This document shows, piece after piece, positions 1 to 64,000 of a stretch of DNA of 64,000 nucleotides. A program made the translations under genes and the position numbers. The stretch is taken from contig CANJGB010000015.1 of assembly GCA_947473805.1 (NCBI GenBank), positions 1 through 64,000 of the forward strand, in the 5' to 3' direction. The notes under the pieces are model-generated. The model saw nothing but the letters and a program-made list of their open reading frames with translations. It did not search any database and was not told where the DNA came from. Position 1 is the stretch's first letter; each line of letters begins with the position of its first letter. Source of the DNA: Alphaproteobacteria bacterium (GTDB taxonomy: Bacteria; Pseudomonadota; Alphaproteobacteria; Ferrovibrionales; Ferrovibrionaceae).

Positions 1-64
1 CCCGGCGAATGTCCTTCAGGACCTGTTCAGCCGGGGCTTTCGAACTCACGGGTTTTGCTCTCAT
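1..64 (-). CDS. IS3-type transposase OrfA, N-terminal fragment
   Basis: The minus strand from 64 reads MRAKPVSSKAP and continues through AEQVLKDIRR to the window edge, 21 codons in all. Residues of this type (AEQV.KDIRRATRK) are typical of the N-terminus of IS3-family OrfA proteins, whose helix-turn-helix recognises the element ends. The start lies about 65 bases inside the probable element tip, a normal position for an IS3 orfA. Only the extreme N-terminus is visible, so intactness cannot be judged. Confidence 0.55.
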   Translation of the reverse strand, partial: MRAKPVSSKAPAEQVLKDIRR

Positions 65-130
65 CTTCGTTCCTTCGTCACTGCGATGAGACCAAAACCC
101 TCCTCTAATAAATACCCTAATTCTGTCTCA
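1..130 (-). mobile_element. End of an IS3-family-like insertion sequence (partial)
   Basis: The window opens inside an insertion sequence. The minus strand carries the first codons of an IS3-type OrfA (ATG at 64-62). About 65 bases upstream of that start, a probable element tip reads TGAGACAGAATTAGGG on the minus strand, with its outer end near position 130. The sequence changes abruptly to EAL-domain coding sequence between about 130 and 143. The other end, the terminal repeat partner and any target duplication lie outside the window, so the exact boundary and the family name are inferred from the transposase start and the TG-ended tip. Confidence 0.6.
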
Positions 131-140
131 TAGGCGCTGA

Positions 141-755
141 CGGCGTACACTCGAGGAAACCGGCATGATCTACGACGTGGGCCGCTGGGCGATGCGCAGG
201 GCCATCGCGGACCATCTGCACTGGCGGGCCACCGGCCTCGCAGCGGTGCGCATCTCGGTGAACGTGTCGCCGCTGCAGTTGCGCAATCGCGGTTTTGTTG
301 CGGGGATCAAACAGGCCATCGACATCGATGCCCACGCCGCCGAAGGCATGGAGCTGGAGATTACCGAAAGCATGATCATGGAGGATGTGGACCACAACAT
401 CGCCAGCCTGCGCGACATCCGAGCGATGGGCGTGCGCATCTCGATGGACGATTTCGGCACCGGCTTCTCCTCGTTGAGCTACCTGTCAAAGCTGCCGCTG
501 GACACGCTGAAGATCGACCGCTCGTTCGTGACCGGCATGACGGCCGGGCCCGAAGGGCTGGCGCTGGTATCGACGATCGTCACCCTGGCGCATGCTTTAA
601 AGCTCACCGTCGTGGCCGAGGGCGTGGAAACCGAGGAGCAGTCGCGGCTGCTGCGGCTTTTGAACTGCAACGAGATCCAGGGTTTTCTGTTCTCCCGGCC
701 GTTGCCGATCGCCGTCTTCGAATCGAAGTACATGGCGCACGTGAACGCCGGCTGA
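141..755 (+). pseudogene. EAL-domain (c-di-GMP phosphodiesterase) protein truncated by an IS
   Basis: About 200 residues form the C-terminal three quarters of an EAL domain. The frame is open from 141, just after an in-frame TGA. It begins TLEETGMIYDVGRWAM, which matches the interior of EAL domains, and then shows LEITES, DDFGTGFSSLSYL, KIDRSFV, AEGVET and the QGFLFSRPLP ending. The opening part with the EAL signature and its metal-binding Glu is missing, as is any GGDEF or sensor region. The IS tip abuts the break. The first ATG at 165 lies inside the fold and has no convincing ribosome-binding site. It was probably once a GGDEF-EAL or sensor-EAL enzyme and is now inactive for c-di-GMP turnover. 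Confidence 0.8.
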
Positions 756-831
756 GCCGTGCGATTTCAGCGCGTGGAGTGTTGCAGAATCCCATGCTAG
801 GCTGCTCCCAATAACAACGGGAGGAACGACA

Positions 832-1797
832 ATGGTGCGCATTCTGGCCGTGGCCCTTGCCATGGCGGTATCCGTCCTGTCCGCCGGCTTCGCCGCGGCG
901 CAGGACTATCCCTCGAGATCCATCACCATCATCACCGGCTTCGGCGCCGGCGGCGCCCACGACATCGAGGCGCGGCTGTTTGCTGCCTTCGCCGAGAAGC
1001 AACTGGGCAAGCCGGTGCTGGTCGAACCGCGCGTCGGCGGCGGCGGCACGGTCGGCGCCGAGGCCGTGGTCAAGGCGGCGCCTGACGGCTACACCCTGTT
1101 ATGGGCCAGCGCCTCGCTGCCGCTTTATCCGCTGCTGACCAAGAACCTGCATTTCGATCCGTTCAAGGACCTGGAGCCGATCTCGCAGGTGATGAATTTC
1201 CCGTCGGGCTTCTGGGTCAGCGCGGCGGTGCCGGCAAAGACGGTGGACGAGTTCGTCGCCTGGACCAAGGCCAATCCCGGCAAGGTCAACTTCGCCTCGC
1301 CCGGGCGCAGCGGCACGCTGATGGTGCTGGAATCGTTCAAGGCGGCGTCGGGCGCGAACATGACCGAGATCACGTATCCCGGTTTCGCCCAGTGGATGAC
1401 GGCGATCTTCGCCAACGAGATCCAGTTCATCCAGTCACCCTATAACCAGCAGATGAAGGGCTACGTCACCGAGGGCAAGATCCGGCCGCTGATGAAGATC
1501 GGCGACAAGCGCAGCCCGCTGTTCCCCGACGTGCCAACGACCGGCGAGCGCGGCTGGAACATTTCCGACAATGGCTGGGGCGGCCTTCTGGCCCCCCCGG
1601 GCACGCCGAAGCCGATCATCGACAAGCTGGCGGCGGTTGTCGCGGCCTATGCTGCCGATCCGGCCGTCATCGCCAAGGGGGCGGAGACGGGTGTGGATCG
1701 GGTTGCCTCGACCCCGGCGGCGTTCAAGAAGCTGATTGCCGACGACTACAAGCGCATGGGCGATACCGCCAAGGTCATCGGCATTACGCCGGAGTAA
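832..1797 (+). CDS. Tripartite tricarboxylate transporter substrate-binding protein (TctC/Bug family)
   Basis: This 321-aa periplasmic binding protein has a signal peptide at residues 1-24 ending FAAAQ, followed by DYPSRSITIITGFGAGGAHD. That is the Bug-family N-terminus, which binds the carboxylate of organic acids. PDGYTLLWAS, PGKVNFASPG and a late FPDVPTTGE-type segment are all Bug signatures. GGGAGG stands upstream of the ATG. TctC proteins deliver substrate to the TctA/TctB membrane permease, but neither partner is in this window, so this is an orphan binding protein. The ligand cannot be read from sequence. The neighbouring amidase and hydantoinase genes suggest an organic acid or amide breakdown product. 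Confidence 0.9.
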   Translation: MVRILAVALAMAVSVLSAGFAAAQDYPSRSITIITGFGAGGAHDIEARLFAAFAEKQLGKPVLVEPRVGGGGTVGAEAVVKAAPDGYTLLWASASLPLYPLLTKNLHFDPFKDLEPISQVMNFPSGFWVSAAVPAKTVDEFVAWTKANPGKVNFASPGRSGTLMVLESFKAASGANMTEITYPGFAQWMTAIFANEIQFIQSPYNQQMKGYVTEGKIRPLMKIGDKRSPLFPDVPTTGERGWNISDNGWGGLLAPPGTPKPIIDKLAAVVAAYAADPAVIAKGAETGVDRVASTPAAFKKLIADDYKRMGDTAKVIGITPE

Positions 1798-1815
1798 GGC
1801 GGGAACGAAACCGGT

Positions 1816-1854
1816 CCGGCCTCCGTTTTCCCGGATAACGAAAATGGAGGCCGG
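1816..1854 (+). promoter_or_regulatory. 15-bp hairpin that buries the ribosome-binding site of the next gene
   Basis: Bases 1816-1830 pair with 1840-1854 over all 15 positions, 14 Watson-Crick and one G-U, leaving a 9-base loop. The 3' arm contains the GGAGG of the following small gene and an in-frame ATG at 1844; the second ATG (1856) lies two bases beyond the stem. No U-tract follows, so it is a poor intrinsic terminator for the upstream tctC gene. It could control translation of the 56-aa protein or protect the 3' end of the tctC message. Its function is inferred from the fold only. Confidence 0.6.
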
Positions 1855-1855
1855 A

Positions 1856-2026
1856 ATGCACAAGAATGACAGCAACCAAAGCGAACAGAACAAGCATGGC
1901 GACCGCAAGAGCGACCATGACGGCAAGCGGGGCGGCAACCATACGCCGGCGACCCCGCCCGCCAGGCACGCCGACCTGAGCCCCAAGGAATCCGAGGCGC
2001 CCGCCAAGCCGCAGCAGAAGGCCTAG
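1856..2026 (+). CDS. Small hydrophilic protein, unknown function
   Basis: This 56-aa highly charged protein begins MHKNDSNQSEQNKHGDRKSD and is rich in Lys, Asp, Asn, His, Gly and Pro, with no hydrophobic segment or recognised domain. A GGAGG sits 6 bases before the ATG at 1856. An in-frame ATG at 1844 would add four residues but overlaps the ribosome-binding site. The composition suggests a disordered protein of the kind often linked to stress, which is inference. Its TAG stop shares the CTAG at 2023-2026 with the stop of the convergent amidase. The ribosome-binding site lies within the hairpin at 1816-1854. Confidence 0.55.
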   Translation: MHKNDSNQSEQNKHGDRKSDHDGKRGGNHTPATPPARHADLSPKESEAPAKPQQKA

Positions 2027-3396
2027 GCCGCGTAGGGATAAGGTCGATGGCAACCCTTGGCGACTTCAAACGCCCGGGCGACGCGCAGCAGCCGGGCGTC
2101 CTGAAACCGCGGCGCGATCATCTGCAGTCCGATGGGCAGGCCCGTTCCGGACCAGGCGCAGTTGATCGACAGCGCCGGATGTCCCGTCAGGTTCCACACG
2201 GTGACGAAACCGACATGGTCGAACGGCCGGCCAGGGTCGGGGCAGGGCAGTTCAGCACCGAACGCGACGTCGGGCATGACCGGCGAGAGCAGGATATCGA
2301 CGCGCTGGAAGAGCTCCGCGGCATGGCGCTGCATTTCAGCCGCGTCGGCCATGCCCTGGAAAATCTCGTCTGCGGTAACCCCGGCGCCTGACTCGCCGAG
2401 CATCCGGATATGCGGCGGCAGCCGATCACGTTCGGCATCGGTGAGGTGCGCGATCTGTGCCCAGGTGCGCGCGCGCCAGAAGCGGTCGCGCCGGTCCAGG
2501 TGCCCTGACGTGAAGATGTTGGCCGTCGGTTCGACATGGGCCCCGAGTTTTTCGAACGTGCGCGCCGCCGCGATGACGGCATTCCGCACCTCGGCCGTGG
2601 CCGGGGTGCCAGCGCAGTCGAGTACCAGGCCGATGCGCAAACCGGCGACTGGCTCCTCGCATATTGTCCAGTCAATGTCGGCCGGCGGCAGCGCCGCGGG
2701 GTCGCGCCAGTCCGGCTGTGCCATCACCGACATGGCAAGCGCGACGTCGGCCACGGTGCGGGCCAGCGGGCCGACGGTAACGAGGGCCGGCGGGTCTATT
2801 GGCACGCGTCCGGCGGTGGGCTTCAGGCCCACCACACCGCACCAGCTGGCGGGAATGCGGACCGAGCCGCCCGCGTCGGTGCCGAGATGCAAGGGACCGT
2901 AGCCGGCGGCAGCCGAGGCGCCGGCGCCGCTGCTGGACCCGCCCGGGGTGCGGGTGATGTTCCAGGGGTTGCGTGTCAGCGGATGAAAGCTGGACAGGCT
3001 GGACGGCAGCATCGCGAAATCGGGCAGCGTCGTTTTGGCAAAGATGTTCGCGCCGGCCTCGCGCAGGCGCGCCGCGGGCGGCGAGTCGTCCGCGGCGGGA
3101 ACGAGAGGGGTCACGACCGAGCCCAGGGGCACCGGCACGCCGCGGGTGGCGATGTTCTCCTTTACCGTCACCGGCACGCCGTCCAGCGGCCCATGCGGCT
3201 CGCCCCGCTGCCAGCGCTTCTCCGATCCACGGGCCGAGATGCGCGCGGCTTCGGGGTCGTAGCGGTACAGCGCGTGTAGATCGGCCTCGGCCCGTTCGAT
3301 GCGCGCTGCAACGGCGTCGAAAACCTCGACCGGCGAAAGCGTGCGGGCGCGAAACTGCGCCAGCATCTCCACCGCGCCGAAATCGGCAAGTTCCAT
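2023..3396 (-). CDS. Amidase signature-family amidohydrolase
   Basis: A 457-aa amidase with the Ser-cisSer-Lys triad region: DGVPVTVKENIATRG carries the catalytic Lys at about residue 79, and RTPGGSSSGAGAS followed by GTDAGGSVRIPASWCG carries the two serines. These enzymes hydrolyse carboxamides to acid and ammonia in the cytoplasm. The start at 3396 (MELADFG) was chosen because the frame is open far upstream but that part lies antisense to the SDR gene. It sits 11 bases after the SDR stop, so the two are probably cotranscribed. Near the hydantoinase genes it may act on an amide in the same catabolic route. The substrate is unknown. Confidence 0.9.
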   Translation of the reverse strand: MELADFGAVEMLAQFRARTLSPVEVFDAVAARIERAEADLHALYRYDPEAARISARGSEKRWQRGEPHGPLDGVPVTVKENIATRGVPVPLGSVVTPLVPAADDSPPAARLREAGANIFAKTTLPDFAMLPSSLSSFHPLTRNPWNITRTPGGSSSGAGASAAAGYGPLHLGTDAGGSVRIPASWCGVVGLKPTAGRVPIDPPALVTVGPLARTVADVALAMSVMAQPDWRDPAALPPADIDWTICEEPVAGLRIGLVLDCAGTPATAEVRNAVIAAARTFEKLGAHVEPTANIFTSGHLDRRDRFWRARTWAQIAHLTDAERDRLPPHIRMLGESGAGVTADEIFQGMADAAEMQRHAAELFQRVDILLSPVMPDVAFGAELPCPDPGRPFDHVGFVTVWNLTGHPALSINCAWSGTGLPIGLQMIAPRFQDARLLRVARAFEVAKGCHRPYPYAA

Positions 3397-3407
3397 CCCC
3401 GACCCGC

Positions 3408-4166
3408 TCAGTTGAAAATCCGCCCGCCATTGACCAGCAGGGTCTGGCCGGTGATGTAGGCGGCGCGGTCGCTGGCGAGGAAGTGGATGGCGTCGGCGAT
3501 TTCGGTGGGCTCGGCCAGGCGGCCCATCGGAATGGCAGCGACCAGCTTGGCCTTGGTTTCCGCGCTCCACCCGTCGGCGGCACGGGTGCGGGTCGCGCCG
3601 GGGCCGACGGCGTTCACGGTGACGTTGAACGGCGCCATTTCCAGCGCCAGCGCGCGGGTGAAGCCGATAACGCCGGCCTTCGCCGCCGCATATTCCACCG
3701 AGCCGGTGCCGCCGGTGAACGGCGCTTCCGACGTGATGTTGACGATGCGGCCCGACTTCCGCTCGCGCATGCCGGGCACCACCTGGCGCGAGCAGGTAAA
3801 TGCTGCCATCAGCGACACATCGACGATGAAGTCCCACAGGCCCGGCTCGGACTTCCAGAACGGCGAGGCGCGGTCGCGCGCGGACTGGCCGACATTGTTC
3901 AGCAGCACGTCGATGGGGCCGAACTCCGTGGCGATCCGCTCGAAGGCCACCTTCACCGCGCCGCGGTCGGTCAGGTCGGCAATGAGGGGGAAGGCTCGCC
4001 GGCCCAGCGCCCGGCATTCGGCGGCCAGCGCCAGCAGCGGCGCTTCTTCGCGGTCGAGGATGGCGACATCGGCGCCGTCGGCGGCGAAACGCAAGGTGGC
4101 CGCATGCCCGATGCCATTGGCGGCGCCGGTGATGGCGACGATTTTTCCGGTCATTTCCATGTCCAT
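3408..4166 (-). CDS. SDR-family oxidoreductase
   Basis: This 252-aa classical short-chain dehydrogenase has the cofactor motif TGAANGIG at about residues 14-21, DLTD for adenine contact, NNVG, and the catalytic Ser in NITSEA with Tyr159 and Lys163 (YAAAK). The ending ITGQTLLVNGG is typical. It would oxidise or reduce an alcohol/ketone with NAD(P)H. Three ATGs lie close together (4166, 4160, 4154); the first is given. It is the first gene of a two-gene operon with the amidase and is divergent from hyuB across a 110-base promoter region. The substrate is not predictable. Confidence 0.9.
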   Translation of the reverse strand: MDMEMTGKIVAITGAANGIGHAATLRFAADGADVAILDREEAPLLALAAECRALGRRAFPLIADLTDRGAVKVAFERIATEFGPIDVLLNNVGQSARDRASPFWKSEPGLWDFIVDVSLMAAFTCSRQVVPGMRERKSGRIVNITSEAPFTGGTGSVEYAAAKAGVIGFTRALALEMAPFNVTVNAVGPGATRTRAADGWSAETKAKLVAAIPMGRLAEPTEIADAIHFLASDRAAYITGQTLLVNGGRIFN

Positions 4167-4276
4167 ATTCTAGCCGGCGGGAAGCCGCGCATCACGGACT
4201 TGTTTCATTTTCACGGGGCTGTAGGCTCCGTGCCCGGCCGCGGCGCAATATCGCCAGGCCCAAGGAGGAAACAAAA

Positions 4277-6004
4277 ATGGCGCGCGCATTCGATCCAATC
4301 CTGGTCGAGGTGATCCGCAACGAACTGGCGGCGGTTGCCGAGGAAATGGCCATCGCCACGGCGCGCACCGCGCGCGGCCCGATGGCGAAGGTCGGCGACC
4401 TCACCACCGCGGTAACCGACGGCATGGGCCGCCCGCTGGGCGTCGGCGAGGGCCTGGGCCTGTACATGTTCTTTTCCACCGCGCAGGGCCTGGTGCGCCG
4501 CATCCGCGCGAAATTCGGCGAAGAGAACATCCATCCCGGCGACATCTTCTGGACCAACGACCCCTATTCCGGCGGTGGCCACCTGCCTGACCTGTGGCTG
4601 GTCGCGCCGCAATTCTGCGACGGCAAGCTGGCGGGCTTCGCGCTGCTCTACACCCACCATGTGGATATCGGCGGCCGTTTCCCCGGCGGCCAGTCGGGCC
4701 ATTGCTCGGAGACCTACGAGGAAGGCATCCGCATCCCGATGATGAAGCTGGTCGAGGCCGGCAAGCTGAACGAGTCGCTGCTGGAGGCGATCCTCGCCAA
4801 TGTGCGCGGCGCCGACGAGTATCGCGGCGACGTCGAGGGAAAGCTGACCGGCTGCTGGAAGGCGACGCAGGGCTTCAACCTGGTCTTCGAGAAATACGGC
4901 TACGACAATTACATGGCCTGTTTCGACCGGGTGAACGACTACACCGAGAAGCAGGTGCGCGACGCCATCCGCCTGATGCCCAAGGGGGTGTTCAAGGCGG
5001 AACTGGCCATGGCGGACAACGGCTTTGGCGAGCGCGACCCGAACCTGGTGCTGCGCGTCACGCTGACGGTCAAGGAAGACACGCTGCTGTTCGACTTCTC
5101 GGAAACCGGACCGCAGGCGCGTGGCGCGGTCAACGTGCCGGTCGAGAATGCGCGCGGCGTGGTGTTCTCGGCCTGCCGCCGCCTGTTGTTCAACGACGTG
5201 CCGCTGACCGGCGGCATGATGGTGCCGATCGACATCATCATGCCCGAGGGTTCGCTGGTGAATCCGCGCTTCCCGGGTGCTGTCGGCGGCCGCACCGTCG
5301 CCATGTTCCTGGTCGAGGACCTTATGCACCGCGTGCTGGCCGAGGCGCTGCCCGGCAAGATCCCGGTGCCGTGCGAACGCTGGGACCTGCTGCACTTTAC
5401 GTCTGTGAAGCCGGACGGTTCCGACAGCGTCATCATGGATGCGCTGCCCGGCGGCTGGGGTGCGCGGCCGTGGAGCGACGGGCCGGATGGCATCTCGCAG
5501 AGCGGCGTCAGCGACATTCCGGTCGAGATCATGGAGCTGGACCAGACCATGCTGATCGAGGCGATGCAGCTTGTGACCGACAGCGGCGGTCCCGGCGAGT
5601 TCCGCGGGTCGCAGGCGGTGAACAAGGTCGTGCGCTATCTCAAGCCCGGCCGGCTGCATATCCGCACAAACCGCCTGGCGCCGACGCCGGGCCTCGATGG
5701 CGGGCAGCCCGGCATGTCGTCGCTCAACGTGCTGGAGGATGCAGCGGGACAGCGCAAGAACCTGCCGCTGGCGTCTTACCTGCATCTGGAAATCCAGCCG
5801 GGAGACACCATCCACCACCGGGTCACCGGCTGCGGCGGCCACGGCAATGCCCTGCGCCGCGATCCCGGCCATGTGCTGCGGGACGTGCGCAACGAGCGCC
5901 TGACCGTCGGCGCCGCCGCCGAACAGTACGGCGTGGTGATCGAGAACATGGCCGTCAACGCCCAGAAGACCGCTGCCCTGCGCCAGCAGCGCGCCAGCCG
6001 CTAG
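4277..6004 (+). CDS. hyuB: Hydantoinase B/oxoprolinase family protein
   Basis: The 575-aa HyuB-type subunit matches the usual length. It opens DPILVEVIRNELAAVAEEM and carries NDPYSGGGHLPDLW near residue 94, both hallmarks of the hydantoinase B/acetone carboxylase-alpha family. AAGGAGGA stands 7 bases before the ATG. With HyuA it forms an ATP-dependent enzyme that opens cyclic amides (N-methylhydantoin, 5-oxoproline) or carboxylates ketones; the family alone does not tell which. hyuA follows after 18 bases, so they form an operon in B-A order. The SDR and amidase run divergently on the other side. Confidence 0.9.
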   Translation: MARAFDPILVEVIRNELAAVAEEMAIATARTARGPMAKVGDLTTAVTDGMGRPLGVGEGLGLYMFFSTAQGLVRRIRAKFGEENIHPGDIFWTNDPYSGGGHLPDLWLVAPQFCDGKLAGFALLYTHHVDIGGRFPGGQSGHCSETYEEGIRIPMMKLVEAGKLNESLLEAILANVRGADEYRGDVEGKLTGCWKATQGFNLVFEKYGYDNYMACFDRVNDYTEKQVRDAIRLMPKGVFKAELAMADNGFGERDPNLVLRVTLTVKEDTLLFDFSETGPQARGAVNVPVENARGVVFSACRRLLFNDVPLTGGMMVPIDIIMPEGSLVNPRFPGAVGGRTVAMFLVEDLMHRVLAEALPGKIPVPCERWDLLHFTSVKPDGSDSVIMDALPGGWGARPWSDGPDGISQSGVSDIPVEIMELDQTMLIEAMQLVTDSGGPGEFRGSQAVNKVVRYLKPGRLHIRTNRLAPTPGLDGGQPGMSSLNVLEDAAGQRKNLPLASYLHLEIQPGDTIHHRVTGCGGHGNALRRDPGHVLRDVRNERLTVGAAAEQYGVVIENMAVNAQKTAALRQQRASR

Positions 6005-6022
6005 TTTCCGGAGTTTTATTTC

Positions 6023-8062
6023 ATGCGTATTGCATTCGATATTGGTGGCACGTTCACCGACGTGCTGGCGCTCGGGGACGACCGCCGCCTCGCCACCGCC
6101 AAGGTCCTGTCGCTGATCGACCGCGTCGGCGACGACATTGTGGAGACGCTGCATCGCCTCTCGCCCGGCGGCAAGGTGGACCGTTTCGTCCACGGCACCA
6201 CCATCTGCTCCAACGCCGTGATCGAGAACAAGGTCGCCGTCACCGGCCTGCTGACGACCAAGGGCTTTCGCGACGTGCTCCCCTTGCGCGACCAGCGCGG
6301 GCCCTCGTCGCCGACCGTCAACTGGCAGGCGCCGGACCCGCTGATCCCGCGGCCGCTGTGCCTCGAGGTGGACGAGCGCATCCGCGCCGATGGCCAGGTT
6401 GACCGGATGATGGACGAGGCGGGTGCCCGCGCCCAGATCCGCAAGTTGGTGGACGGCGGTGTCGAGGCCATTGCCGTGTGCCTGATCAACTCGTACCTCA
6501 ACCCGGTGCATGAGAAGCGCCTGGGCGAGTTGATCGAGGAAGAAGCGCCGGGCCTGATGTATTGCCTGTCGGCGGACGTGAATCCCGAGGTGCGCGAATA
6601 TCCGCGCACCAGCACAACGGTGATCAACACCTCGCTGCGCCCCGTGGTGACCCGCTATCTCGACACGCTGGAGGCCAAGCTGTCGCCGCATGGCTCGGAC
6701 CTTTTGATCATGCAGTCGAACGGCGGCATCATGACGTCGGACGTCATGCGCCGCCGGCCGATGTTCATGGTGGAATCCGGCCCGGCCGCCGGTGCGCTGG
6801 CCGCCGCGCGGTTTGCGGCCGAGGCGGGGCTGAAGAACGTGCTGTCGTTCGACATGGGCGGCACCACCGCCAAGGCGTGCCTGATCCGCGACGGTATTCC
6901 GCTGGAGAAGTCGCGCGTGTCGGTCGGCGCGGCGACGACCGCCGGCGGCTGGTCGCAGGATCTGGGCCATGTGGTGCGCGTGCCCTCCATCGACCTGGTC
7001 GAGGTTGGCGCGGGCGGCGGCTCCATCGCGTGGATCGAGGGCGGCGTGCTGCGCGTCGGCCCGCACAGCGCGGGCGCCGATCCGGGCCCCGTCTGCTACG
7101 CCCGCGGCGGCACGCGGCCGACGGTGACCGATGCCAATGTGGTGCTGGGCAATATCAGCCCGCAGGTCATCGGCAACGGCAAGCTCAGGATCGACCGCGC
7201 CGCGGCGCTCGAAGCTTATGAGAAGCTGGGCAAGGAACTGGGCATCGACGCGCTGCAGGCCGCGTTCGGCGTCACCCAGGTGGCGAACGCGGTGATGATG
7301 CGCGCGCTGCGCGCCGTTTCCATCGAGCGCGGCTTCGATCCGCGCGACTTCGTGCTGATGGCATTCGGCGGCGCCGGGCCGATCCATGCCGCGGCGCTTG
7401 CCGAAAGCATCGGCATCGACAAGGTGGTGATTCCCGCCTATCCGGGCCTGTTCAGCGCGCTGGGCCTGTTGCTGGCCGACTTCCGCGTCGATCACATCGC
7501 CGCGATGGCGAAACCGCTGGATGCCATTGACGGCAAGACCATCCTGGCGCGCTTCGTTGGACTCGAGACGGCGGCACGCGAGGAGCTGGATCGCACGGGC
7601 GTGAAGTCGGCGAACGTGCGCTTCGAGCGCAAGGTCGATGTGCGCTACGCCCACCAGCTCGACGAGATGAGCCTGAACCTGCCCGAAGGGGCGAACCTGC
7701 CGCAGGCGATCAAGCAGCTGTACGTCGATACGCACAAGCGCGAGTTCGGCTTCGAGGGCACCGGCCAGGCGATGCTCATCAACCTGCGCCTGCGCGCCAT
7801 CGTGCCCAGCGATCCGGTGGAGCTGTCGAGCCTGCAGGAAGTGGGCGCGGCGCAGAGCGACCGCAAGGAGGGCGACACGCGCGATATCTATTTCGGCCCG
7901 CAGCGCGGCATGCTGAAGGCGAAGGTGCTGACCCGTGCGATGATCACCGGCGTTCGCCAGGGCCCGGCGGTCATCGAGGACCCGGACACCACCATCGTCA
8001 TCCCGCCCGGCTGGTCGGTGAAGCGCGAAGGTCCGCTGAACCTGATTATCTCGAAGGACTGA
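6023..8062 (+). CDS. hyuA: Hydantoinase A/oxoprolinase family protein
   Basis: This 679-aa ATP-binding subunit has an ASKHA-type phosphate loop at the N-terminus (FDIGGTFTDVLAL), FVHGTTICSNAVIE, a second nucleotide loop SFDMGGTTAKACLI near residue 277, and GAGGGSIAWI. Length and motif order fit hydantoinase A/5-oxoprolinase. It phosphorylates the ring or ketone substrate for the HyuB partner. GGAG precedes the ATG. The last 17 bases overlap the 3' end of the convergent acyl-CoA ligase. The N-terminal HydA domain, middle hydantoinase A domain and acetone-carboxylase-gamma-like tail appear intact. The substrate is unknown. Confidence 0.92.
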   Translation: MRIAFDIGGTFTDVLALGDDRRLATAKVLSLIDRVGDDIVETLHRLSPGGKVDRFVHGTTICSNAVIENKVAVTGLLTTKGFRDVLPLRDQRGPSSPTVNWQAPDPLIPRPLCLEVDERIRADGQVDRMMDEAGARAQIRKLVDGGVEAIAVCLINSYLNPVHEKRLGELIEEEAPGLMYCLSADVNPEVREYPRTSTTVINTSLRPVVTRYLDTLEAKLSPHGSDLLIMQSNGGIMTSDVMRRRPMFMVESGPAAGALAAARFAAEAGLKNVLSFDMGGTTAKACLIRDGIPLEKSRVSVGAATTAGGWSQDLGHVVRVPSIDLVEVGAGGGSIAWIEGGVLRVGPHSAGADPGPVCYARGGTRPTVTDANVVLGNISPQVIGNGKLRIDRAAALEAYEKLGKELGIDALQAAFGVTQVANAVMMRALRAVSIERGFDPRDFVLMAFGGAGPIHAAALAESIGIDKVVIPAYPGLFSALGLLLADFRVDHIAAMAKPLDAIDGKTILARFVGLETAAREELDRTGVKSANVRFERKVDVRYAHQLDEMSLNLPEGANLPQAIKQLYVDTHKREFGFEGTGQAMLINLRLRAIVPSDPVELSSLQEVGAAQSDRKEGDTRDIYFGPQRGMLKAKVLTRAMITGVRQGPAVIEDPDTTIVIPPGWSVKREGPLNLIISKD

Positions 8063-9605
8063 CGGCGCGGGCCGCCCATTCCTCGCGGAGTTTTGACTTG
8101 AGCACCTTGTTGGCGCCGCTGAGCGGCAGCGGCGCGGTGCGCAGTTCCAGCGAGCGCGGAATCTTGTAGCCGGCGATCAGCGCGCGGCAATGGGCCTGGA
8201 TCGCGGCGAGGTCGGGCGTCTCGCCCGGGCGCGGCACGATGACCGCATGCACCACCTGGCCCCAGCGCGGATCCGGGATGCCGATCACGGCGCAGTCGGC
8301 GACGGCGGGGTGCGACGCCACGGCGTTCTCGACCTCGGTCGTGTGCACGTTCTCGCCGCCGGAGATGATCATGTCGTTCTTGCGGTCGACCAGGAACAGG
8401 AAGCCGTCGGCATCGAGGTAGCCGAGGTCGCCGGTGTGCATCCAGCCACCGCGCAGGGTGTGCGCCGTCACCTCAGGCTGGTTCCAGTAGCCTTTCATCA
8501 CTGTCGGTCCGCGCACCACGATCTCGCCCACCGCACCGGTCGGCTGTTCGACATCGGCGTCGTCCACCACGCGCACCTCGGCCAGCATGGCGGCGCGGCC
8601 GGCGGAGCGCAGGCGGCCGGCATTGGGCCCGTCGAATACGTGGTGCTCTGGCCCCAGTTGCGTTGCGGTCGGCGACAACTCCGTCATGCCATAGGCCTGG
8701 AACAGGGCGACATGGGGAAACAGTTTGATCAGGCGGCGCAGCAGCGTCTCGTCGATGGGCGACGCGCCATAGGCGATCATGCGGAGCGATGCCGTGTCGT
8801 AGTCATGGAATCCCGGCAGGTCGGCCACGACGCGCAACATGGTCGGCACCAGCAGCACGATGACCACGCGGTGCTGCTGGATCGCCGCCAGCACCGCCGC
8901 CGGGTCGAATTTCGCCAACAGGACCTGGGTCGTGCCCAGCACCGTGGCGCTGACCGCGCGGGCAATGGCGGCCACGTGGAACAACGGCGCGACGTGCAGG
9001 TGGGTACTGTCGCCATCCAGCGGCACGGCGGCCAGCGCATTCGCCGTATTGGCCCACAGGTTGGCATGGGTCAGCATCACGCCCTTGGCGCGGCCCGTCG
9101 TGCCGCCGGTGTAGATGATGAACGCGGTGTCGTCGCCGCGCGCGCCCTGGTCGGGGATCGGCGCTGCATCGGTCAACAAGCGTTCGTAGTTATCGTCGGC
9201 GACGATGATGTGGCGCAGCGATGGCACACGGGCGCGCAACGTTTCCGCGACACTGCGGAACGCGGGATCGACCACCAGCACGACCGGCGTGCAGTCATTG
9301 GCCTGTGCGGCCAGTTCCGGCGCGGCGAGGCGGTGGTTCAGCGGCACCGCGACGCCGCCGGCCCACAGGGCAGCGAACAGGCTTTCCAGCAGTCGGTGCG
9401 TGTTGGGTGAAAGCACCGCGACACGGTCGCCGGCCTGCACGCCCATACCTGCCAGCGCGCCGGCCAGCCGGGCGACCCGGTCGCGATAGGCGTGCCAGGT
9501 AATCACCGTCTCGCCATCGATCAAAGCCGGCGCCTCGCCCCGCCGGTCGGCGGCGCGGGCGAGGGCCAGCGTCAGGCCGGGGTAGGAATCGGGATACAAA
9601 GCCAA
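8046..9605 (-). CDS. AMP-binding acyl-CoA ligase
   Basis: An ANL-superfamily ligase of about 519 aa. It has the P-loop-like IYTGGTTGRAKGVMLTHANL, the AYGMTE motif, GWMHTGDLGYLDADGFLFLVDRKNDMI at the domain hinge, and the C-terminal catalytic Lys in the GANKVLKSKL segment. It activates a carboxylic acid to acyl-AMP and then acyl-CoA. No ATG fits the 5' end. A TTG at 9605 keeps the first conserved residues (LYPDSYPG); TTG at 9695 would overlap the FecR gene. It is the last gene of a minus-strand run with an enoyl-CoA hydratase, consistent with CoA-dependent catabolism. The chain length of its substrate is not evident. Confidence 0.88.
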   Translation of the reverse strand: MALYPDSYPGLTLALARAADRRGEAPALIDGETVITWHAYRDRVARLAGALAGMGVQAGDRVAVLSPNTHRLLESLFAALWAGGVAVPLNHRLAAPELAAQANDCTPVVLVVDPAFRSVAETLRARVPSLRHIIVADDNYERLLTDAAPIPDQGARGDDTAFIIYTGGTTGRAKGVMLTHANLWANTANALAAVPLDGDSTHLHVAPLFHVAAIARAVSATVLGTTQVLLAKFDPAAVLAAIQQHRVVIVLLVPTMLRVVADLPGFHDYDTASLRMIAYGASPIDETLLRRLIKLFPHVALFQAYGMTELSPTATQLGPEHHVFDGPNAGRLRSAGRAAMLAEVRVVDDADVEQPTGAVGEIVVRGPTVMKGYWNQPEVTAHTLRGGWMHTGDLGYLDADGFLFLVDRKNDMIISGGENVHTTEVENAVASHPAVADCAVIGIPDPRWGQVVHAVIVPRPGETPDLAAIQAHCRALIAGYKIPRSLELRTAPLPLSGANKVLKSKLREEWAARAVSPSR

Positions 9606-9615
9606 ACGTGACGTC

Positions 9616-10929
9616 TTAGGGGGCCGAGAACAACCCGACGTTCCGGGATGCTGTGCCGCTTCCCGTGCCGATGGTGCCCCCGCTGCTGTTGGCAACCGTC
9701 AGGGAGTGAGCGAGCTGGGTTGCGATGCCATTGTTGTTCTGGGGTTTTGTGTCGAAAACAATGCCGCATCCGCCTAGTCCGCAGGCCGAGCCGCTGAAGG
9801 ATTCGCTCGATGGGGGGATGCTGAATTTGAAGCTGGCAAGACCGCTGCCGGTGTTGAAGGACTGTGACGACAGGCCGGCACTGCCGGAGAACACAGAACC
9901 GTTGTTGACGTCGATGAACGAGCTGCCCCCGCCAACGCTTCGACTGCCGAAATTGATGTCGAGTGCGAAAATGTAGGTGCCGCCGCCGCTGATCGGGACG
10001 TTTTCCTGGTAGTAGTGGAATTCACCGGTCTGGACGCTGCGCAGGTCCTCGAACGTCGATTGTATGCTGTTGACCGTCTGGATCGCTTCGGTCGCGGCGT
10101 CGTTGGTGCGGCCGGAAAATTCGGCGATGCTGCGCTGGTCTCCCAGGCCCGGCAACGCGCCGGCGATGCTTTGCCCGGCGAGGTCCGTCGGATTGCCGCC
10201 GCCAGCGCCACCCGCCGTCGAGCCGCCCGCCGGCGGTGGCGGCGCGCCCAGCCGGCCGAGGACGCGCTGCGCGACCTGTGGCGGCACGGGGCCGATGACG
10301 ACCGGCTGGCCGGGAACGATCTGCGCGCCGAAGCCGGGGCGCGAGACCGGAAAACTGTCGTTGCCGGTGATAATGTTGATGCCACCCGGCGGGTCGCCCG
10401 TGTTGTTGCCGCCGCCCGGGCCGGCCAGGGCGACGAAACTGTTGCCGTTCTGAAGCACTTCGCCCCAGACGGCGGTTCCCCGAATGCCGATGGTCGCGTT
10501 CGGAACCTTTACCTGCATGTTGCGCGGCTCTGCACGCGCCACCTGGCCGGTGACGAAGCGGAACACGCCCTTGGTGACCGAGGCGCTGACCTGGCCGCGC
10601 TTGCTCGCCGGGTCGTAGACGAAGGTGTCGATCACCATTTCGCTGTCGGCCCCGATGGTGAAGGTGGTCTCGTCCAGCAGAACGATCTGCATTCCCGCGT
10701 CGGCGCCAGAGGTGATGCGGTTGCCGAGGAATATTGGCTCGCCGGAGCGGATCTGGCGGCCAACGATGTTGGGCTGTCCGCCCAGCAGGATCTGACCGCG
10801 CACGGCAGCCGACACGCCGGCCTGCTGTTCCTGCGCGATAGCCGCTATCGGTCCGGCGAAAGCCAGTCCTGTTCCCGCCGTCGCGGCGAATACGCGCGCG
10901 GCCCGACATGTTCGGCGTTTGGCATTCAT
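9616..10929 (-). CDS. Secreted FecR-domain protein
   Basis: This 437-aa protein has a twin-Arg-like, basic signal region (MNAKRRTCRAARVFAATAG) and a probable cleavage after AIAQ. A FecR domain spans about residues 45-150 (FLGNRITSGADAGMQI, DETTFTIGADSEM, VPNATIGIRGTAVWG). A Pro/Gly-rich linker follows near residues 215-250, then a Ser/Gly-rich beta-like C-terminus with two Cys (CGLGGC). There is no transmembrane anchor of the anti-sigma type, so signalling to a sigma factor is unlikely; surface or periplasmic structural roles are more likely. GGGGAAA precedes the ATG. It lies between a 2OG-oxygenase-like gene and the acyl-CoA ligase on the same strand. Confidence 0.78.
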   Translation of the reverse strand: MNAKRRTCRAARVFAATAGTGLAFAGPIAAIAQEQQAGVSAAVRGQILLGGQPNIVGRQIRSGEPIFLGNRITSGADAGMQIVLLDETTFTIGADSEMVIDTFVYDPASKRGQVSASVTKGVFRFVTGQVARAEPRNMQVKVPNATIGIRGTAVWGEVLQNGNSFVALAGPGGGNNTGDPPGGINIITGNDSFPVSRPGFGAQIVPGQPVVIGPVPPQVAQRVLGRLGAPPPPAGGSTAGGAGGGNPTDLAGQSIAGALPGLGDQRSIAEFSGRTNDAATEAIQTVNSIQSTFEDLRSVQTGEFHYYQENVPISGGGTYIFALDINFGSRSVGGGSSFIDVNNGSVFSGSAGLSSQSFNTGSGLASFKFSIPPSSESFSGSACGLGGCGIVFDTKPQNNNGIATQLAHSLTVANSSGGTIGTGSGTASRNVGLFSAP

Positions 10930-10991
10930 CGCGTTTCCCCAACTTGGTCGCCGGGACAGGATAGCCCATATTCCCGCGGCGACCATGACGA

Positions 10992-11630
10992 TCACATGGG
11001 TTTGCGTTCCTTGGTGACGATGTTGAACGCCACCGAGATGCGCTCGCCGCGCCCGAAGAACGGATGCACGAAATGGTGCAGCCAGGCGGGGAACACCACC
11101 ATCAGGCCGGGGATTGGCTCGAACAAATGACGCGCGCCCAGGATCGTGCCGGGCATCTGGGCCATGGTGGCGCCCGCGCGCGGGTCGAACAGTTCCAGCC
11201 GGCCGTTGAACGCCGTCGCGGGCTCCGGCGTGCCGGCTCGCACGTAGTAGGTGCCAGACCACAGGCCGCCCGGGTGGTTGTGCATCGAGTTGTACGCGCC
11301 ATGGCGCGACACGTTGGCCCAGCCGTCGAGGCTGAAGTCGAAATGGCGCTGGGCCGCGGTCGACAGCGTGATCATTCGCGTCACCGCGATGGTCATGTCG
11401 ATGATCCGCTGGCGCAGGGTCGAGACGCACGGCTCGGTCCGGCTGAAGAAGTCCGCGCTGCCGTGCCAGCCGCCGACATTGCTGCGCGTCATGCCGCCGC
11501 CCTGCCGCTCGAGATCGAGGATCAGCCGCGCCAGGTCGTCGTTCAGCCCGTCGCTGTCGGGCCAGGGATAGCCGATGACCGGCGTCGCGAATGTCATCGC
11601 AACATGTTTGTCGAGCGCGAGGTCGACCAT
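10992..11630 (-). CDS. Putative 2OG-Fe(II) oxygenase (TIGR02466-like)
   Basis: The 212-aa protein resembles the putative 2OG-Fe(II) oxygenase family TIGR02466. It has a central SMHNHPGGLWSGTYYV segment holding the likely metal ligands, then FDPRAG, PGLMVVFPAWLHHFVHPF with the distal His, and a closing RISVAFN with the 2-oxoglutarate-binding Arg. Such enzymes hydroxylate protein or small-molecule targets, and members are common in marine bacteria and phages. The start at 11630 is 5 bases after the enoyl-CoA hydratase stop, so the genes are probably cotranscribed. The target is unknown. Its presence in a CoA-catabolic run is unexpected. Confidence 0.75.
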   Translation of the reverse strand: MVDLALDKHVAMTFATPVIGYPWPDSDGLNDDLARLILDLERQGGGMTRSNVGGWHGSADFFSRTEPCVSTLRQRIIDMTIAVTRMITLSTAAQRHFDFSLDGWANVSRHGAYNSMHNHPGGLWSGTYYVRAGTPEPATAFNGRLELFDPRAGATMAQMPGTILGARHLFEPIPGLMVVFPAWLHHFVHPFFGRGERISVAFNIVTKERKPM

Positions 11631-11635
11631 GGCGT

Positions 11636-12415
11636 TCAGCGCCCTTCGTAGACCGGCTTGCGCTTCTCGACGAAGGCGGCGACCGCCTGCAGGTGGTCCT
11701 GCGAGCGGCTGAGGTGGGGCTGCAGTTCCACTTCGCTGGCGATGGCGGATTCCAGCGTGCTGATGCCGCGGGCAAAGGCCAGCTTGGTCATTGCGGTGGC
11801 CAAAGGCGGCATCTCGGCATAGCGCCTCGCCACCGCGATGGCGGCGGCCATGGCGTCGTGGGCGACCTCGTCGGCAATGCCCATGCGCGCCGCCTCCTCG
11901 CCATTGATGGTCGGCGACAGGCTGATGATGTGCTTGGCGCGCGCCGGGCCGACGCGGTTCGACAGGCTCCACATCAGGCCGAGATCGGCCAGCAGGCCGA
12001 CACGGGCGAAGGCCGGCGTGAAGCGGGCGGTGCGGGCCGCGACGACGTAGTCGGAACACAAAGCCAGTGACATGCCCATGCCGGCGGCAACGCCCTCGAC
12101 GCAGGCGATCACCGGCTTGGCGCCCTCGGACACCAGGCGGATGATGCGCGGCTCCTCGCGGAACAGGTGCTGCAAAGCCAGCAGTTCGCGGTCGGGAATG
12201 TTGTCGCGGAAACTGGACACATCGCCACCGGCACAGAAATGCCCGCCCGCGCCGGTCAGGATGATCGCGCGGCAGGTCTTGTCGATCATCAGTTTCGACA
12301 AATCCTCGCACATGGCGGCGCGGACATGGACCGGCAGCGCGTTGCGCTTGGTCGGGTTGTCGATGGTGATGGTGGCGATGACGCCGTCACGGGTCAGATG
12401 ATGTTGGGCCGTCAC
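11636..12415 (-). CDS. Enoyl-CoA hydratase/isomerase-family protein
   Basis: This 259-aa crotonase-fold protein has an ITIDNPTKRNALP N-terminal strand, oxyanion-hole segments HFCAGGDVSSF and GVAAGMGMSLAL, and the C-terminal KRKPVYEGR helix. The usual catalytic Glu of the xxPE motif is replaced (TPAFARVGL), so activity may be isomerase-, hydrolase- or lyase-like rather than standard hydration. It probably acts on acyl-CoA esters produced by the ligase two genes downstream. The ATG at 12415 sits 37 bases after the SnoaL-like gene. Confidence 0.88.
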   Translation of the reverse strand: MTAQHHLTRDGVIATITIDNPTKRNALPVHVRAAMCEDLSKLMIDKTCRAIILTGAGGHFCAGGDVSSFRDNIPDRELLALQHLFREEPRIIRLVSEGAKPVIACVEGVAAGMGMSLALCSDYVVAARTARFTPAFARVGLLADLGLMWSLSNRVGPARAKHIISLSPTINGEEAARMGIADEVAHDAMAAAIAVARRYAEMPPLATAMTKLAFARGISTLESAIASEVELQPHLSRSQDHLQAVAAFVEKRKPVYEGR

Positions 12416-12452
12416 GGCGTTCCCCCTGTTTGAAGCGCGCGCATTCTACCGA

Positions 12453-12935
12453 TTATCCCCGGCGCGGTGCAGTGGCATGACGGGGCATCGGCCCGCTGGC
12501 CGGGGCTTCCAGCGCCAGGGCGATGTCGGTGCCGCGGCGGGCGAAGCGCCAGCCCTCGGGCGTCAGCTTGAACTCGTCGCGATATTCGCCGACGACGGCC
12601 GGGCCGGTCAGCACGCCGGCGCCCTTGCCGTCGTCGGTGCCGGGCTTGGCCACGTAGAAGCTGAAATAGGCGCGGCCGCGCGCCCGCGTGGCGTCGATCA
12701 CGTCGATCACCACATTGGTGCAGTGGTGCCGGCTGACCTCGCCCTTGGGCCGGGCGTCCAGATAGGCGCGTATGGCGGCGGGGCCGGTGATCGGCCCCTT
12801 CCAGGTTTCCCACACCCCGTCGGGCGCCCAGAGGGCGACGAACTGGTCATATTCCTGGAAATCCACGTGATTGCAGAATCCGTAGGCCAACCGGGTGCAT
12901 TCGTGTTCGATGGCAATCCGTTCCATCCGGTCCAT
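12453..12935 (-). CDS. SnoaL/NTF2-like protein
   Basis: A 160-aa NTF2-fold protein of the SnoaL_4/ring-hydroxylating-dioxygenase-beta-like type: ECTRLAYGFCNHVDFQEYDQF, FVALWAPDGVWETW, an HHCTNVVIDVID strand, and a cone-shaped fold length. Members include isomerases, hydratases and non-catalytic subunits. The start at 12935 has a strong GGAGGA at 6-11 bases and was preferred over an earlier codon at 12983. It opens the minus-strand run (SnoaL, hydratase, oxygenase, FecR, ligase) and is divergent from the amidohydrolase across a 76-base gap. The specific function is unknown. Confidence 0.8.
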   Translation of the reverse strand: MDRMERIAIEHECTRLAYGFCNHVDFQEYDQFVALWAPDGVWETWKGPITGPAAIRAYLDARPKGEVSRHHCTNVVIDVIDATRARGRAYFSFYVAKPGTDDGKGAGVLTGPAVVGEYRDEFKLTPEGWRFARRGTDIALALEAPASGPMPRHATAPRRG

Positions 12936-12950
12936 GTTTTCCTCCGCTTT

Positions 12951-12965
12951 TGGCGCCTGACGCCA
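12951..12965. promoter_or_regulatory. Dyad in the divergent promoter region
   Basis: TGGCG (12951-12955) and CGCCA (12961-12965) form a perfect 5-bp inverted repeat with a 5-base spacer. It lies between the divergent SnoaL-like and amidohydrolase genes, just before an AT-rich TTATAT that could be a -10 element for the plus-strand gene. It may be an operator, but the arms are short and no regulator is encoded nearby. Confidence 0.25.
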
Positions 12966-13011
12966 TGTTATATGTTCCCCCACAGGGCGGACATCGCCGA
13001 AGGAGGCAAAA

Positions 13012-14190
13012 ATGTTGACGGAGTTGGTTAAGACCGCGGGCGCTCAGGGAATTCAGGACGGCATCCTGGGCAACCTGCTGGATTGCGATGCTCACCTGTA
13101 CATGGAACCCGAGGTCATGGAAGACATCGTCCGTGACATGGGCGCCGGCTTCGTTCTGGCCTATGTGCGCCAGCAGATCGCCACCGGCCAGGTGGTCAAG
13201 GATCGCGCGCGCAACCGTTCCGAACTGTGGGCGGTCAAGGGCCTGGCCGCGCTCGGCAGCTGCGACGCTGACGAGCGGGTCGAGGCGATGAACGCCATGG
13301 GCATCAAGGCCCAGCTGATTTTCCCGAACACGGCACTGCGCGAACTGCGCCTTGACGGCGACAGCGCCCGCGCCGCCTGCCAGCGCTACAACGACTACGC
13401 CATCGACTGGACCAAGAAGACCGGCAATCGCGGCCGCGTCGTCTGCCAGATCAATATGAGCACGGTCGAGGGCGCGATTGCCGAACTGGACCGCGTCATC
13501 AAGAAGGGCGCCAAGGCAGTCATGCTGCCGTTCTCGCGCGGCCCGGCCGGCGTTTCGCCGGCGCATGCGATGTGGGACCCGTTCTGGGCCCGCATCCAGG
13601 AGGCCAATATCCCGGCCCTGCTGCACATTGGCGGCGGCGGCCTGGTCACCAGCGACAAGGACGATCCGATCATTCCGCCGCGCGAGTTCAGCGACGCGCC
13701 GTCGCTGAAGGCGGCGTTCCCCTACCGCCCCGGCGCGGAAGAGGCAATCGGCCCCTACTTCTTCCTGATCGCGCACATGGCGTGCGAGACCTGGCTCGTC
13801 ACCATGGTGATGGGCGGCGTGTTCGACCGCTTCCCGAACCTGCGCTTCGGCATCATCGAGTGCGGTGCATCGTGGGTCGGCCCGATGGCCAAGCGCATGG
13901 AAATGCACACCGAGAGCATGGTGCGCGCCGGCGTCACCTTCAAAATGCGGCCGTCGGAATACCTGCGCCGCAACGTGCGCGTGACGCCGTACTGGCAGGA
14001 GAATGTCGGCGAGATCGTCGCCCAGTCGGGCGGCCTCGACGAGGTCTACGTGTTCAGCACGGACTACCCGCACCTCGAAGGCACGCGCGATCCGATCGGC
14101 CGCCTGCGCCGGTCGATGACCAATCTCGACAAGTCGTACGAGCAGGACTTCTTCGTCGATAATGCGAAGCTGCTGTTCGCCGACGCCTGA
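13012..14190 (+). CDS. Amidohydrolase-family (ACMSD-like) metal-dependent hydrolase
   Basis: This 392-aa TIM-barrel protein belongs to the amidohydrolase 2 family. It has an N-terminal DCDAHLYMEP in the position of the D/HxH metal motif, a middle IPALLHIGGGG strand with the metal His, EMHTESM, and the closing FSTDYPHLEGTRDP with the catalytic Asp. Relatives are non-hydrolytic decarboxylases (ACMSD, gamma-resorcylate) or hydrolases acting on aromatic ring-cleavage intermediates. GAAGGAGG precedes the ATG. It is divergent from the SnoaL/hydratase run and is followed by a strong terminator. Substrate uncertain. Confidence 0.88.
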   Translation: MLTELVKTAGAQGIQDGILGNLLDCDAHLYMEPEVMEDIVRDMGAGFVLAYVRQQIATGQVVKDRARNRSELWAVKGLAALGSCDADERVEAMNAMGIKAQLIFPNTALRELRLDGDSARAACQRYNDYAIDWTKKTGNRGRVVCQINMSTVEGAIAELDRVIKKGAKAVMLPFSRGPAGVSPAHAMWDPFWARIQEANIPALLHIGGGGLVTSDKDDPIIPPREFSDAPSLKAAFPYRPGAEEAIGPYFFLIAHMACETWLVTMVMGGVFDRFPNLRFGIIECGASWVGPMAKRMEMHTESMVRAGVTFKMRPSEYLRRNVRVTPYWQENVGEIVAQSGGLDEVYVFSTDYPHLEGTRDPIGRLRRSMTNLDKSYEQDFFVDNAKLLFADA

Positions 14191-14212
14191 TCGCGCCGAC
14201 GCGGTTGTTTAC

Positions 14213-14249
14213 CGGGCCCGCTGTCGCTGACAGCGGGCCCGAGCTTTTT
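14213..14249 (+). terminator. Strong rho-independent terminator
   Basis: A perfect 13-bp GC-rich stem (14213-14225 with 14229-14241) and a GCT loop are followed by a run of five T at 14245-14249. This ends the amidohydrolase transcript, 22 bases after its stop codon. The convergent DUF6600-like gene ends 9 bases further on. Confidence 0.92.
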
Positions 14250-14257
14250 CTGCAGCC

Positions 14258-15736
14258 TCAATTGCAATTGTCGCCGCGGCACCGCTGCTGCGGGCGCTCA
14301 CGCGGCGGGCCCTGTTGTGGGCGCTCGGCGCGGTCGGGACGTGCTGATTGTTCCGGCCGCGGTGACTGACGCTCGTGCGGCGGCTGTGCGGCGGCCGGCA
14401 CCGGTGTCACAGCAGGGGCGGGCACGTTGCGCACATTCTCGCGCGGGCCGCGGTCTCGCCAGCGTTCGTCACGGCCGGGCCGGTCATCGCGGCGCATCAC
14501 CGGCGGCGCGGCGCGCGGCGCCACGGGCGCAGCCTGAGGCGCAGGCACTGATGTGGCGGGGGGCTGGAGGAGGACCTGCGGCGGTGCCTGGCGCGGGAGG
14601 GTCGCGCCGATGGCGCCGTCGCGGCGGCGGAAATTGTCGGACCGGTCGCGGCGGTCGAAGTCACGCCGGTCGAAGTCAGGGCGCTCGTGGCGCGGCACGA
14701 CATTGACGTTCAGGCGCTGCACATGGTCGGGGCTGGCGCGGTAGTGCGGCTGATAGGCCTGGCGCGGCCCCAGCGGCGTCCAGCCGCCGCGCGGCCTCGA
14801 CCCGTCGTGGAACAGGACAAGGGCAGGGGCATAGACCGGGCGGGCCTGGCGATAGCCGGGCCACCAGGCCCAGCGGTCGTGCACATGCACCCAGCGGCCA
14901 TAGTGAAACGGCGCGAAACCCCAGGGCTGGTCGTCGATCCACGTCCAGCCCCACGGCGCGACCCACGCCCAGCGGCCCTGGCTGTAGGGCGCCCAGCCCG
15001 CGGGTACGGCGCGCGGATACCAGACCGCGCCATAGTCGGGCACTTCCTGCCAGATGCCGGCGGCATCCAGATCCTGGTAGCCCGGCATGTCGGTCGACGC
15101 GTAGCGGGCGGCCTGGGCCGCTTCCTGGTCGCGCTGCTGCGCCCAGTCATCGAACATGGTTTTCATCGCGGGGGCGGAATAGACGTTTTGCGTTTCGGCG
15201 CGCACGTCCACGGCCTCGCCGGGACGCACGGTGATCGACGTGCGCGGCAGGTTCACGCGGGCGAAGCCGTCCAGCGCGACGATGCGCACCGGTGCGCCGA
15301 AGCCCATTGCCTCCACGTGATACATGCCGGGCGCCAGAACCTCGACCTGGCCGGCGGGCGTGCCGATCAGCACGGGCTGGCCAGATGTCAGGTAGCTGAC
15401 CCGGACATTCGCCACACCCTGCTGAAGTTGCAGCGCGATGGCGGCATCGTCGAGGCGGGCGATCATGACGCGGGTGTCGTTGTCGAGACGCAGGGTCACG
15501 GCGCCGAACTGCACCTCGCCGCGTGCGCCGGCTTGTGTGGCAACGGACGCGCCCGCGGCGACCGGATAATTGGGTACGGCGGGCGCCCATGCCTCGTTCG
15601 CCGCGCCCTGCAACAGGACGCCGCCTTCGACGTAGGCGATGCGGCCGACACGCTCGGGCGGATCATCCGCCCAGGCGGCGGCCGGCGCCGCCCCCAGCAG
15701 CAGCGCAATCAGATAGCCGACATAACGCGCGCCCAT
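14258..15736 (-). CDS. Secreted FecR/DUF6600-like protein with Trp-rich core and Pro/Arg-rich tail
   Basis: This 492-aa protein has a signal peptide (MGARYVGYLIALLLGAAPAAAWA) and a FecR-like beta domain at about residues 30-190 (GRIAYVEGGVLL, GASVATQAGARGEVQFG, LRLDNDTRV). A DUF6600-type Trp/Tyr-rich block follows at about 245-305 (GIWQEVPDYGAVWYP, WAWVAPWGWTWIDDQPWGF), then a long Pro/Arg/Gln-rich disordered tail. Localisation is periplasmic or outer-membrane-associated. The family function is unknown. AAAGGA precedes the ATG at 15736. It is divergent from the Sel1-repeat gene across 197 bases. The start was chosen at the signal peptide rather than an earlier in-frame codon. Confidence 0.82.
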   Translation of the reverse strand: MGARYVGYLIALLLGAAPAAAWADDPPERVGRIAYVEGGVLLQGAANEAWAPAVPNYPVAAGASVATQAGARGEVQFGAVTLRLDNDTRVMIARLDDAAIALQLQQGVANVRVSYLTSGQPVLIGTPAGQVEVLAPGMYHVEAMGFGAPVRIVALDGFARVNLPRTSITVRPGEAVDVRAETQNVYSAPAMKTMFDDWAQQRDQEAAQAARYASTDMPGYQDLDAAGIWQEVPDYGAVWYPRAVPAGWAPYSQGRWAWVAPWGWTWIDDQPWGFAPFHYGRWVHVHDRWAWWPGYRQARPVYAPALVLFHDGSRPRGGWTPLGPRQAYQPHYRASPDHVQRLNVNVVPRHERPDFDRRDFDRRDRSDNFRRRDGAIGATLPRQAPPQVLLQPPATSVPAPQAAPVAPRAAPPVMRRDDRPGRDERWRDRGPRENVRNVPAPAVTPVPAAAQPPHERQSPRPEQSARPDRAERPQQGPPRERPQQRCRGDNCN

Positions 15737-15933
15737 GGCCTGTGTCCTTTGATTTCCCGGCCAGTGTGGGCGCACGCATGGGGCGCGGATGTGTTCGAAC
15801 CAAAGCGGAATTGCGACTGCCGCGCTGCAACACGGCCTTAACTTTGCCACGGGCTTGGCCGCCCATTGTCACAGTCACGCGCGTAGGATCGACCGTTGTC
15901 TGGACGAGGCATTGGACGGCAGGAACTGGAAAA

Positions 15934-16854
15934 ATGGCATCGCTCGGCTTGGTACGCGCTCTCGCATTGACGGCAATGACGGCGGGCCTTGCGGATGTTG
16001 GCGCGTCGGCACAGAGCCAGACGGGCGAGCCGCCGCGAATATTGGGCATGATCGATGCCCGCGCCCTGCCGGCCGGTGTCGATCCCGATCTGAACGCCGA
16101 GCCCCAGCCCGAGACGGTCACCATCGCATCTGACCGCTCGGCGAATTACGGGCTGCTGTGGCCGCATCCGGTGACGAACCAGCGCCCCCGGGCCAAAGCG
16201 GAGGAGTCGAGACCGGCGAAACGCCCGGTGGCCGCAGCGCGTCGCGCGGAGCAGACAGCGGTCGCGCCGCCCGCGATGGCCGGCGCGGAAGACATGCGCC
16301 TGGCGCGTGCCTATGAGAAGGGTGAGGGCGTCGCGAAGGACGAGGCCGCCGCCGTGTGCCACTATCAGGCGGCCGCCGGCCAGAACAATGCCGAGGCGCA
16401 GTTCGCGCTCGGCTATCGCAGTGCCCACGGCCTTGGCCTGCCGCGCAACGATGTGGAGGCCGTGCGGTGGTATCGCCTCGCGGCGGCCAGCAACCATCCT
16501 CCGGCGCAGAACAACCTCGCGATGATGTACGCCGTGGGGCGCGGCGTGGCGCGCGACGACGCCACAGCCATGTATCTGTTCCGTACCGCGGCCGCTGGCG
16601 GTTATGGCCCGGCGCTCACCAACCTCGCACTTGTTTACGAGACCGGGCGTGGCGCGCCACGCAACGACAGCGAGGCGCTGACCGCTTATGCCCGCGCGGC
16701 CGCCAGTGGTTACGTGCCCGCGAAAAAGAAGCTTGGCCTGATGTACGCGAGCGGGCGGGGTGTTCCGCAGGACGACCAGATGGCGCAGTTCTGGCTGCAG
16801 TCAGCCCAAGGTTCGAACGCATCCGGAAAGACCGGACAAGGAGTTTCCCCATGA
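15934..16854 (+). CDS. Exported Sel1-repeat (SLR) protein
   Basis: This 306-aa protein has a signal peptide (MASLGLVRALALTAMTAG, cleavage near ASAQ) and a charged linker. About four Sel1/TPR-like repeats follow at residues 120-295, each with an A...YE.G.GV..D..A....Y..AA pattern: AYEKGEGVAKDEA, YRSAHGLGLPRND, MYAVGRGVARDDA, VYETGRGAPRNDS, MYASGRGVPQDDQ. Sel1 repeats form superhelical protein-binding scaffolds, often in envelope assembly. Its TGA overlaps the ATG of the next gene (ATGA), so the two are translationally coupled. It is divergent from the DUF6600-like gene. The partner is unknown. Confidence 0.85.
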   Translation: MASLGLVRALALTAMTAGLADVGASAQSQTGEPPRILGMIDARALPAGVDPDLNAEPQPETVTIASDRSANYGLLWPHPVTNQRPRAKAEESRPAKRPVAAARRAEQTAVAPPAMAGAEDMRLARAYEKGEGVAKDEAAAVCHYQAAAGQNNAEAQFALGYRSAHGLGLPRNDVEAVRWYRLAAASNHPPAQNNLAMMYAVGRGVARDDATAMYLFRTAAAGGYGPALTNLALVYETGRGAPRNDSEALTAYARAAASGYVPAKKKLGLMYASGRGVPQDDQMAQFWLQSAQGSNASGKTGQGVSP

Positions 16855-17762
16855 CCGTTTCGCCCGTCCCGTTGCATCGTGATGGCGGCATCCACGTCGC
16901 GGCCGCGGACATGAATGGCCTGGTCGAAACGCTGCGCGGCGAGGGCGGCGTCGCGTTGATGATTGTGCCTCGGGGAACGGGCGGTGAGAAGGCCGCCGAG
17001 GATCTTCATGCGGTGGCGCCGTCGAACGACATCTTGTTCGGTGGCTCGGCACCGACTCTGACGTTTGACCGGTTCGACGATCTTCTGGCTCTCGCGCTTG
17101 CCATGGAGCCCGCAACAGCCGGGCCGGCCGATGTCCAGGCCCGGCTGCGCCGATTGCAGCGGCAGGGACGCATGGCGCTGGTTGTCCTCGACGGCGCCGA
17201 GGGGCTCTCGCGTCATGTGCTGCTCGGGCTGCAGGCGTTCGTGGAAAATGTCTGGCCAGCCGCGTTCGGCGTCGTTCTCGTCGCGGGCCCGGAAATGCGC
17301 GACCGGCTGGATAAGCCGGCGAACGATCCGCTGCGCTACCTTTTCGCCGCCATTGTGGACCGGGCAGGACCGCGTATCGCGCCAAATGCCGAAGCGATGG
17401 CAAAGGCCGGGCCGGACGCGGACCCGCCGCGCACACGTCGTGAACTGCGCGCCGAGTTCGGCCCTGCCGCGTCAGGTGGAGAACGCGGCCGCGTGGCCCC
17501 TGGTGAGCCGCGGCTGGCTCTCGACGCGTCGCGCCGCCGTGCCGAACCGATTGCCTTCCGAGAAGCGCCCCTGCCGCTTCGTCCCCTGGCGCCGGCTGCC
17601 GGGCGGTGGCGCTGGCGGGTGGTTGCAGCCGTGGCCGTGCCGGTTATCGCCGCGGGCATATTTGCGTGGCGCCAGGGGCTCCTGTCGACAAGTAACGTCA
17701 CCGGGCTGGCCGCGACTCCGGTCGACCCGGGCTTTATCGAGGTTGCGCCTGGCGAAAAATAA
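16851..17762 (+). CDS. Membrane-anchored, degenerate GspA/ExeA-like protein
   Basis: Not a firmly recognised family. The 303-aa protein has a segment ALMIVPRGTGGEKAAEDL (about residues 36-53) where an ExeA/GspA ATPase has its P-loop, and MALVVLDGAEGLS (about 107-119) plus VVLVAGPEMRDRL where GspA has Walker B and sensor 1. The key Lys/Thr and Asp-Glu are altered, so ATP hydrolysis is doubtful. One transmembrane helix lies at about 254-272, with a short C-terminal tail facing the periplasm. It is coupled by ATGA to the Sel1-repeat gene, suggesting a two-component envelope complex. The relationship to GspA is my inference. Confidence 0.55.
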   Translation: MTVSPVPLHRDGGIHVAAADMNGLVETLRGEGGVALMIVPRGTGGEKAAEDLHAVAPSNDILFGGSAPTLTFDRFDDLLALALAMEPATAGPADVQARLRRLQRQGRMALVVLDGAEGLSRHVLLGLQAFVENVWPAAFGVVLVAGPEMRDRLDKPANDPLRYLFAAIVDRAGPRIAPNAEAMAKAGPDADPPRTRRELRAEFGPAASGGERGRVAPGEPRLALDASRRRAEPIAFREAPLPLRPLAPAAGRWRWRVVAAVAVPVIAAGIFAWRQGLLSTSNVTGLAATPVDPGFIEVAPGEK

Positions 17763-17817
17763 GCTCCGGATTTTATCGCCCTTGCCGTAACCCCCCGGCT
17801 GGCTTACTTCGGCCGGC

Positions 17818-18714
17818 ATGACTTCCGCCTATCTTGCGATCGAGGGGCTTGAGGCCGAACTCGAATTCGAGCTCGGCCCGCGCATCATTGCCCGCCATGG
17901 CCTGCTGCGCGTGGCCGAGGGCGCGGGCGATGCGGCTTGGGCGGCGAACATCTGGCACGATGTGGTGGAAACACCGGTCGCCTCCATCGGCGATGCGGCG
18001 ACGCAGCTGCGCGCCGTGCAGCGCAACTGGTCGATGTACGCGCCGCTGCACCATGGCCGCGCCAAGCTGATCGAGGCGAAGCTGCCGCACGTGGCGGCGA
18101 AGCCGCTGGTGTTCCCCGCGCCGGCGCCGGCCGCGCCGCTGGGGGCCTGGACGCTGCTGGCGCCGGACCGCCTGTTGTATGCGGCGCGCTGTTCCAGCGC
18201 GGTGCCGAATGGCGAATGGACGTTCGTCGAAGACCGCGTCGGTCCGCCGAACCGCGCCTATCTGAAATTGTGGGAGGCGCTGACCCGCCTCGGGGCGTTG
18301 CCGAAGCCGGGCGAACTGTGCCTCGACCTTGGCGCCAGCCCCGGCGGCTGGACCTGGGTGCTGGCGCAACTGGGCGCGAACGTCGTCGCGGTCGACAAGG
18401 CGGTGCTCGATCCGCGCGTCATGGCACTGCCGAACGTCACGCTGCGCCAGGAAAGCGCCTTCGCCCTCGACCCCAAATCATACGATGCGGTCGACTGGCT
18501 GTTCTCGGACGTCATCTGCTATCCGGCGCGGCTGTTCAAGCTGATCGAGCGCTGGCGTGCGGCGGGACGGGTGCGAAATTTCGTCTGCACCCTGAAGTTC
18601 CAGGGCGAGACCGACCACGAAACCGCCCGCGCCTTCGCCAGCCTGCCCGGCGCGCAACTGTTCCACCTGCATCACAACAAGCACGAGCTGACGTTCGCGC
18701 TGCTGGGTGGCTAG
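17818..18714 (+). CDS. RlmM-like SAM-dependent RNA methyltransferase
   Basis: This 298-aa Rossmann methyltransferase has the SAM motif CLDLGASPGGWTWVLAQLGA near residues 168-187, AVDKAVLD, and WLFSDVICYP, with a THUMP-like or RlmM-like N-terminal half (GLEAELEFELG). This arrangement resembles E. coli RlmM, the 23S rRNA C2498 2'-O-methyltransferase, though it is shorter; FtsJ-type 2'-O-methylation is the likely chemistry. The Lys in LKFQGET could complete a KDK-type site. It is a single plus-strand gene whose TAG stop overlaps the stop of the convergent RcnB-like gene in CTAG at 18711-18714. Confidence 0.75.
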   Translation: MTSAYLAIEGLEAELEFELGPRIIARHGLLRVAEGAGDAAWAANIWHDVVETPVASIGDAATQLRAVQRNWSMYAPLHHGRAKLIEAKLPHVAAKPLVFPAPAPAAPLGAWTLLAPDRLLYAARCSSAVPNGEWTFVEDRVGPPNRAYLKLWEALTRLGALPKPGELCLDLGASPGGWTWVLAQLGANVVAVDKAVLDPRVMALPNVTLRQESAFALDPKSYDAVDWLFSDVICYPARLFKLIERWRAAGRVRNFVCTLKFQGETDHETARAFASLPGAQLFHLHHNKHELTFALLGG

Positions 18715-19157
18715 AGCCGCACCAGGTCCTCGATCGCATCCACGACCATGCCGCTGCCGATGGCGATCATCAGAATGTCGCTGGCGACCCGCACGTAGCG
18801 GTAGCCGGCCGGCGGCGGGGTGATGCGCATGGCCAGTTCGCGCGGCAGGTCGTAATAGACGACGTCGCGCGGCAGCGGCCTGCCCTTGGCCCATTTCTTC
18901 GCCTGGCCCGGGGGCATGCAGCCGTTATGCTTCTTGGCCAGGCCCGGCGGGCAATGGCCCTGCGTGATGCGGCCGGAATAATAGTCGTGAATATAGCCGC
19001 GTTCCTCGGGCGAGATGCGGATCTCGATGGAACCGCCGCCGCTCCGGCCATCCTGGCGGTCACGATCACCGCCCCGGCCATGTTCATTTTTGGCATCGGC
19101 AGGCACGACATTCAGCAGCATCACCGTGGCGATGGCGGCAAGGGTCGCGAATTTCAT
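18711..19157 (-). CDS. RcnB-family periplasmic protein
   Basis: This 148-aa protein has a signal peptide (cleavage near ADA-K) and a His/Asp/Arg/Gly-rich stretch. It has the RcnB-type ending GRPLPRDVVYYDLP, then ITPPPAGYRYVRVASDILMI and a GSGMVVDAIEDL helix. RcnB modulates nickel/cobalt efflux in E. coli, but most members of this family in alphaproteobacteria are uncharacterised, so a metal role is only tentative. The middle CPPGLAKKHNGCMPPGQAKK is distinctive of the longer subfamily. It shares the CTAG stop overlap with the RlmM-like gene. Confidence 0.75.
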   Translation of the reverse strand: MKFATLAAIATVMLLNVVPADAKNEHGRGGDRDRQDGRSGGGSIEIRISPEERGYIHDYYSGRITQGHCPPGLAKKHNGCMPPGQAKKWAKGRPLPRDVVYYDLPRELAMRITPPPAGYRYVRVASDILMIAIGSGMVVDAIEDLVRL

Positions 19158-19219
19158 GATCGTCCCCAACGAAAAGGCAGCTGACGGCTCAACGGCGGGG
19201 TAGGGTAACGGTTCCGCGA

Positions 19220-20221
19220 CTATGCACGGCGGTAAATAGCCCACGCCGCCTTTCCGGCGCGACCAGTTGCGAGTTCTTTGCCATAGGCAGACCAGACGGC
19301 CCGGCATTTCTCGCGCGCCACTGCGCCGTCGCCGCCATAGACGAGGAAGAACGTGCCCGTCGGCAGCGGCGCCAGCGCACCGCGCACCCGGCGGGTCCAG
19401 AAGGTCGCGGCGCTCTCGCTGCTCTGGCTCAGTGGCAGCCAGCGATTGGCCAGCAGCGAATGGACCAGCTGGTCGTCGATGACATATTCGTCGAGGCCGT
19501 TGGTTGGCGGATTGACCATGACGAGACCCGGCGCCGGATAGCGCAGGCGCGGCGCCAGCTCCAGCATGTCGGCTTCGTGCACGGCAGCCTGCGTGTGTCG
19601 CGCCAGATCGACACCGCGGTCGATCTCGTCGGCCAGCGCCATCAACACGGCCTCCGGTGTCGCGGCGCGTTTCAGATAGCGCCGCCAGCCGGGGCCGCGC
19701 AACTGCCTCGGGTCGTGGCTGAGCAGGATGTCGAAACTGCCGTCGGCTGCGGTCGCGAAGCCCATGATCCAGCGCAGTGCCAGATAGCGATGCACTGCGG
19801 CCACCGGTTTCGGCCAGGGTGCGTGGTACAGGCGGTCGAAAATATCGGCTACCGGTTCCAGCAGGTAATCGCAGGCGAAGTGGAAGCTGGGCGTATGCCG
19901 GCGCAGCTGCGGATTTTTCTGCGCCAGCAGGTCGCGTACCGCGGCGCGGTCGACGGTGACGCCGCCGAACAGGGCGCGCGCGGCAATGGTGGTCCGCGGC
20001 GCCAGGTCGTTCACCACGACGCGGCCGGCGCCGCCTGCCGCAAAGGCCAGCGGCAACAGGCACGAGCCGGCAGTCAGGTCGACATAGGTCAGGTCGCGCC
20101 ACTCGCTGCGCGGCAGGATGGCGGTGAAGGCATCGACCATGGCCGGGGCTAGGTCGGGAATGCTGCCGTCCAGCGGCAGCATGGCGCTGCGCAAGGCGGG
20201 CCAGGGCAGGGGCCTGTTCAT
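19220..20221 (-). CDS. Putative DNA/RNA adenine-type methyltransferase
   Basis: This 333-aa protein has a SAM-type glycine loop (VDLTAGSCLLPLAFAAGGAG), an acidic VVNDLAP that fits motif II, and VNPPTNGLDEY, a variant of the N6-adenine (N/D)PP(Y/F) catalytic motif with Thr in place of the aromatic residue. The order resembles D12/alpha-class adenine methyltransferases, but no exact family is recognised. No restriction gene is adjacent. Its ATG overlaps the TGA of rlmJ, so it is coupled to a known rRNA methyltransferase, and an RNA target is possible. Activity with the NPPT variant is uncertain. Confidence 0.6.
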   Translation of the reverse strand: MNRPLPWPALRSAMLPLDGSIPDLAPAMVDAFTAILPRSEWRDLTYVDLTAGSCLLPLAFAAGGAGRVVVNDLAPRTTIAARALFGGVTVDRAAVRDLLAQKNPQLRRHTPSFHFACDYLLEPVADIFDRLYHAPWPKPVAAVHRYLALRWIMGFATAADGSFDILLSHDPRQLRGPGWRRYLKRAATPEAVLMALADEIDRGVDLARHTQAAVHEADMLELAPRLRYPAPGLVMVNPPTNGLDEYVIDDQLVHSLLANRWLPLSQSSESAATFWTRRVRGALAPLPTGTFFLVYGGDGAVAREKCRAVWSAYGKELATGRAGKAAWAIYRRA

Positions 20222-21042
20222 CGCACCAGCCGCCAGCCGGCGCCACGCCCGCGCGCCAAGGCATCGGACAGCCACGGCATCGTGCGCTCCAGCAACTGGT
20301 CGAACTGCCATGGCGGGTTGAGCAGTGCCAGGCCGGAGCCATTGAGCCCGCCCGGCGTCTCCAGCGCCTGCACCCACAATTCGACCGCCAGCATCTCGAC
20401 GCCGAGCATGTGCAGCTCTGCCAGCAGGCCCGACGCCGTGCCCGGTTCCTTCAGCGGATACCAGAAGGCGAACTGGCCGGTCGGCCAGCGCTTGACGCCC
20501 TGGGCCGCCGCGCGGGCGATGCGCTCGAACTCGTCGGTGACCTCGAACGGCGGATCGACGAACACCAGGCCGCGGCGCGGTGTCGGCGGCAGCAGCGCCT
20601 TCATCGCCAGGTAGCCGTCGCCGGCATGAACCGACACGCGTTTGTCACCCCCCAGCGAGCGGCGCAGCAGGGCCGCATCGTCCGGATGCAGTTCCAGCGC
20701 CTGCAGGCGGTCGTCGTCGCGCAGGGAGTCGCGGATCAACAGCGGCGAGCCTGGATAGGCGCGCGCGCCGACATCCGGGTTGCGCCGCCGCACGAGGTCG
20801 AGATAGGGCGCCAGTTCCGCCGGGGCGCCGCTGCGTTCCAGCACGCGCACGATACCGTGGCGAAACTCGCCGCCGCGCTGCGCCATGTCGGCGGTCAGGT
20901 CGTACAGGCCGGCGCCGGCATGGGTGTCGATGACCGAGAAGGGTTGCGGCTTCTGCTTCAGCCGCTCCAGCAGCATGACCAGGACGGCGTGTTTCATGAC
21001 GTCGGGGAAATTGCCGGCGTGGTAGCCGTGACGATAGTTCAT
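20218..21042 (-). CDS. rlmJ: 23S rRNA (adenine(2030)-N(6))-methyltransferase RlmJ
   Basis: This 274-aa RlmJ shows the family start MNYRHGYHAGNFPDVMKH, the DTHAGAGLYDL SAM loop, the catalytic DPPF in RGLVFVDPPFE, and WYPLKE. RlmJ methylates A2030 in domain V of 23S rRNA during ribosome assembly. The start at 21042 is fixed by the conserved N-terminus. It is in a minus-strand operon: glutathione peroxidase upstream (10-base gap) and a second methyltransferase downstream with ATGA overlap. No oddities seen in the sequence. Confidence 0.93.
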   Translation of the reverse strand: MNYRHGYHAGNFPDVMKHAVLVMLLERLKQKPQPFSVIDTHAGAGLYDLTADMAQRGGEFRHGIVRVLERSGAPAELAPYLDLVRRRNPDVGARAYPGSPLLIRDSLRDDDRLQALELHPDDAALLRRSLGGDKRVSVHAGDGYLAMKALLPPTPRRGLVFVDPPFEVTDEFERIARAAAQGVKRWPTGQFAFWYPLKEPGTASGLLAELHMLGVEMLAVELWVQALETPGGLNGSGLALLNPPWQFDQLLERTMPWLSDALARGRGAGWRLVR

Positions 21043-21052
21043 GGGTTTTGGA

Positions 21053-21622
21053 TCAAGTCTTGGGCAGGGCGGCTTCGATCGCCTTGATGACCTGCGGCGC
21101 GTTCGGCTCGACCGCGGTGGGAAACACGGCGGCCGGCTGGCCATCCGGGCCGATCAGGAACTTGTGGAAATTCCAGCGCGGCATGGCGCCTTCGCCCAGT
21201 TCCTGCGCCAGCCATTTGTACAGGGGGTGCGCCTTGCCGCCGATCACCACCAGCTTTTCGGTCAGCGGGAAATCGACCGAAAAGACGGTTTCGCAGAATT
21301 CCTTGATCTGGCCGTTGGTGCCCGGCTCCTGGCCGCCGAAGTCGTCAGACGGCACGCCAAGCACGACGAGGCCGCGGGCGCGGTATTTCTCCCACACGGC
21401 CTGCAGCCCCTCGTACTGGGGAGTGAAGCCGCATTGCGAGGCGGTATTGACCAGCAGCACCGCCTTGCCGCGGAAATCCGCCATGGGCAGGGGGGCGCCG
21501 TCAATGGCGAGGAACGTGAAATCGTAGGCCGACATGGACTTCCTCTGGGCCGCTTCCGGGGCCGCGCCGGGCGCCAGCAGCAGGGCGGCGGCAAGGACGG
21601 CAAACCTGAACAGGCGATGCAT
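21053..21622 (-). CDS. Glutathione peroxidase-family protein with signal peptide
   Basis: The 189-aa protein has an N-terminal signal sequence (MHRLFRFAVLAAALLLAPGA), so it should work in the periplasm, which is less common than cytosolic forms. It has the peroxidatic site VNTASQCGFTPQY with Cys rather than selenocysteine, Gln in FGGQEPGTNGQI and the Trp/Asn site WNFHKFLI, which complete the catalytic tetrad. It reduces hydroperoxides with thioredoxin or glutathione as electron donor; the donor cannot be read here. It is the first gene of the rlmJ operon. Confidence 0.9.
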   Translation of the reverse strand: MHRLFRFAVLAAALLLAPGAAPEAAQRKSMSAYDFTFLAIDGAPLPMADFRGKAVLLVNTASQCGFTPQYEGLQAVWEKYRARGLVVLGVPSDDFGGQEPGTNGQIKEFCETVFSVDFPLTEKLVVIGGKAHPLYKWLAQELGEGAMPRWNFHKFLIGPDGQPAAVFPTAVEPNAPQVIKAIEAALPKT

Positions 21623-21750
21623 CCGGGACCCTTCCTATGCTGGCAATCAGCCTAGTTCAACGGCGGCGCGGGGCAAGGGATAAAGGCCCGGAAATTAACC
21701 ATGCGTCAACCATGAGCGGTGATGATCGGCTTGGAATTGTGCAAGGTCGC

Positions 21751-22968
21751 ATGTCGCCGATGGCAATGGTGTCCAACGTCCTCCTGATCCTGGCCTACGG
21801 GCTGGCCGCCGCGCTGACCGCCGTGGTCGCGCCGCAGGCTCTTCCTGCGCTCGACCCGCGCGCGGGCCTGGCCATGGGTATCGGCCTGTTCGTCATCGCC
21901 GCCGTGGTGCACGAGACCATGGCCCGGCGCGGGGCGCAGCGCGCGCTCGACGCGGCATTGGGCGACATGCGTCGCAACGCCACCGAAACGGCCGCCGCCC
22001 TCGACGGCGCCCGGCGCGATATCGCGCGTCTGCGCCAGGAACTGACAACGATTGCCGCCGATGCGCGCCTGCAGGTGGAAGACGAACTGGCGCCGGTGCG
22101 CACGCTGCTGGGGGATCTCGCCCGCCGTCTCGACGAGCGCCATTCTACCGGCCCGCGCCTGGGCAGCAGCGTCGCCCCCATCGATCCCGCCAAGGTGCCG
22201 AAGCGCGAGCTGGTCGACAGCGACGAGGAACTGATGACGATCGTGCGCCAGGCGCTCGACGGCAACCGCGTCGACCTGTACCTGCAGCCGGTCGTGTCGC
22301 TGCCGCAGCGCAAGGTTCGCTTCTACGAATGTTTCTCGCGCCTGCGCGGCGACGACGGCACGGTCATCAGCCCCGACCAGTACCTGCCGCTGGCTGCCGA
22401 AACCGGCCTGATCTCGATCATCGACAACATGCTGCTGTTCCGCTGCGTGCACCTGATCCGCCGCATGGGCAGCCGGCGCAGCCGCGCCACCGGTTTCTTC
22501 GTCAACATTTCGGGCCATTCGCTGGCGGACGAGGCCTTCTTCGAGCAGTTCATCGATTTCCTCGACAGCGCCCGCGAACTGTCGGACGCACTGATCTTCG
22601 AATTCAAGGCCGCCGACATGGTGGCCGGGGGCGACGCCGTGCTCGGCCGCCTGGCGCGCCTGGTCGGCATGGGCTTCCGCCTGTCGATGGACGGTGTCGA
22701 CTCACTCGACCTCGACTTCGCCGCGCTGGCGAAGCGCAAGATCAGCTTCCTGAAGGTGGATGCCGAAATTCTGCTGTCGCCCGAGCGGCAGAAGGAAGCC
22801 TCGATCGCCACCGGCGACCTCAAGGCCGCCCTGGGGCGCGCCAATATCGACCTGATCGTCGAGAAGGTGGAGACCGAGCGCACCGTGGTCGACCTGCTCG
22901 ACTACGACGTCGATTTCGGCCAGGGCTACCTGTTCGGCGAGCCGCGCGTCGCCAAGGACGATATCTGA
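21751..22968 (+). CDS. TipF-like membrane protein with degenerate EAL domain
   Basis: This protein of about 405 aa has two transmembrane segments near the N-terminus (VLLILAYGLAAALTAVVA and AMGIGLFVIAAVVHE), a coiled-coil-like linker and an EAL fold. The catalytic signature is lost: FYECFSRLR replaces EALLR, SMDGVDSLDLDF replaces DDFGTG, and VEKVETE replaces AEGVET. This layout matches TipF of Caulobacter, a c-di-GMP receptor that places the flagellum. It is therefore more likely a sensor or localisation factor than a phosphodiesterase. AAGG precedes ATG 21751; ATG 21712 is an alternative. No flagellar genes are in the window. Confidence 0.75.
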   Translation: MSPMAMVSNVLLILAYGLAAALTAVVAPQALPALDPRAGLAMGIGLFVIAAVVHETMARRGAQRALDAALGDMRRNATETAAALDGARRDIARLRQELTTIAADARLQVEDELAPVRTLLGDLARRLDERHSTGPRLGSSVAPIDPAKVPKRELVDSDEELMTIVRQALDGNRVDLYLQPVVSLPQRKVRFYECFSRLRGDDGTVISPDQYLPLAAETGLISIIDNMLLFRCVHLIRRMGSRRSRATGFFVNISGHSLADEAFFEQFIDFLDSARELSDALIFEFKAADMVAGGDAVLGRLARLVGMGFRLSMDGVDSLDLDFAALAKRKISFLKVDAEILLSPERQKEASIATGDLKAALGRANIDLIVEKVETERTVVDLLDYDVDFGQGYLFGEPRVAKDDI

Positions 22969-23086
22969 CGCTTCAATCTGTAACGCGGGGCGTATAGACT
23001 CCGCCCGTCGGGGCTGCGCAGACCCCCGGCCCTCCCAGATGGTCCGCCATCCAAGTTCTGCTCGACCTTCGCGCCGGAGGCAGGGC

Positions 23087-24370
23087 ATGGCTGACACGAC
23101 GAACACAACAACTCCCCCGACACTGGGCGCGGCCCTGGCCTTCTGGCACCGCCTGGGCTGGATCAGCTTCGGCGGCCCGGCCGGGCAGATCGCCATCATG
23201 CAGAGCGAGCTGGTCGACCGCCGGAAGTGGATCGGCCAGGCGACATTCCTGCATGCGCTGAATTTCTGCATGCTGCTGCCAGGGCCCGAGGCGCAGCAGC
23301 TTGCCACCTATGTCGGCTGGCGGCTGCATGGCTGGCGCGGCGCGGTGGCGGCCGGCGGGCTGTTCGTGCTGCCCGGCGCGCTGGTGATGTTCGCGCTGTC
23401 GTGGCTGCTCGCTGCGCGCGGCAGCGCGCCGCCGGTCGCCGCGATCCTCGGCGGCATCAAGCCGGTCGTCATCGCGATCGTCGTGCATGCGGTGTGGCGG
23501 ATCGGCAGCCGGGCGTTGAAGGGACCGCCGGCCTTCGTCCTCGCGGCGCTGGCGTTCCTCGCGCTCTATTTCGGTCACGTCGATTTTCCGCTCGTTATCC
23601 TTGCCGCCGGGTTGATCGGCGCCTTGTCGGCGCGCTTGCCGGTGTCGCCGTTCCTGGGGGCAAGCCATGGCGACGCCCCGGACATGCCGCATCCGCCGCT
23701 GCCGCGCCGCTGGGTCTTGCGGCTTGCAGGCTACGCCGCCTTGTTCGCGATGCTGTGGGCCGTGCCGGTTGGGGTGGTGCTGCTGCTGATGGGAGTCGAG
23801 CCGTTTGCCGCCATTGCGCGCCTGTTCACGTCGGCGGCCTTCGTGACCTTTGGCGGCGCCTATGCGGTGCTGCCCTATATCGCGGATGCGGCGGTGAACG
23901 ACCTGCACTGGCTGACCGCGCCGGAAATGGTCGATGGCCTGGCACTGGCGGAAACCACGCCGGGGCCGCTGATCCTGGTGCTGCAATATGTCGGCTTCTT
24001 CGCCGGCTGGAAGCATGCCGGGCTGCACGACCCATTGCTGGCGGCCTCGGTCGCGGCGTTGCTGACCACCTACGTGACGTTCCTGCCGTCGTTCCTGTTC
24101 ATCCTGGCCGGTGCACCCTATGTCGAGGCGCTGCGCACCCTGCGCTGGGCGTCATCGGCGCTGGGCGCGATCACCGCGGCGGTGGTCGGCGTGATCCTGA
24201 ACCTGGCCGTGTTTCTCGGCGCGGCGGTGCTGGTGCCGGCGGGCCATGTGGACTGGCTTGCAGTAGTGGTCGCGCTGGTTGCCTTCGCGGCCTTGTGGCG
24301 CTTTCACGTCGCCGTGCACTGGCTGGTGGTCGCCGGCGCCGCGCTCGGCCTGCTGCGCCTGTTGCTCTAG
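23087..24370 (+). CDS. chrA: Chromate transporter ChrA
   Basis: This 427-aa integral membrane protein contains two CHR domains. The first starts FWHRLGWISFGGPAGQIAIMQ and has FCMLLPGPEAQQLATYVGW; the second has FVTFGGAYAVLPYI and LALAETTPGPLILVLQYVGFFAGW. About ten membrane segments are present, as in long-chain CHR proteins. It exports chromate, usually in exchange for protons. GGAGG stands ahead of the ATG at 23087. Its stop shares CTAG (24367-24370) with the stop of the convergent FTR1-like gene. No chrB or reductase genes are adjacent, so the real substrate may differ. Confidence 0.92.
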   Translation: MADTTNTTTPPTLGAALAFWHRLGWISFGGPAGQIAIMQSELVDRRKWIGQATFLHALNFCMLLPGPEAQQLATYVGWRLHGWRGAVAAGGLFVLPGALVMFALSWLLAARGSAPPVAAILGGIKPVVIAIVVHAVWRIGSRALKGPPAFVLAALAFLALYFGHVDFPLVILAAGLIGALSARLPVSPFLGASHGDAPDMPHPPLPRRWVLRLAGYAALFAMLWAVPVGVVLLLMGVEPFAAIARLFTSAAFVTFGGAYAVLPYIADAAVNDLHWLTAPEMVDGLALAETTPGPLILVLQYVGFFAGWKHAGLHDPLLAASVAALLTTYVTFLPSFLFILAGAPYVEALRTLRWASSALGAITAAVVGVILNLAVFLGAAVLVPAGHVDWLAVVVALVAFAALWRFHVAVHWLVVAGAALGLLRLLL

Positions 24371-25182
24371 GCGGTTTGCGGCTTGCTGCTGTTGGCGCCG
24401 GTCAGCAGCACGATGATGCCCAGTGTCAGCACCCAGGCGGCGACCTGCAGGCCGGCCGGCCGGTCGATATAGCCGACGAGGGTGCGCAGCACGATACCCG
24501 CCATGCTGTGGTCCGACAGGATGTGCGACGTATCCCACAGGGTGTCGCCCAGGCTGGGGGCGACGTCGGCGGCGATAAGGTATCCCGCCGCCTGCGCGGC
24601 CATGCCGGCGGCCAGCAGCGCGATCAGCGCGGTGGTCACGCCGAACAGCAGCTTCATCGGCAGGCGCAGCAGGCCCAGGTACATCGCCGCACTCAACACG
24701 CCGCCTGCGACGACGCCGGCCAGGCCGCCGGTCAGCATCTGCGCGCCGTCGGTCTCGCCACCGGCGGCGATGCCGTAAAGGAACAACACCACCTCCGCAC
24801 CTTCGCGCAGCACAGCGATGGCAATGACCACGCTCAGCGCCCAGGCCGGCTTTTCGCCCGCGACGATCGCGCTGCCGGCGCGGCCCAAATCGGCCGCCAG
24901 TTCGCGGCCATGCCGGTTCATCCACACATTGTGCCAGGCCAGCATCACGACTGCGATGAGCAGGACTGCCGCGTTGAACAATTCCTGGCCGAAGCCCGCC
25001 GCCGCGTCGGCAATCGCACCGGCGAACACCGCGACCAGGGCCGCGCCGGCCAGGCCCGCGACGAGTCCCGCGCCGATCAGCAGTTTCTGGCGCGGAATGC
25101 CCCGCGTCGCGGCCAGCACGATGCCGACCACGAGGCCAGCCTCGAGGACCTCGCGAAAGACGATGACCAGCGCGGCAAGCAT
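24367..25182 (-). CDS. FTR1-family iron permease (EfeU-like)
   Basis: This 271-aa permease has about seven transmembrane helices and the two Fe-binding motifs of the family: REVLE at residues 10-14 and REGAE near 125-129, both in helices. Such proteins import Fe(II)/Fe(III) in EfeUOB-type systems. The upstream cupredoxin gene ends 7 bases before it. No EfeO M75-domain or EfeB peroxidase gene is present. The stop overlaps chrA by two bases. This resembles minimal FTR1 systems in other alphaproteobacteria. Confidence 0.88.
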   Translation of the reverse strand: MLAALVIVFREVLEAGLVVGIVLAATRGIPRQKLLIGAGLVAGLAGAALVAVFAGAIADAAAGFGQELFNAAVLLIAVVMLAWHNVWMNRHGRELAADLGRAGSAIVAGEKPAWALSVVIAIAVLREGAEVVLFLYGIAAGGETDGAQMLTGGLAGVVAGGVLSAAMYLGLLRLPMKLLFGVTTALIALLAAGMAAQAAGYLIAADVAPSLGDTLWDTSHILSDHSMAGIVLRTLVGYIDRPAGLQVAAWVLTLGIIVLLTGANSSKPQTA

Positions 25183-25189
25183 CGCGCGG

Positions 25190-25531
25190 CTACTTTGCGA
25201 CCATCACGCCCTGGGCAGTCTTTTCGTGGTACTCGCCGAAGAAGCTGTATTCGCCGGCCTTCAGCGGCCCAACGTTGAATTTCACTTCCTTGCCGGCCGG
25301 AACGATCTTTTCCAGCTTGAGGCTGCGGCTTTCGAATTCCTCGGCCTTGCCGTCGAGGTTGCGCACCAGCAGCACGAACTTCTTGCCGGCGGGAACTTCA
25401 AGGCGCGGCTGGTCGAACCGGTTGTCCTTGATGCTGAGGGTAATGATCAACGGCTCGTCGGCCTGGGCGGCCGGGATGAGGAAAACAGCGGCTGACACCG
25501 CGAGAAGCGCGGCAAGTAAAATCCGACGCAT
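25190..25531 (-). CDS. EfeO-type cupredoxin domain protein
   Basis: This 113-aa periplasmic protein has a signal peptide (MRRILLAALLAVSAAVFL) and a cupredoxin domain with ITLSIKDNRFDQPRLEVPAG, VLLVRNLDGKAEEFES, and PLKAGEYSFFGEYHEKTAQG. This matches the N-terminal domain of EfeO, which handles iron or copper before transport. The type-1 copper Cys is not present, so it is not a blue-copper electron carrier. AAGGGA precedes ATG 25531, chosen over a GTG at 25549. It is the first gene of an operon with the FTR1-like permease, and probably iron-regulated. Confidence 0.85.
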   Translation of the reverse strand: MRRILLAALLAVSAAVFLIPAAQADEPLIITLSIKDNRFDQPRLEVPAGKKFVLLVRNLDGKAEEFESRSLKLEKIVPAGKEVKFNVGPLKAGEYSFFGEYHEKTAQGVMVAK

Positions 25532-25556
25532 GGAACGTTCCCTTTTCACTTTCTGC

Positions 25557-25570
25557 GAGTAATTCTCATT
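25557..25570. promoter_or_regulatory. Possible Fur-type iron-responsive site
   Basis: Minus strand AATGAGAATTACTC at 25570-25557 resembles Fur boxes (AATGAGAATnATTCTC pattern) and lies 26 bases upstream of the cupredoxin/FTR1 operon start. The match is partial and the site was judged by eye only. Its place ahead of an iron-transport operon makes it plausible. Confidence 0.4.
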
Positions 25571-25689
25571 TTATCCGGCAAATCTAGGTATTACGTGGCC
25601 AAAAGCAAGTGGACAGGCCGCCGCACCATGGCCAAGGGAGGGGCTGGCCGCTATATATCCCGCCGCTCCCATAACCTCCTGGCCGGTCC

Positions 25690-26133
25690 ATGCCTTTCAT
25701 CTTTCCGCACGGCAAGTTCTTCGACGACCTGTCGCTCGGCATGTCGGCGGCGCTGATTCGTACGGTCACGGATGACGACATCGTCAAGTTCGCGGAACTG
25801 ACCGGCGACCTCAACCCGGTGCACCTGAACGAAGCCTATGCCGAAAGCACGCCGTTTGGCCACCGCATCGCCCACGGCATGTTCGCCGCCGGATTGATCT
25901 CGGCGGTGCTGGGCACCAAGCTGCCGGGGCCGGGCACGATCTACCTGTCGCAGGAATTGAAGTTCCGCGCGCCGGTCTATATCGGGGACACCATCGTCGC
26001 GCGGGTGAAGGTCGAGGAGCTGGACGACGTCAAGGCGCGGGCAAGGTTCTCGACAACCTGCACCGTCGCCGACAAGGTGGTGATCGAAGGCATGGCGCTC
26101 GCCATGGTGCCCCGGCGCCAGCAGCTCGCCTGA
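25690..26133 (+). CDS. MaoC-family (R)-specific enoyl-CoA hydratase-like protein
   Basis: This 147-aa single hot-dog-domain protein has the hydratase-2 motif with catalytic Asp and His (FAELTGDLNPVHLNEAYA, about residues 35-52) and GRIAHGMFAAGLIS. Members supply (R)-3-hydroxyacyl-CoA to polyhydroxyalkanoate synthesis or work in lipid turnover. There are no PHA genes next to it. It lies 17 bases before ribF on the same strand, so read-through is likely. The ribosome-binding site is weak. The precise substrate is unknown. Confidence 0.85.
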   Translation: MPFIFPHGKFFDDLSLGMSAALIRTVTDDDIVKFAELTGDLNPVHLNEAYAESTPFGHRIAHGMFAAGLISAVLGTKLPGPGTIYLSQELKFRAPVYIGDTIVARVKVEELDDVKARARFSTTCTVADKVVIEGMALAMVPRRQQLA

Positions 26134-26150
26134 ACGGTCATCGAACGGAC

Positions 26151-27125
26151 ATGCGGATCATTCAGGACTATCGCGAAGTTCCCGGCGACGCGCGCGGCGC
26201 GGTCGCCGCCCTGGGCAATTTCGACGGCGTGCATCGCGGCCACCAGTCCGTGGTCGCGAAGGTGCGCGCGCTGGCGCAGCAGCACGGCGCGCCGTCCGCC
26301 ATCGTCACGTTCGAACCGCATCCGCGCCAGTTCTTCCGCCCTGCCGATCCGCCGTTCCGGCTGACGCCGTTCCCGTCCAAGGCGCGGCTGCTTGCGGCCC
26401 TGGGCATCGACCTGTTGTTCGCTCTGCCGTTCGACGCCGATCTCGCCCGCCTGGATGCCGAGGCTTTTGCCGCCCAGGTTCTGGCCGGCGGCCTGGGCCT
26501 GCGCCACGTGGTGGTCGGGCGCGACTTCCTGTTCGGACGCGGTCGTTCCGGCACGGTGGCAGGCCTCGCTTCCGCCGGCAGCCGGCTGGGCTTCGAGACC
26601 ACGACCATCGAACCGGTGCCCGAACCCGGTGGCAGCAAGATTTCCTCGTCGCACATCCGCGACCAGCTGCGGGACGGCGACCCGGTCGGCGCGGCAGCGC
26701 TTCTGGGACACTGGTGGGAGGTTGAGGGTGCGGTGGAACAGGGCGACCAGCGCGGCCGCCTGCTGGGCTTCCCCACCGCCAACGTCGCGCTGGGCGACAG
26801 CCTTGTCCCGAAGCTGGGCGTCTATGCGGTGCGCGCCGGCATCGAGGCCGGCGGTACCGTCACATGGCATGACGCGGTTGCGAATATCGGCCTGCGTCCC
26901 ACCTTCGGCAAGGACAAGGTCGCCCTCGAAGTGCACCTGCTCGGCTTCACCGGCGACCTCTACGGCCGGCCGCTGCGTGTGACGTTCAATGCCTTCGTGC
27001 GGCCGGAACAGAAGTTCGCCGGCCTCGACGCGCTGAAGGCGCAGATTGCCGCGGACAGCGCAAAAGCCACGGCCCTGCTGGCCGAACCGTCCCATGCGGC
27101 GGGCCGGTTTGGCTTGCCGGGCTAG
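26151..27125 (+). CDS. ribF: Bifunctional riboflavin kinase/FAD synthetase RibF
   Basis: The 324-aa protein has an N-terminal FAD synthetase domain with LGNFDGVHRGHQ (HxGH-type nucleotidylyltransferase motif), FEPHPRQFF, and the segment ending SSSHIRDQL near residue 165. The C-terminal riboflavin kinase domain follows with QGDQRGRLLGFPTANV (PTAN motif, Mg-ATP site) and ANIGLRPTF. It makes FMN and FAD in the cytoplasm from riboflavin. ribF next to ileS and lspA is a conserved proteobacterial arrangement. A GC-rich hairpin lies between ribF and ileS. Confidence 0.95.
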   Translation: MRIIQDYREVPGDARGAVAALGNFDGVHRGHQSVVAKVRALAQQHGAPSAIVTFEPHPRQFFRPADPPFRLTPFPSKARLLAALGIDLLFALPFDADLARLDAEAFAAQVLAGGLGLRHVVVGRDFLFGRGRSGTVAGLASAGSRLGFETTTIEPVPEPGGSKISSSHIRDQLRDGDPVGAAALLGHWWEVEGAVEQGDQRGRLLGFPTANVALGDSLVPKLGVYAVRAGIEAGGTVTWHDAVANIGLRPTFGKDKVALEVHLLGFTGDLYGRPLRVTFNAFVRPEQKFAGLDALKAQIAADSAKATALLAEPSHAAGRFGLPG

Positions 27126-27189
27126 GGCCGCCTTGGTAGAACCCTCGGCCATGGTCACGGCCCCCGGCATCACGTCGCGAATTACCGCC

Positions 27190-27212
27190 CCGGCCCCCGT
27201 CTAAGGGGCCGG
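27190..27212 (+). promoter_or_regulatory. GC-rich hairpin in the ribF-ileS gap
   Basis: Bases 27190-27197 (CCGGCCCC) pair perfectly with 27205-27212 (GGGGCCGG) across a 7-base loop. There is no T-run after the stem, so it is not a clear intrinsic terminator. It may be a leader element for ileS or an attenuator, and is reported as structure only. Confidence 0.4.
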
Positions 27213-27276
27213 TCGCCGTACATCTGCGCCGGCGCCTTGCCGCGCCGCTTCCCTGTTTCCCGTATTCAGGTTCGCC

Positions 27277-30105
27277 ATGACCACCGATTACAAGTCCACC
27301 GTATTCCTGCCCGCGACCGACTTCCCGATGAAGGCCGGCCTGCCGAAGCTTGAGCCCGATCTGCTGGCCCGTTGGGAGTCCATCGACCTCTACGGCAAGC
27401 TGCGCGCTGCCTCGAAGGGCCGCCCGAAATGGGTGCTGCACGATGGCCCGCCCTACGCCAACGGCAACATCCACATCGGCCATGCGGTCAACAAGATCCT
27501 GAAGGATGTGGTCAGCCGCTCGCGCCAGATGCTGGGCTTCGACAGCCCGTACGTGCCGGGCTGGGACTGCCACGGTCTGCCGATCGAGTGGAAGATCGAG
27601 GAACAGTACCGCGAGGCCGGTCGCGACAAGGATGCCGTGCCCATCGTCGAGTTCCGGAAAGAGTGCCGCGACTTCGCGACCCACTGGCTGGACACGCAGC
27701 GCGCCGAGTTCAAGCGCCTGGGCGTGGTGGGCGACTGGGGCAATCCCTATACGACGATGACCTTCGATGCCGAGGCGGCCATCGCGGCGGAGTGTCACAA
27801 GTTCCTGATGAACGGCGGCCTGTATCGCGGTTCGAAGCCGGTCATGTGGTCGGTGGTGGAAAAGACCGCCCTGGCCGAGGCCGAGGTCGAATATCACGAG
27901 CACGTCTCCTCGACGGTGTTCGTGAAGTTCCCGGTCGTAAAGGGGCCGGCGGCTTTGGCCGGCGCCAGCGTGGTGATCTGGACGACGACGCCATGGACCC
28001 TGCCGGGCAATCGCGCCGTGGCGCTGAAGGAAGATGCCGATTATGCGCGCATGAAGGTGCGCGAAGTGGGGGAGAAGACGCTGGCCAAGGTCGGCGACGA
28101 GGTTGTCGTCGCGGTCGAGCTGGCGGAGCAGGTGGCCAAGGCCTGCGCCATCACGGCGTGGGATGTGGTCGCGACGCTGAAGGGCGCCGACATCGCCGGG
28201 ACGATCTGCGCGCATCCGCTGCGCGGCCAGGGCTACGAGTTCGACGTGCCGGTCCTGGCCGGCGATTTCGTCACCATGGATACCGGCACCGGCTTCGTGC
28301 ACATCGCGCCGGGCCACGGCAAGGACGACTTCGAACTGTGGTGCCGCCACTTCAAGCAGGAAGACATCCCGTTCACCGTGGCCGAGGACGGCGCGTACTA
28401 TCCTTACGTCCCGCTGTTCGCCGGCAAGAAGGTGCTGAACGACCAGGGCAAGGAAGGCGACGCCAACGGCGCCGTCATCGGCGCCATGGTCGCGGCCAAC
28501 GGTCTGCTGGGCAAGGGCCGGCTGCGCCACCAGTATCCGCATTCGTGGCGCTCGAAGGCGCCGCTGATCTTCCGCAATACGCCGCAATGGTTCATCTCGA
28601 TGGAGACGAACAAGCTGCGCGAGGTGGCGCTGCAGGCCATCGACGACACGCGCTTCGTGCCGCGGTCGGGCCAGACGCGCCTGCGCGGCATGATCGAGCA
28701 GCGGCCCGACTGGGTGATCAGCCGGCAGCGCGCCTGGGGCGTGCCCATCGCCGTGTTCGTCAGCAAGCAGACCGGCGAGACGCTACGCGACCCTGACGTG
28801 AACGACCGCATCGTCCAGGCCTTCAAGGCCGAGGGCGCGGATGCCTGGTTCACCAGCCCGGCCGAGCGTTTCCTGGGCAACAATTACCAGGCCGATGACT
28901 TCGAGCAGGTGAAGGACATCCTCGACGTCTGGTTCGAGTCGGGCTCGACGCACGAGTTCGTGTTGCGCAAGTGGCCCGATCTCAAGTGGCCCGCTGACCT
29001 GTACCTCGAGGGTTCCGACCAGCATCGCGGCTGGTTCCACTCGTCGCTGCTGGAATCGTGCGGCACCAACGGCCGCGCGCCGTACGACGCCGTGCTGACC
29101 CACGGCTTCGTGCTGGACGAGAAGGGCGACAAGATGTCGAAGTCGCTCGGCAATGTCGTCGCGCCGCAGACGGTCATGGACCAGAACGGCGCCGACATCC
29201 TGCGCCTGTGGGTCGTCGCTTCCGACTACGGCGAGGATATCCGTATCGGCCAGACCATCCTGAAGACCCAGGTCGATGCCTATCGCCGCCTGCGCAATAC
29301 GCTGCGCTGGCTGCTGGGCAGCCTTGGCGGCTTCACCGACGCCGAGCGCCTGCCGGTCGGCGAGATGCCGGAACTGGAGCGCTGGGTGCTGCACCGCCTG
29401 GCCGAACTGGACGCCACGGTGCGCCAGGCCTGCGAGGATTTTGACTTCCACAAGCTGTTCGTCGCGGTGTCGACGTTCTGCGCGGTCGATCTCTCGGCCT
29501 TCTACTTCGACATCCGCAAGGACGCGCTCTACTGCGATGCGCCGACGTCGGTCCGCCGCCGCGCCGCGCGCACCGTGCTGGACAAGGTGTTCGAATGCAT
29601 CACCGCCTGGCTGGCGCCGATCCTGGTGTTCACGGCGGAAGAGGCGTGGCTGTCGCGCTATCCGTCCGCTGACGGCAGCGTGCACCTGCGTACCTTCCCG
29701 GAGGTGCCGGCGGACTGGCGCAACGACGACCTGGCAGCGCGCTGGGCGAAGATCCGTGAGCTGCGTCGCGTCGTGACCGGTGCGCTTGAGATCGAGCGCG
29801 CGGCCAAGCGTCTGGGGTCCAGCCTGCAGGCGCTGCCGGTGGTCTATGCCTCCGCCGAGCTGCTGGCGCCGCTGGACGGCGTCGATTTCGCGGAAATCTG
29901 CATCACCTCGGGCGTGGCCCTCAGCACCGAGGCGCCGCCGGCCGATGCATTCCGCCTGGACGACGTGCCGGGCGTCGCGGTCTCGCCCGTCGCGGCGGGC
30001 GGCAGCAAGTGCCTGCGCTGCTGGCAGGTCCTGCCCGAGGTCGGCACCGTGCCGGGTCATGCCGACCTGTGCCATCGCTGCGCCGGCGCCCTGGTGGCGG
30101 CATGA
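27277..30105 (+). CDS. ileS: Isoleucyl-tRNA synthetase
   Basis: This 942-aa class I synthetase charges tRNA-Ile. It has the HIGH motif in [12 protein letters not shown] (about residues 64-67), an editing domain insertion ([29 protein letters not shown]), KMSKS in [13 protein letters not shown] at about 619-623, and a C-terminal zinc finger CLRCWQ...CHRC near 911-936, as in type 1 bacterial IleRS. Length fits the family. Its last codons overlap the start of lspA (ATGA), a conserved coupling in proteobacteria. Confidence 0.97.
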
Positions 30106-30584
30106 GCAGCAAGTTCCGCTTCGGCCTGATGCTGGCCATCGCCACCCTGGTGCTCGACCAGGCGACCAAGCAATGGTGGCTGAGCCTGATGGCCGCGCAT
30201 CCCGAGGGCATCGAACTCACGCCGTTCTTCAACATGGTGATGGTCTGGAACCGGGGTGTCAGTTTCGGCCTGTTCAACCAGGGCGACGGCGACATGCAGC
30301 GCTGGGTGCTTATCGCCTTCACCTCGGTGGTGGTCCTGTTCCTCCTGGGCTGGTTGCGGCGGTCGACCAAGACCGGCGTGTCCTTCGGCCTGGGCCTTGT
30401 CACCGGCGGCGCGGTCGGCAATATCATCGACCGGTTCCGCTTCGGGGCAGTGGCCGATTTCCTCGACCTGCACGCCTTCGGCTGGCACTGGCCGGCCTTC
30501 AATGTGGCGGATGCCGCGATCGTGGCAGGGGTTCTGCTGCTGTTGGCCGACGCCTTGTTTCAGCCTCAAACGAAGGTAAGATAG
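30102..30584 (+). CDS. lspA: Signal peptidase II (prolipoprotein)
   Basis: This 160-aa membrane aspartyl peptidase has four transmembrane helices and the catalytic pair in [16 protein letters not shown], where the two Asp lie about 110 and 118 residues in. [11 protein letters not shown] is the other family signature. It removes signal peptides from diacylglyceryl-prolipoproteins at the inner membrane; the next gene encodes such a lipoprotein. ATG overlaps the ileS stop. The short version of the start (MSSKFRFG) was chosen because it fits the family length and the coupling. Confidence 0.95.
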
Positions 30585-30588
30585 GGCC

Positions 30589-31161
30589 ATGCAAAGACAT
30601 GGCCTGTTTGCCGCCGCGACCCTTGCCGCCCTGGCCCTGTCCGGGTGCGGCAACGTTCAGGAAACGCTCGGCCTCGGCAAGAAGCCGCCGGACGAATTCG
30701 CCGTCGTGAAGCAGGCGCCGCTGATTCTGCCACCGAACTACGCGCTCCGCCCGCCGGAGCCTGGCGCGTCGCGCCCAGGGGGCGTGGACCCGCGCGAAGT
30801 TGCCCAGGCCGCGCTGACCGGCCGCCGCCCCGCCACGCAGGGCGATATCGCTGGTCGTGCTGGCGGCGCGTCGAAGTCGCAGGGCGAGAACGCGCTGTTG
30901 AGCGAGGCGCGTGCAACCAACCCCGACCCGTCGATCCGCCGCAAGGTCAACGAGGAATTCTCGAACCTGGCTGAGCGTGACCGCGATTTCGTCGACCGCC
31001 TGATCTTCTGGCAGAAGGCGCAGCCGCCGGGCACCATCGTCGATCCGGACAAGGAAAAGCAGCGCCTGCGCGAGGCCGCTGCCGCCAATACCCCGCCCAG
31101 CAAGGGCGACGTGCCGATCATCGAGCGGCGCAAGCGCGGCATTCTCGAAGACATTTTCTGA
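30589..31161 (+). CDS. DUF3035 lipoprotein
   Basis: The 190-aa protein has a signal sequence with lipobox ALALSGC (Cys at residue 20), so it is a lipoprotein. The rest matches DUF3035: PPDEFAVVKQAPLILPPNY, LRPP, then a helical C-terminal half ending in a basic patch. Alphaproteobacteria carry this family next to lspA and the M16 genes. It has been proposed to be BamF, a subunit of the beta-barrel assembly complex; I cite this from memory with moderate confidence. It lies 4 bases after lspA. Location would be the outer membrane inner leaflet. Confidence 0.85.
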   Translation: MQRHGLFAAATLAALALSGCGNVQETLGLGKKPPDEFAVVKQAPLILPPNYALRPPEPGASRPGGVDPREVAQAALTGRRPATQGDIAGRAGGASKSQGENALLSEARATNPDPSIRRKVNEEFSNLAERDRDFVDRLIFWQKAQPPGTIVDPDKEKQRLREAAAANTPPSKGDVPIIERRKRGILEDIF

Positions 31162-31267
31162 TCGCTTCCGGTTCCGTTGGCCTGTGGTCCCTTGCGTCAT
31201 CGGGACCCGTTGCAGCCGGCGGAAACCGCGCCATATGGTTGTGACCCCGTCCGCCCGGAGGCATAGG

Positions 31268-32599
31268 ATGCGTCTCTCGACCGTTGTGTTTTCGCTGCTG
31301 GCCCTTGGCACGGTGCTGTCGTCCGCGCAGGCGGCGATGTTCGAGCCGCAGACCTTTACCCTCGCCAATGGCATGCGCGTCGTGGTCATCGAGGACCGGC
31401 GCGCACCGGTCGTGACCCACATGGTCTGGTACAAGGTAGGTGCTGCGGACGAGCAGCCGGGCAAGTCGGGCATCGCCCATTTCCTGGAACACCTGATGTT
31501 CAAGGGCACGCCCAGCGTGCCGCCCGGCGAATTCTCCAAGATCGTCGCCCGCAACGGCGGCCGCGACAACGCCTTCACCTCGCAGGACTACACCGCCTAT
31601 TTCCAGAACGTCGCGCGCGACCGGCTGGAACTGGTCATGCGCATGGAAGCCGACCGCATGACGCATCTGCGCCTGACCGACAAGGAAGTGCTGCCCGAGC
31701 GTGACGTGATCCTGGAGGAGCGCCGCTCGACCCTCGACAACAATCCGCGTTCCGTCCTGTCCGAACAGATGAGCGCGGTGCAGTTCATGAACCATCCCTA
31801 CCGCAAGTCGATCATCGGCTGGGAACACGAAATGCGCGGCCTGACCACGAAGGACGCGCTCGAGTTTTACGGCAAGTATTACGCGCCCAACAACGCGATC
31901 CTGATCGTCGCCGGCGACATCAACGCGAAAGAGCTGCGGCCGCTGGCGGAGAAATATTACGGCGTCATCAAGGCCAAGGCCGTGGTGCCGCGTAACCGGC
32001 CGCAGGAGCCGCCGCAACTGGCGCCGCGCCGCATTTCGCTGACCGATGCGCGCGTGCGGCAGCCCAGTTGGACCCGCACCTACCTGGCGCCGACCCGCAC
32101 CGCCGGGGAGAAGCAGCATGCCATCCCGCTCGAGGTCCTGTCGCAGATTCTCAGCGGTTCGACCGGACGCCTCGACACCCAGCTGGTGCAGGGCGAGGGC
32201 GTGGCGACCTCCGCCGGCTCCGCCTATGACGACAACGCGGTCGACCAGTCGATGTTCTACCTGTTCGCCTCGCCCAAGCCGGGTACTGACATGGCGGTGC
32301 TCGAGGCGGGTATCGACAAGGTCATCGCCGACCTGCTGGACAAGGGCGTGACCGAAGAGGAACTGGCGCGCGCGAAGATCAGCCTGCGCGCCAGCGCCAT
32401 CTATGCCCGCGACGATGCAGCATCCGGCGCGCGCATCTTTGGCGCCGCACTGCTGGCCGGGCAGAGCATCGAGGAGATCGAGGCGTGGCCCGAAATGGTG
32501 GCCAAGGTGACCGTCGCCGACGTCAACGCCGCGGCGCGCGCGGTACTGGACCTGCGCCGGTCGGTGACCGGCCAGCTGCTGCCGAAGGCGGAGAAGTGA
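31268..32599 (+). CDS. M16-family zinc peptidase, catalytic subunit
   Basis: This 443-aa periplasmic protein has a signal peptide (MRLSTVVFSLLALGTVLSSAQA) and the inverzincin motif HxxEH in AHFLEHLMFKGTP, followed by RDNAFTSQDYTAYF and a downstream Glu-rich segment. It has both M16 halves. It degrades peptides in the envelope and forms a heterodimer with the next gene, which lacks the zinc motif. GGAGG precedes the ATG. The gap to the next gene is two bases. The 106-base gap to the DUF3035 gene may hold its own promoter. Confidence 0.92.
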   Translation: MRLSTVVFSLLALGTVLSSAQAAMFEPQTFTLANGMRVVVIEDRRAPVVTHMVWYKVGAADEQPGKSGIAHFLEHLMFKGTPSVPPGEFSKIVARNGGRDNAFTSQDYTAYFQNVARDRLELVMRMEADRMTHLRLTDKEVLPERDVILEERRSTLDNNPRSVLSEQMSAVQFMNHPYRKSIIGWEHEMRGLTTKDALEFYGKYYAPNNAILIVAGDINAKELRPLAEKYYGVIKAKAVVPRNRPQEPPQLAPRRISLTDARVRQPSWTRTYLAPTRTAGEKQHAIPLEVLSQILSGSTGRLDTQLVQGEGVATSAGSAYDDNAVDQSMFYLFASPKPGTDMAVLEAGIDKVIADLLDKGVTEEELARAKISLRASAIYARDDAASGARIFGAALLAGQSIEEIEAWPEMVAKVTVADVNAAARAVLDLRRSVTGQLLPKAEK

Positions 32600-32601
32600 T
32601 C

Positions 32602-33915
32602 ATGGCGCATCGTTTCATCGCCGGCCTGTTGTTGCTGTGCGTCTTCATCCTGCCCGCCAGCGCCGCGCAGAAGATCCAGCGCGTCGTCACCCCGGCCGGT
32701 ATCGAGGTCTGGCTGGTGCAGGAAAGGAAAATTCCGATCATCGCACTGGAGGCCGCCTGGCGTGGCGGTGCGGTGGCCAACCCAAAGGGCAAGGAGGGCC
32801 TGGCGACCCTCGCCATGGGCCTGATGGACGAGGGTTCCGGCGACGACAACCGCGTGGTGTTCCACGACAAACTGGATGACAACGCGGTCGAGATGGGTTT
32901 CTCCGCCGGGCGCGACACGCTGAGCCTGTCGCTGCGTACGTTGTCGGAAAAACGCGACATCGCGTTCGAGCTGCTGGGCCAGGCGCTGACCAAGCCACGC
33001 TTCGACCCCGAGCCGCTGGAAGTATCACGCCGGCAGATGATCGTGGCGCTGGAGCGCTCTGACTCGAACCCGAACGCATTGTCGGGCCGCACCTGGAGCG
33101 CGGCGGCATTTCCGGATCATCCTTATGGCCGCCCGACCGATGGCACGCGCGAGAGCCTGCCGGCGCTGACGCGCCAGGATGTTGCCGATTTCGTTAGCCA
33201 GCGCCTGGCGCGCGACAACCTGGTCATCTCGGTCGTCGGCGACATCGATGCTGCCGGCGTGGCCACCCTTGTGGACAAGGCCTTCGCAGGCCTGCCGGCC
33301 AAGTCGGCGCCGCTGTCGGTGCCCGACGTCGTGCCGGTGGCGCAGGCTGCGCCCATTGTCGTCCAGCGCGACATTCCGCAAAGCGTCGTGGTGTTCGGCG
33401 GCCCGGGCCTGATGCGGCTCGATCCCGACTATTACGCGGCGTATGTGCTCAACTACGTCATCGGCGGCGGCGGCTTTGCGTCGCGCCTGATGGAGGAGGT
33501 GCGCGAGAAGCGCGGCCTGGCCTATGGCGTGTACACCTACCTGCAGCCGATGGACCACGCGGCGCTTCACCTCGGCGGCGTCTCGACGCGCAACGATGGC
33601 GTCGCGGAATCGCTCAGGATCGTGCGCGCCGAACTGGCGCGCTTGCGCGAGAAGGGGGTGACCGCAGCGGAACTGGCGAATGCCAAAAGCTATATCACCG
33701 GCTCGTTCCCGCTGCAGCTCAGCACCAATGCGCGCATCGCCGGGATTCTGACGTCGGTGCAGATCCAGCGCCTCGGCATCGACTACCTGGACAAGTACAC
33801 CAGCTATATCGACGCGGTAACGCTTGACCAGGTCAACCGCGTGGCGAAGCGGCTGCTTGACCCCGACCACATGCTGACCGTGGTGGTGGGCAAGCCGGTG
33901 GGGCTGGGCGGCTGA
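32602..33915 (+). CDS. M16-family peptidase-like protein, non-catalytic subunit
   Basis: The 437-aa protein has a signal peptide (MAHRFIAGLLLLCVFILPASA). At the position of HxxEH it reads LATLAMGLMDEG, so zinc binding and catalysis are lost. The R/Y substrate-clamp region of the C-terminal half is kept (GGGFASRLMEEVREKRGLAY). Such M16 pairs form a clamshell with the partner for catalysis. It starts two bases after the catalytic gene and is followed by mutL 31 bases on. Confidence 0.9.
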   Translation: MAHRFIAGLLLLCVFILPASAAQKIQRVVTPAGIEVWLVQERKIPIIALEAAWRGGAVANPKGKEGLATLAMGLMDEGSGDDNRVVFHDKLDDNAVEMGFSAGRDTLSLSLRTLSEKRDIAFELLGQALTKPRFDPEPLEVSRRQMIVALERSDSNPNALSGRTWSAAAFPDHPYGRPTDGTRESLPALTRQDVADFVSQRLARDNLVISVVGDIDAAGVATLVDKAFAGLPAKSAPLSVPDVVPVAQAAPIVVQRDIPQSVVVFGGPGLMRLDPDYYAAYVLNYVIGGGGFASRLMEEVREKRGLAYGVYTYLQPMDHAALHLGGVSTRNDGVAESLRIVRAELARLREKGVTAAELANAKSYITGSFPLQLSTNARIAGILTSVQIQRLGIDYLDKYTSYIDAVTLDQVNRVAKRLLDPDHMLTVVVGKPVGLGG

Positions 33916-33946
33916 GCGCGTTCCTGCCTTCTGCTAAACTGCTCCG

Positions 33947-35743
33947 ATGACCGGAGTCGCCGCGCCCCGCCTGCCTGTTGCCGCGATTCGCCGGCTGCCG
34001 GAAACCACTGCCAACCGCATCGCGGCGGGCGAGGTTGTGGAACGGCCGGCAAGTGCGGTCAAGGAACTGGTCGAAAACGCCATCGATGCCGGGGCCACCC
34101 GCGTCGCCATAACGCTGACAGGCGGTGGCAAGTCGCTGATCAGCGTTGTCGATGACGGACAGGGTATGGCGCCGGCCGATCTGCCGCTGGCGGTCGAGCG
34201 CCATGCGACGTCGAAACTGCCCAGCGAAGACCTGACCGACATCCGCTATCTCGGCTTCCGCGGCGAGGCGCTGCCGTCCATCGGCGCGGTCAGCCGTCTG
34301 ACGCTGACCAGCCGCCAGCCCGGTGCCGACAGCGCCTGGCAATTGACGGTCGAGGCCGGTCGCCTGGGCCAGGTCGAGCCGGCGGCGCATCCACCCGGCA
34401 CCCGCGTCGAGGTGCGCGACCTGTTCTTCGCCACGCCGGCGCGGCTGAAGTTCCTGAAGGTCGAACGCACCGAAAGCCAGCATGCCATCGACATCGTCAA
34501 GCGCCTCGCCATGGCGCATCCCGACGTGGGTTTCACGCTGCAGGACGACGGGCGGCAGGCATTGCGCCTCGACCCGTGCCCGGGTGACCTGTTCGACGCG
34601 CGCCTCGCGCGCCTGCGGCAATTGCTGGGTCCGGATTTCGCCGAGAATGCGCTGCCCATAAATGCCGAGCGCGAGGGCGTGAAGCTTGGCGGTCATATCG
34701 GCCTGCCGACCTACAATCGCGGCAATGCGCAGCACCAGTACCTGCTGGTCAATGGCCGGCCGGTGCGTGACAAGCTGTTCGTCGGCGCCGTGCGCGCCGC
34801 CTATATGGATTTCCTCGGCCATGACCGGCACCCGGTCCTGGCCCTGTTCCTCGAGGTCGAGCCCGGCTCGGTCGACGTGAACGTGCATCCCGCCAAGGCG
34901 GAGGTGCGCTTTCGCGATCCGGGCCTGGTGCGCGGCCTGATCGTCTCGGCATTACGCCACGCTTTGGCCCAGGCCGGACATCGCGCCTCGACCACTGTGG
35001 CCGGCGCGGCCTTGGGAAGTTTCCGCCCGGCCTTTGCGCCGACGCCGTTCCCGCTGCAATACGCGCCGCCGCCGCCGCGCCTGCCGCCCGGCATGGCCGA
35101 GACCGCGACCGCCTGGCAGTCGCCGGTCGCGCGCACGGAAGTGACGCCGGAAGTTTCCGCCGATCATCCGCTGGGTGCGGCGCGCGCGCAGGTGCACGAA
35201 ACCTATATCGTCGCGCAGACCGCCGACGGCATCGTCATCGTCGACCAGCATGCGGCACACGAGCGCCTGGTGTACGAGCGCATGAAGGCGTCGCTGTCGG
35301 AGACCGGTGTGGCGCGCCAGATGCTGCTGCTGCCCGAGCCGGTCGAACTGGACGAGGCCGAGGTCGCGCGCCTCACGGCCCGCGCCGGCGAGCTGGCGGA
35401 GCTGGGCCTGGTCATCGAACCCTTTGGGCCGGGCGCCCTGCTGGTACGCGAAACGCCGGCCCTGCTGGGACAGTGCGATGTGAAGGGCCTGTTGCGCGAC
35501 CTCGCTGACGACCTGGCCGAGTTCGACACGGCTTTGAGCCTGAAGGACCGGCTGGAAAGCGTCTGCTCCACCATGGCCTGCCACGGCAGCGTACGCGCCG
35601 GTCGTCGTTTGTCGGCGGACGAGATGAACGCCCTGCTGCGCCAGATGGAGGTCACGCCCCATGCCGGGCAGTGCAACCATGGCCGGCCCACATATGTGGA
35701 ATTGAAGCTGGCCGATATCGAAAAGCTGTTCGGACGGCGCTAG
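33947..35743 (+). CDS. mutL: DNA mismatch repair protein MutL
   Basis: This 598-aa GHKL ATPase has [23 protein letters not shown], and [15 protein letters not shown] in the N-terminal domain. A proline-rich linker lies at about residues 345-400. The C-terminal dimerisation domain contains [13 protein letters not shown], the endonuclease metal motif DQHA(X)2E(X)4E, and ends [11 protein letters not shown]. It therefore is likely the nicking MutL found in bacteria lacking MutH. It couples MutS to strand removal. The start has a modest ribosome-binding site. Confidence 0.96.
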
Positions 35744-35786
35744 CCGATGTTCTAGTATGCCGCAAACCCGAGGGGGGGACGGCATC

Positions 35787-36764
35787 ATGGTCAAAATCGG
35801 CATTCTCGACGACTACCAGAACGTGGCGCAGCGCCTGGCCGACTGGTCGGTGCTGAACGCCGAGGTGGTGTCGTTCGACCGGCATCTGGGCGGCATCGAA
35901 ACGGCAGCCGCCGCGCTGAAGGATTTCGAGGTGTTGTGCAGCATGCGCGAGCGTATGCCCTTTCCCCGCGCCCTGTTCGAGCGGCTGCCGAAGCTGAAGT
36001 TGCTGTCGATCACCGGACCCTGGGCGCAGAATCTCGACGTCAAGGCGGCGCAGGATCACGGCGTTACCGTCGTCGGCACCCGTGGCAATGTCGCCTCCGA
36101 CGTGCACTCCACGCCGGAGCTCGCCTGGGGCCTGATCATGTCCGCCGCGCGGCAGATCGGGCGCGAGAATATTTCCATGCATGCCGGCGGCTGGCAGCAC
36201 ACGTTCGGCTTCATGCTGCACAAGCGGACGATCGGCATTGTCGGCCTAGGCACCATTGGCAAGGTGATCGCCGGTTATGCCCGCGCGTTCGGCATGAACA
36301 TCATCGCGTGGAGCCCGAACCTGACAGCCGAACGCGCCGAGGCCGCTGGCGCCAAGCTGGTCAGCAAGGAGGAATTGTTCCGCCAGGCCGATGTCGTCAG
36401 CATCAGCCTCATGCTGTCCGACAAGACGCGCGGCATCATCACCCGCGGTGACCTGGAGCTGATGAAGCCGACGGCGGTGCTGGTGAATACCTCGCGCGGC
36501 CGGCTGATCGACGAACCGGCGCTGGTCGATATTCTGCAGGCTGGCCGCATCGCCGGTGCTGGCCTGGACGTCTTCTGGGAAGAACCGCTGCCGGCGGATC
36601 ATCCGTTGCGCGCCTTGGACAATGTGGTACTGACACCGCACCTCGGCTACGTCACCGAGGAAACCTACCGGCTGTTCTTCACCCAGGTGGTCGAGAACAT
36701 TAAAGCGTTCTACGCGGGCAAGCCCGTGCGCGTGATCGACCACACCGGCGTGATGGGGGCCTGA
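35787..36764 (+). CDS. D-2-hydroxyacid dehydrogenase family protein
   Basis: The 325-aa protein is a D-isomer-specific 2-hydroxyacid dehydrogenase: NAD motif TIGIVGLGTIGKVI near residue 150, the substrate Arg in LVNTSRGRLIDE, catalytic Glu in LDVFWEEPLP, and His in VVLTPHLGYVT. It reduces 2-oxoacids or oxidises D-hydroxyacids. A run of seven G's upstream gives a ribosome-binding site; the start at 35787 (MVKIGILDDYQN) fits the family better than 35757. The SnoaL-like gene follows two bases on, so the two are likely to work together. The substrate is unknown. Confidence 0.9.
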   Translation: MVKIGILDDYQNVAQRLADWSVLNAEVVSFDRHLGGIETAAAALKDFEVLCSMRERMPFPRALFERLPKLKLLSITGPWAQNLDVKAAQDHGVTVVGTRGNVASDVHSTPELAWGLIMSAARQIGRENISMHAGGWQHTFGFMLHKRTIGIVGLGTIGKVIAGYARAFGMNIIAWSPNLTAERAEAAGAKLVSKEELFRQADVVSISLMLSDKTRGIITRGDLELMKPTAVLVNTSRGRLIDEPALVDILQAGRIAGAGLDVFWEEPLPADHPLRALDNVVLTPHLGYVTEETYRLFFTQVVENIKAFYAGKPVRVIDHTGVMGA

Positions 36765-36766
36765 CC

Positions 36767-37306
36767 ATGGCAACGACCGAGGAACGTCTCGCCGCGCTGG
36801 AGACGGAGCTGCGCGCCGTGCGCGACCGTCTCGACATTTACCAGCTCACGGCCGCCTATGGCCCATCGGTCGATGCCGGCGATGCGAAAACCGTCTCTGA
36901 ACTATGGACCGTCGATGGCGAGTACGACTGGGGCCGTGGCAAGGCGGCAACGCCTGTGCAGGGCATGGTGCAGGGCACCGGCGGCGGGGCCAGCAGCCGT
37001 GCCGAGATCGCGCAGATGGTCGACGGCTCGTTCCACCGCAGCCTGATCAACAACGGCGCGGCGCACGTCCTCAGCCTGCCGCACGTCCTGGTGCAGGGCG
37101 ATACGGCGGTCAGCACCTGCTATTCGTGCCTGTTCCGCTTCGAGGACGGCAAGTTCGAAGCCTTCCGCGTCACGGCGAGCCACTTCCACTGGGTGCGTGA
37201 GCCGTCGGGCTGGAAAGTGAAGCGCCGCCTCAACCGCCTGCTCGACGGCTCGGCCGAGGCGCGTGCGCTGCTGGCTACGGGAATCGCCGGCCGCCTGACC
37301 GATTAA
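36767..37306 (+). CDS. SnoaL/NTF2-like protein
   Basis: This 179-aa NTF2-fold protein has a short N-terminal coiled coil (EERLAALETELRAVRDRLD), then ATYGPSVDAGDAKTVSEL-like signature residues and FRVTASHFHWVREPSGWKV near the end. It matches SnoaL_4 proteins that act as isomerases, hydratases or small-molecule binders. It starts two bases after the dehydrogenase stop. Its TAA stop directly abuts the stop of the convergent rsmD gene (no spacing). The function is unknown. Confidence 0.8.
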   Translation: MATTEERLAALETELRAVRDRLDIYQLTAAYGPSVDAGDAKTVSELWTVDGEYDWGRGKAATPVQGMVQGTGGGASSRAEIAQMVDGSFHRSLINNGAAHVLSLPHVLVQGDTAVSTCYSCLFRFEDGKFEAFRVTASHFHWVREPSGWKVKRRLNRLLDGSAEARALLATGIAGRLTD

Positions 37307-37882
37307 CTAGAGCGTCGACTCGCGTTGAAGGAACAGCAGCCGGGCCGCGCCATAGGCGCGGTCATCCAGCAGCTTGTAGCCGGGTGGCGTTGCGAACTCG
37401 TCCTTTGCGGAAATCTCCGCCACCGCAAAGGCCTGGTCGTCGATCCAGCCGTCACGCTCCAGCGCGACGAGCGCGGCGGTGATGATGCCCAGCTTGTACG
37501 GCGGATCGAGGAAGACCAGCTGGCAGGGGGCTGGCGCGCGGCCCGGGCTCTGGGCGTCGCGCTGCAGGATCGTGACCTTGGGAATTTCCTTCAGCGTGCC
37601 GGCAGTCAGGCGGATCAGCTTCACTGAATCCGGGTGGTCGTCGATGAAGGTGACGTGCCGCGCGCCGCGCGACAGCGCCTCAAGCCCCAGGGCGCCGGTT
37701 CCGGCGAACACATCCAGCACGCGCACATTGTTGGGCAACTGGCCCATCGGCGTGCGGTAGGCGTCGCCGTGGACGAGGATGTTGAACATCGCCTCGCGCG
37801 TGCGGTCGGCGGTCGGCCGGATGCGCCGGTCTGCGCCCGCTTCGAGCTCGCGCCCCTTATGCTTGCCGCCGACGATGCGCAT
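37307..37882 (-). CDS. rsmD: 16S rRNA (guanine(966)-N(2))-methyltransferase RsmD
   Basis: This 191-aa protein begins MRIVGGKHKGREL and carries LDVFAGTGALGLEALSRGA, the SAM loop, and catalytic VFLDPPYK near residue 131. RsmD methylates G966 of 16S rRNA in the 30S particle. The start at 37882 lies 26 bases inside the 3' end of rluB, as often seen in this pair. It may also be longer, but the conserved N-terminus fixes the start. Neighbours rluB and tadA keep the usual alphaproteobacterial order. Confidence 0.95.
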   Translation of the reverse strand: MRIVGGKHKGRELEAGADRRIRPTADRTREAMFNILVHGDAYRTPMGQLPNNVRVLDVFAGTGALGLEALSRGARHVTFIDDHPDSVKLIRLTAGTLKEIPKVTILQRDAQSPGRAPAPCQLVFLDPPYKLGIITAALVALERDGWIDDQAFAVAEISAKDEFATPPGYKLLDDRAYGAARLLFLQRESTL

Positions 37883-38675
37883 GGCGTGCGTTTCCCCCGG
37901 ATTGCGGTCGTGCCGCTTCATTGTCGTTTGATTTTGGTCCGCCGCCGAGCTGCTCGCGCACGACCTTGGGCGGGACTTCCTTGGCTGCGCCCGGCGGCAG
38001 CAGGCCCAGCTGGAACGGGCCATAGGCAACGCGGATGAGCCGGCTGACCTGATGGCCGAAATGTTCCAGCGCACGGCGGATCTCGCGGTTCTTGCCTTCA
38101 CGCAGGCCGACCACCAGCCAGGTATTGTCGCCCTTGGCACGCTCGACCTCGACGTCGATCGGGCCGTATTCGACATTGTCGATCGTCACGCCGCGGGCCA
38201 GTTGCTTGATCGTGTCGGGCATCGGCTGCTGGAACACGCGGGCGCGGTACTTGCGCAGCCAGCCGTTCGACGGCAGTTCCAGCCGGCGGGCCAGGCCGCC
38301 GTCATTGGTCAGCAGCAGCAGGCCTTCGGAATTGTAGTCCAGCCGGCCGACCGAGATGACGCGCGGCAGGCCCTTGGGCAGGTTCGCGAACACGGTGGGG
38401 CGTCCTTGCGGGTCCTTGTGGCTGGTCACCAGCGCGGCGGGCTTGTGGTACAGCCACAGGCGCACCGGCTCGGCCTGCGGCAGGGGCTTGCCATCGACCT
38501 CGATGCGGTTGGCGGGTGTCACGTTCAGGGCGGGGCTGGCCAGCACGGCGCCGTCCACCTTCACGCGCCCCTCGGCAATCATCTTCTCGGCGTCACGGCG
38601 TGAACAGACGCCGGCACGCGCCAGAACCTTGGCGATGCGCTCGCCCTCGAACCCCTGGGGTGCGTCCTCGGTCAT
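37857..38675 (-). CDS. rluB: 23S rRNA pseudouridine synthase (RluB-like)
   Basis: This 272-aa protein has an N-terminal S4 RNA-binding domain (ERIAKVLARAGVCSRRDAEKMI) and a RsuA/RluB-type catalytic core with the Asp in GRLDYNSEGLLLLTNDG near residue 112, LRKYRARV, and GLREGKNREIRR. It converts U2605-type uridine in 23S rRNA to pseudouridine. A basic, low-complexity tail follows. ATG overlaps the upstream gene stop (ATGA). RluB/RluE subtype assignment rests on length and context. Confidence 0.9.
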   Translation of the reverse strand: MTEDAPQGFEGERIAKVLARAGVCSRRDAEKMIAEGRVKVDGAVLASPALNVTPANRIEVDGKPLPQAEPVRLWLYHKPAALVTSHKDPQGRPTVFANLPKGLPRVISVGRLDYNSEGLLLLTNDGGLARRLELPSNGWLRKYRARVFQQPMPDTIKQLARGVTIDNVEYGPIDVEVERAKGDNTWLVVGLREGKNREIRRALEHFGHQVSRLIRVAYGPFQLGLLPPGAAKEVPPKVVREQLGGGPKSNDNEAARPQSGGNARHAHRRRQA

Positions 38676-39385
38676 GACCGTGCCGCCGCGACAAAGGCGG
38701 CGAACAGGCGGGTATCGCCGGGGCTGATGGAAAATTCCGGATGCCACTGCACGCCGACGCAGAAGCGGTGGCGGCGGTCCTCGATGCCTTCGATCACGCC
38801 ATCGTCCGCGCGGGCATTGATGGCGGCGCCGGGCGCCACGTCCTTCACCGCCTGGTGGTGCGCGCTGTTCACCGGCAGGCGGTCGGCCTGCACGATGTCG
38901 CGCAGCAGCGTACCCGGTTCGATCTGTACGTCATGGCCGGCCTCGTCACGCGGATTGGGCTGTTCGTGGGGCAGGGCGCTCGGCACCGTGTCGGGGATGT
39001 GCTGGATCAGCGTGCCGCCCAGCACGACGTTCAGCAATTGCTGGCCGCCGCAAATGCCCAGAACGGCCTTCTCGCGCTCCAGGGCGCCGCGCGTGACCGC
39101 GAATTCGAAGGCGGTGCGGCGGTCCTTGGTCTTGACCGTGGCGTGGCGGCCGGTTTCGCCGAACAAGGCGGGGTCCACGTCGAACGCGCCGCCGGTGACG
39201 ACCAGGCCGTCGATCAGGTCCAGATAGGCGGGGACGGCGTCCGGTTCGTGTGGCAGGACGATAGGCACGCCGCCCGCAGCCGCCACCGCGCCGCAATAGT
39301 TCTGCCGGAGAGCATACCAAGGGAAGCGGGAATAGCCGCCGGGTTCCTCAGAATCGAGGGTGATGCCGATGATAGGCGATCGCAT
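38672..39385 (-). CDS. Class I glutamine amidotransferase-like hydrolase (PuuD-type)
   Basis: This 237-aa protein resembles gamma-glutamyl-gamma-aminobutyrate hydrolase: PIIGITLDSEE start, VTGGAFDVDPALFGE, nucleophile Cys in LGICGGQQLLNVVLGG near residue 111, and the His/Glu in VGVQWHPEF. PuuD-type enzymes cleave gamma-glutamyl amides during polyamine use, though this branch also contains proteins with other substrates. It sits upstream of rluB with ATGA overlap and is divergent from tadA, an unusual insertion in a translation-linked block. Confidence 0.85.
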   Translation of the reverse strand: MRSPIIGITLDSEEPGGYSRFPWYALRQNYCGAVAAAGGVPIVLPHEPDAVPAYLDLIDGLVVTGGAFDVDPALFGETGRHATVKTKDRRTAFEFAVTRGALEREKAVLGICGGQQLLNVVLGGTLIQHIPDTVPSALPHEQPNPRDEAGHDVQIEPGTLLRDIVQADRLPVNSAHHQAVKDVAPGAAINARADDGVIEGIEDRRHRFCVGVQWHPEFSISPGDTRLFAAFVAAARS

Positions 39386-39455
39386 GGCGCGGACCGTAAC
39401 ACGCCCCTGCCGGGGCAGGACCGGAAAAAGGCCGATTCGGGCCGATTTTCACCGG

Positions 39456-39483
39456 CTTGACGGCGGGCGGACCCGCCTACAGG
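39456..39483 (+). promoter_or_regulatory. Candidate promoter for tadA with a dyad in the spacer
   Basis: CTTGAC (39456-39461) and TACAGG (39478-39483) are separated by 16 bases and resemble the alphaproteobacterial -35/-10 pattern. Between them GGCGGG and CCCGCC form a perfect 6-bp dyad with a 4-base spacer. The -10 ends only 9 bases before the tadA ATG, and no clear ribosome-binding site is visible, so the message may be nearly leaderless. This is a by-eye prediction. Confidence 0.3.
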
Positions 39484-39492
39484 GTGCCGGCC

Positions 39493-39942
39493 ATGAATTC
39501 TCCCTTTATGGACATGGCCTTGGACGAGGCCCGGGCGGCCGCCGCCCGGGGCGAGGTGCCGGTCGGCGCCGTCCTGGTCGATGGCGCCACGGGCAACGTC
39601 CTGGCCCGGGCCGGCAACCGGACCCTGGAGCTGAACGACCCCACGGCCCATGCCGAACTGCTGGCGATCCGCGCGGCGGCGGGCCAGGCCGGCAGCCAGC
39701 GCCTGTCCGGCGCCGACCTGTACGTCACGCTGGAGCCCTGCGCCATGTGCGCCGGCGCCATTTCATTTGCCCGGCTGCGCCGGCTGTACTTCGCGGCGTC
39801 AGATCCCAAGGGCGGGGCCGTGGAGCATGGTCCGCGGTTCTTCGGCCAGCCGACCTGCCATCACCGCCCGGAAATCTACGGTGGCATTGGCGAGGGACGC
39901 GCGGCAGAACTGCTGCAGAGTTTTTTTCGCGACAGGCGGTAA
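39493..39942 (+). CDS. tadA: tRNA adenosine(34) deaminase TadA
   Basis: This 149-aa zinc deaminase has the HAE metal/proton motif in PTAHAELLAIR near residue 54 and PCAMC in YVTLEPCAMCAGAI near 83. A C-terminal DPKGGAVEHGPRFF also fits TadA rather than guanine or cytosine deaminases. It converts A34 to inosine in tRNA-Arg. The start at 39493 is set by the conserved MDMALDEAR region. It is divergent from the PuuD-like gene and lies next to rluB/rsmD, as in many alphaproteobacteria. Confidence 0.93.
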   Translation: MNSPFMDMALDEARAAAARGEVPVGAVLVDGATGNVLARAGNRTLELNDPTAHAELLAIRAAAGQAGSQRLSGADLYVTLEPCAMCAGAISFARLRRLYFAASDPKGGAVEHGPRFFGQPTCHHRPEIYGGIGEGRAAELLQSFFRDRR

Positions 39943-39951
39943 ACTGACGAC

Positions 39952-41025
39952 ATGAGTGCTGCTGTTTATTTTTCCCGCGACTATGCCGAGGCCCGCGCCA
40001 AGTTCGTTACCGCAGCTGAAGCCGCGGGTGGTGCGCTCGGCACGTACGTCAATCCGGGCGCCCTGGGCCCGGATGGCGAGGAACTGGCCACCGACGTTGC
40101 GCGCTTCGGCCCCGTTTCGGCCAGCCGCTTGTTCCTGGTCAATTCCGGCACCCATGGCGTCGAGGGTTTTTGCGGCTCCGGCTGCCAGATCGGCTTGCTG
40201 GCGCTGGGCTTTCACCGCCGCCTGCCGGCGGACACGGCGCTGGTCCTCAGCCACGCGATCAATCCCTATGGCTTTGCCTGGTCGCGCCGCGTCACCGAGG
40301 ACAATGTCGACCTCAACCGCAACTTCGTCGACCACGACACCATCGGCACGCCGAATGCCGGCTATGCGGAAATCCATGACCTGCTGATCCCGGCGGACTG
40401 GAACGGGCCGGCACGCAAGGCGGCGGACCTCGCCATCGCGGCCTATGTGGCGAAGAATGGCATCCGCGCTTATCAATCGGCAGTGTCCGGCGGGCAGTAC
40501 CAGTTTTCCGACGGCCTGTTCTATGGCGGCACGCGGCCGACCTGGTCGAACGTGACGTTCAAGGAAATCGTGCGCCGGCACCTGGGCCATGCGCGCGCCT
40601 ATGCGTTCATTGACCTGCACACGGGCCTGGGCCCCTCAGGCTATGGCGAGCCGATCCATGTCGGGCCCGACTACGCCACCACGACGCTGTGGTTCGGCGA
40701 TGATGCGACGCGCATCGAGGCGGGCGAATCTTCATCAGCCGTCGTGCATGGGTCCATCGACACGCCGCTGCTGCACCTGACGGCGGAGAAGGGCGCCGGT
40801 ATTGCGCTGGAGTTCGGCACGCTGCCAATCAACGATGTGATCGACTCATTGCGCGCCGATCACTGGATGCACAAGCATGGCGATCCGCGCAGCGCCGAGG
40901 GCGCGCGCCATCGCGCCAGGCTGCGTGCGGCGTTCTTTACCGATACCGATGACTGGAAGGAAAAGGTGCTGGCCCGCACGGTCGAGAAGGTCGAGCGCGC
41001 GATGAAGCACCTGGGTGCGGCCTAG
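39952..41025 (+). CDS. DUF2817 (M14-like) metallopeptidase
   Basis: The 357-aa protein matches DUF2817, a zinc carboxypeptidase-like family: NSGTHGVEGFCGS near residue 64 carries the His and Glu ligands, VDLNRNF holds the Asp-Asn-Arg site, DLHTGLG carries the third ligand, and GIALEFGT the catalytic Glu. No signal peptide is seen, so the action is cytoplasmic. Related proteins hydrolyse N-acyl amino acids or peptides; the substrate is unknown. It follows tadA by 9 bases and ends at a shared terminator. Confidence 0.85.
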   Translation: MSAAVYFSRDYAEARAKFVTAAEAAGGALGTYVNPGALGPDGEELATDVARFGPVSASRLFLVNSGTHGVEGFCGSGCQIGLLALGFHRRLPADTALVLSHAINPYGFAWSRRVTEDNVDLNRNFVDHDTIGTPNAGYAEIHDLLIPADWNGPARKAADLAIAAYVAKNGIRAYQSAVSGGQYQFSDGLFYGGTRPTWSNVTFKEIVRRHLGHARAYAFIDLHTGLGPSGYGEPIHVGPDYATTTLWFGDDATRIEAGESSSAVVHGSIDTPLLHLTAEKGAGIALEFGTLPINDVIDSLRADHWMHKHGDPRSAEGARHRARLRAAFFTDTDDWKEKVLARTVEKVERAMKHLGAA

Positions 41026-41040
41026 CCGCACAAACGAAAA

Positions 41041-41079
41041 CCCCCTCGCGCCACAGTACATCCGTGGGGCGCGAAGGGG
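41041..41079 (-). terminator. Intrinsic terminator for the minus-strand gene
   Basis: Near-perfect arms at 41041-41052 (CCCCCTCGCGCC) and 41066-41079 (GGGGCGCGAAGGGG) form a GC-rich stem with one mismatch. On the minus strand it is followed by TTTT-CG-TTT, giving a U-rich tail. It therefore ends the 80-aa gene to its right; on the plus strand it may also stop DUF2817 transcripts, with a poorer tail. Confidence 0.75.
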
Positions 41080-41100
41080 CTTCTCGGAAACTGTGGACGC

Positions 41101-41343
41101 TTACTGCGCCTTGGGCGCGGTCTTGTCCTTGGCGGTGTGTTCGGCCTTCTTGTGGTCGGCCTTCACCTTTGCATCCGCCTTCTTCACCACCGCATCACTC
41201 TTCTTCACCGTTTCGGCGCTGGTCGCCGCTACGGGCTTCACCGCCGGGGCAACCGCCGTCGCCGGCGTGGTGGCCTGGGCAAAGGCAATGGCCGGCGCGA
41301 GCACGAGAGCCGCCGCAATCGCGGCCTGACGAAGGGTACGCAT
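41101..41343 (-). CDS. Small exported Ala/Lys-rich protein
   Basis: This 80-aa protein has a signal peptide (MRTLRQAAIAAALVLAPAIA, cleavage near AFAQ) and a mature part of Ala, Lys, Val, Thr and Asp with little else (KKSDAVVKKADAKVKADHKK). It looks like a basic, disordered periplasmic protein, resembling histone H1-like tails only in composition. GGAGGA precedes ATG. It stands alone, divergent from the second tctC, and has a terminator downstream. No family is recognised. Confidence 0.6.
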   Translation of the reverse strand: MRTLRQAAIAAALVLAPAIAFAQATTPATAVAPAVKPVAATSAETVKKSDAVVKKADAKVKADHKKAEHTAKDKTAPKAQ

Positions 41344-41531
41344 CTGAGTCACTTCCTCCAGAAGTTTTCCGTCGGACAGAGGAGCGTTTCGCTTGGCCTT
41401 ATGGCCAGTCCCCCCACGCTGCCCGAACGCACAGAGGTTCGCCGGCAAGCGTGGCGGCGCGGCGGCTGGATTGTGGCGGAACGGGGGTATTCGCGATAAT
41501 CTCGCGCCCAATCGAGGTCGGGAGGAAATGA

Positions 41532-42494
41532 ATGTCTGCGCTCAAATCATGGATTGTCGGCGTCATCGCCGCGGTGGCGCTGGCGGGTGGCGCGCTCGCC
41601 CAGGACTATCCGTCCAAGCCCATCACCATCATCGTGCCGTTCCCGCCGGGCGGTCCGTTCGAGGTGGTGCGCCATCTCGCCGCGCACATGGAGGCGAAGT
41701 GGGGCAAGTCGGTCATCATCGACAACCGGCCAGGCGCCGGCGGCCTGATCGGCGCGCAGGCGGTCTCGAAGGCCACGCCCGACGGCTATACCCTGCTGTT
41801 CCTCGGCGCTTCGGTTGCGTCGCTCAAGGTGCTGGTCAAGGACACGACGTTCGATCCGGTCACCGACCTGGCGCCGGTCTCGATGTTCGCCGACTTTCCC
41901 TCCGGCTTCGTCACCAACGGCGATGTGCCGGCCAAGAACATCGACCAGTTCGTCGCCTGGGCCAAGGCCAATCCGGGCAAGGTCAATTACGGTTCGGTCG
42001 GCCCGAATGCCAGTATGCTGGTGATCGAGGCGTTCAAGCGCGCCGCCGGCATCGACATGACCGATATCCCTTACAGTGGCGGCGCGCAGACGCTGACGGC
42101 GCTGCTGCGCAACGACGTGCAGTTCACCGGCGTGGCGCTGAACAAGGGCATCAAGCAGCAGGTCGATGAGGGCAAGGTCACGCCGCTGATTGCCATTGGC
42201 GCCAAGCGGCCGCGTCTGTTCCCCGACGTGCCGAGCACGGCAGAGAAGGGCTACAACATCCCGCGCAACGGCTGGAGCGCGATGTTCGCGCCGCCCGGCA
42301 CGCCCAAGGCCATCCTCGACAAGCTGGCGGCGGAAGTTGCCATCTACGTGAAAACGCCGGGTGCCGCCAAGGTCGCCGACGACCTGGGCGTGGAACTGGG
42401 CGCCTCGACGCCCGAGGAGCTGGGTCAGCAGGTGAAGTCGGACGCCAAGGGCTGGGCCGACATCGCCAACACGATCGGCTTCAAGCCGCAGTAA
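41532..42494 (+). CDS. Tripartite tricarboxylate transporter substrate-binding protein (TctC/Bug family)
   Basis: A second Bug-type binding protein of 320 aa: signal peptide (MSALKSWIVGVIAAVALAGGALAQ), DYPSKPITIIVPFPPGGP at the ligand loop, PDGYTLLFLG, NPGKVNYGSVG, and the FPDVPSTAEKG ending. GGAGG lies 6 bases before the ATG. It presumably binds a carboxylate and may pair with a TctAB permease encoded elsewhere, as none is here. It differs from the first protein (832-1797) in the ligand loop, so the two likely bind different acids. Confidence 0.9.
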   Translation: MSALKSWIVGVIAAVALAGGALAQDYPSKPITIIVPFPPGGPFEVVRHLAAHMEAKWGKSVIIDNRPGAGGLIGAQAVSKATPDGYTLLFLGASVASLKVLVKDTTFDPVTDLAPVSMFADFPSGFVTNGDVPAKNIDQFVAWAKANPGKVNYGSVGPNASMLVIEAFKRAAGIDMTDIPYSGGAQTLTALLRNDVQFTGVALNKGIKQQVDEGKVTPLIAIGAKRPRLFPDVPSTAEKGYNIPRNGWSAMFAPPGTPKAILDKLAAEVAIYVKTPGAAKVADDLGVELGASTPEELGQQVKSDAKGWADIANTIGFKPQ

Positions 42495-42498
42495 GGCG

Positions 42499-43242
42499 CT
42501 AGCGGCCCTCGAACTTCGGCTTGCGCTTCTCACGGAAGGCGGCGACGCCTTCCGTGAGGTCGCGGCTCTTGATGTTGATTTCCAGGTCCTGGTTGATCAG
42601 GGCCAGGGTTTCGGCCGGGCCGCGCGGCAGCACGGACTGCACAACGAAACGCTTCAGCGTCTTCAGCACCAGCGGTGCCAGCTGCGCCATTTCGCGCGCC
42701 ATGACCAGGGCCTGCTCGACCTGCTGCCCCTCGGGCGCGATTTCATTGGCGAGGCCGACGTCATAGGCGCGCTGCGCGTTCATCGTGCGGCCCAGCAGCA
42801 TCAGCTCCATGGCGACCTTGTGCGGAATGCGGGCGGCCAGGCTGGCGATGATGCCGCCGGTACCGCCGACCTTCCCCTCGGGGTACAGGAACTTCGCGTT
42901 GTCGGCAGCGACCAGCAGGTCGCACATCATGGCCAGGACCAGCCCGCCACCAATGCACCAGCCGCCGACCGCGGCGATGATCGGCTTCTCGGTCGTGACG
43001 CCGATGGTCGGCATGCAGCGCCACAATTCCGGCGGGCCGTCCTTCAGGTCGGCGCCGGTGCAGAACGCCAGGTTGCCGGCGCCGGTCACGACCGCAACGC
43101 GCTGGTCCGACTTGTCGAACGCGGCGAAGGCGGCTTGCAGTTCCAGCGCGGTCTGCTGCGACACGGCATTACGCCGCTCCGGCCGGTTGATGGTCAGCAG
43201 CGTGACGCCATCGTCATAGTCGTGAACGAGGATGTGGTCCAT
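42499..43242 (-). CDS. Enoyl-CoA hydratase/isomerase-family protein
   Basis: This 247-aa crotonase has LLTINRPERRNAVS, oxyanion-hole FCTGADLKDG and GGWCIGGGLVLAM, and an xxPEGKVGG segment that keeps a Glu where hydratases have one of their catalytic residues. It is near an acyl-CoA synthetase, so it may act on CoA esters. Two ATGs (43245, 43242) follow GAGGGAGGG; the second is used. It ends a purD-acyl-CoA synthetase-hydratase run with tiny gaps. Its stop is 4 bases from the convergent tctC. Confidence 0.9.
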   Translation of the reverse strand: MDHILVHDYDDGVTLLTINRPERRNAVSQQTALELQAAFAAFDKSDQRVAVVTGAGNLAFCTGADLKDGPPELWRCMPTIGVTTEKPIIAAVGGWCIGGGLVLAMMCDLLVAADNAKFLYPEGKVGGTGGIIASLAARIPHKVAMELMLLGRTMNAQRAYDVGLANEIAPEGQQVEQALVMAREMAQLAPLVLKTLKRFVVQSVLPRGPAETLALINQDLEINIKSRDLTEGVAAFREKRKPKFEGR

Positions 43243-43252
43243 CATCCCTCCC

Positions 43253-45334
43253 TCAGCCAATGCGCAGCCGCGCATCAAGCGCGCAGATTCCGGTGCGGCT
43301 TACGCCCAGCGGATTGACATCAAGTTCGAAGTTGTTGCCGCGCAGGTCGTGCGCCAGCCAGGATATGCGCACAATGGCATCGACTGCCGCATCCACGGCA
43401 AGTGACGGCCGGCCGCGATGTCCGGCCAGGATTGGCCAGACGGCGAGCGATTGCACGAGGCGTTTCGCATCGGCCGCCGAAACTGGTGCCCGCGCCAGCA
43501 CGCTGTCGCGCAGCAGTTCGACCAGAACCCCACCGGCGCCAACCACCAGCAGCGGGCCGAACTGGGCGTCGCGCCGCGCGCCGACGATGAGTTCGACGTC
43601 CGCCTTGAACATCGGCTGCACCGCGACGCCGTCAATCCTCGCCCGTGGCATCGCTGCCTTGGCTGAGGCCACGATGGCATTGAACGCTGCACGCACCGCG
43701 CCGGCATCGGCCAGGTCGATGGCGACGCCGCCGACCTCGGTCTTGTGCACGATGTCGGGTGAGGCGATCTTCAAAACCACCGGGTAGCCACCGGCCTCGG
43801 CTGCCGCCACCGCTTCGTCGGCGGTGCGGGCCAAGGTGACGGTGGCGGTGCGGATGCCGCGCCGGGCCAGCAGCGTCTTGGTCGCGGCCTCGTCCAATAC
43901 GCCAAAAGCCGGCACATCCGCCGCGCCCGTGGGTCGTGCCGCCTCGCTGCGCGGCGTGAACTGGCTATGGGCGGTCCAGGCCGACAGGGCCTCGACTGCT
44001 TCGCCCGTGCAGTTGGTGAAGGGCACGCCGTGCTTCACCAGCACCTCGCGCGCCGGGTTCAGCATGTGCCCGGTGGGCACCACGCAGAACGCCGGCTTGT
44101 CGCCGCTCGCCGCGCCATCGACCACTGCCTGTGCGTATACCTCGACGCGCGGCGAGGTGGTCAGCGGGTTCAGCAGCACGTCAGTGTCGGCGTCGCGGGC
44201 GATGATCGCGACCGTGTCGCGCGTCACCTCGTACATCTTCTCGACGCGGGCATTGCCCACATCGACCGGGTTGATCGCCTGCGCGGCGGGGTAATAGGCC
44301 TCGACCAGCGCGCTGCGCGTCGCCTCGGTAAAGGCGGAGACCTGCAGGCCGGGCGCCGAGGCCAGTGCATCTGCCAGCAGCGCGCCATAGCCGCCGGAGC
44401 CCGTCACCATGCCGACGCGCCCGGCCATCTTGCCGCCATGCCGCGCCATCAGTCCGGCCAGCGTCACCATGGTGCCGATGTCGTGCAGCAGGATGACGTT
44501 CTCCTCGCGGCACACGGCCTCGAGTGCGGCAAAGCTGCCGGCGATGCTGGCGGTGTGCGAAAAGGCGGCGGCGCTGCCGGCGTCGGTGCGGCCGGCCTTG
44601 ACCATCAGCCACGGCTTGCCGGCGGCACGGGCACGGGCGGCGAGCGCCACGAACCGGTCAGGGCTTTTCAGCGCCTCGACATAGGTGCAGATCACCGTCG
44701 TCGCCGGGTCGTCGATCATGTATTCGACGAAATCCATGACCTCGAGGTCGGCCTGGTTGCCGACCGAGGCGCCGTGCGAGAACTGCACGCCCACCGACTG
44801 CGCGCGGTCGAAGATGGTGCCGAGCAGCGCGCCGCTCTGGCTGACCAGGCCGATGCGGCCGATCTTCAACTCATCAATATCCACCGCCGGCGTCGAACAC
44901 AGCGACAGGCGGTTCACCGCACTGAACAGGCCCAGGCAGTTTGGCCCGACCAGGCGCATGCTACCGGCGCGGGCGGTTTCGATTAACTCGCGCTCGCGCG
45001 TCGCGCCTTCCGGGCCGGCGTCCGAGAACTTGGCGGCCACGACGATGCCGGTGCGGGCGCCGCGCGCGGCGGCGGCCTTCACCTCGTCCTGCACCATGGC
45101 GGTCGGCACCGCGAACACTACGGCGTCCGGCGGCTCAGGCGTCTCGGCGATGGACGGATAGGCCTTGTGGCCGAACAGCGTTTCGCGGGCGCGGTTGACC
45201 GGGTAGATCGCGCCGGCATAACCGTGCTTCAGCAGCAGGCGGAAAATACGTCCGCCCATTTTCGTCTGGTCTTCCGACGCGCCGATAATGGCGACCGAGC
45301 GCGGATTCAACAGCAGCCCGGCCGGGGAGGTCAC
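43253..45334 (-). CDS. NDP-forming acyl-CoA synthetase (acetyl-CoA synthetase-like)
   Basis: The 693-aa fusion has a CoA-binding domain ([19 protein letters not shown]), a CoA-ligase domain with FSHTASIAG, the likely phosphohistidine region, and an ATP-grasp domain at the C-terminus ([21 protein letters not shown]). It converts acetate or other acids and CoA to acyl-CoA with ATP or GTP. It starts with GTG at 45334, where GTGA overlaps the purD stop. The operon with purD is unusual for a central purine gene. Substrate range is not evident. Confidence 0.9.
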
Positions 45335-46605
45335 GAGGCGCGCTCCATCGCCCGCCAGGCAATGTCGCGGCGGCAGAAGCCGCCGGGCCAGTCGATAGCG
45401 TCCACTGCCTTGTAGGCGCGTTCGCGGGCCTCGCGCACGGTCGGCGCAATGGCGGTCACACCCAGCACCCGGCCGCCATTGGCCAGGATGCGATCGCCGT
45501 CGCGCCTGGTGCCGGCATGGAAGACAGTCACGCCCGGCACCTTGTTCGCGGCCTCAAGGTTGCGGATCTCGTCGCCCTTCTTCACGTCACCGGGATAGCC
45601 CTTGGCCGCCATGACGACGCACAAAGCGGCGTCGTCGCTCCAGCGCAGGTCGAAGCGGTCCAGCACGCCATCACGCGCCGCCAGCAGCGCCGGCAGCAGG
45701 TCAGACTTCAGCCGCGCCATCAGCACCTGGCATTCCGGGTCGCCGAAGCGCGTGTTGTATTCGATCAGCTGCGGCCCCTTGGCCGTGATCATCAGGCCGG
45801 CGAACAGGATGCCGGTGAACGGCCGGCCTTCCTTGGCCATGCCGGCCATGGTCGGGCGCACGATGCGCGCCATGACCTCGGCTTCCAGCGCCGCCGTCAT
45901 GACGGGTGCCGGCGAATAGGCGCCCATGCCGCCGGTGTTCGGCCCCTGGTCGCCGTCGAACACCCGCTTGTGGTCCTGCGCCGAGAGCAGCGGCAGGGCG
46001 TTCTTGCCGTCGCACAGCGCGAAGAAGCTGATCTCCTCGCCATCGAGGAATTCCTCGACCACCAGTTCCGCGCCCGCCGCGCCGAACGCGCCGCCCATAA
46101 TGTCGTCGACCGCCTTGTTGGCCTCTTCCACGGAGGTTGCCACCACGACGCCCTTGCCGGCGGCCAGGCCATCGGCCTTGACCACAATCGGCGCGCCGCG
46201 TTCGGCGATGAAGGCCTTGGCCTCGGCGGCATTGGTGCAGCGCTTATAGGCCGCAGTCGGAATATCGTAACGCGCGCACAGGTCCTTGGTGAAACCCTTG
46301 GAGCCTTCGAGGGCTGCTGCTTTTGACGTGGGGCCGAAAGTCTTGATGCCGGCGCCTTCCAGCGCCTCGACCACGCCGGCAACCAGCGGCCCTTCGGGCC
46401 CGACGACGACGAAGCCGATCTTTTCCTTCTGGCAGAAGGCGATGAGGGCGGGGAAATCCAATGGGTCGACGGGCACGCAGGTGGCGACCTCGGCGATGCC
46501 GCCATTGCCCGGCGCACAGAACAACCGGCCGATCAGTGGTGAGGCCGACAGCGACCAGCACAGCGCATGTTCACGCCCGCCCGACCCGATTACCAGGACG
46601 TCCAT
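45331..46605 (-). CDS. purD: Phosphoribosylamine-glycine ligase PurD
   Basis: This 424-aa ATP-grasp ligase starts [17 protein letters not shown], has [45 protein letters not shown], and FGDPECQVL. It makes glycinamide ribonucleotide, the second step of purine biosynthesis. It is divergent from xseA across about 50 bases. Its TGA overlaps the GTG of the downstream acyl-CoA synthetase, so the purine gene is coupled to a fatty/organic acid CoA pathway. No fault seen. Confidence 0.96.
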
Positions 46606-46655
46606 CCCGCTTCCTCGCCCTATCGCTCTCGCCCTGCCTGCGCCGGGCTTGTATC

Positions 46656-48080
46656 ATGGCAGGCATGGAAGCGAAACCGGCCCCGATTGCCTCCAACCTG
46701 CCCGAATACACCGTCGGCGAACTCTCGCAGCGGCTGAAGCGGACGGTCGAGGATTCCTATGCCCTGGTGCGGGTCCGGGGCGAGATTTCCGGCTTCAAGC
46801 GGCCGGCCTCGGGCCACCTGTACCTGGCGCTGAAGGATGCCGACGCGGTGCTGGATGCCGTGTGCTGGAAGGGCAATGCCGCGCGACTCGGGCTGAAGCC
46901 CGAGGACGGCATGGAGGTGATCTGCACCGGCAAGCTGACCACCTATCCCGGTCGCTCGAAATACCAGATGGTCATCGAGCGCATGGAACTGGCCGGCCTC
47001 GGTGCGCTGATGGCCCTGCTGGAACAGCGCCGCAAGAAGCTGGAGGCCGAGGGCCTTTTCGACGCCGAGCGCAAGCGCGCCATTCCCTATCTGCCGCGCG
47101 TCATCGGCGTGGTGACCTCGCCAACCGGTGCGGTCATCCGGGACATCCTGCACCGGTTGCGCGACCGCTTTCCCCGCCACGTGCTGGTCTGGCCGGTGCG
47201 CGTGCAGGGCGAGGAGGCGGCCGGGGAGGTCGCCGCCGCCATCAAGGGCTTCAACGACCTGCCGGAAAGTGGCCCCGTGCCACGGCCCGATCTGCTGATC
47301 GTCGCGCGCGGCGGCGGCAGTCTGGAAGACCTCTGGGCGTTCAACGAAGAGGAGGTTGTGCGCGCCGCCGCGGCCTCGACCATTCCGTTGATCTCGGCGG
47401 TGGGTCATGAAACCGACACCACGCTGATCGACTTCGCGTCCGACCGCCGCGCGCCCACACCGACCGCCGCCGCCGAAATGGCGGTGCCGGTGCGGCTGGA
47501 ACTGGTGGAGCATGTGTCGGGCCGCGACCGCCGCCAGATCCAGGCGTTGCGCCGCCTGCTGGGCGAGCATGGCCGGCATTTGGCGACGCTGTCGCGTGGC
47601 CTGCGCGATCCGCGCGAACTGCTGCAGCAGCGGGCGCAACGGCTGGACGAATTGTCCGAGCGCCTGCCGCGCGCGCTGCATGCCGCCATCGAGCGCAAGC
47701 GCACCAATCTGGCCGCGCGCACCGGCGGCCTGCGCCCCAATGTGCTGAAGCGCGACGTGGCGCAGCATGCCAAGGCCTTGGCTGACAAGCTGGAGCGGCT
47801 GCAGCGCGAATGGGCGCGGCGGGTCGAGCGTGCGACGCGCGATCTTTCCGGCCCGGCGAAGCTGCTGGAAAGCCTGTCCTATCGCTCGATCCTGGGTCGT
47901 GGCTTCGCCGTGGTGCGCGGGCCCGACGGCCGGCCGCTAACCACGGCCGCCGCCGTGTCGCCGGGTCTTGCGGCCAGCGTGGAATTCGCCGATGGTCGCC
48001 GCGATGCGGTGTTCGGCGGAACCGCGTCCGCGCGAACGCGATCCGAAACACCCAAACCGAAACAGGGAACCTTGCTGTGA
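46656..48080 (+). CDS. xseA: Exodeoxyribonuclease VII large subunit XseA
   Basis: This 474-aa protein has the N-terminal OB-fold (ALVRVRGEISGFKRPASGH, LYLALKDADAVLDAV), the catalytic core (IGVVTSPTGAVIRDIL, IVARGGGSLEDLW, SAVGHETDTTLIDF, DRRAPTPTAAAE) and a long coiled-coil. It degrades single-stranded DNA with XseB, which is not seen here. The start at 46656 or 46665 is possible. Its TGA overlaps the ATG of the DUF2093 gene (TGATG). It is divergent from purD. Confidence 0.95.
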   Translation: MAGMEAKPAPIASNLPEYTVGELSQRLKRTVEDSYALVRVRGEISGFKRPASGHLYLALKDADAVLDAVCWKGNAARLGLKPEDGMEVICTGKLTTYPGRSKYQMVIERMELAGLGALMALLEQRRKKLEAEGLFDAERKRAIPYLPRVIGVVTSPTGAVIRDILHRLRDRFPRHVLVWPVRVQGEEAAGEVAAAIKGFNDLPESGPVPRPDLLIVARGGGSLEDLWAFNEEEVVRAAAASTIPLISAVGHETDTTLIDFASDRRAPTPTAAAEMAVPVRLELVEHVSGRDRRQIQALRRLLGEHGRHLATLSRGLRDPRELLQQRAQRLDELSERLPRALHAAIERKRTNLAARTGGLRPNVLKRDVAQHAKALADKLERLQREWARRVERATRDLSGPAKLLESLSYRSILGRGFAVVRGPDGRPLTTAAAVSPGLAASVEFADGRRDAVFGGTASARTRSETPKPKQGTLL

Positions 48081-48301
48081 TGCGCGCGCCAGGCGGCCCG
48101 ATGCCCGAGGGCGAGGCCAAGCTCTACTACACCGACTCTTCCATCCAGGTCCTCGTGCCCGGGCGCTTCGTCACCTGTGCGGTGACCGGCAAGCGTATCC
48201 CGCTGGACGAGTTGAAATACTGGAGTGCGGTTCGTCAGGAACCCTATGCGGATGCCGCGGCGTCCGCCCAGGCCATGCGTCTGCCGCCACGCCAGCCGTG
48301 A
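48080..48301 (+). CDS. DUF2093 family protein
   Basis: This 73-aa protein matches DUF2093, a small alphaproteobacterial family: SSIQVLVPGRFVTCAVTGKRIPLDELKYW, then a short helix. Cys in VTCAVTGK and the IPLDEL segment are the family signature. Function unknown. It sits between xseA and the M23 peptidase with overlapping codons on both sides (TGATG before, GTGA after), so translation is coupled. The residue run quoted is shown here in part only: VTCAVTGKRIPLDELKYW. Confidence 0.9.
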   Translation: MRAPGGPMPEGEAKLYYTDSSIQVLVPGRFVTCAVTGKRIPLDELKYWSAVRQEPYADAAASAQAMRLPPRQP

Positions 48302-49080
48302 GGGCATTGGCCCTCATCGCGGCGCTGCTTGTTTCCTCTGCCGCTGCGGCCGAGACAAAACTGGATGGGCAACTGGTGCAGGGCGGCCTCGTTCTGGGCC
48401 AGACCGCGCCGGGTACAAGTGTAAAACTTGATGGCCGTACGCTGCTGGTCGACAAGGATGGCCGCTTCGTCATCGGCTTCGGCCGTGACGCGAAGACAGC
48501 ATTGCTCGAGGTCGGCGCCGAGCGGCGCGAACTCGAGATCAAGCCGCGCACGTTCGACATCCAGCGCATCGAGGGCCTGCCCGAGGCGCAGGTGACGCCG
48601 CCGCCCGCGGTGCTGGAGCGTATCAAGCGCGAGAATGTCGCCATCGCCGCCACCAAGGTGCGCAACACGCCCGAGCGCTGGTTCGAAAAGGGCTTCACCT
48701 GGCCGGCCGACGGGCCGATCAGCGGCGTCTATGGCAGCCAGCGCATTCTCAACGGCCAGCCGCGCGCGCCGCATTACGGCCTCGACATCGCAGCACCCGT
48801 CGGCGCGCCGGTGCGCGCCAGCACTGCCGGCATCGTGGCGCTCGCCGACAAGGATCTCTACTTCACCGGCGGCACGGTCATCATCGACCATGGCTTCGGC
48901 CTGGCCGGCGTGTACGCGCACCTGTCGCGGCTGGACGTCAAAATGGGCGACCGCGTCGAACAGGGCCAGGTCATCGGCGCGGTCGGTGCGACCGGCCGCG
49001 TCACCGGCCCGCACCTGCACTGGGCGCTGAACTGGTTCGATATCCGCCTCGACCCGCAACTGCTCGTGCCGGCACGTTAG
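48298..49080 (+). CDS. M23-family (LytM) peptidoglycan peptidase
   Basis: The 260-aa protein starts with GTG at 48298 (GTGA overlap with DUF2093) and has a signal peptide ending SSAAAAE. Its C-terminal LytM domain has the zinc site HYGLDIAAPVGAPV (His158, Asp162) and HLHW (His239, His241), so it should be active. It cuts peptidoglycan cross-bridges in the periplasm. A beta-domain sits before the peptidase domain. It is followed by the cyclase gene after 4 bases. Confidence 0.92.
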   Translation: MRALALIAALLVSSAAAAETKLDGQLVQGGLVLGQTAPGTSVKLDGRTLLVDKDGRFVIGFGRDAKTALLEVGAERRELEIKPRTFDIQRIEGLPEAQVTPPPAVLERIKRENVAIAATKVRNTPERWFEKGFTWPADGPISGVYGSQRILNGQPRAPHYGLDIAAPVGAPVRASTAGIVALADKDLYFTGGTVIIDHGFGLAGVYAHLSRLDVKMGDRVEQGQVIGAVGATGRVTGPHLHWALNWFDIRLDPQLLVPAR

Positions 49081-49084
49081 CCCC

Positions 49085-50092
49085 ATGCGCTACCGGCATC
49101 GCCTGAAGCTGCGCCACGCCCTCTGGCTGCTGGCCGCGTCGGTCATCTCGGGCGCGGCATTCGGATACCTGTCGGCGGACCTGACGACAGGCGGCATGGT
49201 GCGCGGTGCGGCAACGGGCGTGGCAATCGCCGGGCCCCTGATCCTCGTCGAGTTTTTCATCCTCTCCCATATTCCGCGCGCTGCGCTGCCGTTTGCCGCT
49301 GTCGTGCTGGTCAAAAGCCTGGTCTATGTCGTCGCAATCCTGTTTGGCCTCCATGTCGGCTACTGGATTTTCACGGCGCATGCCGTGGCCCTGCTGCCGC
49401 GCGGCGGGCTGCTGCCCAGCCTCGCCTTCTCCATCGCGCTGGCGGTCGCGGTCAATTTCCTGACCCAGGTGACCCTGTTGCTCGGCCAGGGCTCGTTGAG
49501 CGCCTTCCTGTTCGGTCGCTTCCACCGGCCGCGCCTGGAACGCCGCGTGTTTCTGGTGCTCGATCTCGTGGGGTCGACCGCCATCGCCGAACGCATTGGC
49601 GGCGTGCGCTTCTTCGCGCTGCTGAATGACCTGTATGCCGACCTCAGCGGTCCGGTCGTCGAGCATCGCGGCGTGATTCACAAATATCTCGGTGACGGCG
49701 TGATCGTGACGTGGCGCAGCGAGGCCGGCCAGTCAGAAGGGCGATGCGTCGAAGCGGTGCTGGAGATACATCGTCTTGTCGGGGACCTGGCCGGTCGTTA
49801 TGAGGCCAGATACGGCGTGCGGCCGCGGCTGCGGGCCGGCCTGCATGTCGGCGATGTGGTGACGGGTGAGCTCGGCGATCTTCGGCGCGAGATCGCATTC
49901 GTTGGCGACGCGCTGAACGTCGCCTCGCGGCTGATCGACGTGGCGCGCGACCGCGGCGTCGATATCATAGCCTCTGCGGAGGTTGTCGCGGCGCTGCCGC
50001 CGTCGATCCGCGCCATCGCGATGTCCATTGGTCCGGTGGTTCTGCGCGGGCGGGCGGAACCGGTGGAACTGTTCACGCTGGCGCCCGGATAG
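49085..50092 (+). CDS. Membrane-anchored class III adenylate/guanylate cyclase
   Basis: This 335-aa protein has four or five transmembrane helices in residues 1-140 and a C-terminal class III cyclase domain. Metal-binding Asp160 (LVLDLVGSTAIAERIG) and Asp204 (HKYLGDGVIVTW) are both present, as is the transition-state pair in FVGDALNVASRL. It probably makes cAMP or cGMP; base choice cannot be told safely. It is the last gene of the xseA-DUF2093-M23 run, a possible link between cell-wall cleavage and a second messenger. Confidence 0.9.
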   Translation: MRYRHRLKLRHALWLLAASVISGAAFGYLSADLTTGGMVRGAATGVAIAGPLILVEFFILSHIPRAALPFAAVVLVKSLVYVVAILFGLHVGYWIFTAHAVALLPRGGLLPSLAFSIALAVAVNFLTQVTLLLGQGSLSAFLFGRFHRPRLERRVFLVLDLVGSTAIAERIGGVRFFALLNDLYADLSGPVVEHRGVIHKYLGDGVIVTWRSEAGQSEGRCVEAVLEIHRLVGDLAGRYEARYGVRPRLRAGLHVGDVVTGELGDLRREIAFVGDALNVASRLIDVARDRGVDIIASAEVVAALPPSIRAIAMSIGPVVLRGRAEPVELFTLAPG

Positions 50093-50111
50093 CGCGGCGC
50101 GGCGCTGTTGG

Positions 50112-50972
50112 TCAGTCCGGCCAGCGGCGGTGGACCCAGAACCATTGCTCGGGCCGCGCGGTAATCCACGTCTCGAGGATTTCATTGATCTGCCGCGTCA
50201 CGCGCAGCACGTCCGCCGCGTGGTCGCCGGTGGGATGCACGGTAAACGGCGCGTCGGCGATGACGCGGAAATGCGCGCCGTTCAGGCGTTCCACCCGCAT
50301 CGGCATGATGGGGCATTCGAAGCGCAGCGCCATTTCGGCGACCACGTAGCCGGTCATCGCGTCGCGGCCGAAGAAGGGCGCGGCCATGCCGTCGTTCTGT
50401 TTCTGGTCGACCAGCAGCGCCACATGGCCGCCACGGCGTAGTTCCGACAGGATCGCACGCGCCGCCCGCTTGCCCTTGGGCGCGAAGGTGTTGCCCGACC
50501 GCTCGCGCAGGTCCTGGAAAATCCAGTCAGTGGCTTCATTGTTGGCGGCGCGATAAATGCCGAGCGCGCGCAGGCCCAGCCGTGCCCACGTTACCTGCAT
50601 CAGTTCCCAGTTGCCGATATGGCCGGAAATCAGGATGCCCGGTTTGCCGTCGTCGCGCAGGGCGTCGATATGTTTGCGGCCGATAATTTCGATGCGTTCC
50701 AGCGGGATGCGCGCGACGTCGGAAAATTCCGCGCCGGTGCGGCCCAGATTATCCCACATGTCGCGCAGCGTGCGCCTGACCGCGGCGTCGTCCAGCTGCG
50801 GCAGGGCGCGGCGCAGGTTGCGCTCGGCGATGCGGTGCACGCGCAGGCGCGGCCCGATGCTGCGCGCCAAAGCGCCGCCCAGCGCAGATGCGGCGTCGAC
50901 CGGCAGTGCGCGCAGCAGGGCGAAGGCGGTCTTTACGACGGTGGCGACGATGGTGTCCGACGCTCGGCTCAT
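50112..50972 (-). CDS. Lipid A late acyltransferase (LpxL/HtrB family)
   Basis: The 286-aa protein is an LpxL/LpxM-type acyltransferase: catalytic HxxxxE motif in ILISGHIGNWELM, IYRAANNEATDWI, a basic RRGGHVALLVDQKQNDG segment, and MPMRVERLNG. One N-terminal membrane anchor is likely. It adds a secondary acyl chain to lipid A at the inner membrane. Its ATG overlaps the lpxK stop (ATGA). It ends the msbA operon and is convergent with the cyclase gene. Whether it is LpxL or LpxM-like is not settled. Confidence 0.88.
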   Translation of the reverse strand: MSRASDTIVATVVKTAFALLRALPVDAASALGGALARSIGPRLRVHRIAERNLRRALPQLDDAAVRRTLRDMWDNLGRTGAEFSDVARIPLERIEIIGRKHIDALRDDGKPGILISGHIGNWELMQVTWARLGLRALGIYRAANNEATDWIFQDLRERSGNTFAPKGKRAARAILSELRRGGHVALLVDQKQNDGMAAPFFGRDAMTGYVVAEMALRFECPIMPMRVERLNGAHFRVIADAPFTVHPTGDHAADVLRVTRQINEILETWITARPEQWFWVHRRWPD

Positions 50973-51922
50973 ACAATACCGGCCTTGGCGAGAAGCGCCT
51001 CAAGCAGTCGGCCGTCGCGGAAATGCAGCGTGACCGGCAGCGTCGTCACCATGCGCCGCGCCTCGGGCGGCAGGCGGGCGGCATCCTTGGTGGTGGTGAC
51101 GGGCAGGGCCTTCAGCGCCACGGCCTTTTCAACCAGGGTCATGACTTCGTCCGGCGTGTAGCGGTGGTGGTCGGGAAAGGTATGCAGCTCGACCAGCTCG
51201 CATTGCAGGGCACGCAGCGTGTCGAAGAACTTCTCGGGCCTGCCCATGCCGGCAAAGGCCAGTACGCGCTTGTGCCGCAGCGCGTCGTTGTCGGGCTCGA
51301 TCACCGCGTTCAGCCGCGTCAGGCCGGCTGCCTCGGCGATCGTCCCGTCGCCGATCTGTACCACTGCGTCGGTGCGGGCCAGGCCCTGGGTGATGGTTTC
51401 GCGCAAGGGGCCAGCCGGGATCACGCGCCCGTTGCCGAAACCATAGGCGGCGTCGACGACCAGCAGCGACAGGTCCTTGTACAGGGCAGTGTTCTGGTGC
51501 GCGTCGTCCAGCAGCAGGATCTTCGCGCCGGCCTTGATTGCGGCCTCGGCGCCGGCCAGGCGGTCGCGCGAGACCCAGGTCGGCGCGACGCGGGCCAGCA
51601 GCAGCGGCTCGTCGCCGACCGCATCGAACGTATCGGTATCGGGATCGACAAGGTGCGGCCCCTTCAAGGCGCCTCCATAGCCGCGGGTGACGATGTGTAC
51701 GGCCTCACCACGCGCTGTGAGGTGCAGGGCGAGCGCCAGGACTGTCGGTGTCTTGCCGGCACCGCCGGCGACCAGATTGCCGACCGAGACTACTTTCGCC
51801 GCCACGCGCTGGGGCGTTCGCCGCCGCAACGCGCCGCCGGCCCGCCATAGCCACGACACGGGGGTCAGCAGCAGGGGCCAGGGAGAACGCGCTTCCGCGC
51901 GCCAGAAGTCAGGCGCGCGCAA
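50969..51922 (-). CDS. lpxK: Tetraacyldisaccharide 4'-kinase LpxK
   Basis: This 317-aa membrane-associated kinase has a Walker A in SVGNLVAGGAGKTPTVLAL near residue 50, ILLLDDAHQN (usual DDGxQ is DDAHQ here), and a VVVIPAGPLRE-type segment (NGRVIPAGPLRE). It phosphorylates the lipid A disaccharide at the 4' position. It starts at TTG 51922, overlapping the DUF374 gene by 14 bases. The gene order msbA-DUF374-lpxK-lpxL lacks waaA, which often sits between DUF374 and lpxK. Confidence 0.92.
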   Translation of the reverse strand: MRAPDFWRAEARSPWPLLLTPVSWLWRAGGALRRRTPQRVAAKVVSVGNLVAGGAGKTPTVLALALHLTARGEAVHIVTRGYGGALKGPHLVDPDTDTFDAVGDEPLLLARVAPTWVSRDRLAGAEAAIKAGAKILLLDDAHQNTALYKDLSLLVVDAAYGFGNGRVIPAGPLRETITQGLARTDAVVQIGDGTIAEAAGLTRLNAVIEPDNDALRHKRVLAFAGMGRPEKFFDTLRALQCELVELHTFPDHHRYTPDEVMTLVEKAVALKALPVTTTKDAARLPPEARRMVTTLPVTLHFRDGRLLEALLAKAGIV

Positions 51923-52637
51923 CCCGCGCCTCCGCCGGCGATACGGTCGGCTGGCCGCAGGCGCGGTCGGCCTCGTCGGTGGCGCGGATCAGCGCGGCCT
52001 CGATCTCGCCGCGCAGGCGCTCTTGCTCGGCTTCGTCGGCGTCGCGCGGCACCGTGATCGGCGGCGCAATCACGAATACGCCGCGTCCGAACGGCAGCGG
52101 CAGGTGGAAACGGTCCCACGACCTCATGCGGATGGCGCGGCTGGTCGACCACGACGCGGGGAACACCGGCGCGCCGGTCAGGCGGGCCACCGCCACGACG
52201 CCGGCTGAGGCGCGCATGCGCGGCCCCTTTGGTCCGTCCGGAGTGATGCAGATGGATTCACCGGCGCGCACAGCTTTCATGATCGAGCGTACCGCCGCAC
52301 CACCGCCCTTGTCGCGGTCGCCGCGCCGCGTGCTGCCGCGAATGGTGTCGATGCCAAGATGTGCCACGGCGCGGGCGATCATCTGGCCATCGCGCGACTG
52401 GCTGATCAACATGTGCACCTTGGTGCGGCCACGCCAGATTTTGGGCATCATCAGCAGGCGGCCATGCCAGAACGCGCCGATCAGCGGCCGGCTCTCGCGC
52501 CAATACGGTTCCGGATGCTCCAGGCCGCGAATTTCCCAGCGCGTTGTGGCCCAGACGAAGCGGACATAGGCGGCGATGGCGCCTGTCACCAGCGTCTCGA
52601 CCGCCGGAACGGTCATCAGGCGGCGGCCAAGTCCCAT
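51909..52637 (-). CDS. DUF374 lysophospholipid acyltransferase-like protein
   Basis: This 242-aa protein matches DUF374: IGAFWHGRLLMMP, HMLISQSRDGQMIA, TIRGSTRRGDRDKGG, and ITPDGPKGPRM. The pattern corresponds to PlsC-type acyltransferases with the HxxxxD box changed (FWHGRL). Members in alphaproteobacteria lie in lipid A clusters and are thought to move acyl chains. One N-terminal membrane helix. It sits one base after msbA and overlaps lpxK by 14 bases. Confidence 0.88.
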   Translation of the reverse strand: MGLGRRLMTVPAVETLVTGAIAAYVRFVWATTRWEIRGLEHPEPYWRESRPLIGAFWHGRLLMMPKIWRGRTKVHMLISQSRDGQMIARAVAHLGIDTIRGSTRRGDRDKGGGAAVRSIMKAVRAGESICITPDGPKGPRMRASAGVVAVARLTGAPVFPASWSTSRAIRMRSWDRFHLPLPFGRGVFVIAPPITVPRDADEAEQERLRGEIEAALIRATDEADRACGQPTVSPAEARVARA

Positions 52638-52638
52638 G

Positions 52639-54435
<1,797 letters not shown>

Positions 54436-54579
54436 AGTTAACCTTTTTTGATGATCGCGCCTTTTAGGCGAATCAAGGGCTTAGCGCAATGCACCGGCAG
54501 GGCTTCAGTCTATCGCGAACTGGCCCGAGTCGCTATGATGGGGCCAACGATAAAAGACGGCATCCAAAGGTTAATCGAT

Positions 54580-55035
54580 ATGCAGCCCACGTTTCGCTGG
54601 GCCACCGCTGGCCGCGGCCCTGTCGCGCCCGATCCGGGGTCTTTCGCCGGCAGCAGCAATTTTGCCCGCGGCATCACCAGCCGCCGTGTCCTGGTTGTGG
54701 ATGATGACGTCATCCAGGGCGACCAGCTGGCCATGTTCCTGCAGTCCCAGGGCGTCGAGGTCGATGTCGTGCGCAGCGGCGGCGCGGCGATCGAGTCGAT
54801 CGAGCGCGATACGCCCGCCATCGTCCTGATGGACGTCAAGATGCCTGGAATGTCCGGCATCGACGTGGCGCGCCACATCGTCCAGACCCGGCCACGCCCC
54901 AAGGTCATCCTGATGTCGGGCTTCCCCGAAATGGTCTTCGACGCCCACCGGGACGGCGACCAGATTTTTGCCGTGATCCAGAAGCCGGTCCCCCTGCCGC
55001 AACTGCTGCAGTTCGTCCGCCGCGCCCTTAACTAG
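54580..55035 (+). CDS. Single-domain response regulator
   Basis: The 151-aa protein has a short N-terminal extension and one receiver domain: VLVVDDDVIQGDQLA (acidic pair), phospho-acceptor Asp85 in IVLMDVKMPGMSG, Thr/Ser position in ILMSGFPE, and Lys135 in VIQKPVPLPQLL. It has no output domain, so it acts by protein contact or as a phosphate sink. AAAGG lies 9 bases before ATG 54580; the frame is open further upstream. No histidine kinase is adjacent. It ends 6 bases before the convergent monooxygenase stop. Confidence 0.85.
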   Translation: MQPTFRWATAGRGPVAPDPGSFAGSSNFARGITSRRVLVVDDDVIQGDQLAMFLQSQGVEVDVVRSGGAAIESIERDTPAIVLMDVKMPGMSGIDVARHIVQTRPRPKVILMSGFPEMVFDAHRDGDQIFAVIQKPVPLPQLLQFVRRALN

Positions 55036-55041
55036 GCCGGG

Positions 55042-56208
55042 CTATTCCGCGGCCGCCCGTCTGGCGCGGAAGTGCGGGATCACCTTTTCGCCCCAGATGC
55101 GGATGGTTTCCAGGCAGACCGCCTGCGGCACGGTGCCCATCTGGATCATGCACATGATCTCGTCGGCGCCGGCATCGACCAGCCCTTCGACATAGTTGAT
55201 CGCGGTCCTGTAGTCGCCATAGGCGTGGTCGATGTTGAACGCCGAGGCGAACAGCGTGCGCTGGCCCTTGAACTTGTCGGGCACATCGCCCTTGTCGTAG
55301 CGGTCGAACATCTCCTGCCGGCGCTGGCCCATGATCGCGACATTGTCGTCGTTCTCGGTGTCCTCGTGCGGCGGTGGCGAGTTCGAGCTCCACTGCTTCA
55401 CCGCCTCGCCAAAGAAGCGCTGGCCGCGCGCACCGACCTTCTTCGCCTCGGCGGCATCGTCCAGCACGATGGTCGGGCACAGGGCCGAGAAATGGTCGTT
55501 GACCACGGTCGAGACGAACTTGTCGCCGGTGCGCTCGCGCCGCGTCTTGTCATAGAGCTGGCGCTGCTCGCGCACGCTGTCCAGGCCGGCAAAGCCCATG
55601 ACCAGCGCACCGACGCCAAACTCGGCCGCGCGCGCCACCGTGTCGGGCTGGGTACAGGCCAGGTACAGCGGCGGGTGCGGCCGCTGCACGGGACCCGGCA
55701 CGATGCTCAGCTTCTCGTTGCCCGGCGGCGCCTGGATGGTCAGCAGCTTGCCCTTCCACTCGAAATGCTCTTCCTGCCAGACCCGGCCGATGATGCGCAG
55801 CGCCTCCTCGATCTCCTCGTAGGTGCGGTCGGGATCGACGTTGCACGACGCCAGCTCCTGCGAGGTGCCGCCGCGCCCGGCGCCCAGGTCCAGCCGCCCG
55901 TTCGAAATGATGTCCAGCATCGCGGCGCGCTCCGCCACGCGCGTCGGGAAGTTGTAGTTGAACGGCATGCAGACCACGCCGTGGCCGATGCGGATGCGCG
56001 ATGTCTTTGCCGCGACGGCGGTCAGGAAGATTTCCGGCGCGCTCATATGCGCATAACGCTTCAGCGCGTGGTGCTCCACGGCCCAGATGCGGTCGAATCC
56101 GACCTTCTCGGCATAGACCGCCTGCTCGATACAGTCATGGATCAGCTGCTGTTCGCGTTCCGGTGTCGGATGCGCCAGCTGGGCCTCGAAAATCATCGAG
56201 AACTTCAT
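55042..56208 (-). CDS. LLM-class flavin-dependent monooxygenase
   Basis: This 388-aa luciferase-like protein has IFEAQLAHPT, AVEHHALKRYAHMSAPE, IRIGHGVVCMPFNYNFPTRVAE and RLDLGAGRGGTSQEL, typical of the bacterial luciferase fold with FMN or F420. The subfamily looks like LLM oxidoreductases acting on aromatic or long-chain substrates. GGGAGGAAAC precedes ATG 56208. It is the second of two LLM genes in line. The substrate is unknown. Confidence 0.9.
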   Translation of the reverse strand: MKFSMIFEAQLAHPTPEREQQLIHDCIEQAVYAEKVGFDRIWAVEHHALKRYAHMSAPEIFLTAVAAKTSRIRIGHGVVCMPFNYNFPTRVAERAAMLDIISNGRLDLGAGRGGTSQELASCNVDPDRTYEEIEEALRIIGRVWQEEHFEWKGKLLTIQAPPGNEKLSIVPGPVQRPHPPLYLACTQPDTVARAAEFGVGALVMGFAGLDSVREQRQLYDKTRRERTGDKFVSTVVNDHFSALCPTIVLDDAAEAKKVGARGQRFFGEAVKQWSSNSPPPHEDTENDDNVAIMGQRRQEMFDRYDKGDVPDKFKGQRTLFASAFNIDHAYGDYRTAINYVEGLVDAGADEIMCMIQMGTVPQAVCLETIRIWGEKVIPHFRARRAAAE

Positions 56209-56265
56209 TGTTTCCTCCCGGGCCGTCGGCGACAGAGTGCCTTTGCCCGGCGCGCGGATCAATTC

Positions 56266-57192
56266 CTATGTCGCCTGGCGGCGCCAGGTGTCGATGGCGT
56301 CGAGGAAGGCGGGATAGTCCTGTGGGCCGCGGCAGTAGTAATAGGGCGTCAGGTTCAATGTCGTGACACCTGCGGCCACCAGCGCCGCGGAGGCTTCCAG
56401 CGTGGCGCGCACGTTACCCGTTCCGTTCGGCCCGGGCACGGGCGTTGGCGTGATGCGGATTTTCAGCGTGGCCGGATCGCGTCCGGCGGTATTGAATGCG
56501 GCGCGCAGGTCGTCAATCTGTTGCGCCAGCCGGGCCGGGTCCTTGTCCATGGGCAGCCATCCATTGCCATATTCTGCAATGCGCGCGAACTGCCGGGGCG
56601 AGGGGGCGACGCCGTACAGAATTGGAATGTCGCCACCCTGTGCCGGGAACGGAAGCGAGTACAGGTTGTCGAACTGCACATACTTGCCGTGGAACGAGGC
56701 CGGCGCCTCTGTCCACAATAGGCGGCAGACGCGTACCTGTTCGTCCATGTAGCCGAAGCGGCCTTCCCATGGCAGGCCCATGGCGTCGTATTCCGCCTGC
56801 TGCCAGCCGACACCGATGCCGATCTCGACGCGGCCGTGCGACAAGGCATCGAGGGTCGCCAGCTGCTTCGCCAGCAGAATGGCTGGGCGCAGCGGCGCGA
56901 TCAGGATGCCGGTCGAGAGGCGGATGTGCCGGGTCACCACCGCGATGGCGGACAGGATTTCCATCGGCTCGAACCAGGGTTCGTCCAGCGTGTGGGGAAA
57001 CGGGCCGTAGGGATAGGTCGCGACCGCGTCGCTCATGATGACGTGGTCGGTCAGCACCACTTCTTCCATGCCGCGCTCATCGGCCTGTTTCACCAGGTCG
57101 ATGACTGGCAGCATGTCGCCGCCGTACCATTTCTGCAGGGCGATCAGGCCCAGTGAGATTTTGGGGGAAGTCTTGGCGTGTGTCGCGGCCAT
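56266..57192 (-). CDS. LLM-class F420-dependent oxidoreductase-like protein
   Basis: This 308-aa protein is of the TIGR03619-like LLM type: VVLTDHVIMSD, EPMEILSAIAVVTRHIRLSTG, RVEIGIGVGWQQAEYDA, and VRVCRLLWTE. It probably uses F420 or FMN to reduce or oxidise small molecules. The start at 57192 (MAATHAKTSPK) leaves the usual N-terminus; the frame is open upstream. It is followed by the other LLM gene after 57 bases, and an AT-rich region sits upstream. Confidence 0.88.
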   Translation of the reverse strand: MAATHAKTSPKISLGLIALQKWYGGDMLPVIDLVKQADERGMEEVVLTDHVIMSDAVATYPYGPFPHTLDEPWFEPMEILSAIAVVTRHIRLSTGILIAPLRPAILLAKQLATLDALSHGRVEIGIGVGWQQAEYDAMGLPWEGRFGYMDEQVRVCRLLWTEAPASFHGKYVQFDNLYSLPFPAQGGDIPILYGVAPSPRQFARIAEYGNGWLPMDKDPARLAQQIDDLRAAFNTAGRDPATLKIRITPTPVPGPNGTGNVRATLEASAALVAAGVTTLNLTPYYYCRGPQDYPAFLDAIDTWRRQAT

Positions 57193-57303
57193 TTCGTGTG
57201 CCTTCTTCGACCCGCAATTTTTAATTAGTACACTGGTTGATTGGGCGTGGCAACGCCGCGCCGGTATGGGATATTCGGTCCAGGATTTCGACGGGAGCGA
57301 GAC

Positions 57304-57495
57304 ATGGCCGAGCAAAAGAAGCCGCCGACCAACGACGAACTGTTCGCCACCATGAACATCGGCGAGAAGCCCGAGACCGACAAGGAGCGCATCACCGCGC
57401 GCGCCATCGCCATCCTGCACGAGGGCATGGCCCGCCAGGGCGAGCACCAGTGGCCGTCCTCGCCGCACAACAATACCCGCAGCCGCTTCATGTAG
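57304..57495 (+). CDS. Small conserved-looking protein, unknown function
   Basis: This 63-aa, soluble protein begins MAEQKKPPTNDELFATMN and has a predicted central helix (DKERITARAIAILHEGMARQ) and a short tail ending NNTRSRFM. GGGAG stands 8-12 bases before the ATG. No family is recognised. It lies between the LLM pair (divergent) and the phosphatase gene (convergent), a stand-alone gene. The amphipathic helix could aid binding to a partner. Confidence 0.6.
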   Translation: MAEQKKPPTNDELFATMNIGEKPETDKERITARAIAILHEGMARQGEHQWPSSPHNNTRSRFM

Positions 57496-57517
57496 CGGGC
57501 GGCGCGGCCGGTTCAGG

Positions 57518-58303
57518 TCAGCGCTGCTTCAGCAGTTCCATCAGGGGTTCGTGCACGCCCGGTGCGGCGGCCAGCAGGTCGCCGTGGCGGGTCTTGTCGC
57601 GGTTGTAGTACAGCCGCTTGCCGGCGGGCGTGGTGACCATGCCGCCGGCCTCGCGCACGATCAGGTCGGCGGCGGCCACGTCCCAGTCGCTTTTTTCACC
57701 TAATGACACCGCTGCGTCGAACGCGCCGCAGGCGACCAAGGCCATCCGATAGGCGATGGAATTCTTGTAGTCGAACACGGCGCCGGGCGCCTTGGCCATC
57801 CAGCCGTGGCGCTCGAACGCCTTCTTCGCGCCCATGAAGCGCGCGCCCTTCAGGCTGTCGCGCGTGCTGGCGCGGATCGGCTGGCCGTTCAGCTCGGCAC
57901 CTGCATCCTTGGTGGCGAAGAAATATTCTTCCGTTGCCGGGTTGAACACCGCCGCCAGGATTGGCTCGCCGCCATTGACCAAGGCCACCGAGACGCAGAA
58001 TTCCGGCCGCTGCTGAATGAACGCGCGGGTGCCGTCGATCGGATCGACGATCCACACTTTCGCGCGCTGCAGGCGCGACACGTCATCGACGGTTTCCTCG
58101 CTCAGCCAGCCATAGCTGGGCCGCGCGCCCATCAGGCGCTCGTGCAGCAGGCGGTCGATGGCGAGGTCCGCCTCGCTCACCGGGTCGCCCGGCAGCTTGT
58201 CCCACGATTTCAGGCTGGTGTTGAAATGCGTCATGGCCAGCGCGCCGGCCTCGCGCACCGCCGCGCGCAGCAACGCGGCGTCGTCGTCCGCTTTTGCGAC
58301 CAT
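57518..58303 (-). CDS. Inositol monophosphatase-family phosphatase (CysQ/SuhB-like)
   Basis: This 261-aa Mg-dependent phosphatase has the metal motifs GDPVSEADLAID, SEETVDD, WIVDPIDGTRAFI near residue 85 and WDVAAADLIVREAGG. The family hydrolyses inositol phosphates, 3'-phosphoadenosine-5'-phosphate or NADP-like molecules; this branch is near CysQ and sits next to pmbA in many alphaproteobacteria. The ATG shares a base with the pmbA stop (TGATG), so the genes are cotranslated. Confidence 0.9.
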   Translation of the reverse strand: MVAKADDDAALLRAAVREAGALAMTHFNTSLKSWDKLPGDPVSEADLAIDRLLHERLMGARPSYGWLSEETVDDVSRLQRAKVWIVDPIDGTRAFIQQRPEFCVSVALVNGGEPILAAVFNPATEEYFFATKDAGAELNGQPIRASTRDSLKGARFMGAKKAFERHGWMAKAPGAVFDYKNSIAYRMALVACGAFDAAVSLGEKSDWDVAAADLIVREAGGMVTTPAGKRLYYNRDKTRHGDLLAAAPGVHEPLMELLKQR

Positions 58304-59646
58304 CAGGTGCCGGCGACGGTCAGGCCGTCAATGCGGAGCGTCGGCGCGTCGGTGCCGTACTTGAATTGCAGGTCGCTGGCCGGCACCAGGCTGCGGAACA
58401 TGTCCTTCAGGTTGCCGGCAATGGTCATTTCCGCGACCGGAAAGGCGATGGCGCCGTTCTCGATCCAGAAGCCACTGGCGCCGCGGCTGTAGTCGCCGGT
58501 CACGCCGTTGACGCCGAAGCCGATCAGGTCGGTGATGTAGAAGCCCTGGCCGATGGCGGCGATCATCTCCTCGGGCGTAACCGTGCCCGGCTCCATGTAC
58601 AGGTTGGTCGGCCCGGGCGAGGGCGGCGACGAGGTGCCGCGGCCCGCATGGCCCGTGCTGGGCATGTTCAGCTGCCGGCCCGTGGCACTGTCCAGCAGCC
58701 AGGTGGTCAGGCGGCCCTTGTCGATCAGCGCGCGGCGCTGACCGTTCACGCCCTCACCGTCGAACGGGCGCGAGCGCGTGCCGCGCCGGCGCAGCGGATC
58801 GTCAATGATGGTGATGTTCTCGCTGAACACCGCCGAACCCATCTTGTCCTTCAGGAACGAGGTGCCGCGCGCCACCGAACTGCCGGATATCGCGCCGGCC
58901 AGGTGGCCCAGCATCGATCCCGCCACGCGCGGCGACAGGACGACGGGCACGGACTGGCTCGGCATCTTGCGCGGGTTCAGGCGCCGCACTGCGCGCTCGC
59001 CGGCCGAGCGGCCGATCTTCTCCGCATCGTCCAGCTCACTCAGGTGGTGCGCCGAGGAATAGTCGTAGTCCTGCTCCATGCCGGTGCCCGTGCCGGCGAT
59101 GGCCGAGGCCGAAACCCCATGCCGCGATGAGCGGTACGCGCCGGCAAAGCCGCCCGACGTCGCCAGTGCGATGCTGCTGCCGCCGAAACTGGCGTTCGAG
59201 CCTTCTGAATTCGTCACGCCCGCCACCGCCAGCGCCGCGGCCTCGGCTACGCGGGCGCGCTCGTACAATTCTTCGACATTCGGCTCCGCGTCGTCGGCGA
59301 GATCGAGGTCGGGAAAGCTTTTCGCCAGCAAAGCCGGGTCGGCCAGGCCGGCGAACTTGTCCGGCGGCGCCGCCTTGGCCATCGCGACCGCGCGCGCCAC
59401 CAGGTCGCGCCGTGCTTCCGCGCCGGTGTCGCTGGTCGATACGCAGGCCTGGCCCTGGCCGACGAACACGCGAAGGCCCAGATCGCGCCCTTCCGACCGC
59501 TCGACATCTTCCGCCTTGCCCATGCGCCACGACACGCCCAGCGACAGCCCCTCGACCATCACGGCATCGGCCGCATCGGCGCCGGCCGCGCGGGCGGCGG
59601 CCAGGACATCGGCCAGCAAATTCAGGTTGTCGGTGGGGGCGGGCAT
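58303..59646 (-). CDS. pmbA: TldD/PmbA-family metalloprotease-like protein (PmbA)
   Basis: This 447-aa protein matches PmbA: VERSEGRDLGLRVFVG, VSTSDTG, NSEGSNASFGGSS, VPVVLSPRVAGSML and GVTGDYSRGASGFWIENG. It lacks the HExxxH zinc motif, which is in its usual partner TldD. TldD/PmbA process modified peptides and unfolded small proteins. TldD is not in this window, so its partner must be elsewhere. The start at 59646 (MPAPTDNL) is given. It is first of a two-gene operon with the phosphatase. Confidence 0.93.
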   Translation of the reverse strand: MPAPTDNLNLLADVLAAARAAGADAADAVMVEGLSLGVSWRMGKAEDVERSEGRDLGLRVFVGQGQACVSTSDTGAEARRDLVARAVAMAKAAPPDKFAGLADPALLAKSFPDLDLADDAEPNVEELYERARVAEAAALAVAGVTNSEGSNASFGGSSIALATSGGFAGAYRSSRHGVSASAIAGTGTGMEQDYDYSSAHHLSELDDAEKIGRSAGERAVRRLNPRKMPSQSVPVVLSPRVAGSMLGHLAGAISGSSVARGTSFLKDKMGSAVFSENITIIDDPLRRRGTRSRPFDGEGVNGQRRALIDKGRLTTWLLDSATGRQLNMPSTGHAGRGTSSPPSPGPTNLYMEPGTVTPEEMIAAIGQGFYITDLIGFGVNGVTGDYSRGASGFWIENGAIAFPVAEMTIAGNLKDMFRSLVPASDLQFKYGTDAPTLRIDGLTVAGT

Positions 59647-59725
59647 GGGGGCATCCGGATACGCGGGGAACTGCCCTTAATGTAATGCACTGCTACCCGG
59701 TTTCACACCCCGCCCGTTCCGCGGC

Positions 59726-60091
59726 CTAGGGCCATAGAAAACCGCCCAGCAAGCGTCCCGGCGTGATCGCGCCGATGAACGCGCCGCACAGGCCCAGATA
59801 GGCGCCCGTCATGAACCTGATATGGCTGCGCCGGTCGCCCGCGCGAATGCGCCAGATCGCGATGGTCAGCGACACCAGCGTGACCAGCGACAGGATGTGG
59901 ATCCACGAGACTTGTCCGAAGCGCGGAATCCAGAACGACGAGACCGCGACGAAGGCCATCAGCGCCGCCCAGGTGCGGCCCAGCAACCGGTGCGTCGCGT
60001 CGCCCTTGGTCCTTGCCAGCATGACGGCGCCGAGCGGCAGTGCCAACAGGGCGGCGGCAAGGTGGGCGTAGATGACGGGGCCGCCGGTCAC
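59726..60091 (-). CDS. DUF2306 membrane protein
   Basis: A 121-aa protein with four transmembrane helices that matches DUF2306: an IYAHLAAALLALPLG start, THRLLGRTWAALMAF, the conserved His in WIHILSLVTLV, RSHIRF, and the GR near the C-terminus. Function unknown; conserved His residues suggest metal or haem binding. It starts with GTG at 60091, preferred to a longer in-frame start because the first helix begins at once. Confidence 0.75.
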   Translation of the reverse strand: MTGGPVIYAHLAAALLALPLGAVMLARTKGDATHRLLGRTWAALMAFVAVSSFWIPRFGQVSWIHILSLVTLVSLTIAIWRIRAGDRRSHIRFMTGAYLGLCGAFIGAITPGRLLGGFLWP

Positions 60092-60179
60092 GGTGTTTCT
60101 CGCGCCAATCCACTTCGAACTCGATGCAAAAGCGGCCCGGCAGGTATGCCGGGCCGCCAATATTACCGCGTTGTGCGCG

Positions 60180-60608
60180 TTAGGTGGCTTGCGCCGGCGG
60201 CGGGTTCGGCTGGTTGCGCCGGTCGTTCATGAACTGGTCGAACTCGGCCTTGTCCTTGGCGTGACGCAGGCGGTCGAGGAACTCGCGGAATTCCTTCTGC
60301 TCGTCCTCGAGGCGGCGCAGCGTCTCGTCGCGATACTCGTCGAAGGCGCGGTTGCCGGTCGAGGGCGCCTTGCCCATCCAGCGGCGGAACATCTCGCGCG
60401 CACGGTCCTCGCCGCGTTCGCCGAACTCGCCACGCTCGTGCCGGCAGCCGTGCCAGCGGTCATGCTTCCAGGCCTTCATCCGTCCGCTCCCGATCAAGAA
60501 GAACAGCACCGCCAGGCCAACCGGCCAGAACAGGATAAAGCTGAGGATCATCAGCCCCAGCCAGGCGGGTTTGCCCATGTCGTCCAGTCTGCCGATTACG
60601 TTGCCCAT
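60180..60608 (-). CDS. DUF2852 membrane protein
   Basis: This 142-aa protein has one strongly hydrophobic helix (GLMILSFILFWPVGLAVLFF) then a cytoplasmic helical part with the family ending TGNRAFDEYRDETLRRLEDE and FREFLDRLRHAKDKAEFD. DUF2852 is almost confined to alphaproteobacteria and has no known role. GGAGG stands 6 bases before ATG 60608. A 25-bp near-perfect palindrome sits 11 bases upstream of the start and resembles a dyad at the TetR gene 80 bases further up, so TetR control is likely. Confidence 0.88.
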   Translation of the reverse strand: MGNVIGRLDDMGKPAWLGLMILSFILFWPVGLAVLFFLIGSGRMKAWKHDRWHGCRHERGEFGERGEDRAREMFRRWMGKAPSTGNRAFDEYRDETLRRLEDEQKEFREFLDRLRHAKDKAEFDQFMNDRRNQPNPPPAQAT

Positions 60609-60619
60609 CGATGCCTCCG

Positions 60620-60644
60620 ATGTGAATGTTAACAACATTTACAT
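60620..60644. promoter_or_regulatory. 25-bp palindrome upstream of the DUF2852 gene
   Basis: The 25 bases from 60620 form a palindrome with only two mismatched positions around a central base. The outer half-sites are ATGTGAA and TTTACAT. The same half-sites occur in the dyad overlapping the start of the neighbouring TetR gene. A site 12-36 bases upstream of the DUF2852 ATG would cover its promoter. Binding by the TetR protein is inferred. Confidence 0.65.
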
Positions 60645-60687
60645 TAGGGATGGCCAGCCCCCCTGTCAATCGGCCGGGATGAAAATT

Positions 60688-61332
60688 TTATGTCGGTGCG
60701 ACCGGGCTGAATCCAAGACCCTGCAGGTAAATCAGCACCGCCGCTTCCAGCAGTTCCTCCGCCGTCATCGGCAGCTTGCGCCGGCCGGCGTCGCCGCGCC
60801 CGAACAGCGAGGCGATGCCATGCGCCAGCGCCCAGACATGCAGGCTCATCATCAGCGCGGGCGGCCGCTTGCCGGCCGGCAGCAGGGCGCAAAGCGCGTC
60901 GGACGCGGTGCGCAGCACGCCGAAGGCGCGGTCGCCCGCCGCCTGCAGGTCGGCATCGAGATCGGGCGGCAGGCCTGATTCGAACATCGCCGCGTAATAG
61001 GCGGGCTCGGTGCGGGCGAAGTGCAGGTACGCCTTGCCCACATTGGCGAAGGCGGTCATCGCGTCGGGCTTGCCGTTGCTCCACGCGATGGACAGCGTGT
61101 TCTCGAAGCGGGCAAAGCCTTGCCGCGCCACATCGGCCATCAGGGCGTCGCGGTCGCGGAAGTGGCGATAGGGCGCCGCCGCGCTGACGCCGGCCGAGCG
61201 CGCAGCATCGGCGAAGGTAAACCCCGCCGGTCCCTTCTCGGCAATCAGGTTCAGCGCCGCCTGGATCAGCGCCTCGCGCAGATTGCCGTGGTGGTAGCCG
61301 CGCGCGCCGCTATGTCGGTCCTTCCAGCCCAT
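60688..61332 (-). CDS. TetR-family transcriptional regulator
   Basis: The 214-aa protein has an N-terminal helix-turn-helix (FTFADAARSAGVSAAAPYRHF, about residues 38-58, shown here as FADAARSAGVSAAAPYRHF) and a TetR C-terminal domain of the WHG type (HVWALAHGIASLFGRGD). It acts as a repressor released by a small hydrophobic ligand. It may control its own gene and the DUF2852 gene through ATGTGAA/TTTACAT dyads. A small membrane gene upstream ends 16 bases before its ATG. The ligand is unknown. Confidence 0.92.
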   Translation of the reverse strand: MGWKDRHSGARGYHHGNLREALIQAALNLIAEKGPAGFTFADAARSAGVSAAAPYRHFRDRDALMADVARQGFARFENTLSIAWSNGKPDAMTAFANVGKAYLHFARTEPAYYAAMFESGLPPDLDADLQAAGDRAFGVLRTASDALCALLPAGKRPPALMMSLHVWALAHGIASLFGRGDAGRRKLPMTAEELLEAAVLIYLQGLGFSPVAPT

Positions 61333-61349
61333 GTGAAGGGCTTTTACAT
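61331..61349. promoter_or_regulatory. 19-bp dyad overlapping the TetR start codon
   Basis: Bases 61331-61337 (ATGTGAA) and 61343-61349 (TTTACAT) form a near-palindrome with a 5-base spacer, two mismatches in all. It shares both half-sites with the 25-bp palindrome at 60620-60644. It covers the TetR start codon and the stop of the upstream small gene, a place where a repressor could block expression of the regulator itself. Confidence 0.5.
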
Positions 61350-61576
61350 CAATTCGGCCACCCGTGCAGTGTCGCGATCAATTTTTCTCCCAGGCAAAGG
61401 GGCGGGTGGTCGAAATCGCTGGCGGTGTCGCTGCTCCACGCCGGGCGCGCCAGATGATCGGCGACGAGGATGGACGCAAATACGACCACGCCGCCGAGCG
61501 CCACCTTTGCCGGCCACCACGTGCGACGACGCAGGTACAGGCCGCCGGCAAAGAGCGTGGTGAGACAGCACAGCAT
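61349..61576 (-). CDS. Small membrane protein, unknown
   Basis: This 75-aa protein begins MLCCLTTLFAGGLYLRRRTW and has two short hydrophobic stretches (residues 1-15 and 22-42, VALGGVVVFASILVAD). It then has a polar tail. No family is recognised. It lies 16 bases upstream of the TetR gene on the same strand and could be cotranscribed with it. It is divergent from the DUF899 gene. The coding call rests on position and membrane-like composition only; no clear ribosome-binding site was identified. Confidence 0.45.
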   Translation of the reverse strand: MLCCLTTLFAGGLYLRRRTWWPAKVALGGVVVFASILVADHLARPAWSSDTASDFDHPPLCLGEKLIATLHGWPN

Positions 61577-61590
61577 TGCGGGCCTCCGAA

Positions 61591-61637
61591 AATCAATTGA
61601 CACATTGATTATCAATTAATACGTTGACAGTCAACGT
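61591..61637. promoter_or_regulatory. Cluster of palindromes upstream of the DUF899-ArsR operon
   Basis: Three dyads lie in 47 bases: AATCAAT and ATTGATT with a 6-base spacer (61591-61610); ATTGAT-T-ATCAAT (61604-61616); and an ACGTTGAC-A-GTCAACGT palindrome (61621-61637) with perfect 8-bp arms. TTGACA at 61597 and at 61624 could be -35 boxes. AT-rich ATCAAT/ATTGAT dyads are typical of ArsR-family operators, and the operon encodes an ArsR protein, so autoregulation is likely. Confidence 0.55.
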
Positions 61638-61665
61638 GATGATTTATCGAAAGCGGGAGCAGGCA

Positions 61666-62373
61666 ATGGGCAACGTGGAGAATGTGAACGTGGTCGGCCG
61701 CGCGGAATGGCTTGCGGCGCGCAAGGAACTGCTGACGGCGGAGAAGGACTTTACCCAGCTGTGTGACGACCTGGCGCGCCAGCGCCGCAACATGCCGTGG
61801 GTCCGCGTCGAGAAGGACTATGTGTTCGACGGCCCGAACGGGCCGCAGCACCTGGGCGACCTGTTCGAAGGCCGCAGCCAGTTGATCGTCTATCACTTCA
61901 TGTTCGCGCCGGACGCCCAGGCCGGCTGCAAAAGCTGCTCGTTCTGGGCAGATCATTTCGATGCAACGATCCCGCATCTCAATGCCCGCGACGTGACCTT
62001 TGTCGCGGTGTCACGCGCCCCGCGCGCGAAGCTTGAGGCCCAGGCGCGCCGGCTGGGCTGGCGCTTCAAATGGCTGTCGTGTGGCGATGGCGACTTCAAC
62101 TACGATTTCCGGGTCTCGTTCGATCCCTCGCGCGCGCCGGCCGAATACAATTACGCGTCGTTCAAGGGCACCAACCTCGACATGCCGGGGTTCAGCACCT
62201 TCATCAAGGGTGCGGACGGCGCGATCTACCACACCTATTCCACGTTCGGCCGCGGCATCGAAATGGCGAACGCAACCTACAATCTGCTTGATATCGCGCC
62301 CAAAGGGCGGAATGAGGAAGGACTGCCTTACGTCATGTCCTGGGTGCGCTTTCATGATGAATACGGAACCTGA
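61666..62373 (+). CDS. DUF899 thioredoxin-like protein
   Basis: This 235-aa protein matches DUF899: AEWLAARKELLTAEKDFTQL, the LIVYHFMFAPDAQAGCKSCSFW segment with a CxxC (CKSC) here shown in part as APDAQAGCKSCSFWADHFDA, and LGWRFKWLSCGDGDFNYDF. It is a thioredoxin-fold family with predicted redox activity; function unproved. GGGAG precedes the ATG. It starts an operon with an ArsR regulator and a second DUF899 protein. A palindrome cluster lies upstream. Confidence 0.88.
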   Translation: MGNVENVNVVGRAEWLAARKELLTAEKDFTQLCDDLARQRRNMPWVRVEKDYVFDGPNGPQHLGDLFEGRSQLIVYHFMFAPDAQAGCKSCSFWADHFDATIPHLNARDVTFVAVSRAPRAKLEAQARRLGWRFKWLSCGDGDFNYDFRVSFDPSRAPAEYNYASFKGTNLDMPGFSTFIKGADGAIYHTYSTFGRGIEMANATYNLLDIAPKGRNEEGLPYVMSWVRFHDEYGT

Positions 62374-62387
62374 TCGCGGCCCGGCCC

Positions 62388-62810
62388 ATGGCTGATTCCC
62401 GCGTTCCGCTGCTGCACGCCGCCCCGGATGCCGATCCGGAGGAGGAGCGCCTGGACCGGGTGTTCTTCGCCCTGGCCGACCCGGTGCGGCGCGCCATCCT
62501 CGAGCGGCTCGATGGCAGCGACCTGCTGGTGTCGGAACTGGCCGCGCCGTTCGACATTTCGCTGCAGGCAGTGTCGCGGCACATCCAGGTCCTGGTGCGC
62601 GCCGGCCTGGTGCGCCAGGAACGCACCGGCCGCATCAGCCGCTGTTCGCTGGAAGCAGGGCCCATCCTGCCCGCCGCGGTATGGCTCAACCGCTATACCA
62701 AGTACTGGCAGCAGCAGTTCGACTTCCTGGTCGATGTCGTCAAGGGACTGAAGCCCAAGCGCCAACCCAAACCCGCCGCGAAGCCGCGCCGCAAGGGAGC
62801 AAAGCCATGA
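62388..62810 (+). CDS. ArsR-family transcriptional regulator
   Basis: A 140-aa winged-helix repressor: FFALADPVRRAILERLDGSD, LVSELAAPFDISLQAVSRHI as the recognition helix, RAGLVRQERTGRISRCSLEA as the wing, and a basic Lys/Arg/Pro tail. No paired Cys metal site is evident, so it resembles the non-metal ArsR regulators that accompany SRPBCC or DUF899 proteins. The TGA overlaps the ATG of the second DUF899 gene (ATGA). It lies 14 bases after the first DUF899 gene. It likely binds the palindromes at 61591-61637. Confidence 0.9.
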   Translation: MADSRVPLLHAAPDADPEEERLDRVFFALADPVRRAILERLDGSDLLVSELAAPFDISLQAVSRHIQVLVRAGLVRQERTGRISRCSLEAGPILPAAVWLNRYTKYWQQQFDFLVDVVKGLKPKRQPKPAAKPRRKGAKP

Positions 62811-63412
62811 ACTATTCCGAAGGAAAGTCGCAGCAGGCGGAGTATCGCCGCCAGATCGCAGACCTTCGCGCCAAGATGCGTGCCGCCCAGCAGGCCACCG
62901 CACCGCAGCCGGTGACCGACTACACCTTCGCGTCGCCCGCGGGCCCGGTGCACCTGGCCGACCTGTTCGGCGCGCACGACGACCTGATCCTGATCCACAA
63001 CATGGGCAAGGGCTGTTCCGCCTGCACCATGTGGGCCGACGGCTATAACGGCGTGTATGCGCACCTGGCCGACCGCGCGGCCTTCGTCGTCACCAGTCCC
63101 GATCCGGTCGAGGTGCAGGTCGCCTTTGCATCAGGGCGCGGCTGGCGCTTCCCGATGGTCAGCCATGCCGGCACCAGCTTTGCCGCCGACATGGGCTATG
63201 TCGGTGCGCGCGGCGGCTATGTGCCCGGAGTGTCCACGTTTCGCCGCCAGGGCGGGAAGGTGGTACGCATCGCCGATTCAGCCTTCGACCACGGCGATAC
63301 GTTCTGTTCCGTCTGGCCCCTGTTCGACCTGCTGCCCGACGGCGGTGACAACTGGCACCCCAAGCTCAGCTACGAAACGCCCGCACCGGTACGGAGTTGC
63401 TGCGGCGGCTAG
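62807..63412 (+). CDS. DUF899 thioredoxin-like protein (second copy)
   Basis: This 201-aa protein is a shorter DUF899-like protein: FASPAGPVHLADLFGAHDDL, HNMGKGCSACTMWADGYNG with CxxC (CSAC), ending in CCGG. It has a thioredoxin-like core and differs clearly from the first copy, so it is an old duplicate or a distinct member. It is translationally coupled to the ArsR gene (ATGA). Immediately after its stop a REP-like repeat begins. Function unknown, probably redox. Confidence 0.85.
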   Translation: MNYSEGKSQQAEYRRQIADLRAKMRAAQQATAPQPVTDYTFASPAGPVHLADLFGAHDDLILIHNMGKGCSACTMWADGYNGVYAHLADRAAFVVTSPDPVEVQVAFASGRGWRFPMVSHAGTSFAADMGYVGARGGYVPGVSTFRRQGGKVVRIADSAFDHGDTFCSVWPLFDLLPDGGDNWHPKLSYETPAPVRSCCGG

Positions 63413-63415
63413 CAA

Positions 63416-63465
63416 CCCTCGCCCCTTGCGGGAGAGGGTGGCCGCGTCAGCAGCCGGGTGAGGGG
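63416..63465. repeat. REP-like palindromic repeat, copy 1
   Basis: A GC-rich repeat whose outer arms CCCTCGCCC and GGGTGAGGG pair 8 of 9 positions. It contains GCGGGAGAGGG. The reverse complement contains CCCTCACCCGG and CCCTCTCCCGCA. Copy 2 at 63786-63819 has the same blocks in the opposite orientation, so the two flank the DUF559 gene as inverted repeats. Such CCCTCACCC...CTCTCCC repeats are common between genes of alphaproteobacteria. The stop and last codons of the DUF559 gene lie within this copy. Confidence 0.75.
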
Positions 63466-63782
63466 GCTGCCACCGCGGACTCAATAGCCGCTAGTACGCC
63501 GGCCATATTGTCCGAGACTTCGTTGTTCCAGAATCGCAGCACACGGTATCCGCGGCTTTCGAGCCAAGCTGTCCTTGGGCGATCAATTTCAGGGGCATGC
63601 TGCCCACCATCCAGTTCCACAATCAGCCCGACATCGAAGCAGATGAAATCGACGACATAGGGCCCGAGGCGCTGCTGCCGCCGGAACTTGGCTTTACCGA
63701 TTTGGCGGTTGCGCAAGGCCGTCCACAGCTTGCGTTCGGCTTCGGTAGCGTTCTGGCGGAGAGTTTTTGCGCGGTTGTCCAC
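63447..63782 (-). CDS. DUF559 nuclease-fold protein
   Basis: This 111-aa protein matches DUF559 (Vsr/PDDEXK-like fold): TEAERKLWTALRNRQIGKAKFRRQ, VVDFICFDVGLIVELDGGQH and YRVLRFWNNEV. The acidic VVDF and VELDGGQH residues form the likely metal site. DUF559 proteins are thought to be nucleases; targets are unknown. It starts at GTG 63782, just outside the copy-2 repeat, and its last six codons (APSPGC) and stop are encoded inside the copy-1 repeat. This makes the gene and its repeats look like one unit. Confidence 0.88.
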   Translation of the reverse strand: MDNRAKTLRQNATEAERKLWTALRNRQIGKAKFRRQQRLGPYVVDFICFDVGLIVELDGGQHAPEIDRPRTAWLESRGYRVLRFWNNEVSDNMAGVLAAIESAVAAPSPGC

Positions 63783-63785
63783 GAC

Positions 63786-63819
63786 CCCTCACCCCGGCCC
63801 TCTCCCGCAGGGAAGAGGG
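63786..63819. repeat. REP-like palindromic repeat, copy 2
   Basis: This copy holds CCCTCACCCCGG, CCCTCTCCCGCAGGG and GAAGAGGG, matching copy 1 on the opposite strand. It starts right at the 5' end of the DUF559 gene. With copy 1 it frames the gene as inverted repeats about 350 bases apart. It lies between DUF559 and the ubiD 3' end. Confidence 0.7.
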
Positions 63820-63829
63820 AGTTACCGCG

Positions 63830-64000
63830 TCACTTCCAGATACTCTTCCCGCTTCCCGGCAAGCCCAGCTTCGCCCACTTCTCCGTCACCGCTTCGACCA
63901 CCTTTGGGTCCATCTCGATCTCGCGGCCCCATTCGCGCTTGGTCTCCGGCGGCCACTTGTCGGTGGCGTCCAGGCCGATCTTGGAACCCAGGCCGCTTTC
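63830..64000 (-). CDS. ubiD: UbiD-family decarboxylase, C-terminal fragment (runs off the window)
   Basis: The minus strand from the window edge to a TGA at 63830-63832 encodes 56 residues, including [19 protein letters not shown] and [18 protein letters not shown], then ends GSGKSIWK. The DATDKW...REWGR..MDP..V...W..LGL pattern is the C-terminus of UbiD (3-octaprenyl-4-hydroxybenzoate decarboxylase), a prenylated-FMN enzyme of ubiquinone synthesis. The catalytic part lies outside the window. A related UbiD decarboxylase on another aromatic acid cannot be excluded. Confidence 0.85.

Follow-up and report, generated by a model that had tools for sequence, protein, structure and literature searches.

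Organization of the locus

Three reading frames, the coordinates of which were all verified, are located at bp 14258–17762 of the window (the whole 64,000-nt stretch of DNA analyzed). A Sel1-repeat protein of 306 aa is encoded by the plus strand at bp 15934–16854, followed on the same strand by a 303-aa membrane protein (bp 16851–17762), and a FecR-DUF6600 protein of 492 aa is encoded by the minus strand at bp 14258–15736, in divergent orientation and with a gap of 197 bp to the Sel1 gene. An FtsJ-like methyltransferase gene outside the pair (bp 17818–18714, plus strand; PF01728, E 2.8e-12) was used as a synteny anchor. Pfam identified the immediate neighbours of the Sel1/303-aa pair as amidohydrolase, DUF6600 and FtsJ-like methyltransferase genes, and neither secretion or pilus genes nor a sensor kinase gene were present among the five neighbouring genes scanned. 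Rfam gave no match in bp 9000–23000, a promoter scan at the locus found none, and one terminator-like site was detected versus a shuffle mean of 2.1.

The Sel1 gene starts with an ATG at 15934, with AGGA at bp 15921–15924. The start codon of the 303-aa protein, an ATG at 16851, lies within the 4-bp overlap (ATGA) of the two genes, and AAGGAG (bp 16838–16843, plus strand), read directly from the sequence within the Sel1 gene close to its 3′ end, is its probable ribosome-binding site, with a spacing of 7 nt. The ATGA junction had been noted in the preliminary description and is indeed there; overlaps of 4 bp were found in 6 of the 43 adjacent same-strand called gene pairs of the window, and such a junction is therefore ordinary.

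PF08238 matched the Sel1 protein in five stretches (E 5.4e-32, 109.5 bits versus a cut-off of 30.7), confirming its assignment, the five repeats being located behind a Pro-rich N-terminal region. Its N-terminus, as judged by eye, is moderately hydrophobic and closes with an AxA-type site, suggesting that the protein is probably exported. The five PF08238 repeats and the probable export are shared with the Sel1-repeat proteins ExoR and RgsF; in contrast to these, the protein fell below every NCBIfam equivalog cut-off, with the ExoR model giving E 1.9e-10 and 40.4 bits versus a cut-off of 450, and other Sel1-type models of NCBIfam matched it as well. Searching a genome-contig collection with this protein returned 11 loci, containing generic Sel1 proteins.

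The 492-aa protein contained PF20245 (E 1.7e-26, 92.7 bits versus a cut-off of 27). Pfam gave no match on its own FecR-like N-terminus, and of four homologs that were aligned to the protein, three matched FecR (best 2.2e-6), in agreement with the DUF6600/FecR identity first proposed. The Trp-rich core and Pro/Arg-rich tail were likewise borne out, with 14 Trp in 134 aa and 20% Arg plus 19% Pro, respectively. With a FecR-like N-terminus, a Trp-rich DUF6600 core and a low-complexity tail, this probably exported protein is an ordinary member of the FecR-DUF6600 proteins (PF20245), showing no notable difference from them.

Putative degenerate ExeA-like core of the 303-aa protein

ExeA/GspA, MshM and related AAA_22 ATPases belong to type II secretion, MSHA pilus and exopolysaccharide clusters. 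As judged from sequence comparison, residues 21–175 (approximate limits) of the 303-aa protein appear to be weakly but detectably related to these ATPases. An ExeA profile scored 13.6 bits on this protein versus 5.3 bits for the best of 4000 shuffles, and hhalign against the ExeA set gave E 3.6e-5 with a probability of 71.5, colinear across 144 columns, from the P-loop region to the strand past Walker B. However, Pfam AAA_22 gave E 0.044, which is under its cut-off, and NCBIfam gave no match. Pairwise comparison with an ExeA-like ATPase from the class sample (G004) showed 32% identity over residues 27–174, with E 3e-4 as computed against a database consisting of the three window proteins. Of the degenerate GspA-like core proposed earlier, the altered Walker motifs stood and the profile and hhalign scores pointed to a relation, whereas homology is weak and the AAA_22 score remained under its cut-off.

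Alignment revealed that the motifs invariant in ExeA-like proteins were lost. The Walker A motif, GEVGTGKT in ExeA-like proteins, reads PRGTGGEK, so that G-x-x-G-x-G-K-T, invariant in all 11 aligned ExeA-like proteins, is not kept. In Walker B, DEAQ is changed to DGAE; Asp114 is kept and the Glu is replaced by Gly, the Asp-Glu pair being also invariant in 11 of 11. GQPEL becomes AGPEM, with loss of the GQ, and the invariant G-x-P-R of the lid is missing, only the Gly being in register; the lid region is replaced by an Ala/Arg/Pro-rich linker (residues 176–250). The linker is followed by a membrane helix at about residues 253–275, detected by hydropathy in agreement with the membrane anchor first described, and by a tail of 28 aa. 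RWRWR precedes the helix, favouring an orientation with the N-terminus inside. A hydrophobic helix-like stretch was also seen by eye after the ATPase domain of ExeA-like proteins in L129, L131 and L135, those of L129 and L135 (two relatives) closing with it; the 28-aa tail after the helix and the five scanned neighbours devoid of secretion or pilus genes set the 303-aa protein apart from ExeA/GspA/MshM. A DamX-type fusion, which consists of ATPase, helix and SPOR, was also considered and rejected, as Pfam shows no SPOR.

Values of the codon model were positive in the 303-aa frame as far as approximately residue 195 and lay near zero across the linker and tail; within the block from 17136, a reverse-strand frame outscored this frame (14.1 versus 7.0). 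A search of the remaining frames of bp 16701–18000 for a frameshifted ExeA remnant was negative. A sequence search of solved structures gave a ribosomal protein as the best match (E 0.03). AF2 single-sequence models were of low confidence, with pLDDT of 41 (full-length) and 51 (core alone). The full-length model gave weak AAA+-type matches amid unrelated folds, none with E ≤ 0.001, and the core-only model had no AAA protein among the 50 matches listed, which were uninformative and included TRAP binding proteins and LysR domains with Z ≤ 3.3. The strand-helix alternation in both of these poor models would be compatible with a RecA-like core.

Ortholog searches and gene neighbourhoods

Searches for orthologs of the 303-aa protein were negative in 61 relatives, 18 genomes of the order, 385 genomes sampled from the class and 398 sampled from the phylum (overlapping sets), as well as in genome contigs and viral contigs, both of which detect close relatives only, and in plasmids. 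Leaving the gene itself aside, the best match (E 9.3e-5) was to an ExeA-like ATPase of a single relative. In the order, 8 of 18 genomes, its own among them, were matched at E ≤ 1. Of loci L003 to L010, three were inspected, the matches being short and to unrelated proteins in L006 and L007 and to none of the called genes in L009. In the class sample, 11 of 385 genomes were matched at E ≤ 0.01, own genome included, and in 3 of the 10 others (G004, G245 and G024) the match was an ExeA-like ATPase. Among the further loci, L011, L014, L015 and L017 had stops inside the match, and inspection covered L016 and L018, the matches of which were unrelated, and L019, in which an Era-like GTPase was matched. 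No ortholog was available to reveal selection on the pair, which counts against the explanation considered best below. Since this is a single lineage-specific pair with no known orthologs, comparative testing is scarcely possible.

A Sel1 gene was present in the fetched flanks of 0 of 36 ExeA-like loci, several of which were cut by contig ends. These loci comprised 11 of 14 rows of one search, leaving out G004:C89, one partial row of 32 residues and one row read as RadA, together with the 25 of 28 rows of another search that were not already included; as a positive control, Sel1 detection recovered 28 of 30 Sel1 loci, one of them being the model source. Conversely, the ExeA profile and phmmer revealed no ExeA-like gene in 40 Sel1-bearing loci, many with flanks of only about 1–1.5 kb, the two phmmer rows obtained having whole-sequence E values of 0.01 and 0.39 and best-domain E values of 9 and 1.7. 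In the 11 Sel1 loci of the contig collection, neither the 303-aa protein nor the ExeA proteins had a tblastn match at E ≤ 1; we relied on tblastn here because gene calling yielded nothing in L104, L107 and L111 and overlooked the Sel1 gene of L110.

DUF6600 homologs were present in 5 of the 17 other genomes of the order, and no Sel1 or ATPase-like gene was located beside them on the readable sides. The FtsJ-like methyltransferase had strong matches (E < 1e-120) in 12 of these 17 genomes, and the Sel1/303-aa pair was absent next to it in the relatives inspected. The FecR-DUF6600 gene is probably independent of the pair.

Interpretation of the Sel1/303-aa pair

By analogy, the closest parallel to the pair is that of MshN (TPR) and MshM (ExeA-like) in type IV pilus clusters, in which genes for a repeat protein and an ExeA-like protein also adjoin. 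Such a pair is represented by mshM/mshN of V. cholerae, as described in PMC4624765. The same genome as studied here (L127) has a TPR protein gene (6501–7757) overlapping that of an intact ExeA-like ATPase (7754–8539) by 4 bp, as in the Sel1/303-aa pair, and located beside pilus-type genes. The Sel1/303-aa pair differs in that the place of the membrane-anchored TPR protein is taken by a Sel1 protein starting with a signal-like sequence, in the degeneracy of its ATPase-like protein and in lying outside any MSHA/type IV pilus cluster. Because Sel1 and TPR are different repeats, the analogy is architectural only.

The best explanation, a tentative one falling somewhat short of even probability, is that an ExeA/MshM-derived pseudo-ATPase underlies the pair, which would be a scaffold peculiar to this lineage. 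The two genes would form a lineage-specific, translationally coupled pair, with the Sel1 protein directed to the periplasm and the 303-aa protein anchored to the inner membrane through its C-terminal helix. The cytoplasmic domain of the latter, presumably derived from an ExeA/MshM-type AAA_22 ATPase and perhaps from MshM rather than another ExeA-like protein, would no longer be able to bind or hydrolyze ATP in the usual way. The role of the 303-aa protein could then be that of a catalytically inactive anchor or adaptor, its short periplasmic tail or helix recruiting the Sel1 protein in a manner analogous to MshN-MshM, and the FecR-DUF6600 gene would be an independent envelope gene. In favour of this explanation are the ATGA overlap with a separate SD sequence, the ExeA profile and hhalign scores, the ExeA-like matches in the class sample, the motif alignment, the helix preceded by RWRWR and the intact TPR/ATPase pair of the same genome; against it are the weak homology, the low-confidence models, the frequency of 4-bp overlaps, the 0 of 36 ExeA-like loci with a Sel1 gene in their flanks and the missing codon signal of linker and tail. 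The bolder proposal, in which an ExeA/MshM pseudo-ATPase has taken on the role of membrane adaptor for a periplasmic Sel1 scaffold outside secretion and pilus clusters, so that an accessory ATPase pair of secretion gave rise to a two-gene envelope scaffold independent of ATP, seems rather unlikely.

A somewhat unlikely alternative is gene decay, with the 303-aa frame being what is left of an ExeA-like ATPase gene trailing the Sel1 gene and having no present function, as suggested by the loss of the catalytic motifs and lid, the low-complexity linker with no codon signal and the failure to find orthologs in the order, class and phylum samples. However, its 303 codons have remained open, with a strong SD sequence and a membrane helix in register, the codon model is positive across the core, and no ExeA remnant occurs in the other frames of bp 16701–18000. 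The likeness to ATPases could also be spurious and the protein an unrelated, lineage-specific membrane protein, in line with the Pfam E of 0.044, the lack of NCBIfam matches and of AAA proteins among the 50 matches listed for the core-only model; we regard this as unlikely, as the score exceeded those of all 4000 shuffles, the hhalign match was colinear over 144 columns, and the strand-helix alternation of both models, poor as they are, would suit a RecA-like core.

The match to the ExoR model (E 1.9e-10), together with the precedent of ExoR, which is itself of the Sel1 type and a binding partner of the sensor ExoS (PMC7327166), raises the possibility of ExoR-like regulation, with the Sel1 protein as the regulator in the periplasm and the 303-aa protein as its membrane partner in signal transduction instead of assembly. 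But 40.4 bits is far under the cut-off of 450, other Sel1-type models match too, and none of the five scanned neighbours is a sensor kinase, making this quite improbable. Highly improbable is the view of the preliminary description that the three genes constitute a so far undescribed system for envelope assembly or scaffolding. They are adjacent, with a divergent gap of 197 bp, and an export-signal-like start or a membrane helix is seen in all three proteins; yet the DUF6600 homologs in 5 of the 17 other order genomes lack the pair on their readable sides, no 303-aa ortholog was found in the order, class and phylum samples, and co-occurrence of the genes outside the lineage was absent as far as searched.

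The weightier outcome is the negative one, namely that in the genomes searched the three genes gave no sign of acting as a system, and the Sel1/303-aa pair most likely represents a minor peculiarity of one lineage rather than a novel machinery of the envelope. If functional, the pair would represent an accessory ATPase of secretion or pilus systems that has lost catalysis and survives as the membrane adaptor of a repeat protein.

Gene organization of the region

The three reading frames of the preliminary description and their coordinates were borne out. The Sel1-repeat gene (15934–16854, + strand) begins with an ATG at 15934 that has an AGGA motif on its 5′ side, and its product contained five PF08238 stretches (Pfam, E = 5.4e-32) and an N-terminus that, judged by eye, was signal-like. 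The start assigned by the gene caller was located downstream, at 16048; no ribosome-binding site was seen before it upon inspection of the sequence, and starting there gives a protein without the signal-like segment. The gene for a 303-aa protein (16851–17762, + strand) starts in an ATGA overlap with the Sel1 gene, 7 nt downstream of an AAGGAG (16838–16843). It was also noticed that at 17136–17285, within this gene, the codon model scored 14.1 for a reverse-strand frame versus 7.0 for its own frame.

Divergent from this pair, a gene starting at 15736 (14258–15736, − strand) encodes a 492-aa DUF6600 protein (Pfam, E = 1.7e-26). Pfam matched FecR in three of the four homologs that were aligned (best E = 2.2e-6), though not in the protein itself. 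A second FecR-domain protein (9616–10920, − strand; PF04773, E = 8.1e-9) is encoded about 3.3 kb away. Between the ends of an amidohydrolase gene and the DUF6600 gene, a GC-rich hairpin of 13 pairs followed by a T run (14213–14241) could be a terminator, the count of the terminator scan being not above chance. On the other side, the FtsJ-like methyltransferase gene (17818–18714, + strand) is convergent, with a 4-bp overlap, with a gene for a small protein with a signal-like start and RcnB/DUF1236 matches (18711–19157, − strand; E = 4.2e-6).

Distribution of the three genes

The preliminary description had suggested that all three genes belong to an undescribed envelope assembly or scaffold system, which was not supported, as they did not co-occur in the relatives searched. 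In the order (18 genomes), the sole significant match to the 303-aa protein beyond its own genome was an ExeA-like ATPase of genome G004. At E ≤ 0.01, 11 of 385 genomes of the class sample matched; one of these was its own, and none of the rest had an E below 9.3e-5. In the phylum sample (398 genomes) the protein matched itself alone at E ≤ 0.001, and the contig, plasmid and viral collections gave no match. DUF6600 homologs occurred in 5 of the 17 other genomes of the order, with neither a Sel1 gene nor a 303-aa relative in the readable flanks of any of the five (in G004 and G005 contig ends cut the 3′ side, the upstream side, where the pair was expected, being covered). In two relatives the DUF6600 gene was seen by eye to follow a similar transporter-like gene (L089, 6752–9676; L090, 2–2348), thus having its own shared neighbour there. 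The FtsJ-like protein had strong matches in 12 of the 17, and in the five inspected (G003, G006, G007, G009 and G012) a different gene lay upstream of it. Sel1-type matches were present in all 18 genomes, and none of 36 ExeA-like loci had a Sel1 gene within the flanks covered. No evidence for the three-part system was obtained; the one oddity is the coupling of a Sel1 gene to a gene for a degenerate ExeA-like membrane protein, and the literature searched yielded no account of a comparable pair.

Probable relation of the 303-aa protein to ExeA-like ATPases

Residues 92–175 were 36% identical to a relative's ExeA-like ATPase in the genome search (E = 9.3e-5), and residues 27–174 were 32% identical to the same protein in a pairwise search whose database was the three window proteins (E = 3e-4). 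Of the ten further genomes that matched in the class sample, three (G004, G245 and G024) did so through an ExeA-like ATPase. A profile built from 11 ExeA-like proteins of the compared genomes scored the 303-aa protein at 13.6 bits, versus 5.3 for the best of 4000 shuffles and 6.3 for the next best window protein, and hhalign with the ExeA set gave E = 3.6e-5 (probability 71.5, 144 columns). Because of these matches, the profile score and hhalign, a distant relationship to ExeA-like ATPases is likely, though not proven. For the GspA-like degenerate ATPase proposed previously, profile and hhalign point to a weak ExeA relation; AAA_22 was sub-threshold in Pfam (E = 0.044) and NCBIfam gave no match.

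Sequences of solved structures gave nothing convincing (best E = 0.03), and AlphaFold2, run on single sequences, reached a pLDDT of 41 for the whole protein and 51 for residues 1–180. A Foldseek search with the whole low-confidence model placed chains of ORC, MuB, clamp loaders and TnsC near the top, along with pantothenate synthetases, none at E ≤ 0.001, and VIA-align gave mixed folds with Z of 6.1 at most; with the low-confidence core model (residues 1–180), no AAA protein was among the 50 matches listed.

The altered Walker motifs were confirmed by alignment with the 11 ExeA-like proteins, whose invariants include G50, G53, G55, K56, T57, D134, E135, G167, Q168, R186 and G234-x-P236-R237. 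The 303-aa protein has PRGTGGEK at the P-loop position, LDGAE at Walker B, where the Asp alone is kept, and AGPEM in the GQPEL segment, which we read as sensor 1. An Ala/Arg/Pro-rich linker (residues 176–250; Ala 24%, Arg 16%, Pro 16%) takes the place of the lid. The membrane anchor also held, as a helix at about residues 253–275 followed by a 28-residue tail. Since RWRWR flanks the helix N-terminally, the ATPase-like domain is predicted to be cytoplasmic under the positive-inside rule.

Parallel with TPR/ExeA-like pairs

Locus L127 (contig C30 of the same genome) encodes a TPR-repeat protein of 418 aa that has a hydrophobic segment (6501–7757) and, after a 4-bp overlap, an intact ExeA-like ATPase (7754–8539; AAA_22, E = 2.9e-21), followed by genes that by sequence we read as prepilin-peptidase-like and PilT-like. 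The segment 6501–8539 encodes an intact pair of an MshN-like TPR protein and an MshM/ExeA-like ATPase beside pilus-type genes. In L136, from a relative, the same kind of ATPase gene appears, in our reading, to lie between a secretin-like gene (5′) and a TPR-like frame (3′). In Vibrio cholerae, the locus tags of mshM (ExeA-like) and mshN (TPR) follow one another within the MSHA pilus cluster, and deleting these genes caused no reduction in surface pilus production (PMC4624765). The window pair likewise consists of a repeat protein followed by an ExeA-like protein with a 4-bp junction, but it has Sel1 instead of TPR, and its ATPase is degenerate.

The literature collection searched had nothing on DUF6600 or on Sel1 together with DamX and AAA; for Sel1 repeats with GspA, the match was a paper on Legionella type II secretion. 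Contacts between proteins are mediated by TPR as well as Sel1 domains, and the Sel1-type regulator ExoR binds ExoS (PMC7327166). The pair may have a signalling role. The 303-aa gene may instead be in decay, or its likeness to ATPases may be spurious. The parallel with the TPR/ExeA-like pair is drawn purely as an analogy, and our preferred reading is that the 303-aa protein would serve as a non-catalytic membrane adaptor anchoring the Sel1 protein.

Follow-up and report, generated by a model that had tools for sequence, protein, structure and literature searches.

The window, a 64,000-nucleotide stretch of an alphaproteobacterial genome, carries a TetR-family regulator gene next to a gene of the DUF2852 family, with a similar palindrome in front of each. 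This raises the question of whether the regulator controls its neighbor and, if so, whether that control offers a first clue to what DUF2852 proteins do. No role was known for DUF2852 when the circuit was first proposed, consistent with the excerpts of PMC6377625 and PMC6515984 that concern the family.

Two rare palindromes mark a TetR gene and a DUF2852 gene

Both genes lie on the minus strand. The regulator (60688-61332, 214 aa) is a TetR-family protein, with TetR_N (3e-11) and TetR_C_33 (1.1e-14) both above their Pfam gathering scores, an AlphaFold2 (AF2) model of high confidence (pLDDT 91.8), and Foldseek matches that are TetR regulators. We ruled out its identity as BetI, AcrR, MtrR, FabR, or RutR, as the best NCBIfam equivalog reached 36.6 bits, where 250 is the cut-off. 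The second gene (60180-60608, 142 aa) encodes the only DUF2852 protein in the genome (PF11014, E 2e-43; 147.7 bits compared to a gathering score of 22.5). Its start is most likely at 60608, because a minus-strand Shine-Dalgarno sequence, GGAGG, is located at 60614-60618, about 5 nt ahead of the ATG. An alternative, longer open reading frame would start at 60638.

The original prediction described a 25-bp dyad in front of DUF2852 and one of 19 bp over the TetR start, and both were found in the sequence at 60620-60644 (ATGTGAATGTTAACAACATTTACAT) and 61331-61349 (ATGTGAAGGGCTTTTACAT), respectively. With its start at 60608, DUF2852 begins downstream of the 25-bp dyad; the alternative start at 60638 would fall within the dyad. 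The 19-bp dyad takes in 2 bp of the TetR start codon (61332-61330).

Short AT-rich palindromes can occur randomly, so we considered whether the dyads might be chance palindromes, or RNA hairpins, with no regulatory role. A scan of the 3.31-Mb genome for ATGTRAA-N3-13-TTTACAT returned two matches, both at this locus, while the reversed-pattern control returned none. Shuffling the 64-kb window 100 times with dinucleotide composition kept also produced no match. Across many families the half-sites are near-invariant, while the 5-bp center of single units drifts. The TetR site barely reaches into the coding sequence, and the DUF2852 site overlaps the -10 region. Together, these observations make a chance or hairpin origin exceedingly improbable.

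Another palindrome, TACGTTGACAGTCAACGTG, was observed at 61620-61638 in the window, ahead of a DUF899 gene. Next come an ArsR-family regulator and an open reading frame resembling the DUF899 gene. This palindrome is a candidate ArsR operator.

The predicted operator site is conserved with the gene pair

Searches of relatives and of named genomes placed the close TetR matches in Reyranella, Enhydrobacter, and other Rhodospirillales, so that the window probably derives from the vicinity of Reyranella. The culturable species Reyranella soli and Enhydrobacter aerosaccus (L053, L084) have both genes of the pair. DUF2852 was the adjacent gene for nearly all TetR orthologues (median gap 109 bp), and a search of the flanks for conserved neighbors found only TetR and DUF2852 to be widely conserved. 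At linked loci, a site matching at least 11 of 12 scored positions preceded DUF2852 in 110 of 111 cases. The remaining locus (L068) is only an apparent exception and was set aside, since an assembly gap (NN) occupies the expected operator position. Near the TetR start, a site matching at least 10 of 12 positions was present in 104/116 orthologues, with the G of ACATG following directly in 102 of the 104. The start-codon dyad was missing from the other 12, and autoregulation is therefore not universal.

Within the class, DUF2852 was present in 61 of 385 genomes (approximately one in six) and the TetR orthologue in 48, which by the family labels used span about 25 families; 47 of the 48 also encode DUF2852. 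By hand tally, a site of at least 11/12 preceded DUF2852 in all 46 testable TetR-positive genomes compared to 0 of 14 TetR-negative genomes. One genome (G087) was left out of the 46 because a contig end truncates it. This co-occurrence corresponds to a Fisher p of about 6e-14, a value that ignores shared ancestry, and since genomes within families are related, the conservation counts are not independent. Shuffled windows attained an 11/12 site in 0.03% of cases. A stricter pattern, ATGTRAATGTN5ACATTYACAT, occurred in 13 of the 385 genomes, at one place each, and coordinate comparison put every occurrence just upstream of DUF2852. It was absent from the 324 genomes lacking DUF2852, and the reversed control gave no matches. 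The link between TetR and DUF2852 through the shared dyad thus withstood comparison across species, with the dyad kept in every testable TetR-positive genome, and is confirmed to be much stronger than the window alone could reveal.

Family f107 contains both states: TetR and the site are present in G393, whereas both are missing from G227 and G316, genomes of 1.5 Mb that retain DUF2852. In the sole TetR-positive genome lacking DUF2852 (G051, locus L019), the TetR gene is broken by two stop codons and the start dyad carries a 1-bp insertion, an apparent case of joint decay of the TetR/DUF2852 module. Separately, at two loci with no TetR orthologue (L175 and L176), two copies of a different dyad, of the AAGTGAAC..GTTCACTT type, lie approximately 68 bp apart upstream of DUF2852, which suggests a different regulator there.

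DUF2852 retains the site when the genes are unlinked

In the four genomes of family f23 (G039, G170, G267, and G345), TetR is far from DUF2852 and beside a PPK2-like gene (in G039, confirmed as PF03976), and the unlinked DUF2852 is preceded by two 19-bp sites 58-59 bp apart. Three further loci (L101, L107, and L113) have a TetR gene with neither a DUF2852 neighbor nor a start dyad. A site was predicted at their unlinked DUF2852 genes and was found in 3/3.

These loci bear on whether the dyads could belong to a different regulator, with TetR merely a co-regulated neighbor of DUF2852. Consistent with that idea, TetR lacks a site of its own at L101, L107, L113, and L209, although DUF2852 has one. 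However, the site before DUF2852 tracks TetR in the 46-to-14 genome comparison even when the genes are unlinked, and in G051 the broken TetR coincides with a disrupted start dyad and an absent DUF2852. Another regulator would need exactly the distribution of TetR, and we consider this explanation very unlikely compared to ownership of the sites by TetR.

In the f23 genomes, the 3' end of the gene upstream of TetR runs into the TetR orthologue. At L247 (4098-5574) this upstream gene is a polyphosphate kinase 2 (PPK2, PF03976), and L248, L249, and L250 have a similar open reading frame. These genes probably form a ppk2-tetR operon that is unlinked to DUF2852.

Genomes with extra sites were inspected for further members of the regulon. 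Two f66 genomes of one genus have a third site in common, at the edge of long overlapping open reading frames. G345 has a single extra site ahead of a nitroreductase-family open reading frame, and G267 has one where an esterase-family open reading frame starts. The two are unlike, and neither was counted as a conserved target.

DUF2852 usually has a double predicted operator and TetR a single one

The operator unit is 19 bp, ATGTnAA-N5-TTnACAT, with 12 scored positions. The 25-bp operator contains one such unit at 60626-60644 (ATGTTAACAACATTTACAT), which matches 12/12 by itself, and a weaker 10/12 unit at 60620-60638 that overlaps it with a 6-bp offset, an arrangement conserved in orthologues. 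A second unit at offset 6 was present in 89% of DUF2852 sites compared to 0% of TetR-start sites. The two dyads had originally been described as sharing their outer half-sites at different spacing; the half-sites are indeed shared, but the apparent difference in spacing is explained by one 19-bp unit in two arrangements, paired at DUF2852 and single at the TetR start. With its second unit at offset 6, the long operator has room for two overlapping dimer sites, as in the pair-of-dimers (QacR/CprB-like) subclass. In some cases DUF2852 is preceded by a single unit, or by two separate units 58-59 bp apart, and the overlapping pair is therefore not essential. At L034 and many Reyranella loci, the 25-bp site is closely followed on its downstream side by an extra CGTTAAC, which repeats part of the operator center and is a possible additional half-site.

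On the minus strand, a -35-like TTGACA is located at 60664-60669, and CTTGAC is conserved upstream of the operator, at the same distance from it, in orthologues. Alignment of the orthologues points to a -10-like TAATGT at 60641-60646, 17 nt from the -35 element, such that the 25-bp operator probably overlaps the DUF2852 -10 region. A generic sigma-70 scan did not list this promoter since its -10 matches only 3/6 positions, poor by E. coli rules. The tetR operator spans the probable -10 through the start codon. Its position, together with no evident Shine-Dalgarno sequence, suggests that the tetR mRNA may be leaderless.

Some TetR-family proteins act as activators, and TetR could therefore own these sites but activate DUF2852 instead of repressing it. 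Nonetheless, a protein bound to an operator that covers the -10 region and the probable start site would be expected to block polymerase, and DUF2852 is kept in genomes without TetR and the site, as expected if its expression does not depend on TetR. Activation is thus unlikely, and repression is the preferred reading.

DUF2852 is predicted to be a small membrane-anchored protein

The AF2 model of DUF2852 (pLDDT 78.7) has one membrane helix (residues 13-40), joined by a basic linker of low confidence to a long C-terminal helix (87-132). Basic residues directly after the membrane helix suggest, by the positive-inside rule, that the C-terminus is cytoplasmic. Sequence and fold searches with DUF2852 found no useful relative among solved structures, and literature searches with the operator letters and PF11014 returned only unrelated papers among the matches listed, in part apparently through Plasmodium gene names and similar strings. 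In published excerpts, the DUF2852 protein BR2114 of Brucella suis was less abundant in a mapB mutant (PMC6377625), and the Bradyrhizobium diazoefficiens protein bll7160 was induced at low oxygen, with a protein-level log2 change of 2.5 (PMC6515984). The same excerpts name no dedicated DUF2852 regulator. These data are compatible with a role in envelope or respiratory stress, without establishing one.

A model for regulation of DUF2852 by TetR

Collectively, the conserved dyad, its co-occurrence with TetR, and its retention at unlinked DUF2852 genes support the TetR-controlled circuit of the original prediction. TetR is very probably a dedicated, autoregulated local repressor of DUF2852 that binds the target promoter, probably as a pair of dimers. 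We propose that one dimer would bind each 19-bp unit, and that the two overlapping units at DUF2852 would place a dimer pair across the -10 region and the probable transcription start, blocking RNA polymerase. The single unit at the start codon of tetR, on a probably leaderless mRNA, would give weaker autorepression. A ligand in the C-terminal domain of TetR would then release both promoters, leading to more of the small membrane-anchored DUF2852 protein.

More tentatively, the circuit could be an old membrane-stress switch of the Alphaproteobacteria with one regulator and one target, in which the only conserved job of TetR is to control DUF2852 in response to an envelope or metabolic signal. 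The target would carry the double operator, and the regulator, with its probably leaderless mRNA, the single one. An inducer that lifts TetR off its operator should reveal what DUF2852 responds to and is an entry point to its function. The 19-bp and 25-bp operators would also make a clean pair with which to study how the strength of regulation depends on single versus overlapping TetR sites.

Comparison with known systems

On this model, the circuit belongs to a known type, the local TetR repressor with autoregulation, and DUF2852 is its new, uncharacterized target. Like TetR, BetI, and AcrR, which are autoregulated local repressors, the regulator has an operator common to its own and its target promoter, but its scores are far below the NCBIfam equivalog cut-offs and it is none of these named regulators. 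Its best match among solved structures is 3on2, a TetR-family protein from Rhodococcus sp. RHA1 (sequence E 5.3e-17; Foldseek E 9.6e-8 at roughly 30% identity). Since 3on2 has no known function, it points to neither a ligand nor a target. On the target side, the available text of PMC6377625 and PMC6515984 assigns BR2114 and bll7160 to the same Pfam family as the DUF2852 protein of the window.

The closest parallels for the operator are QacR of Staphylococcus aureus and CprB of Streptomyces coelicolor, whose 28- and 22-bp operators are each bound by two dimers (PMC4150764), with no orthology to this TetR indicated. The likeness lies in a TetR-fold regulator with a long operator, here 25 bp made of two 19-bp units offset by 6 bp, from which the number of dimers is deduced. 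Unlike those systems, the target here is DUF2852 rather than an efflux pump or antibiotic pathway, and a single 19-bp unit is also used.
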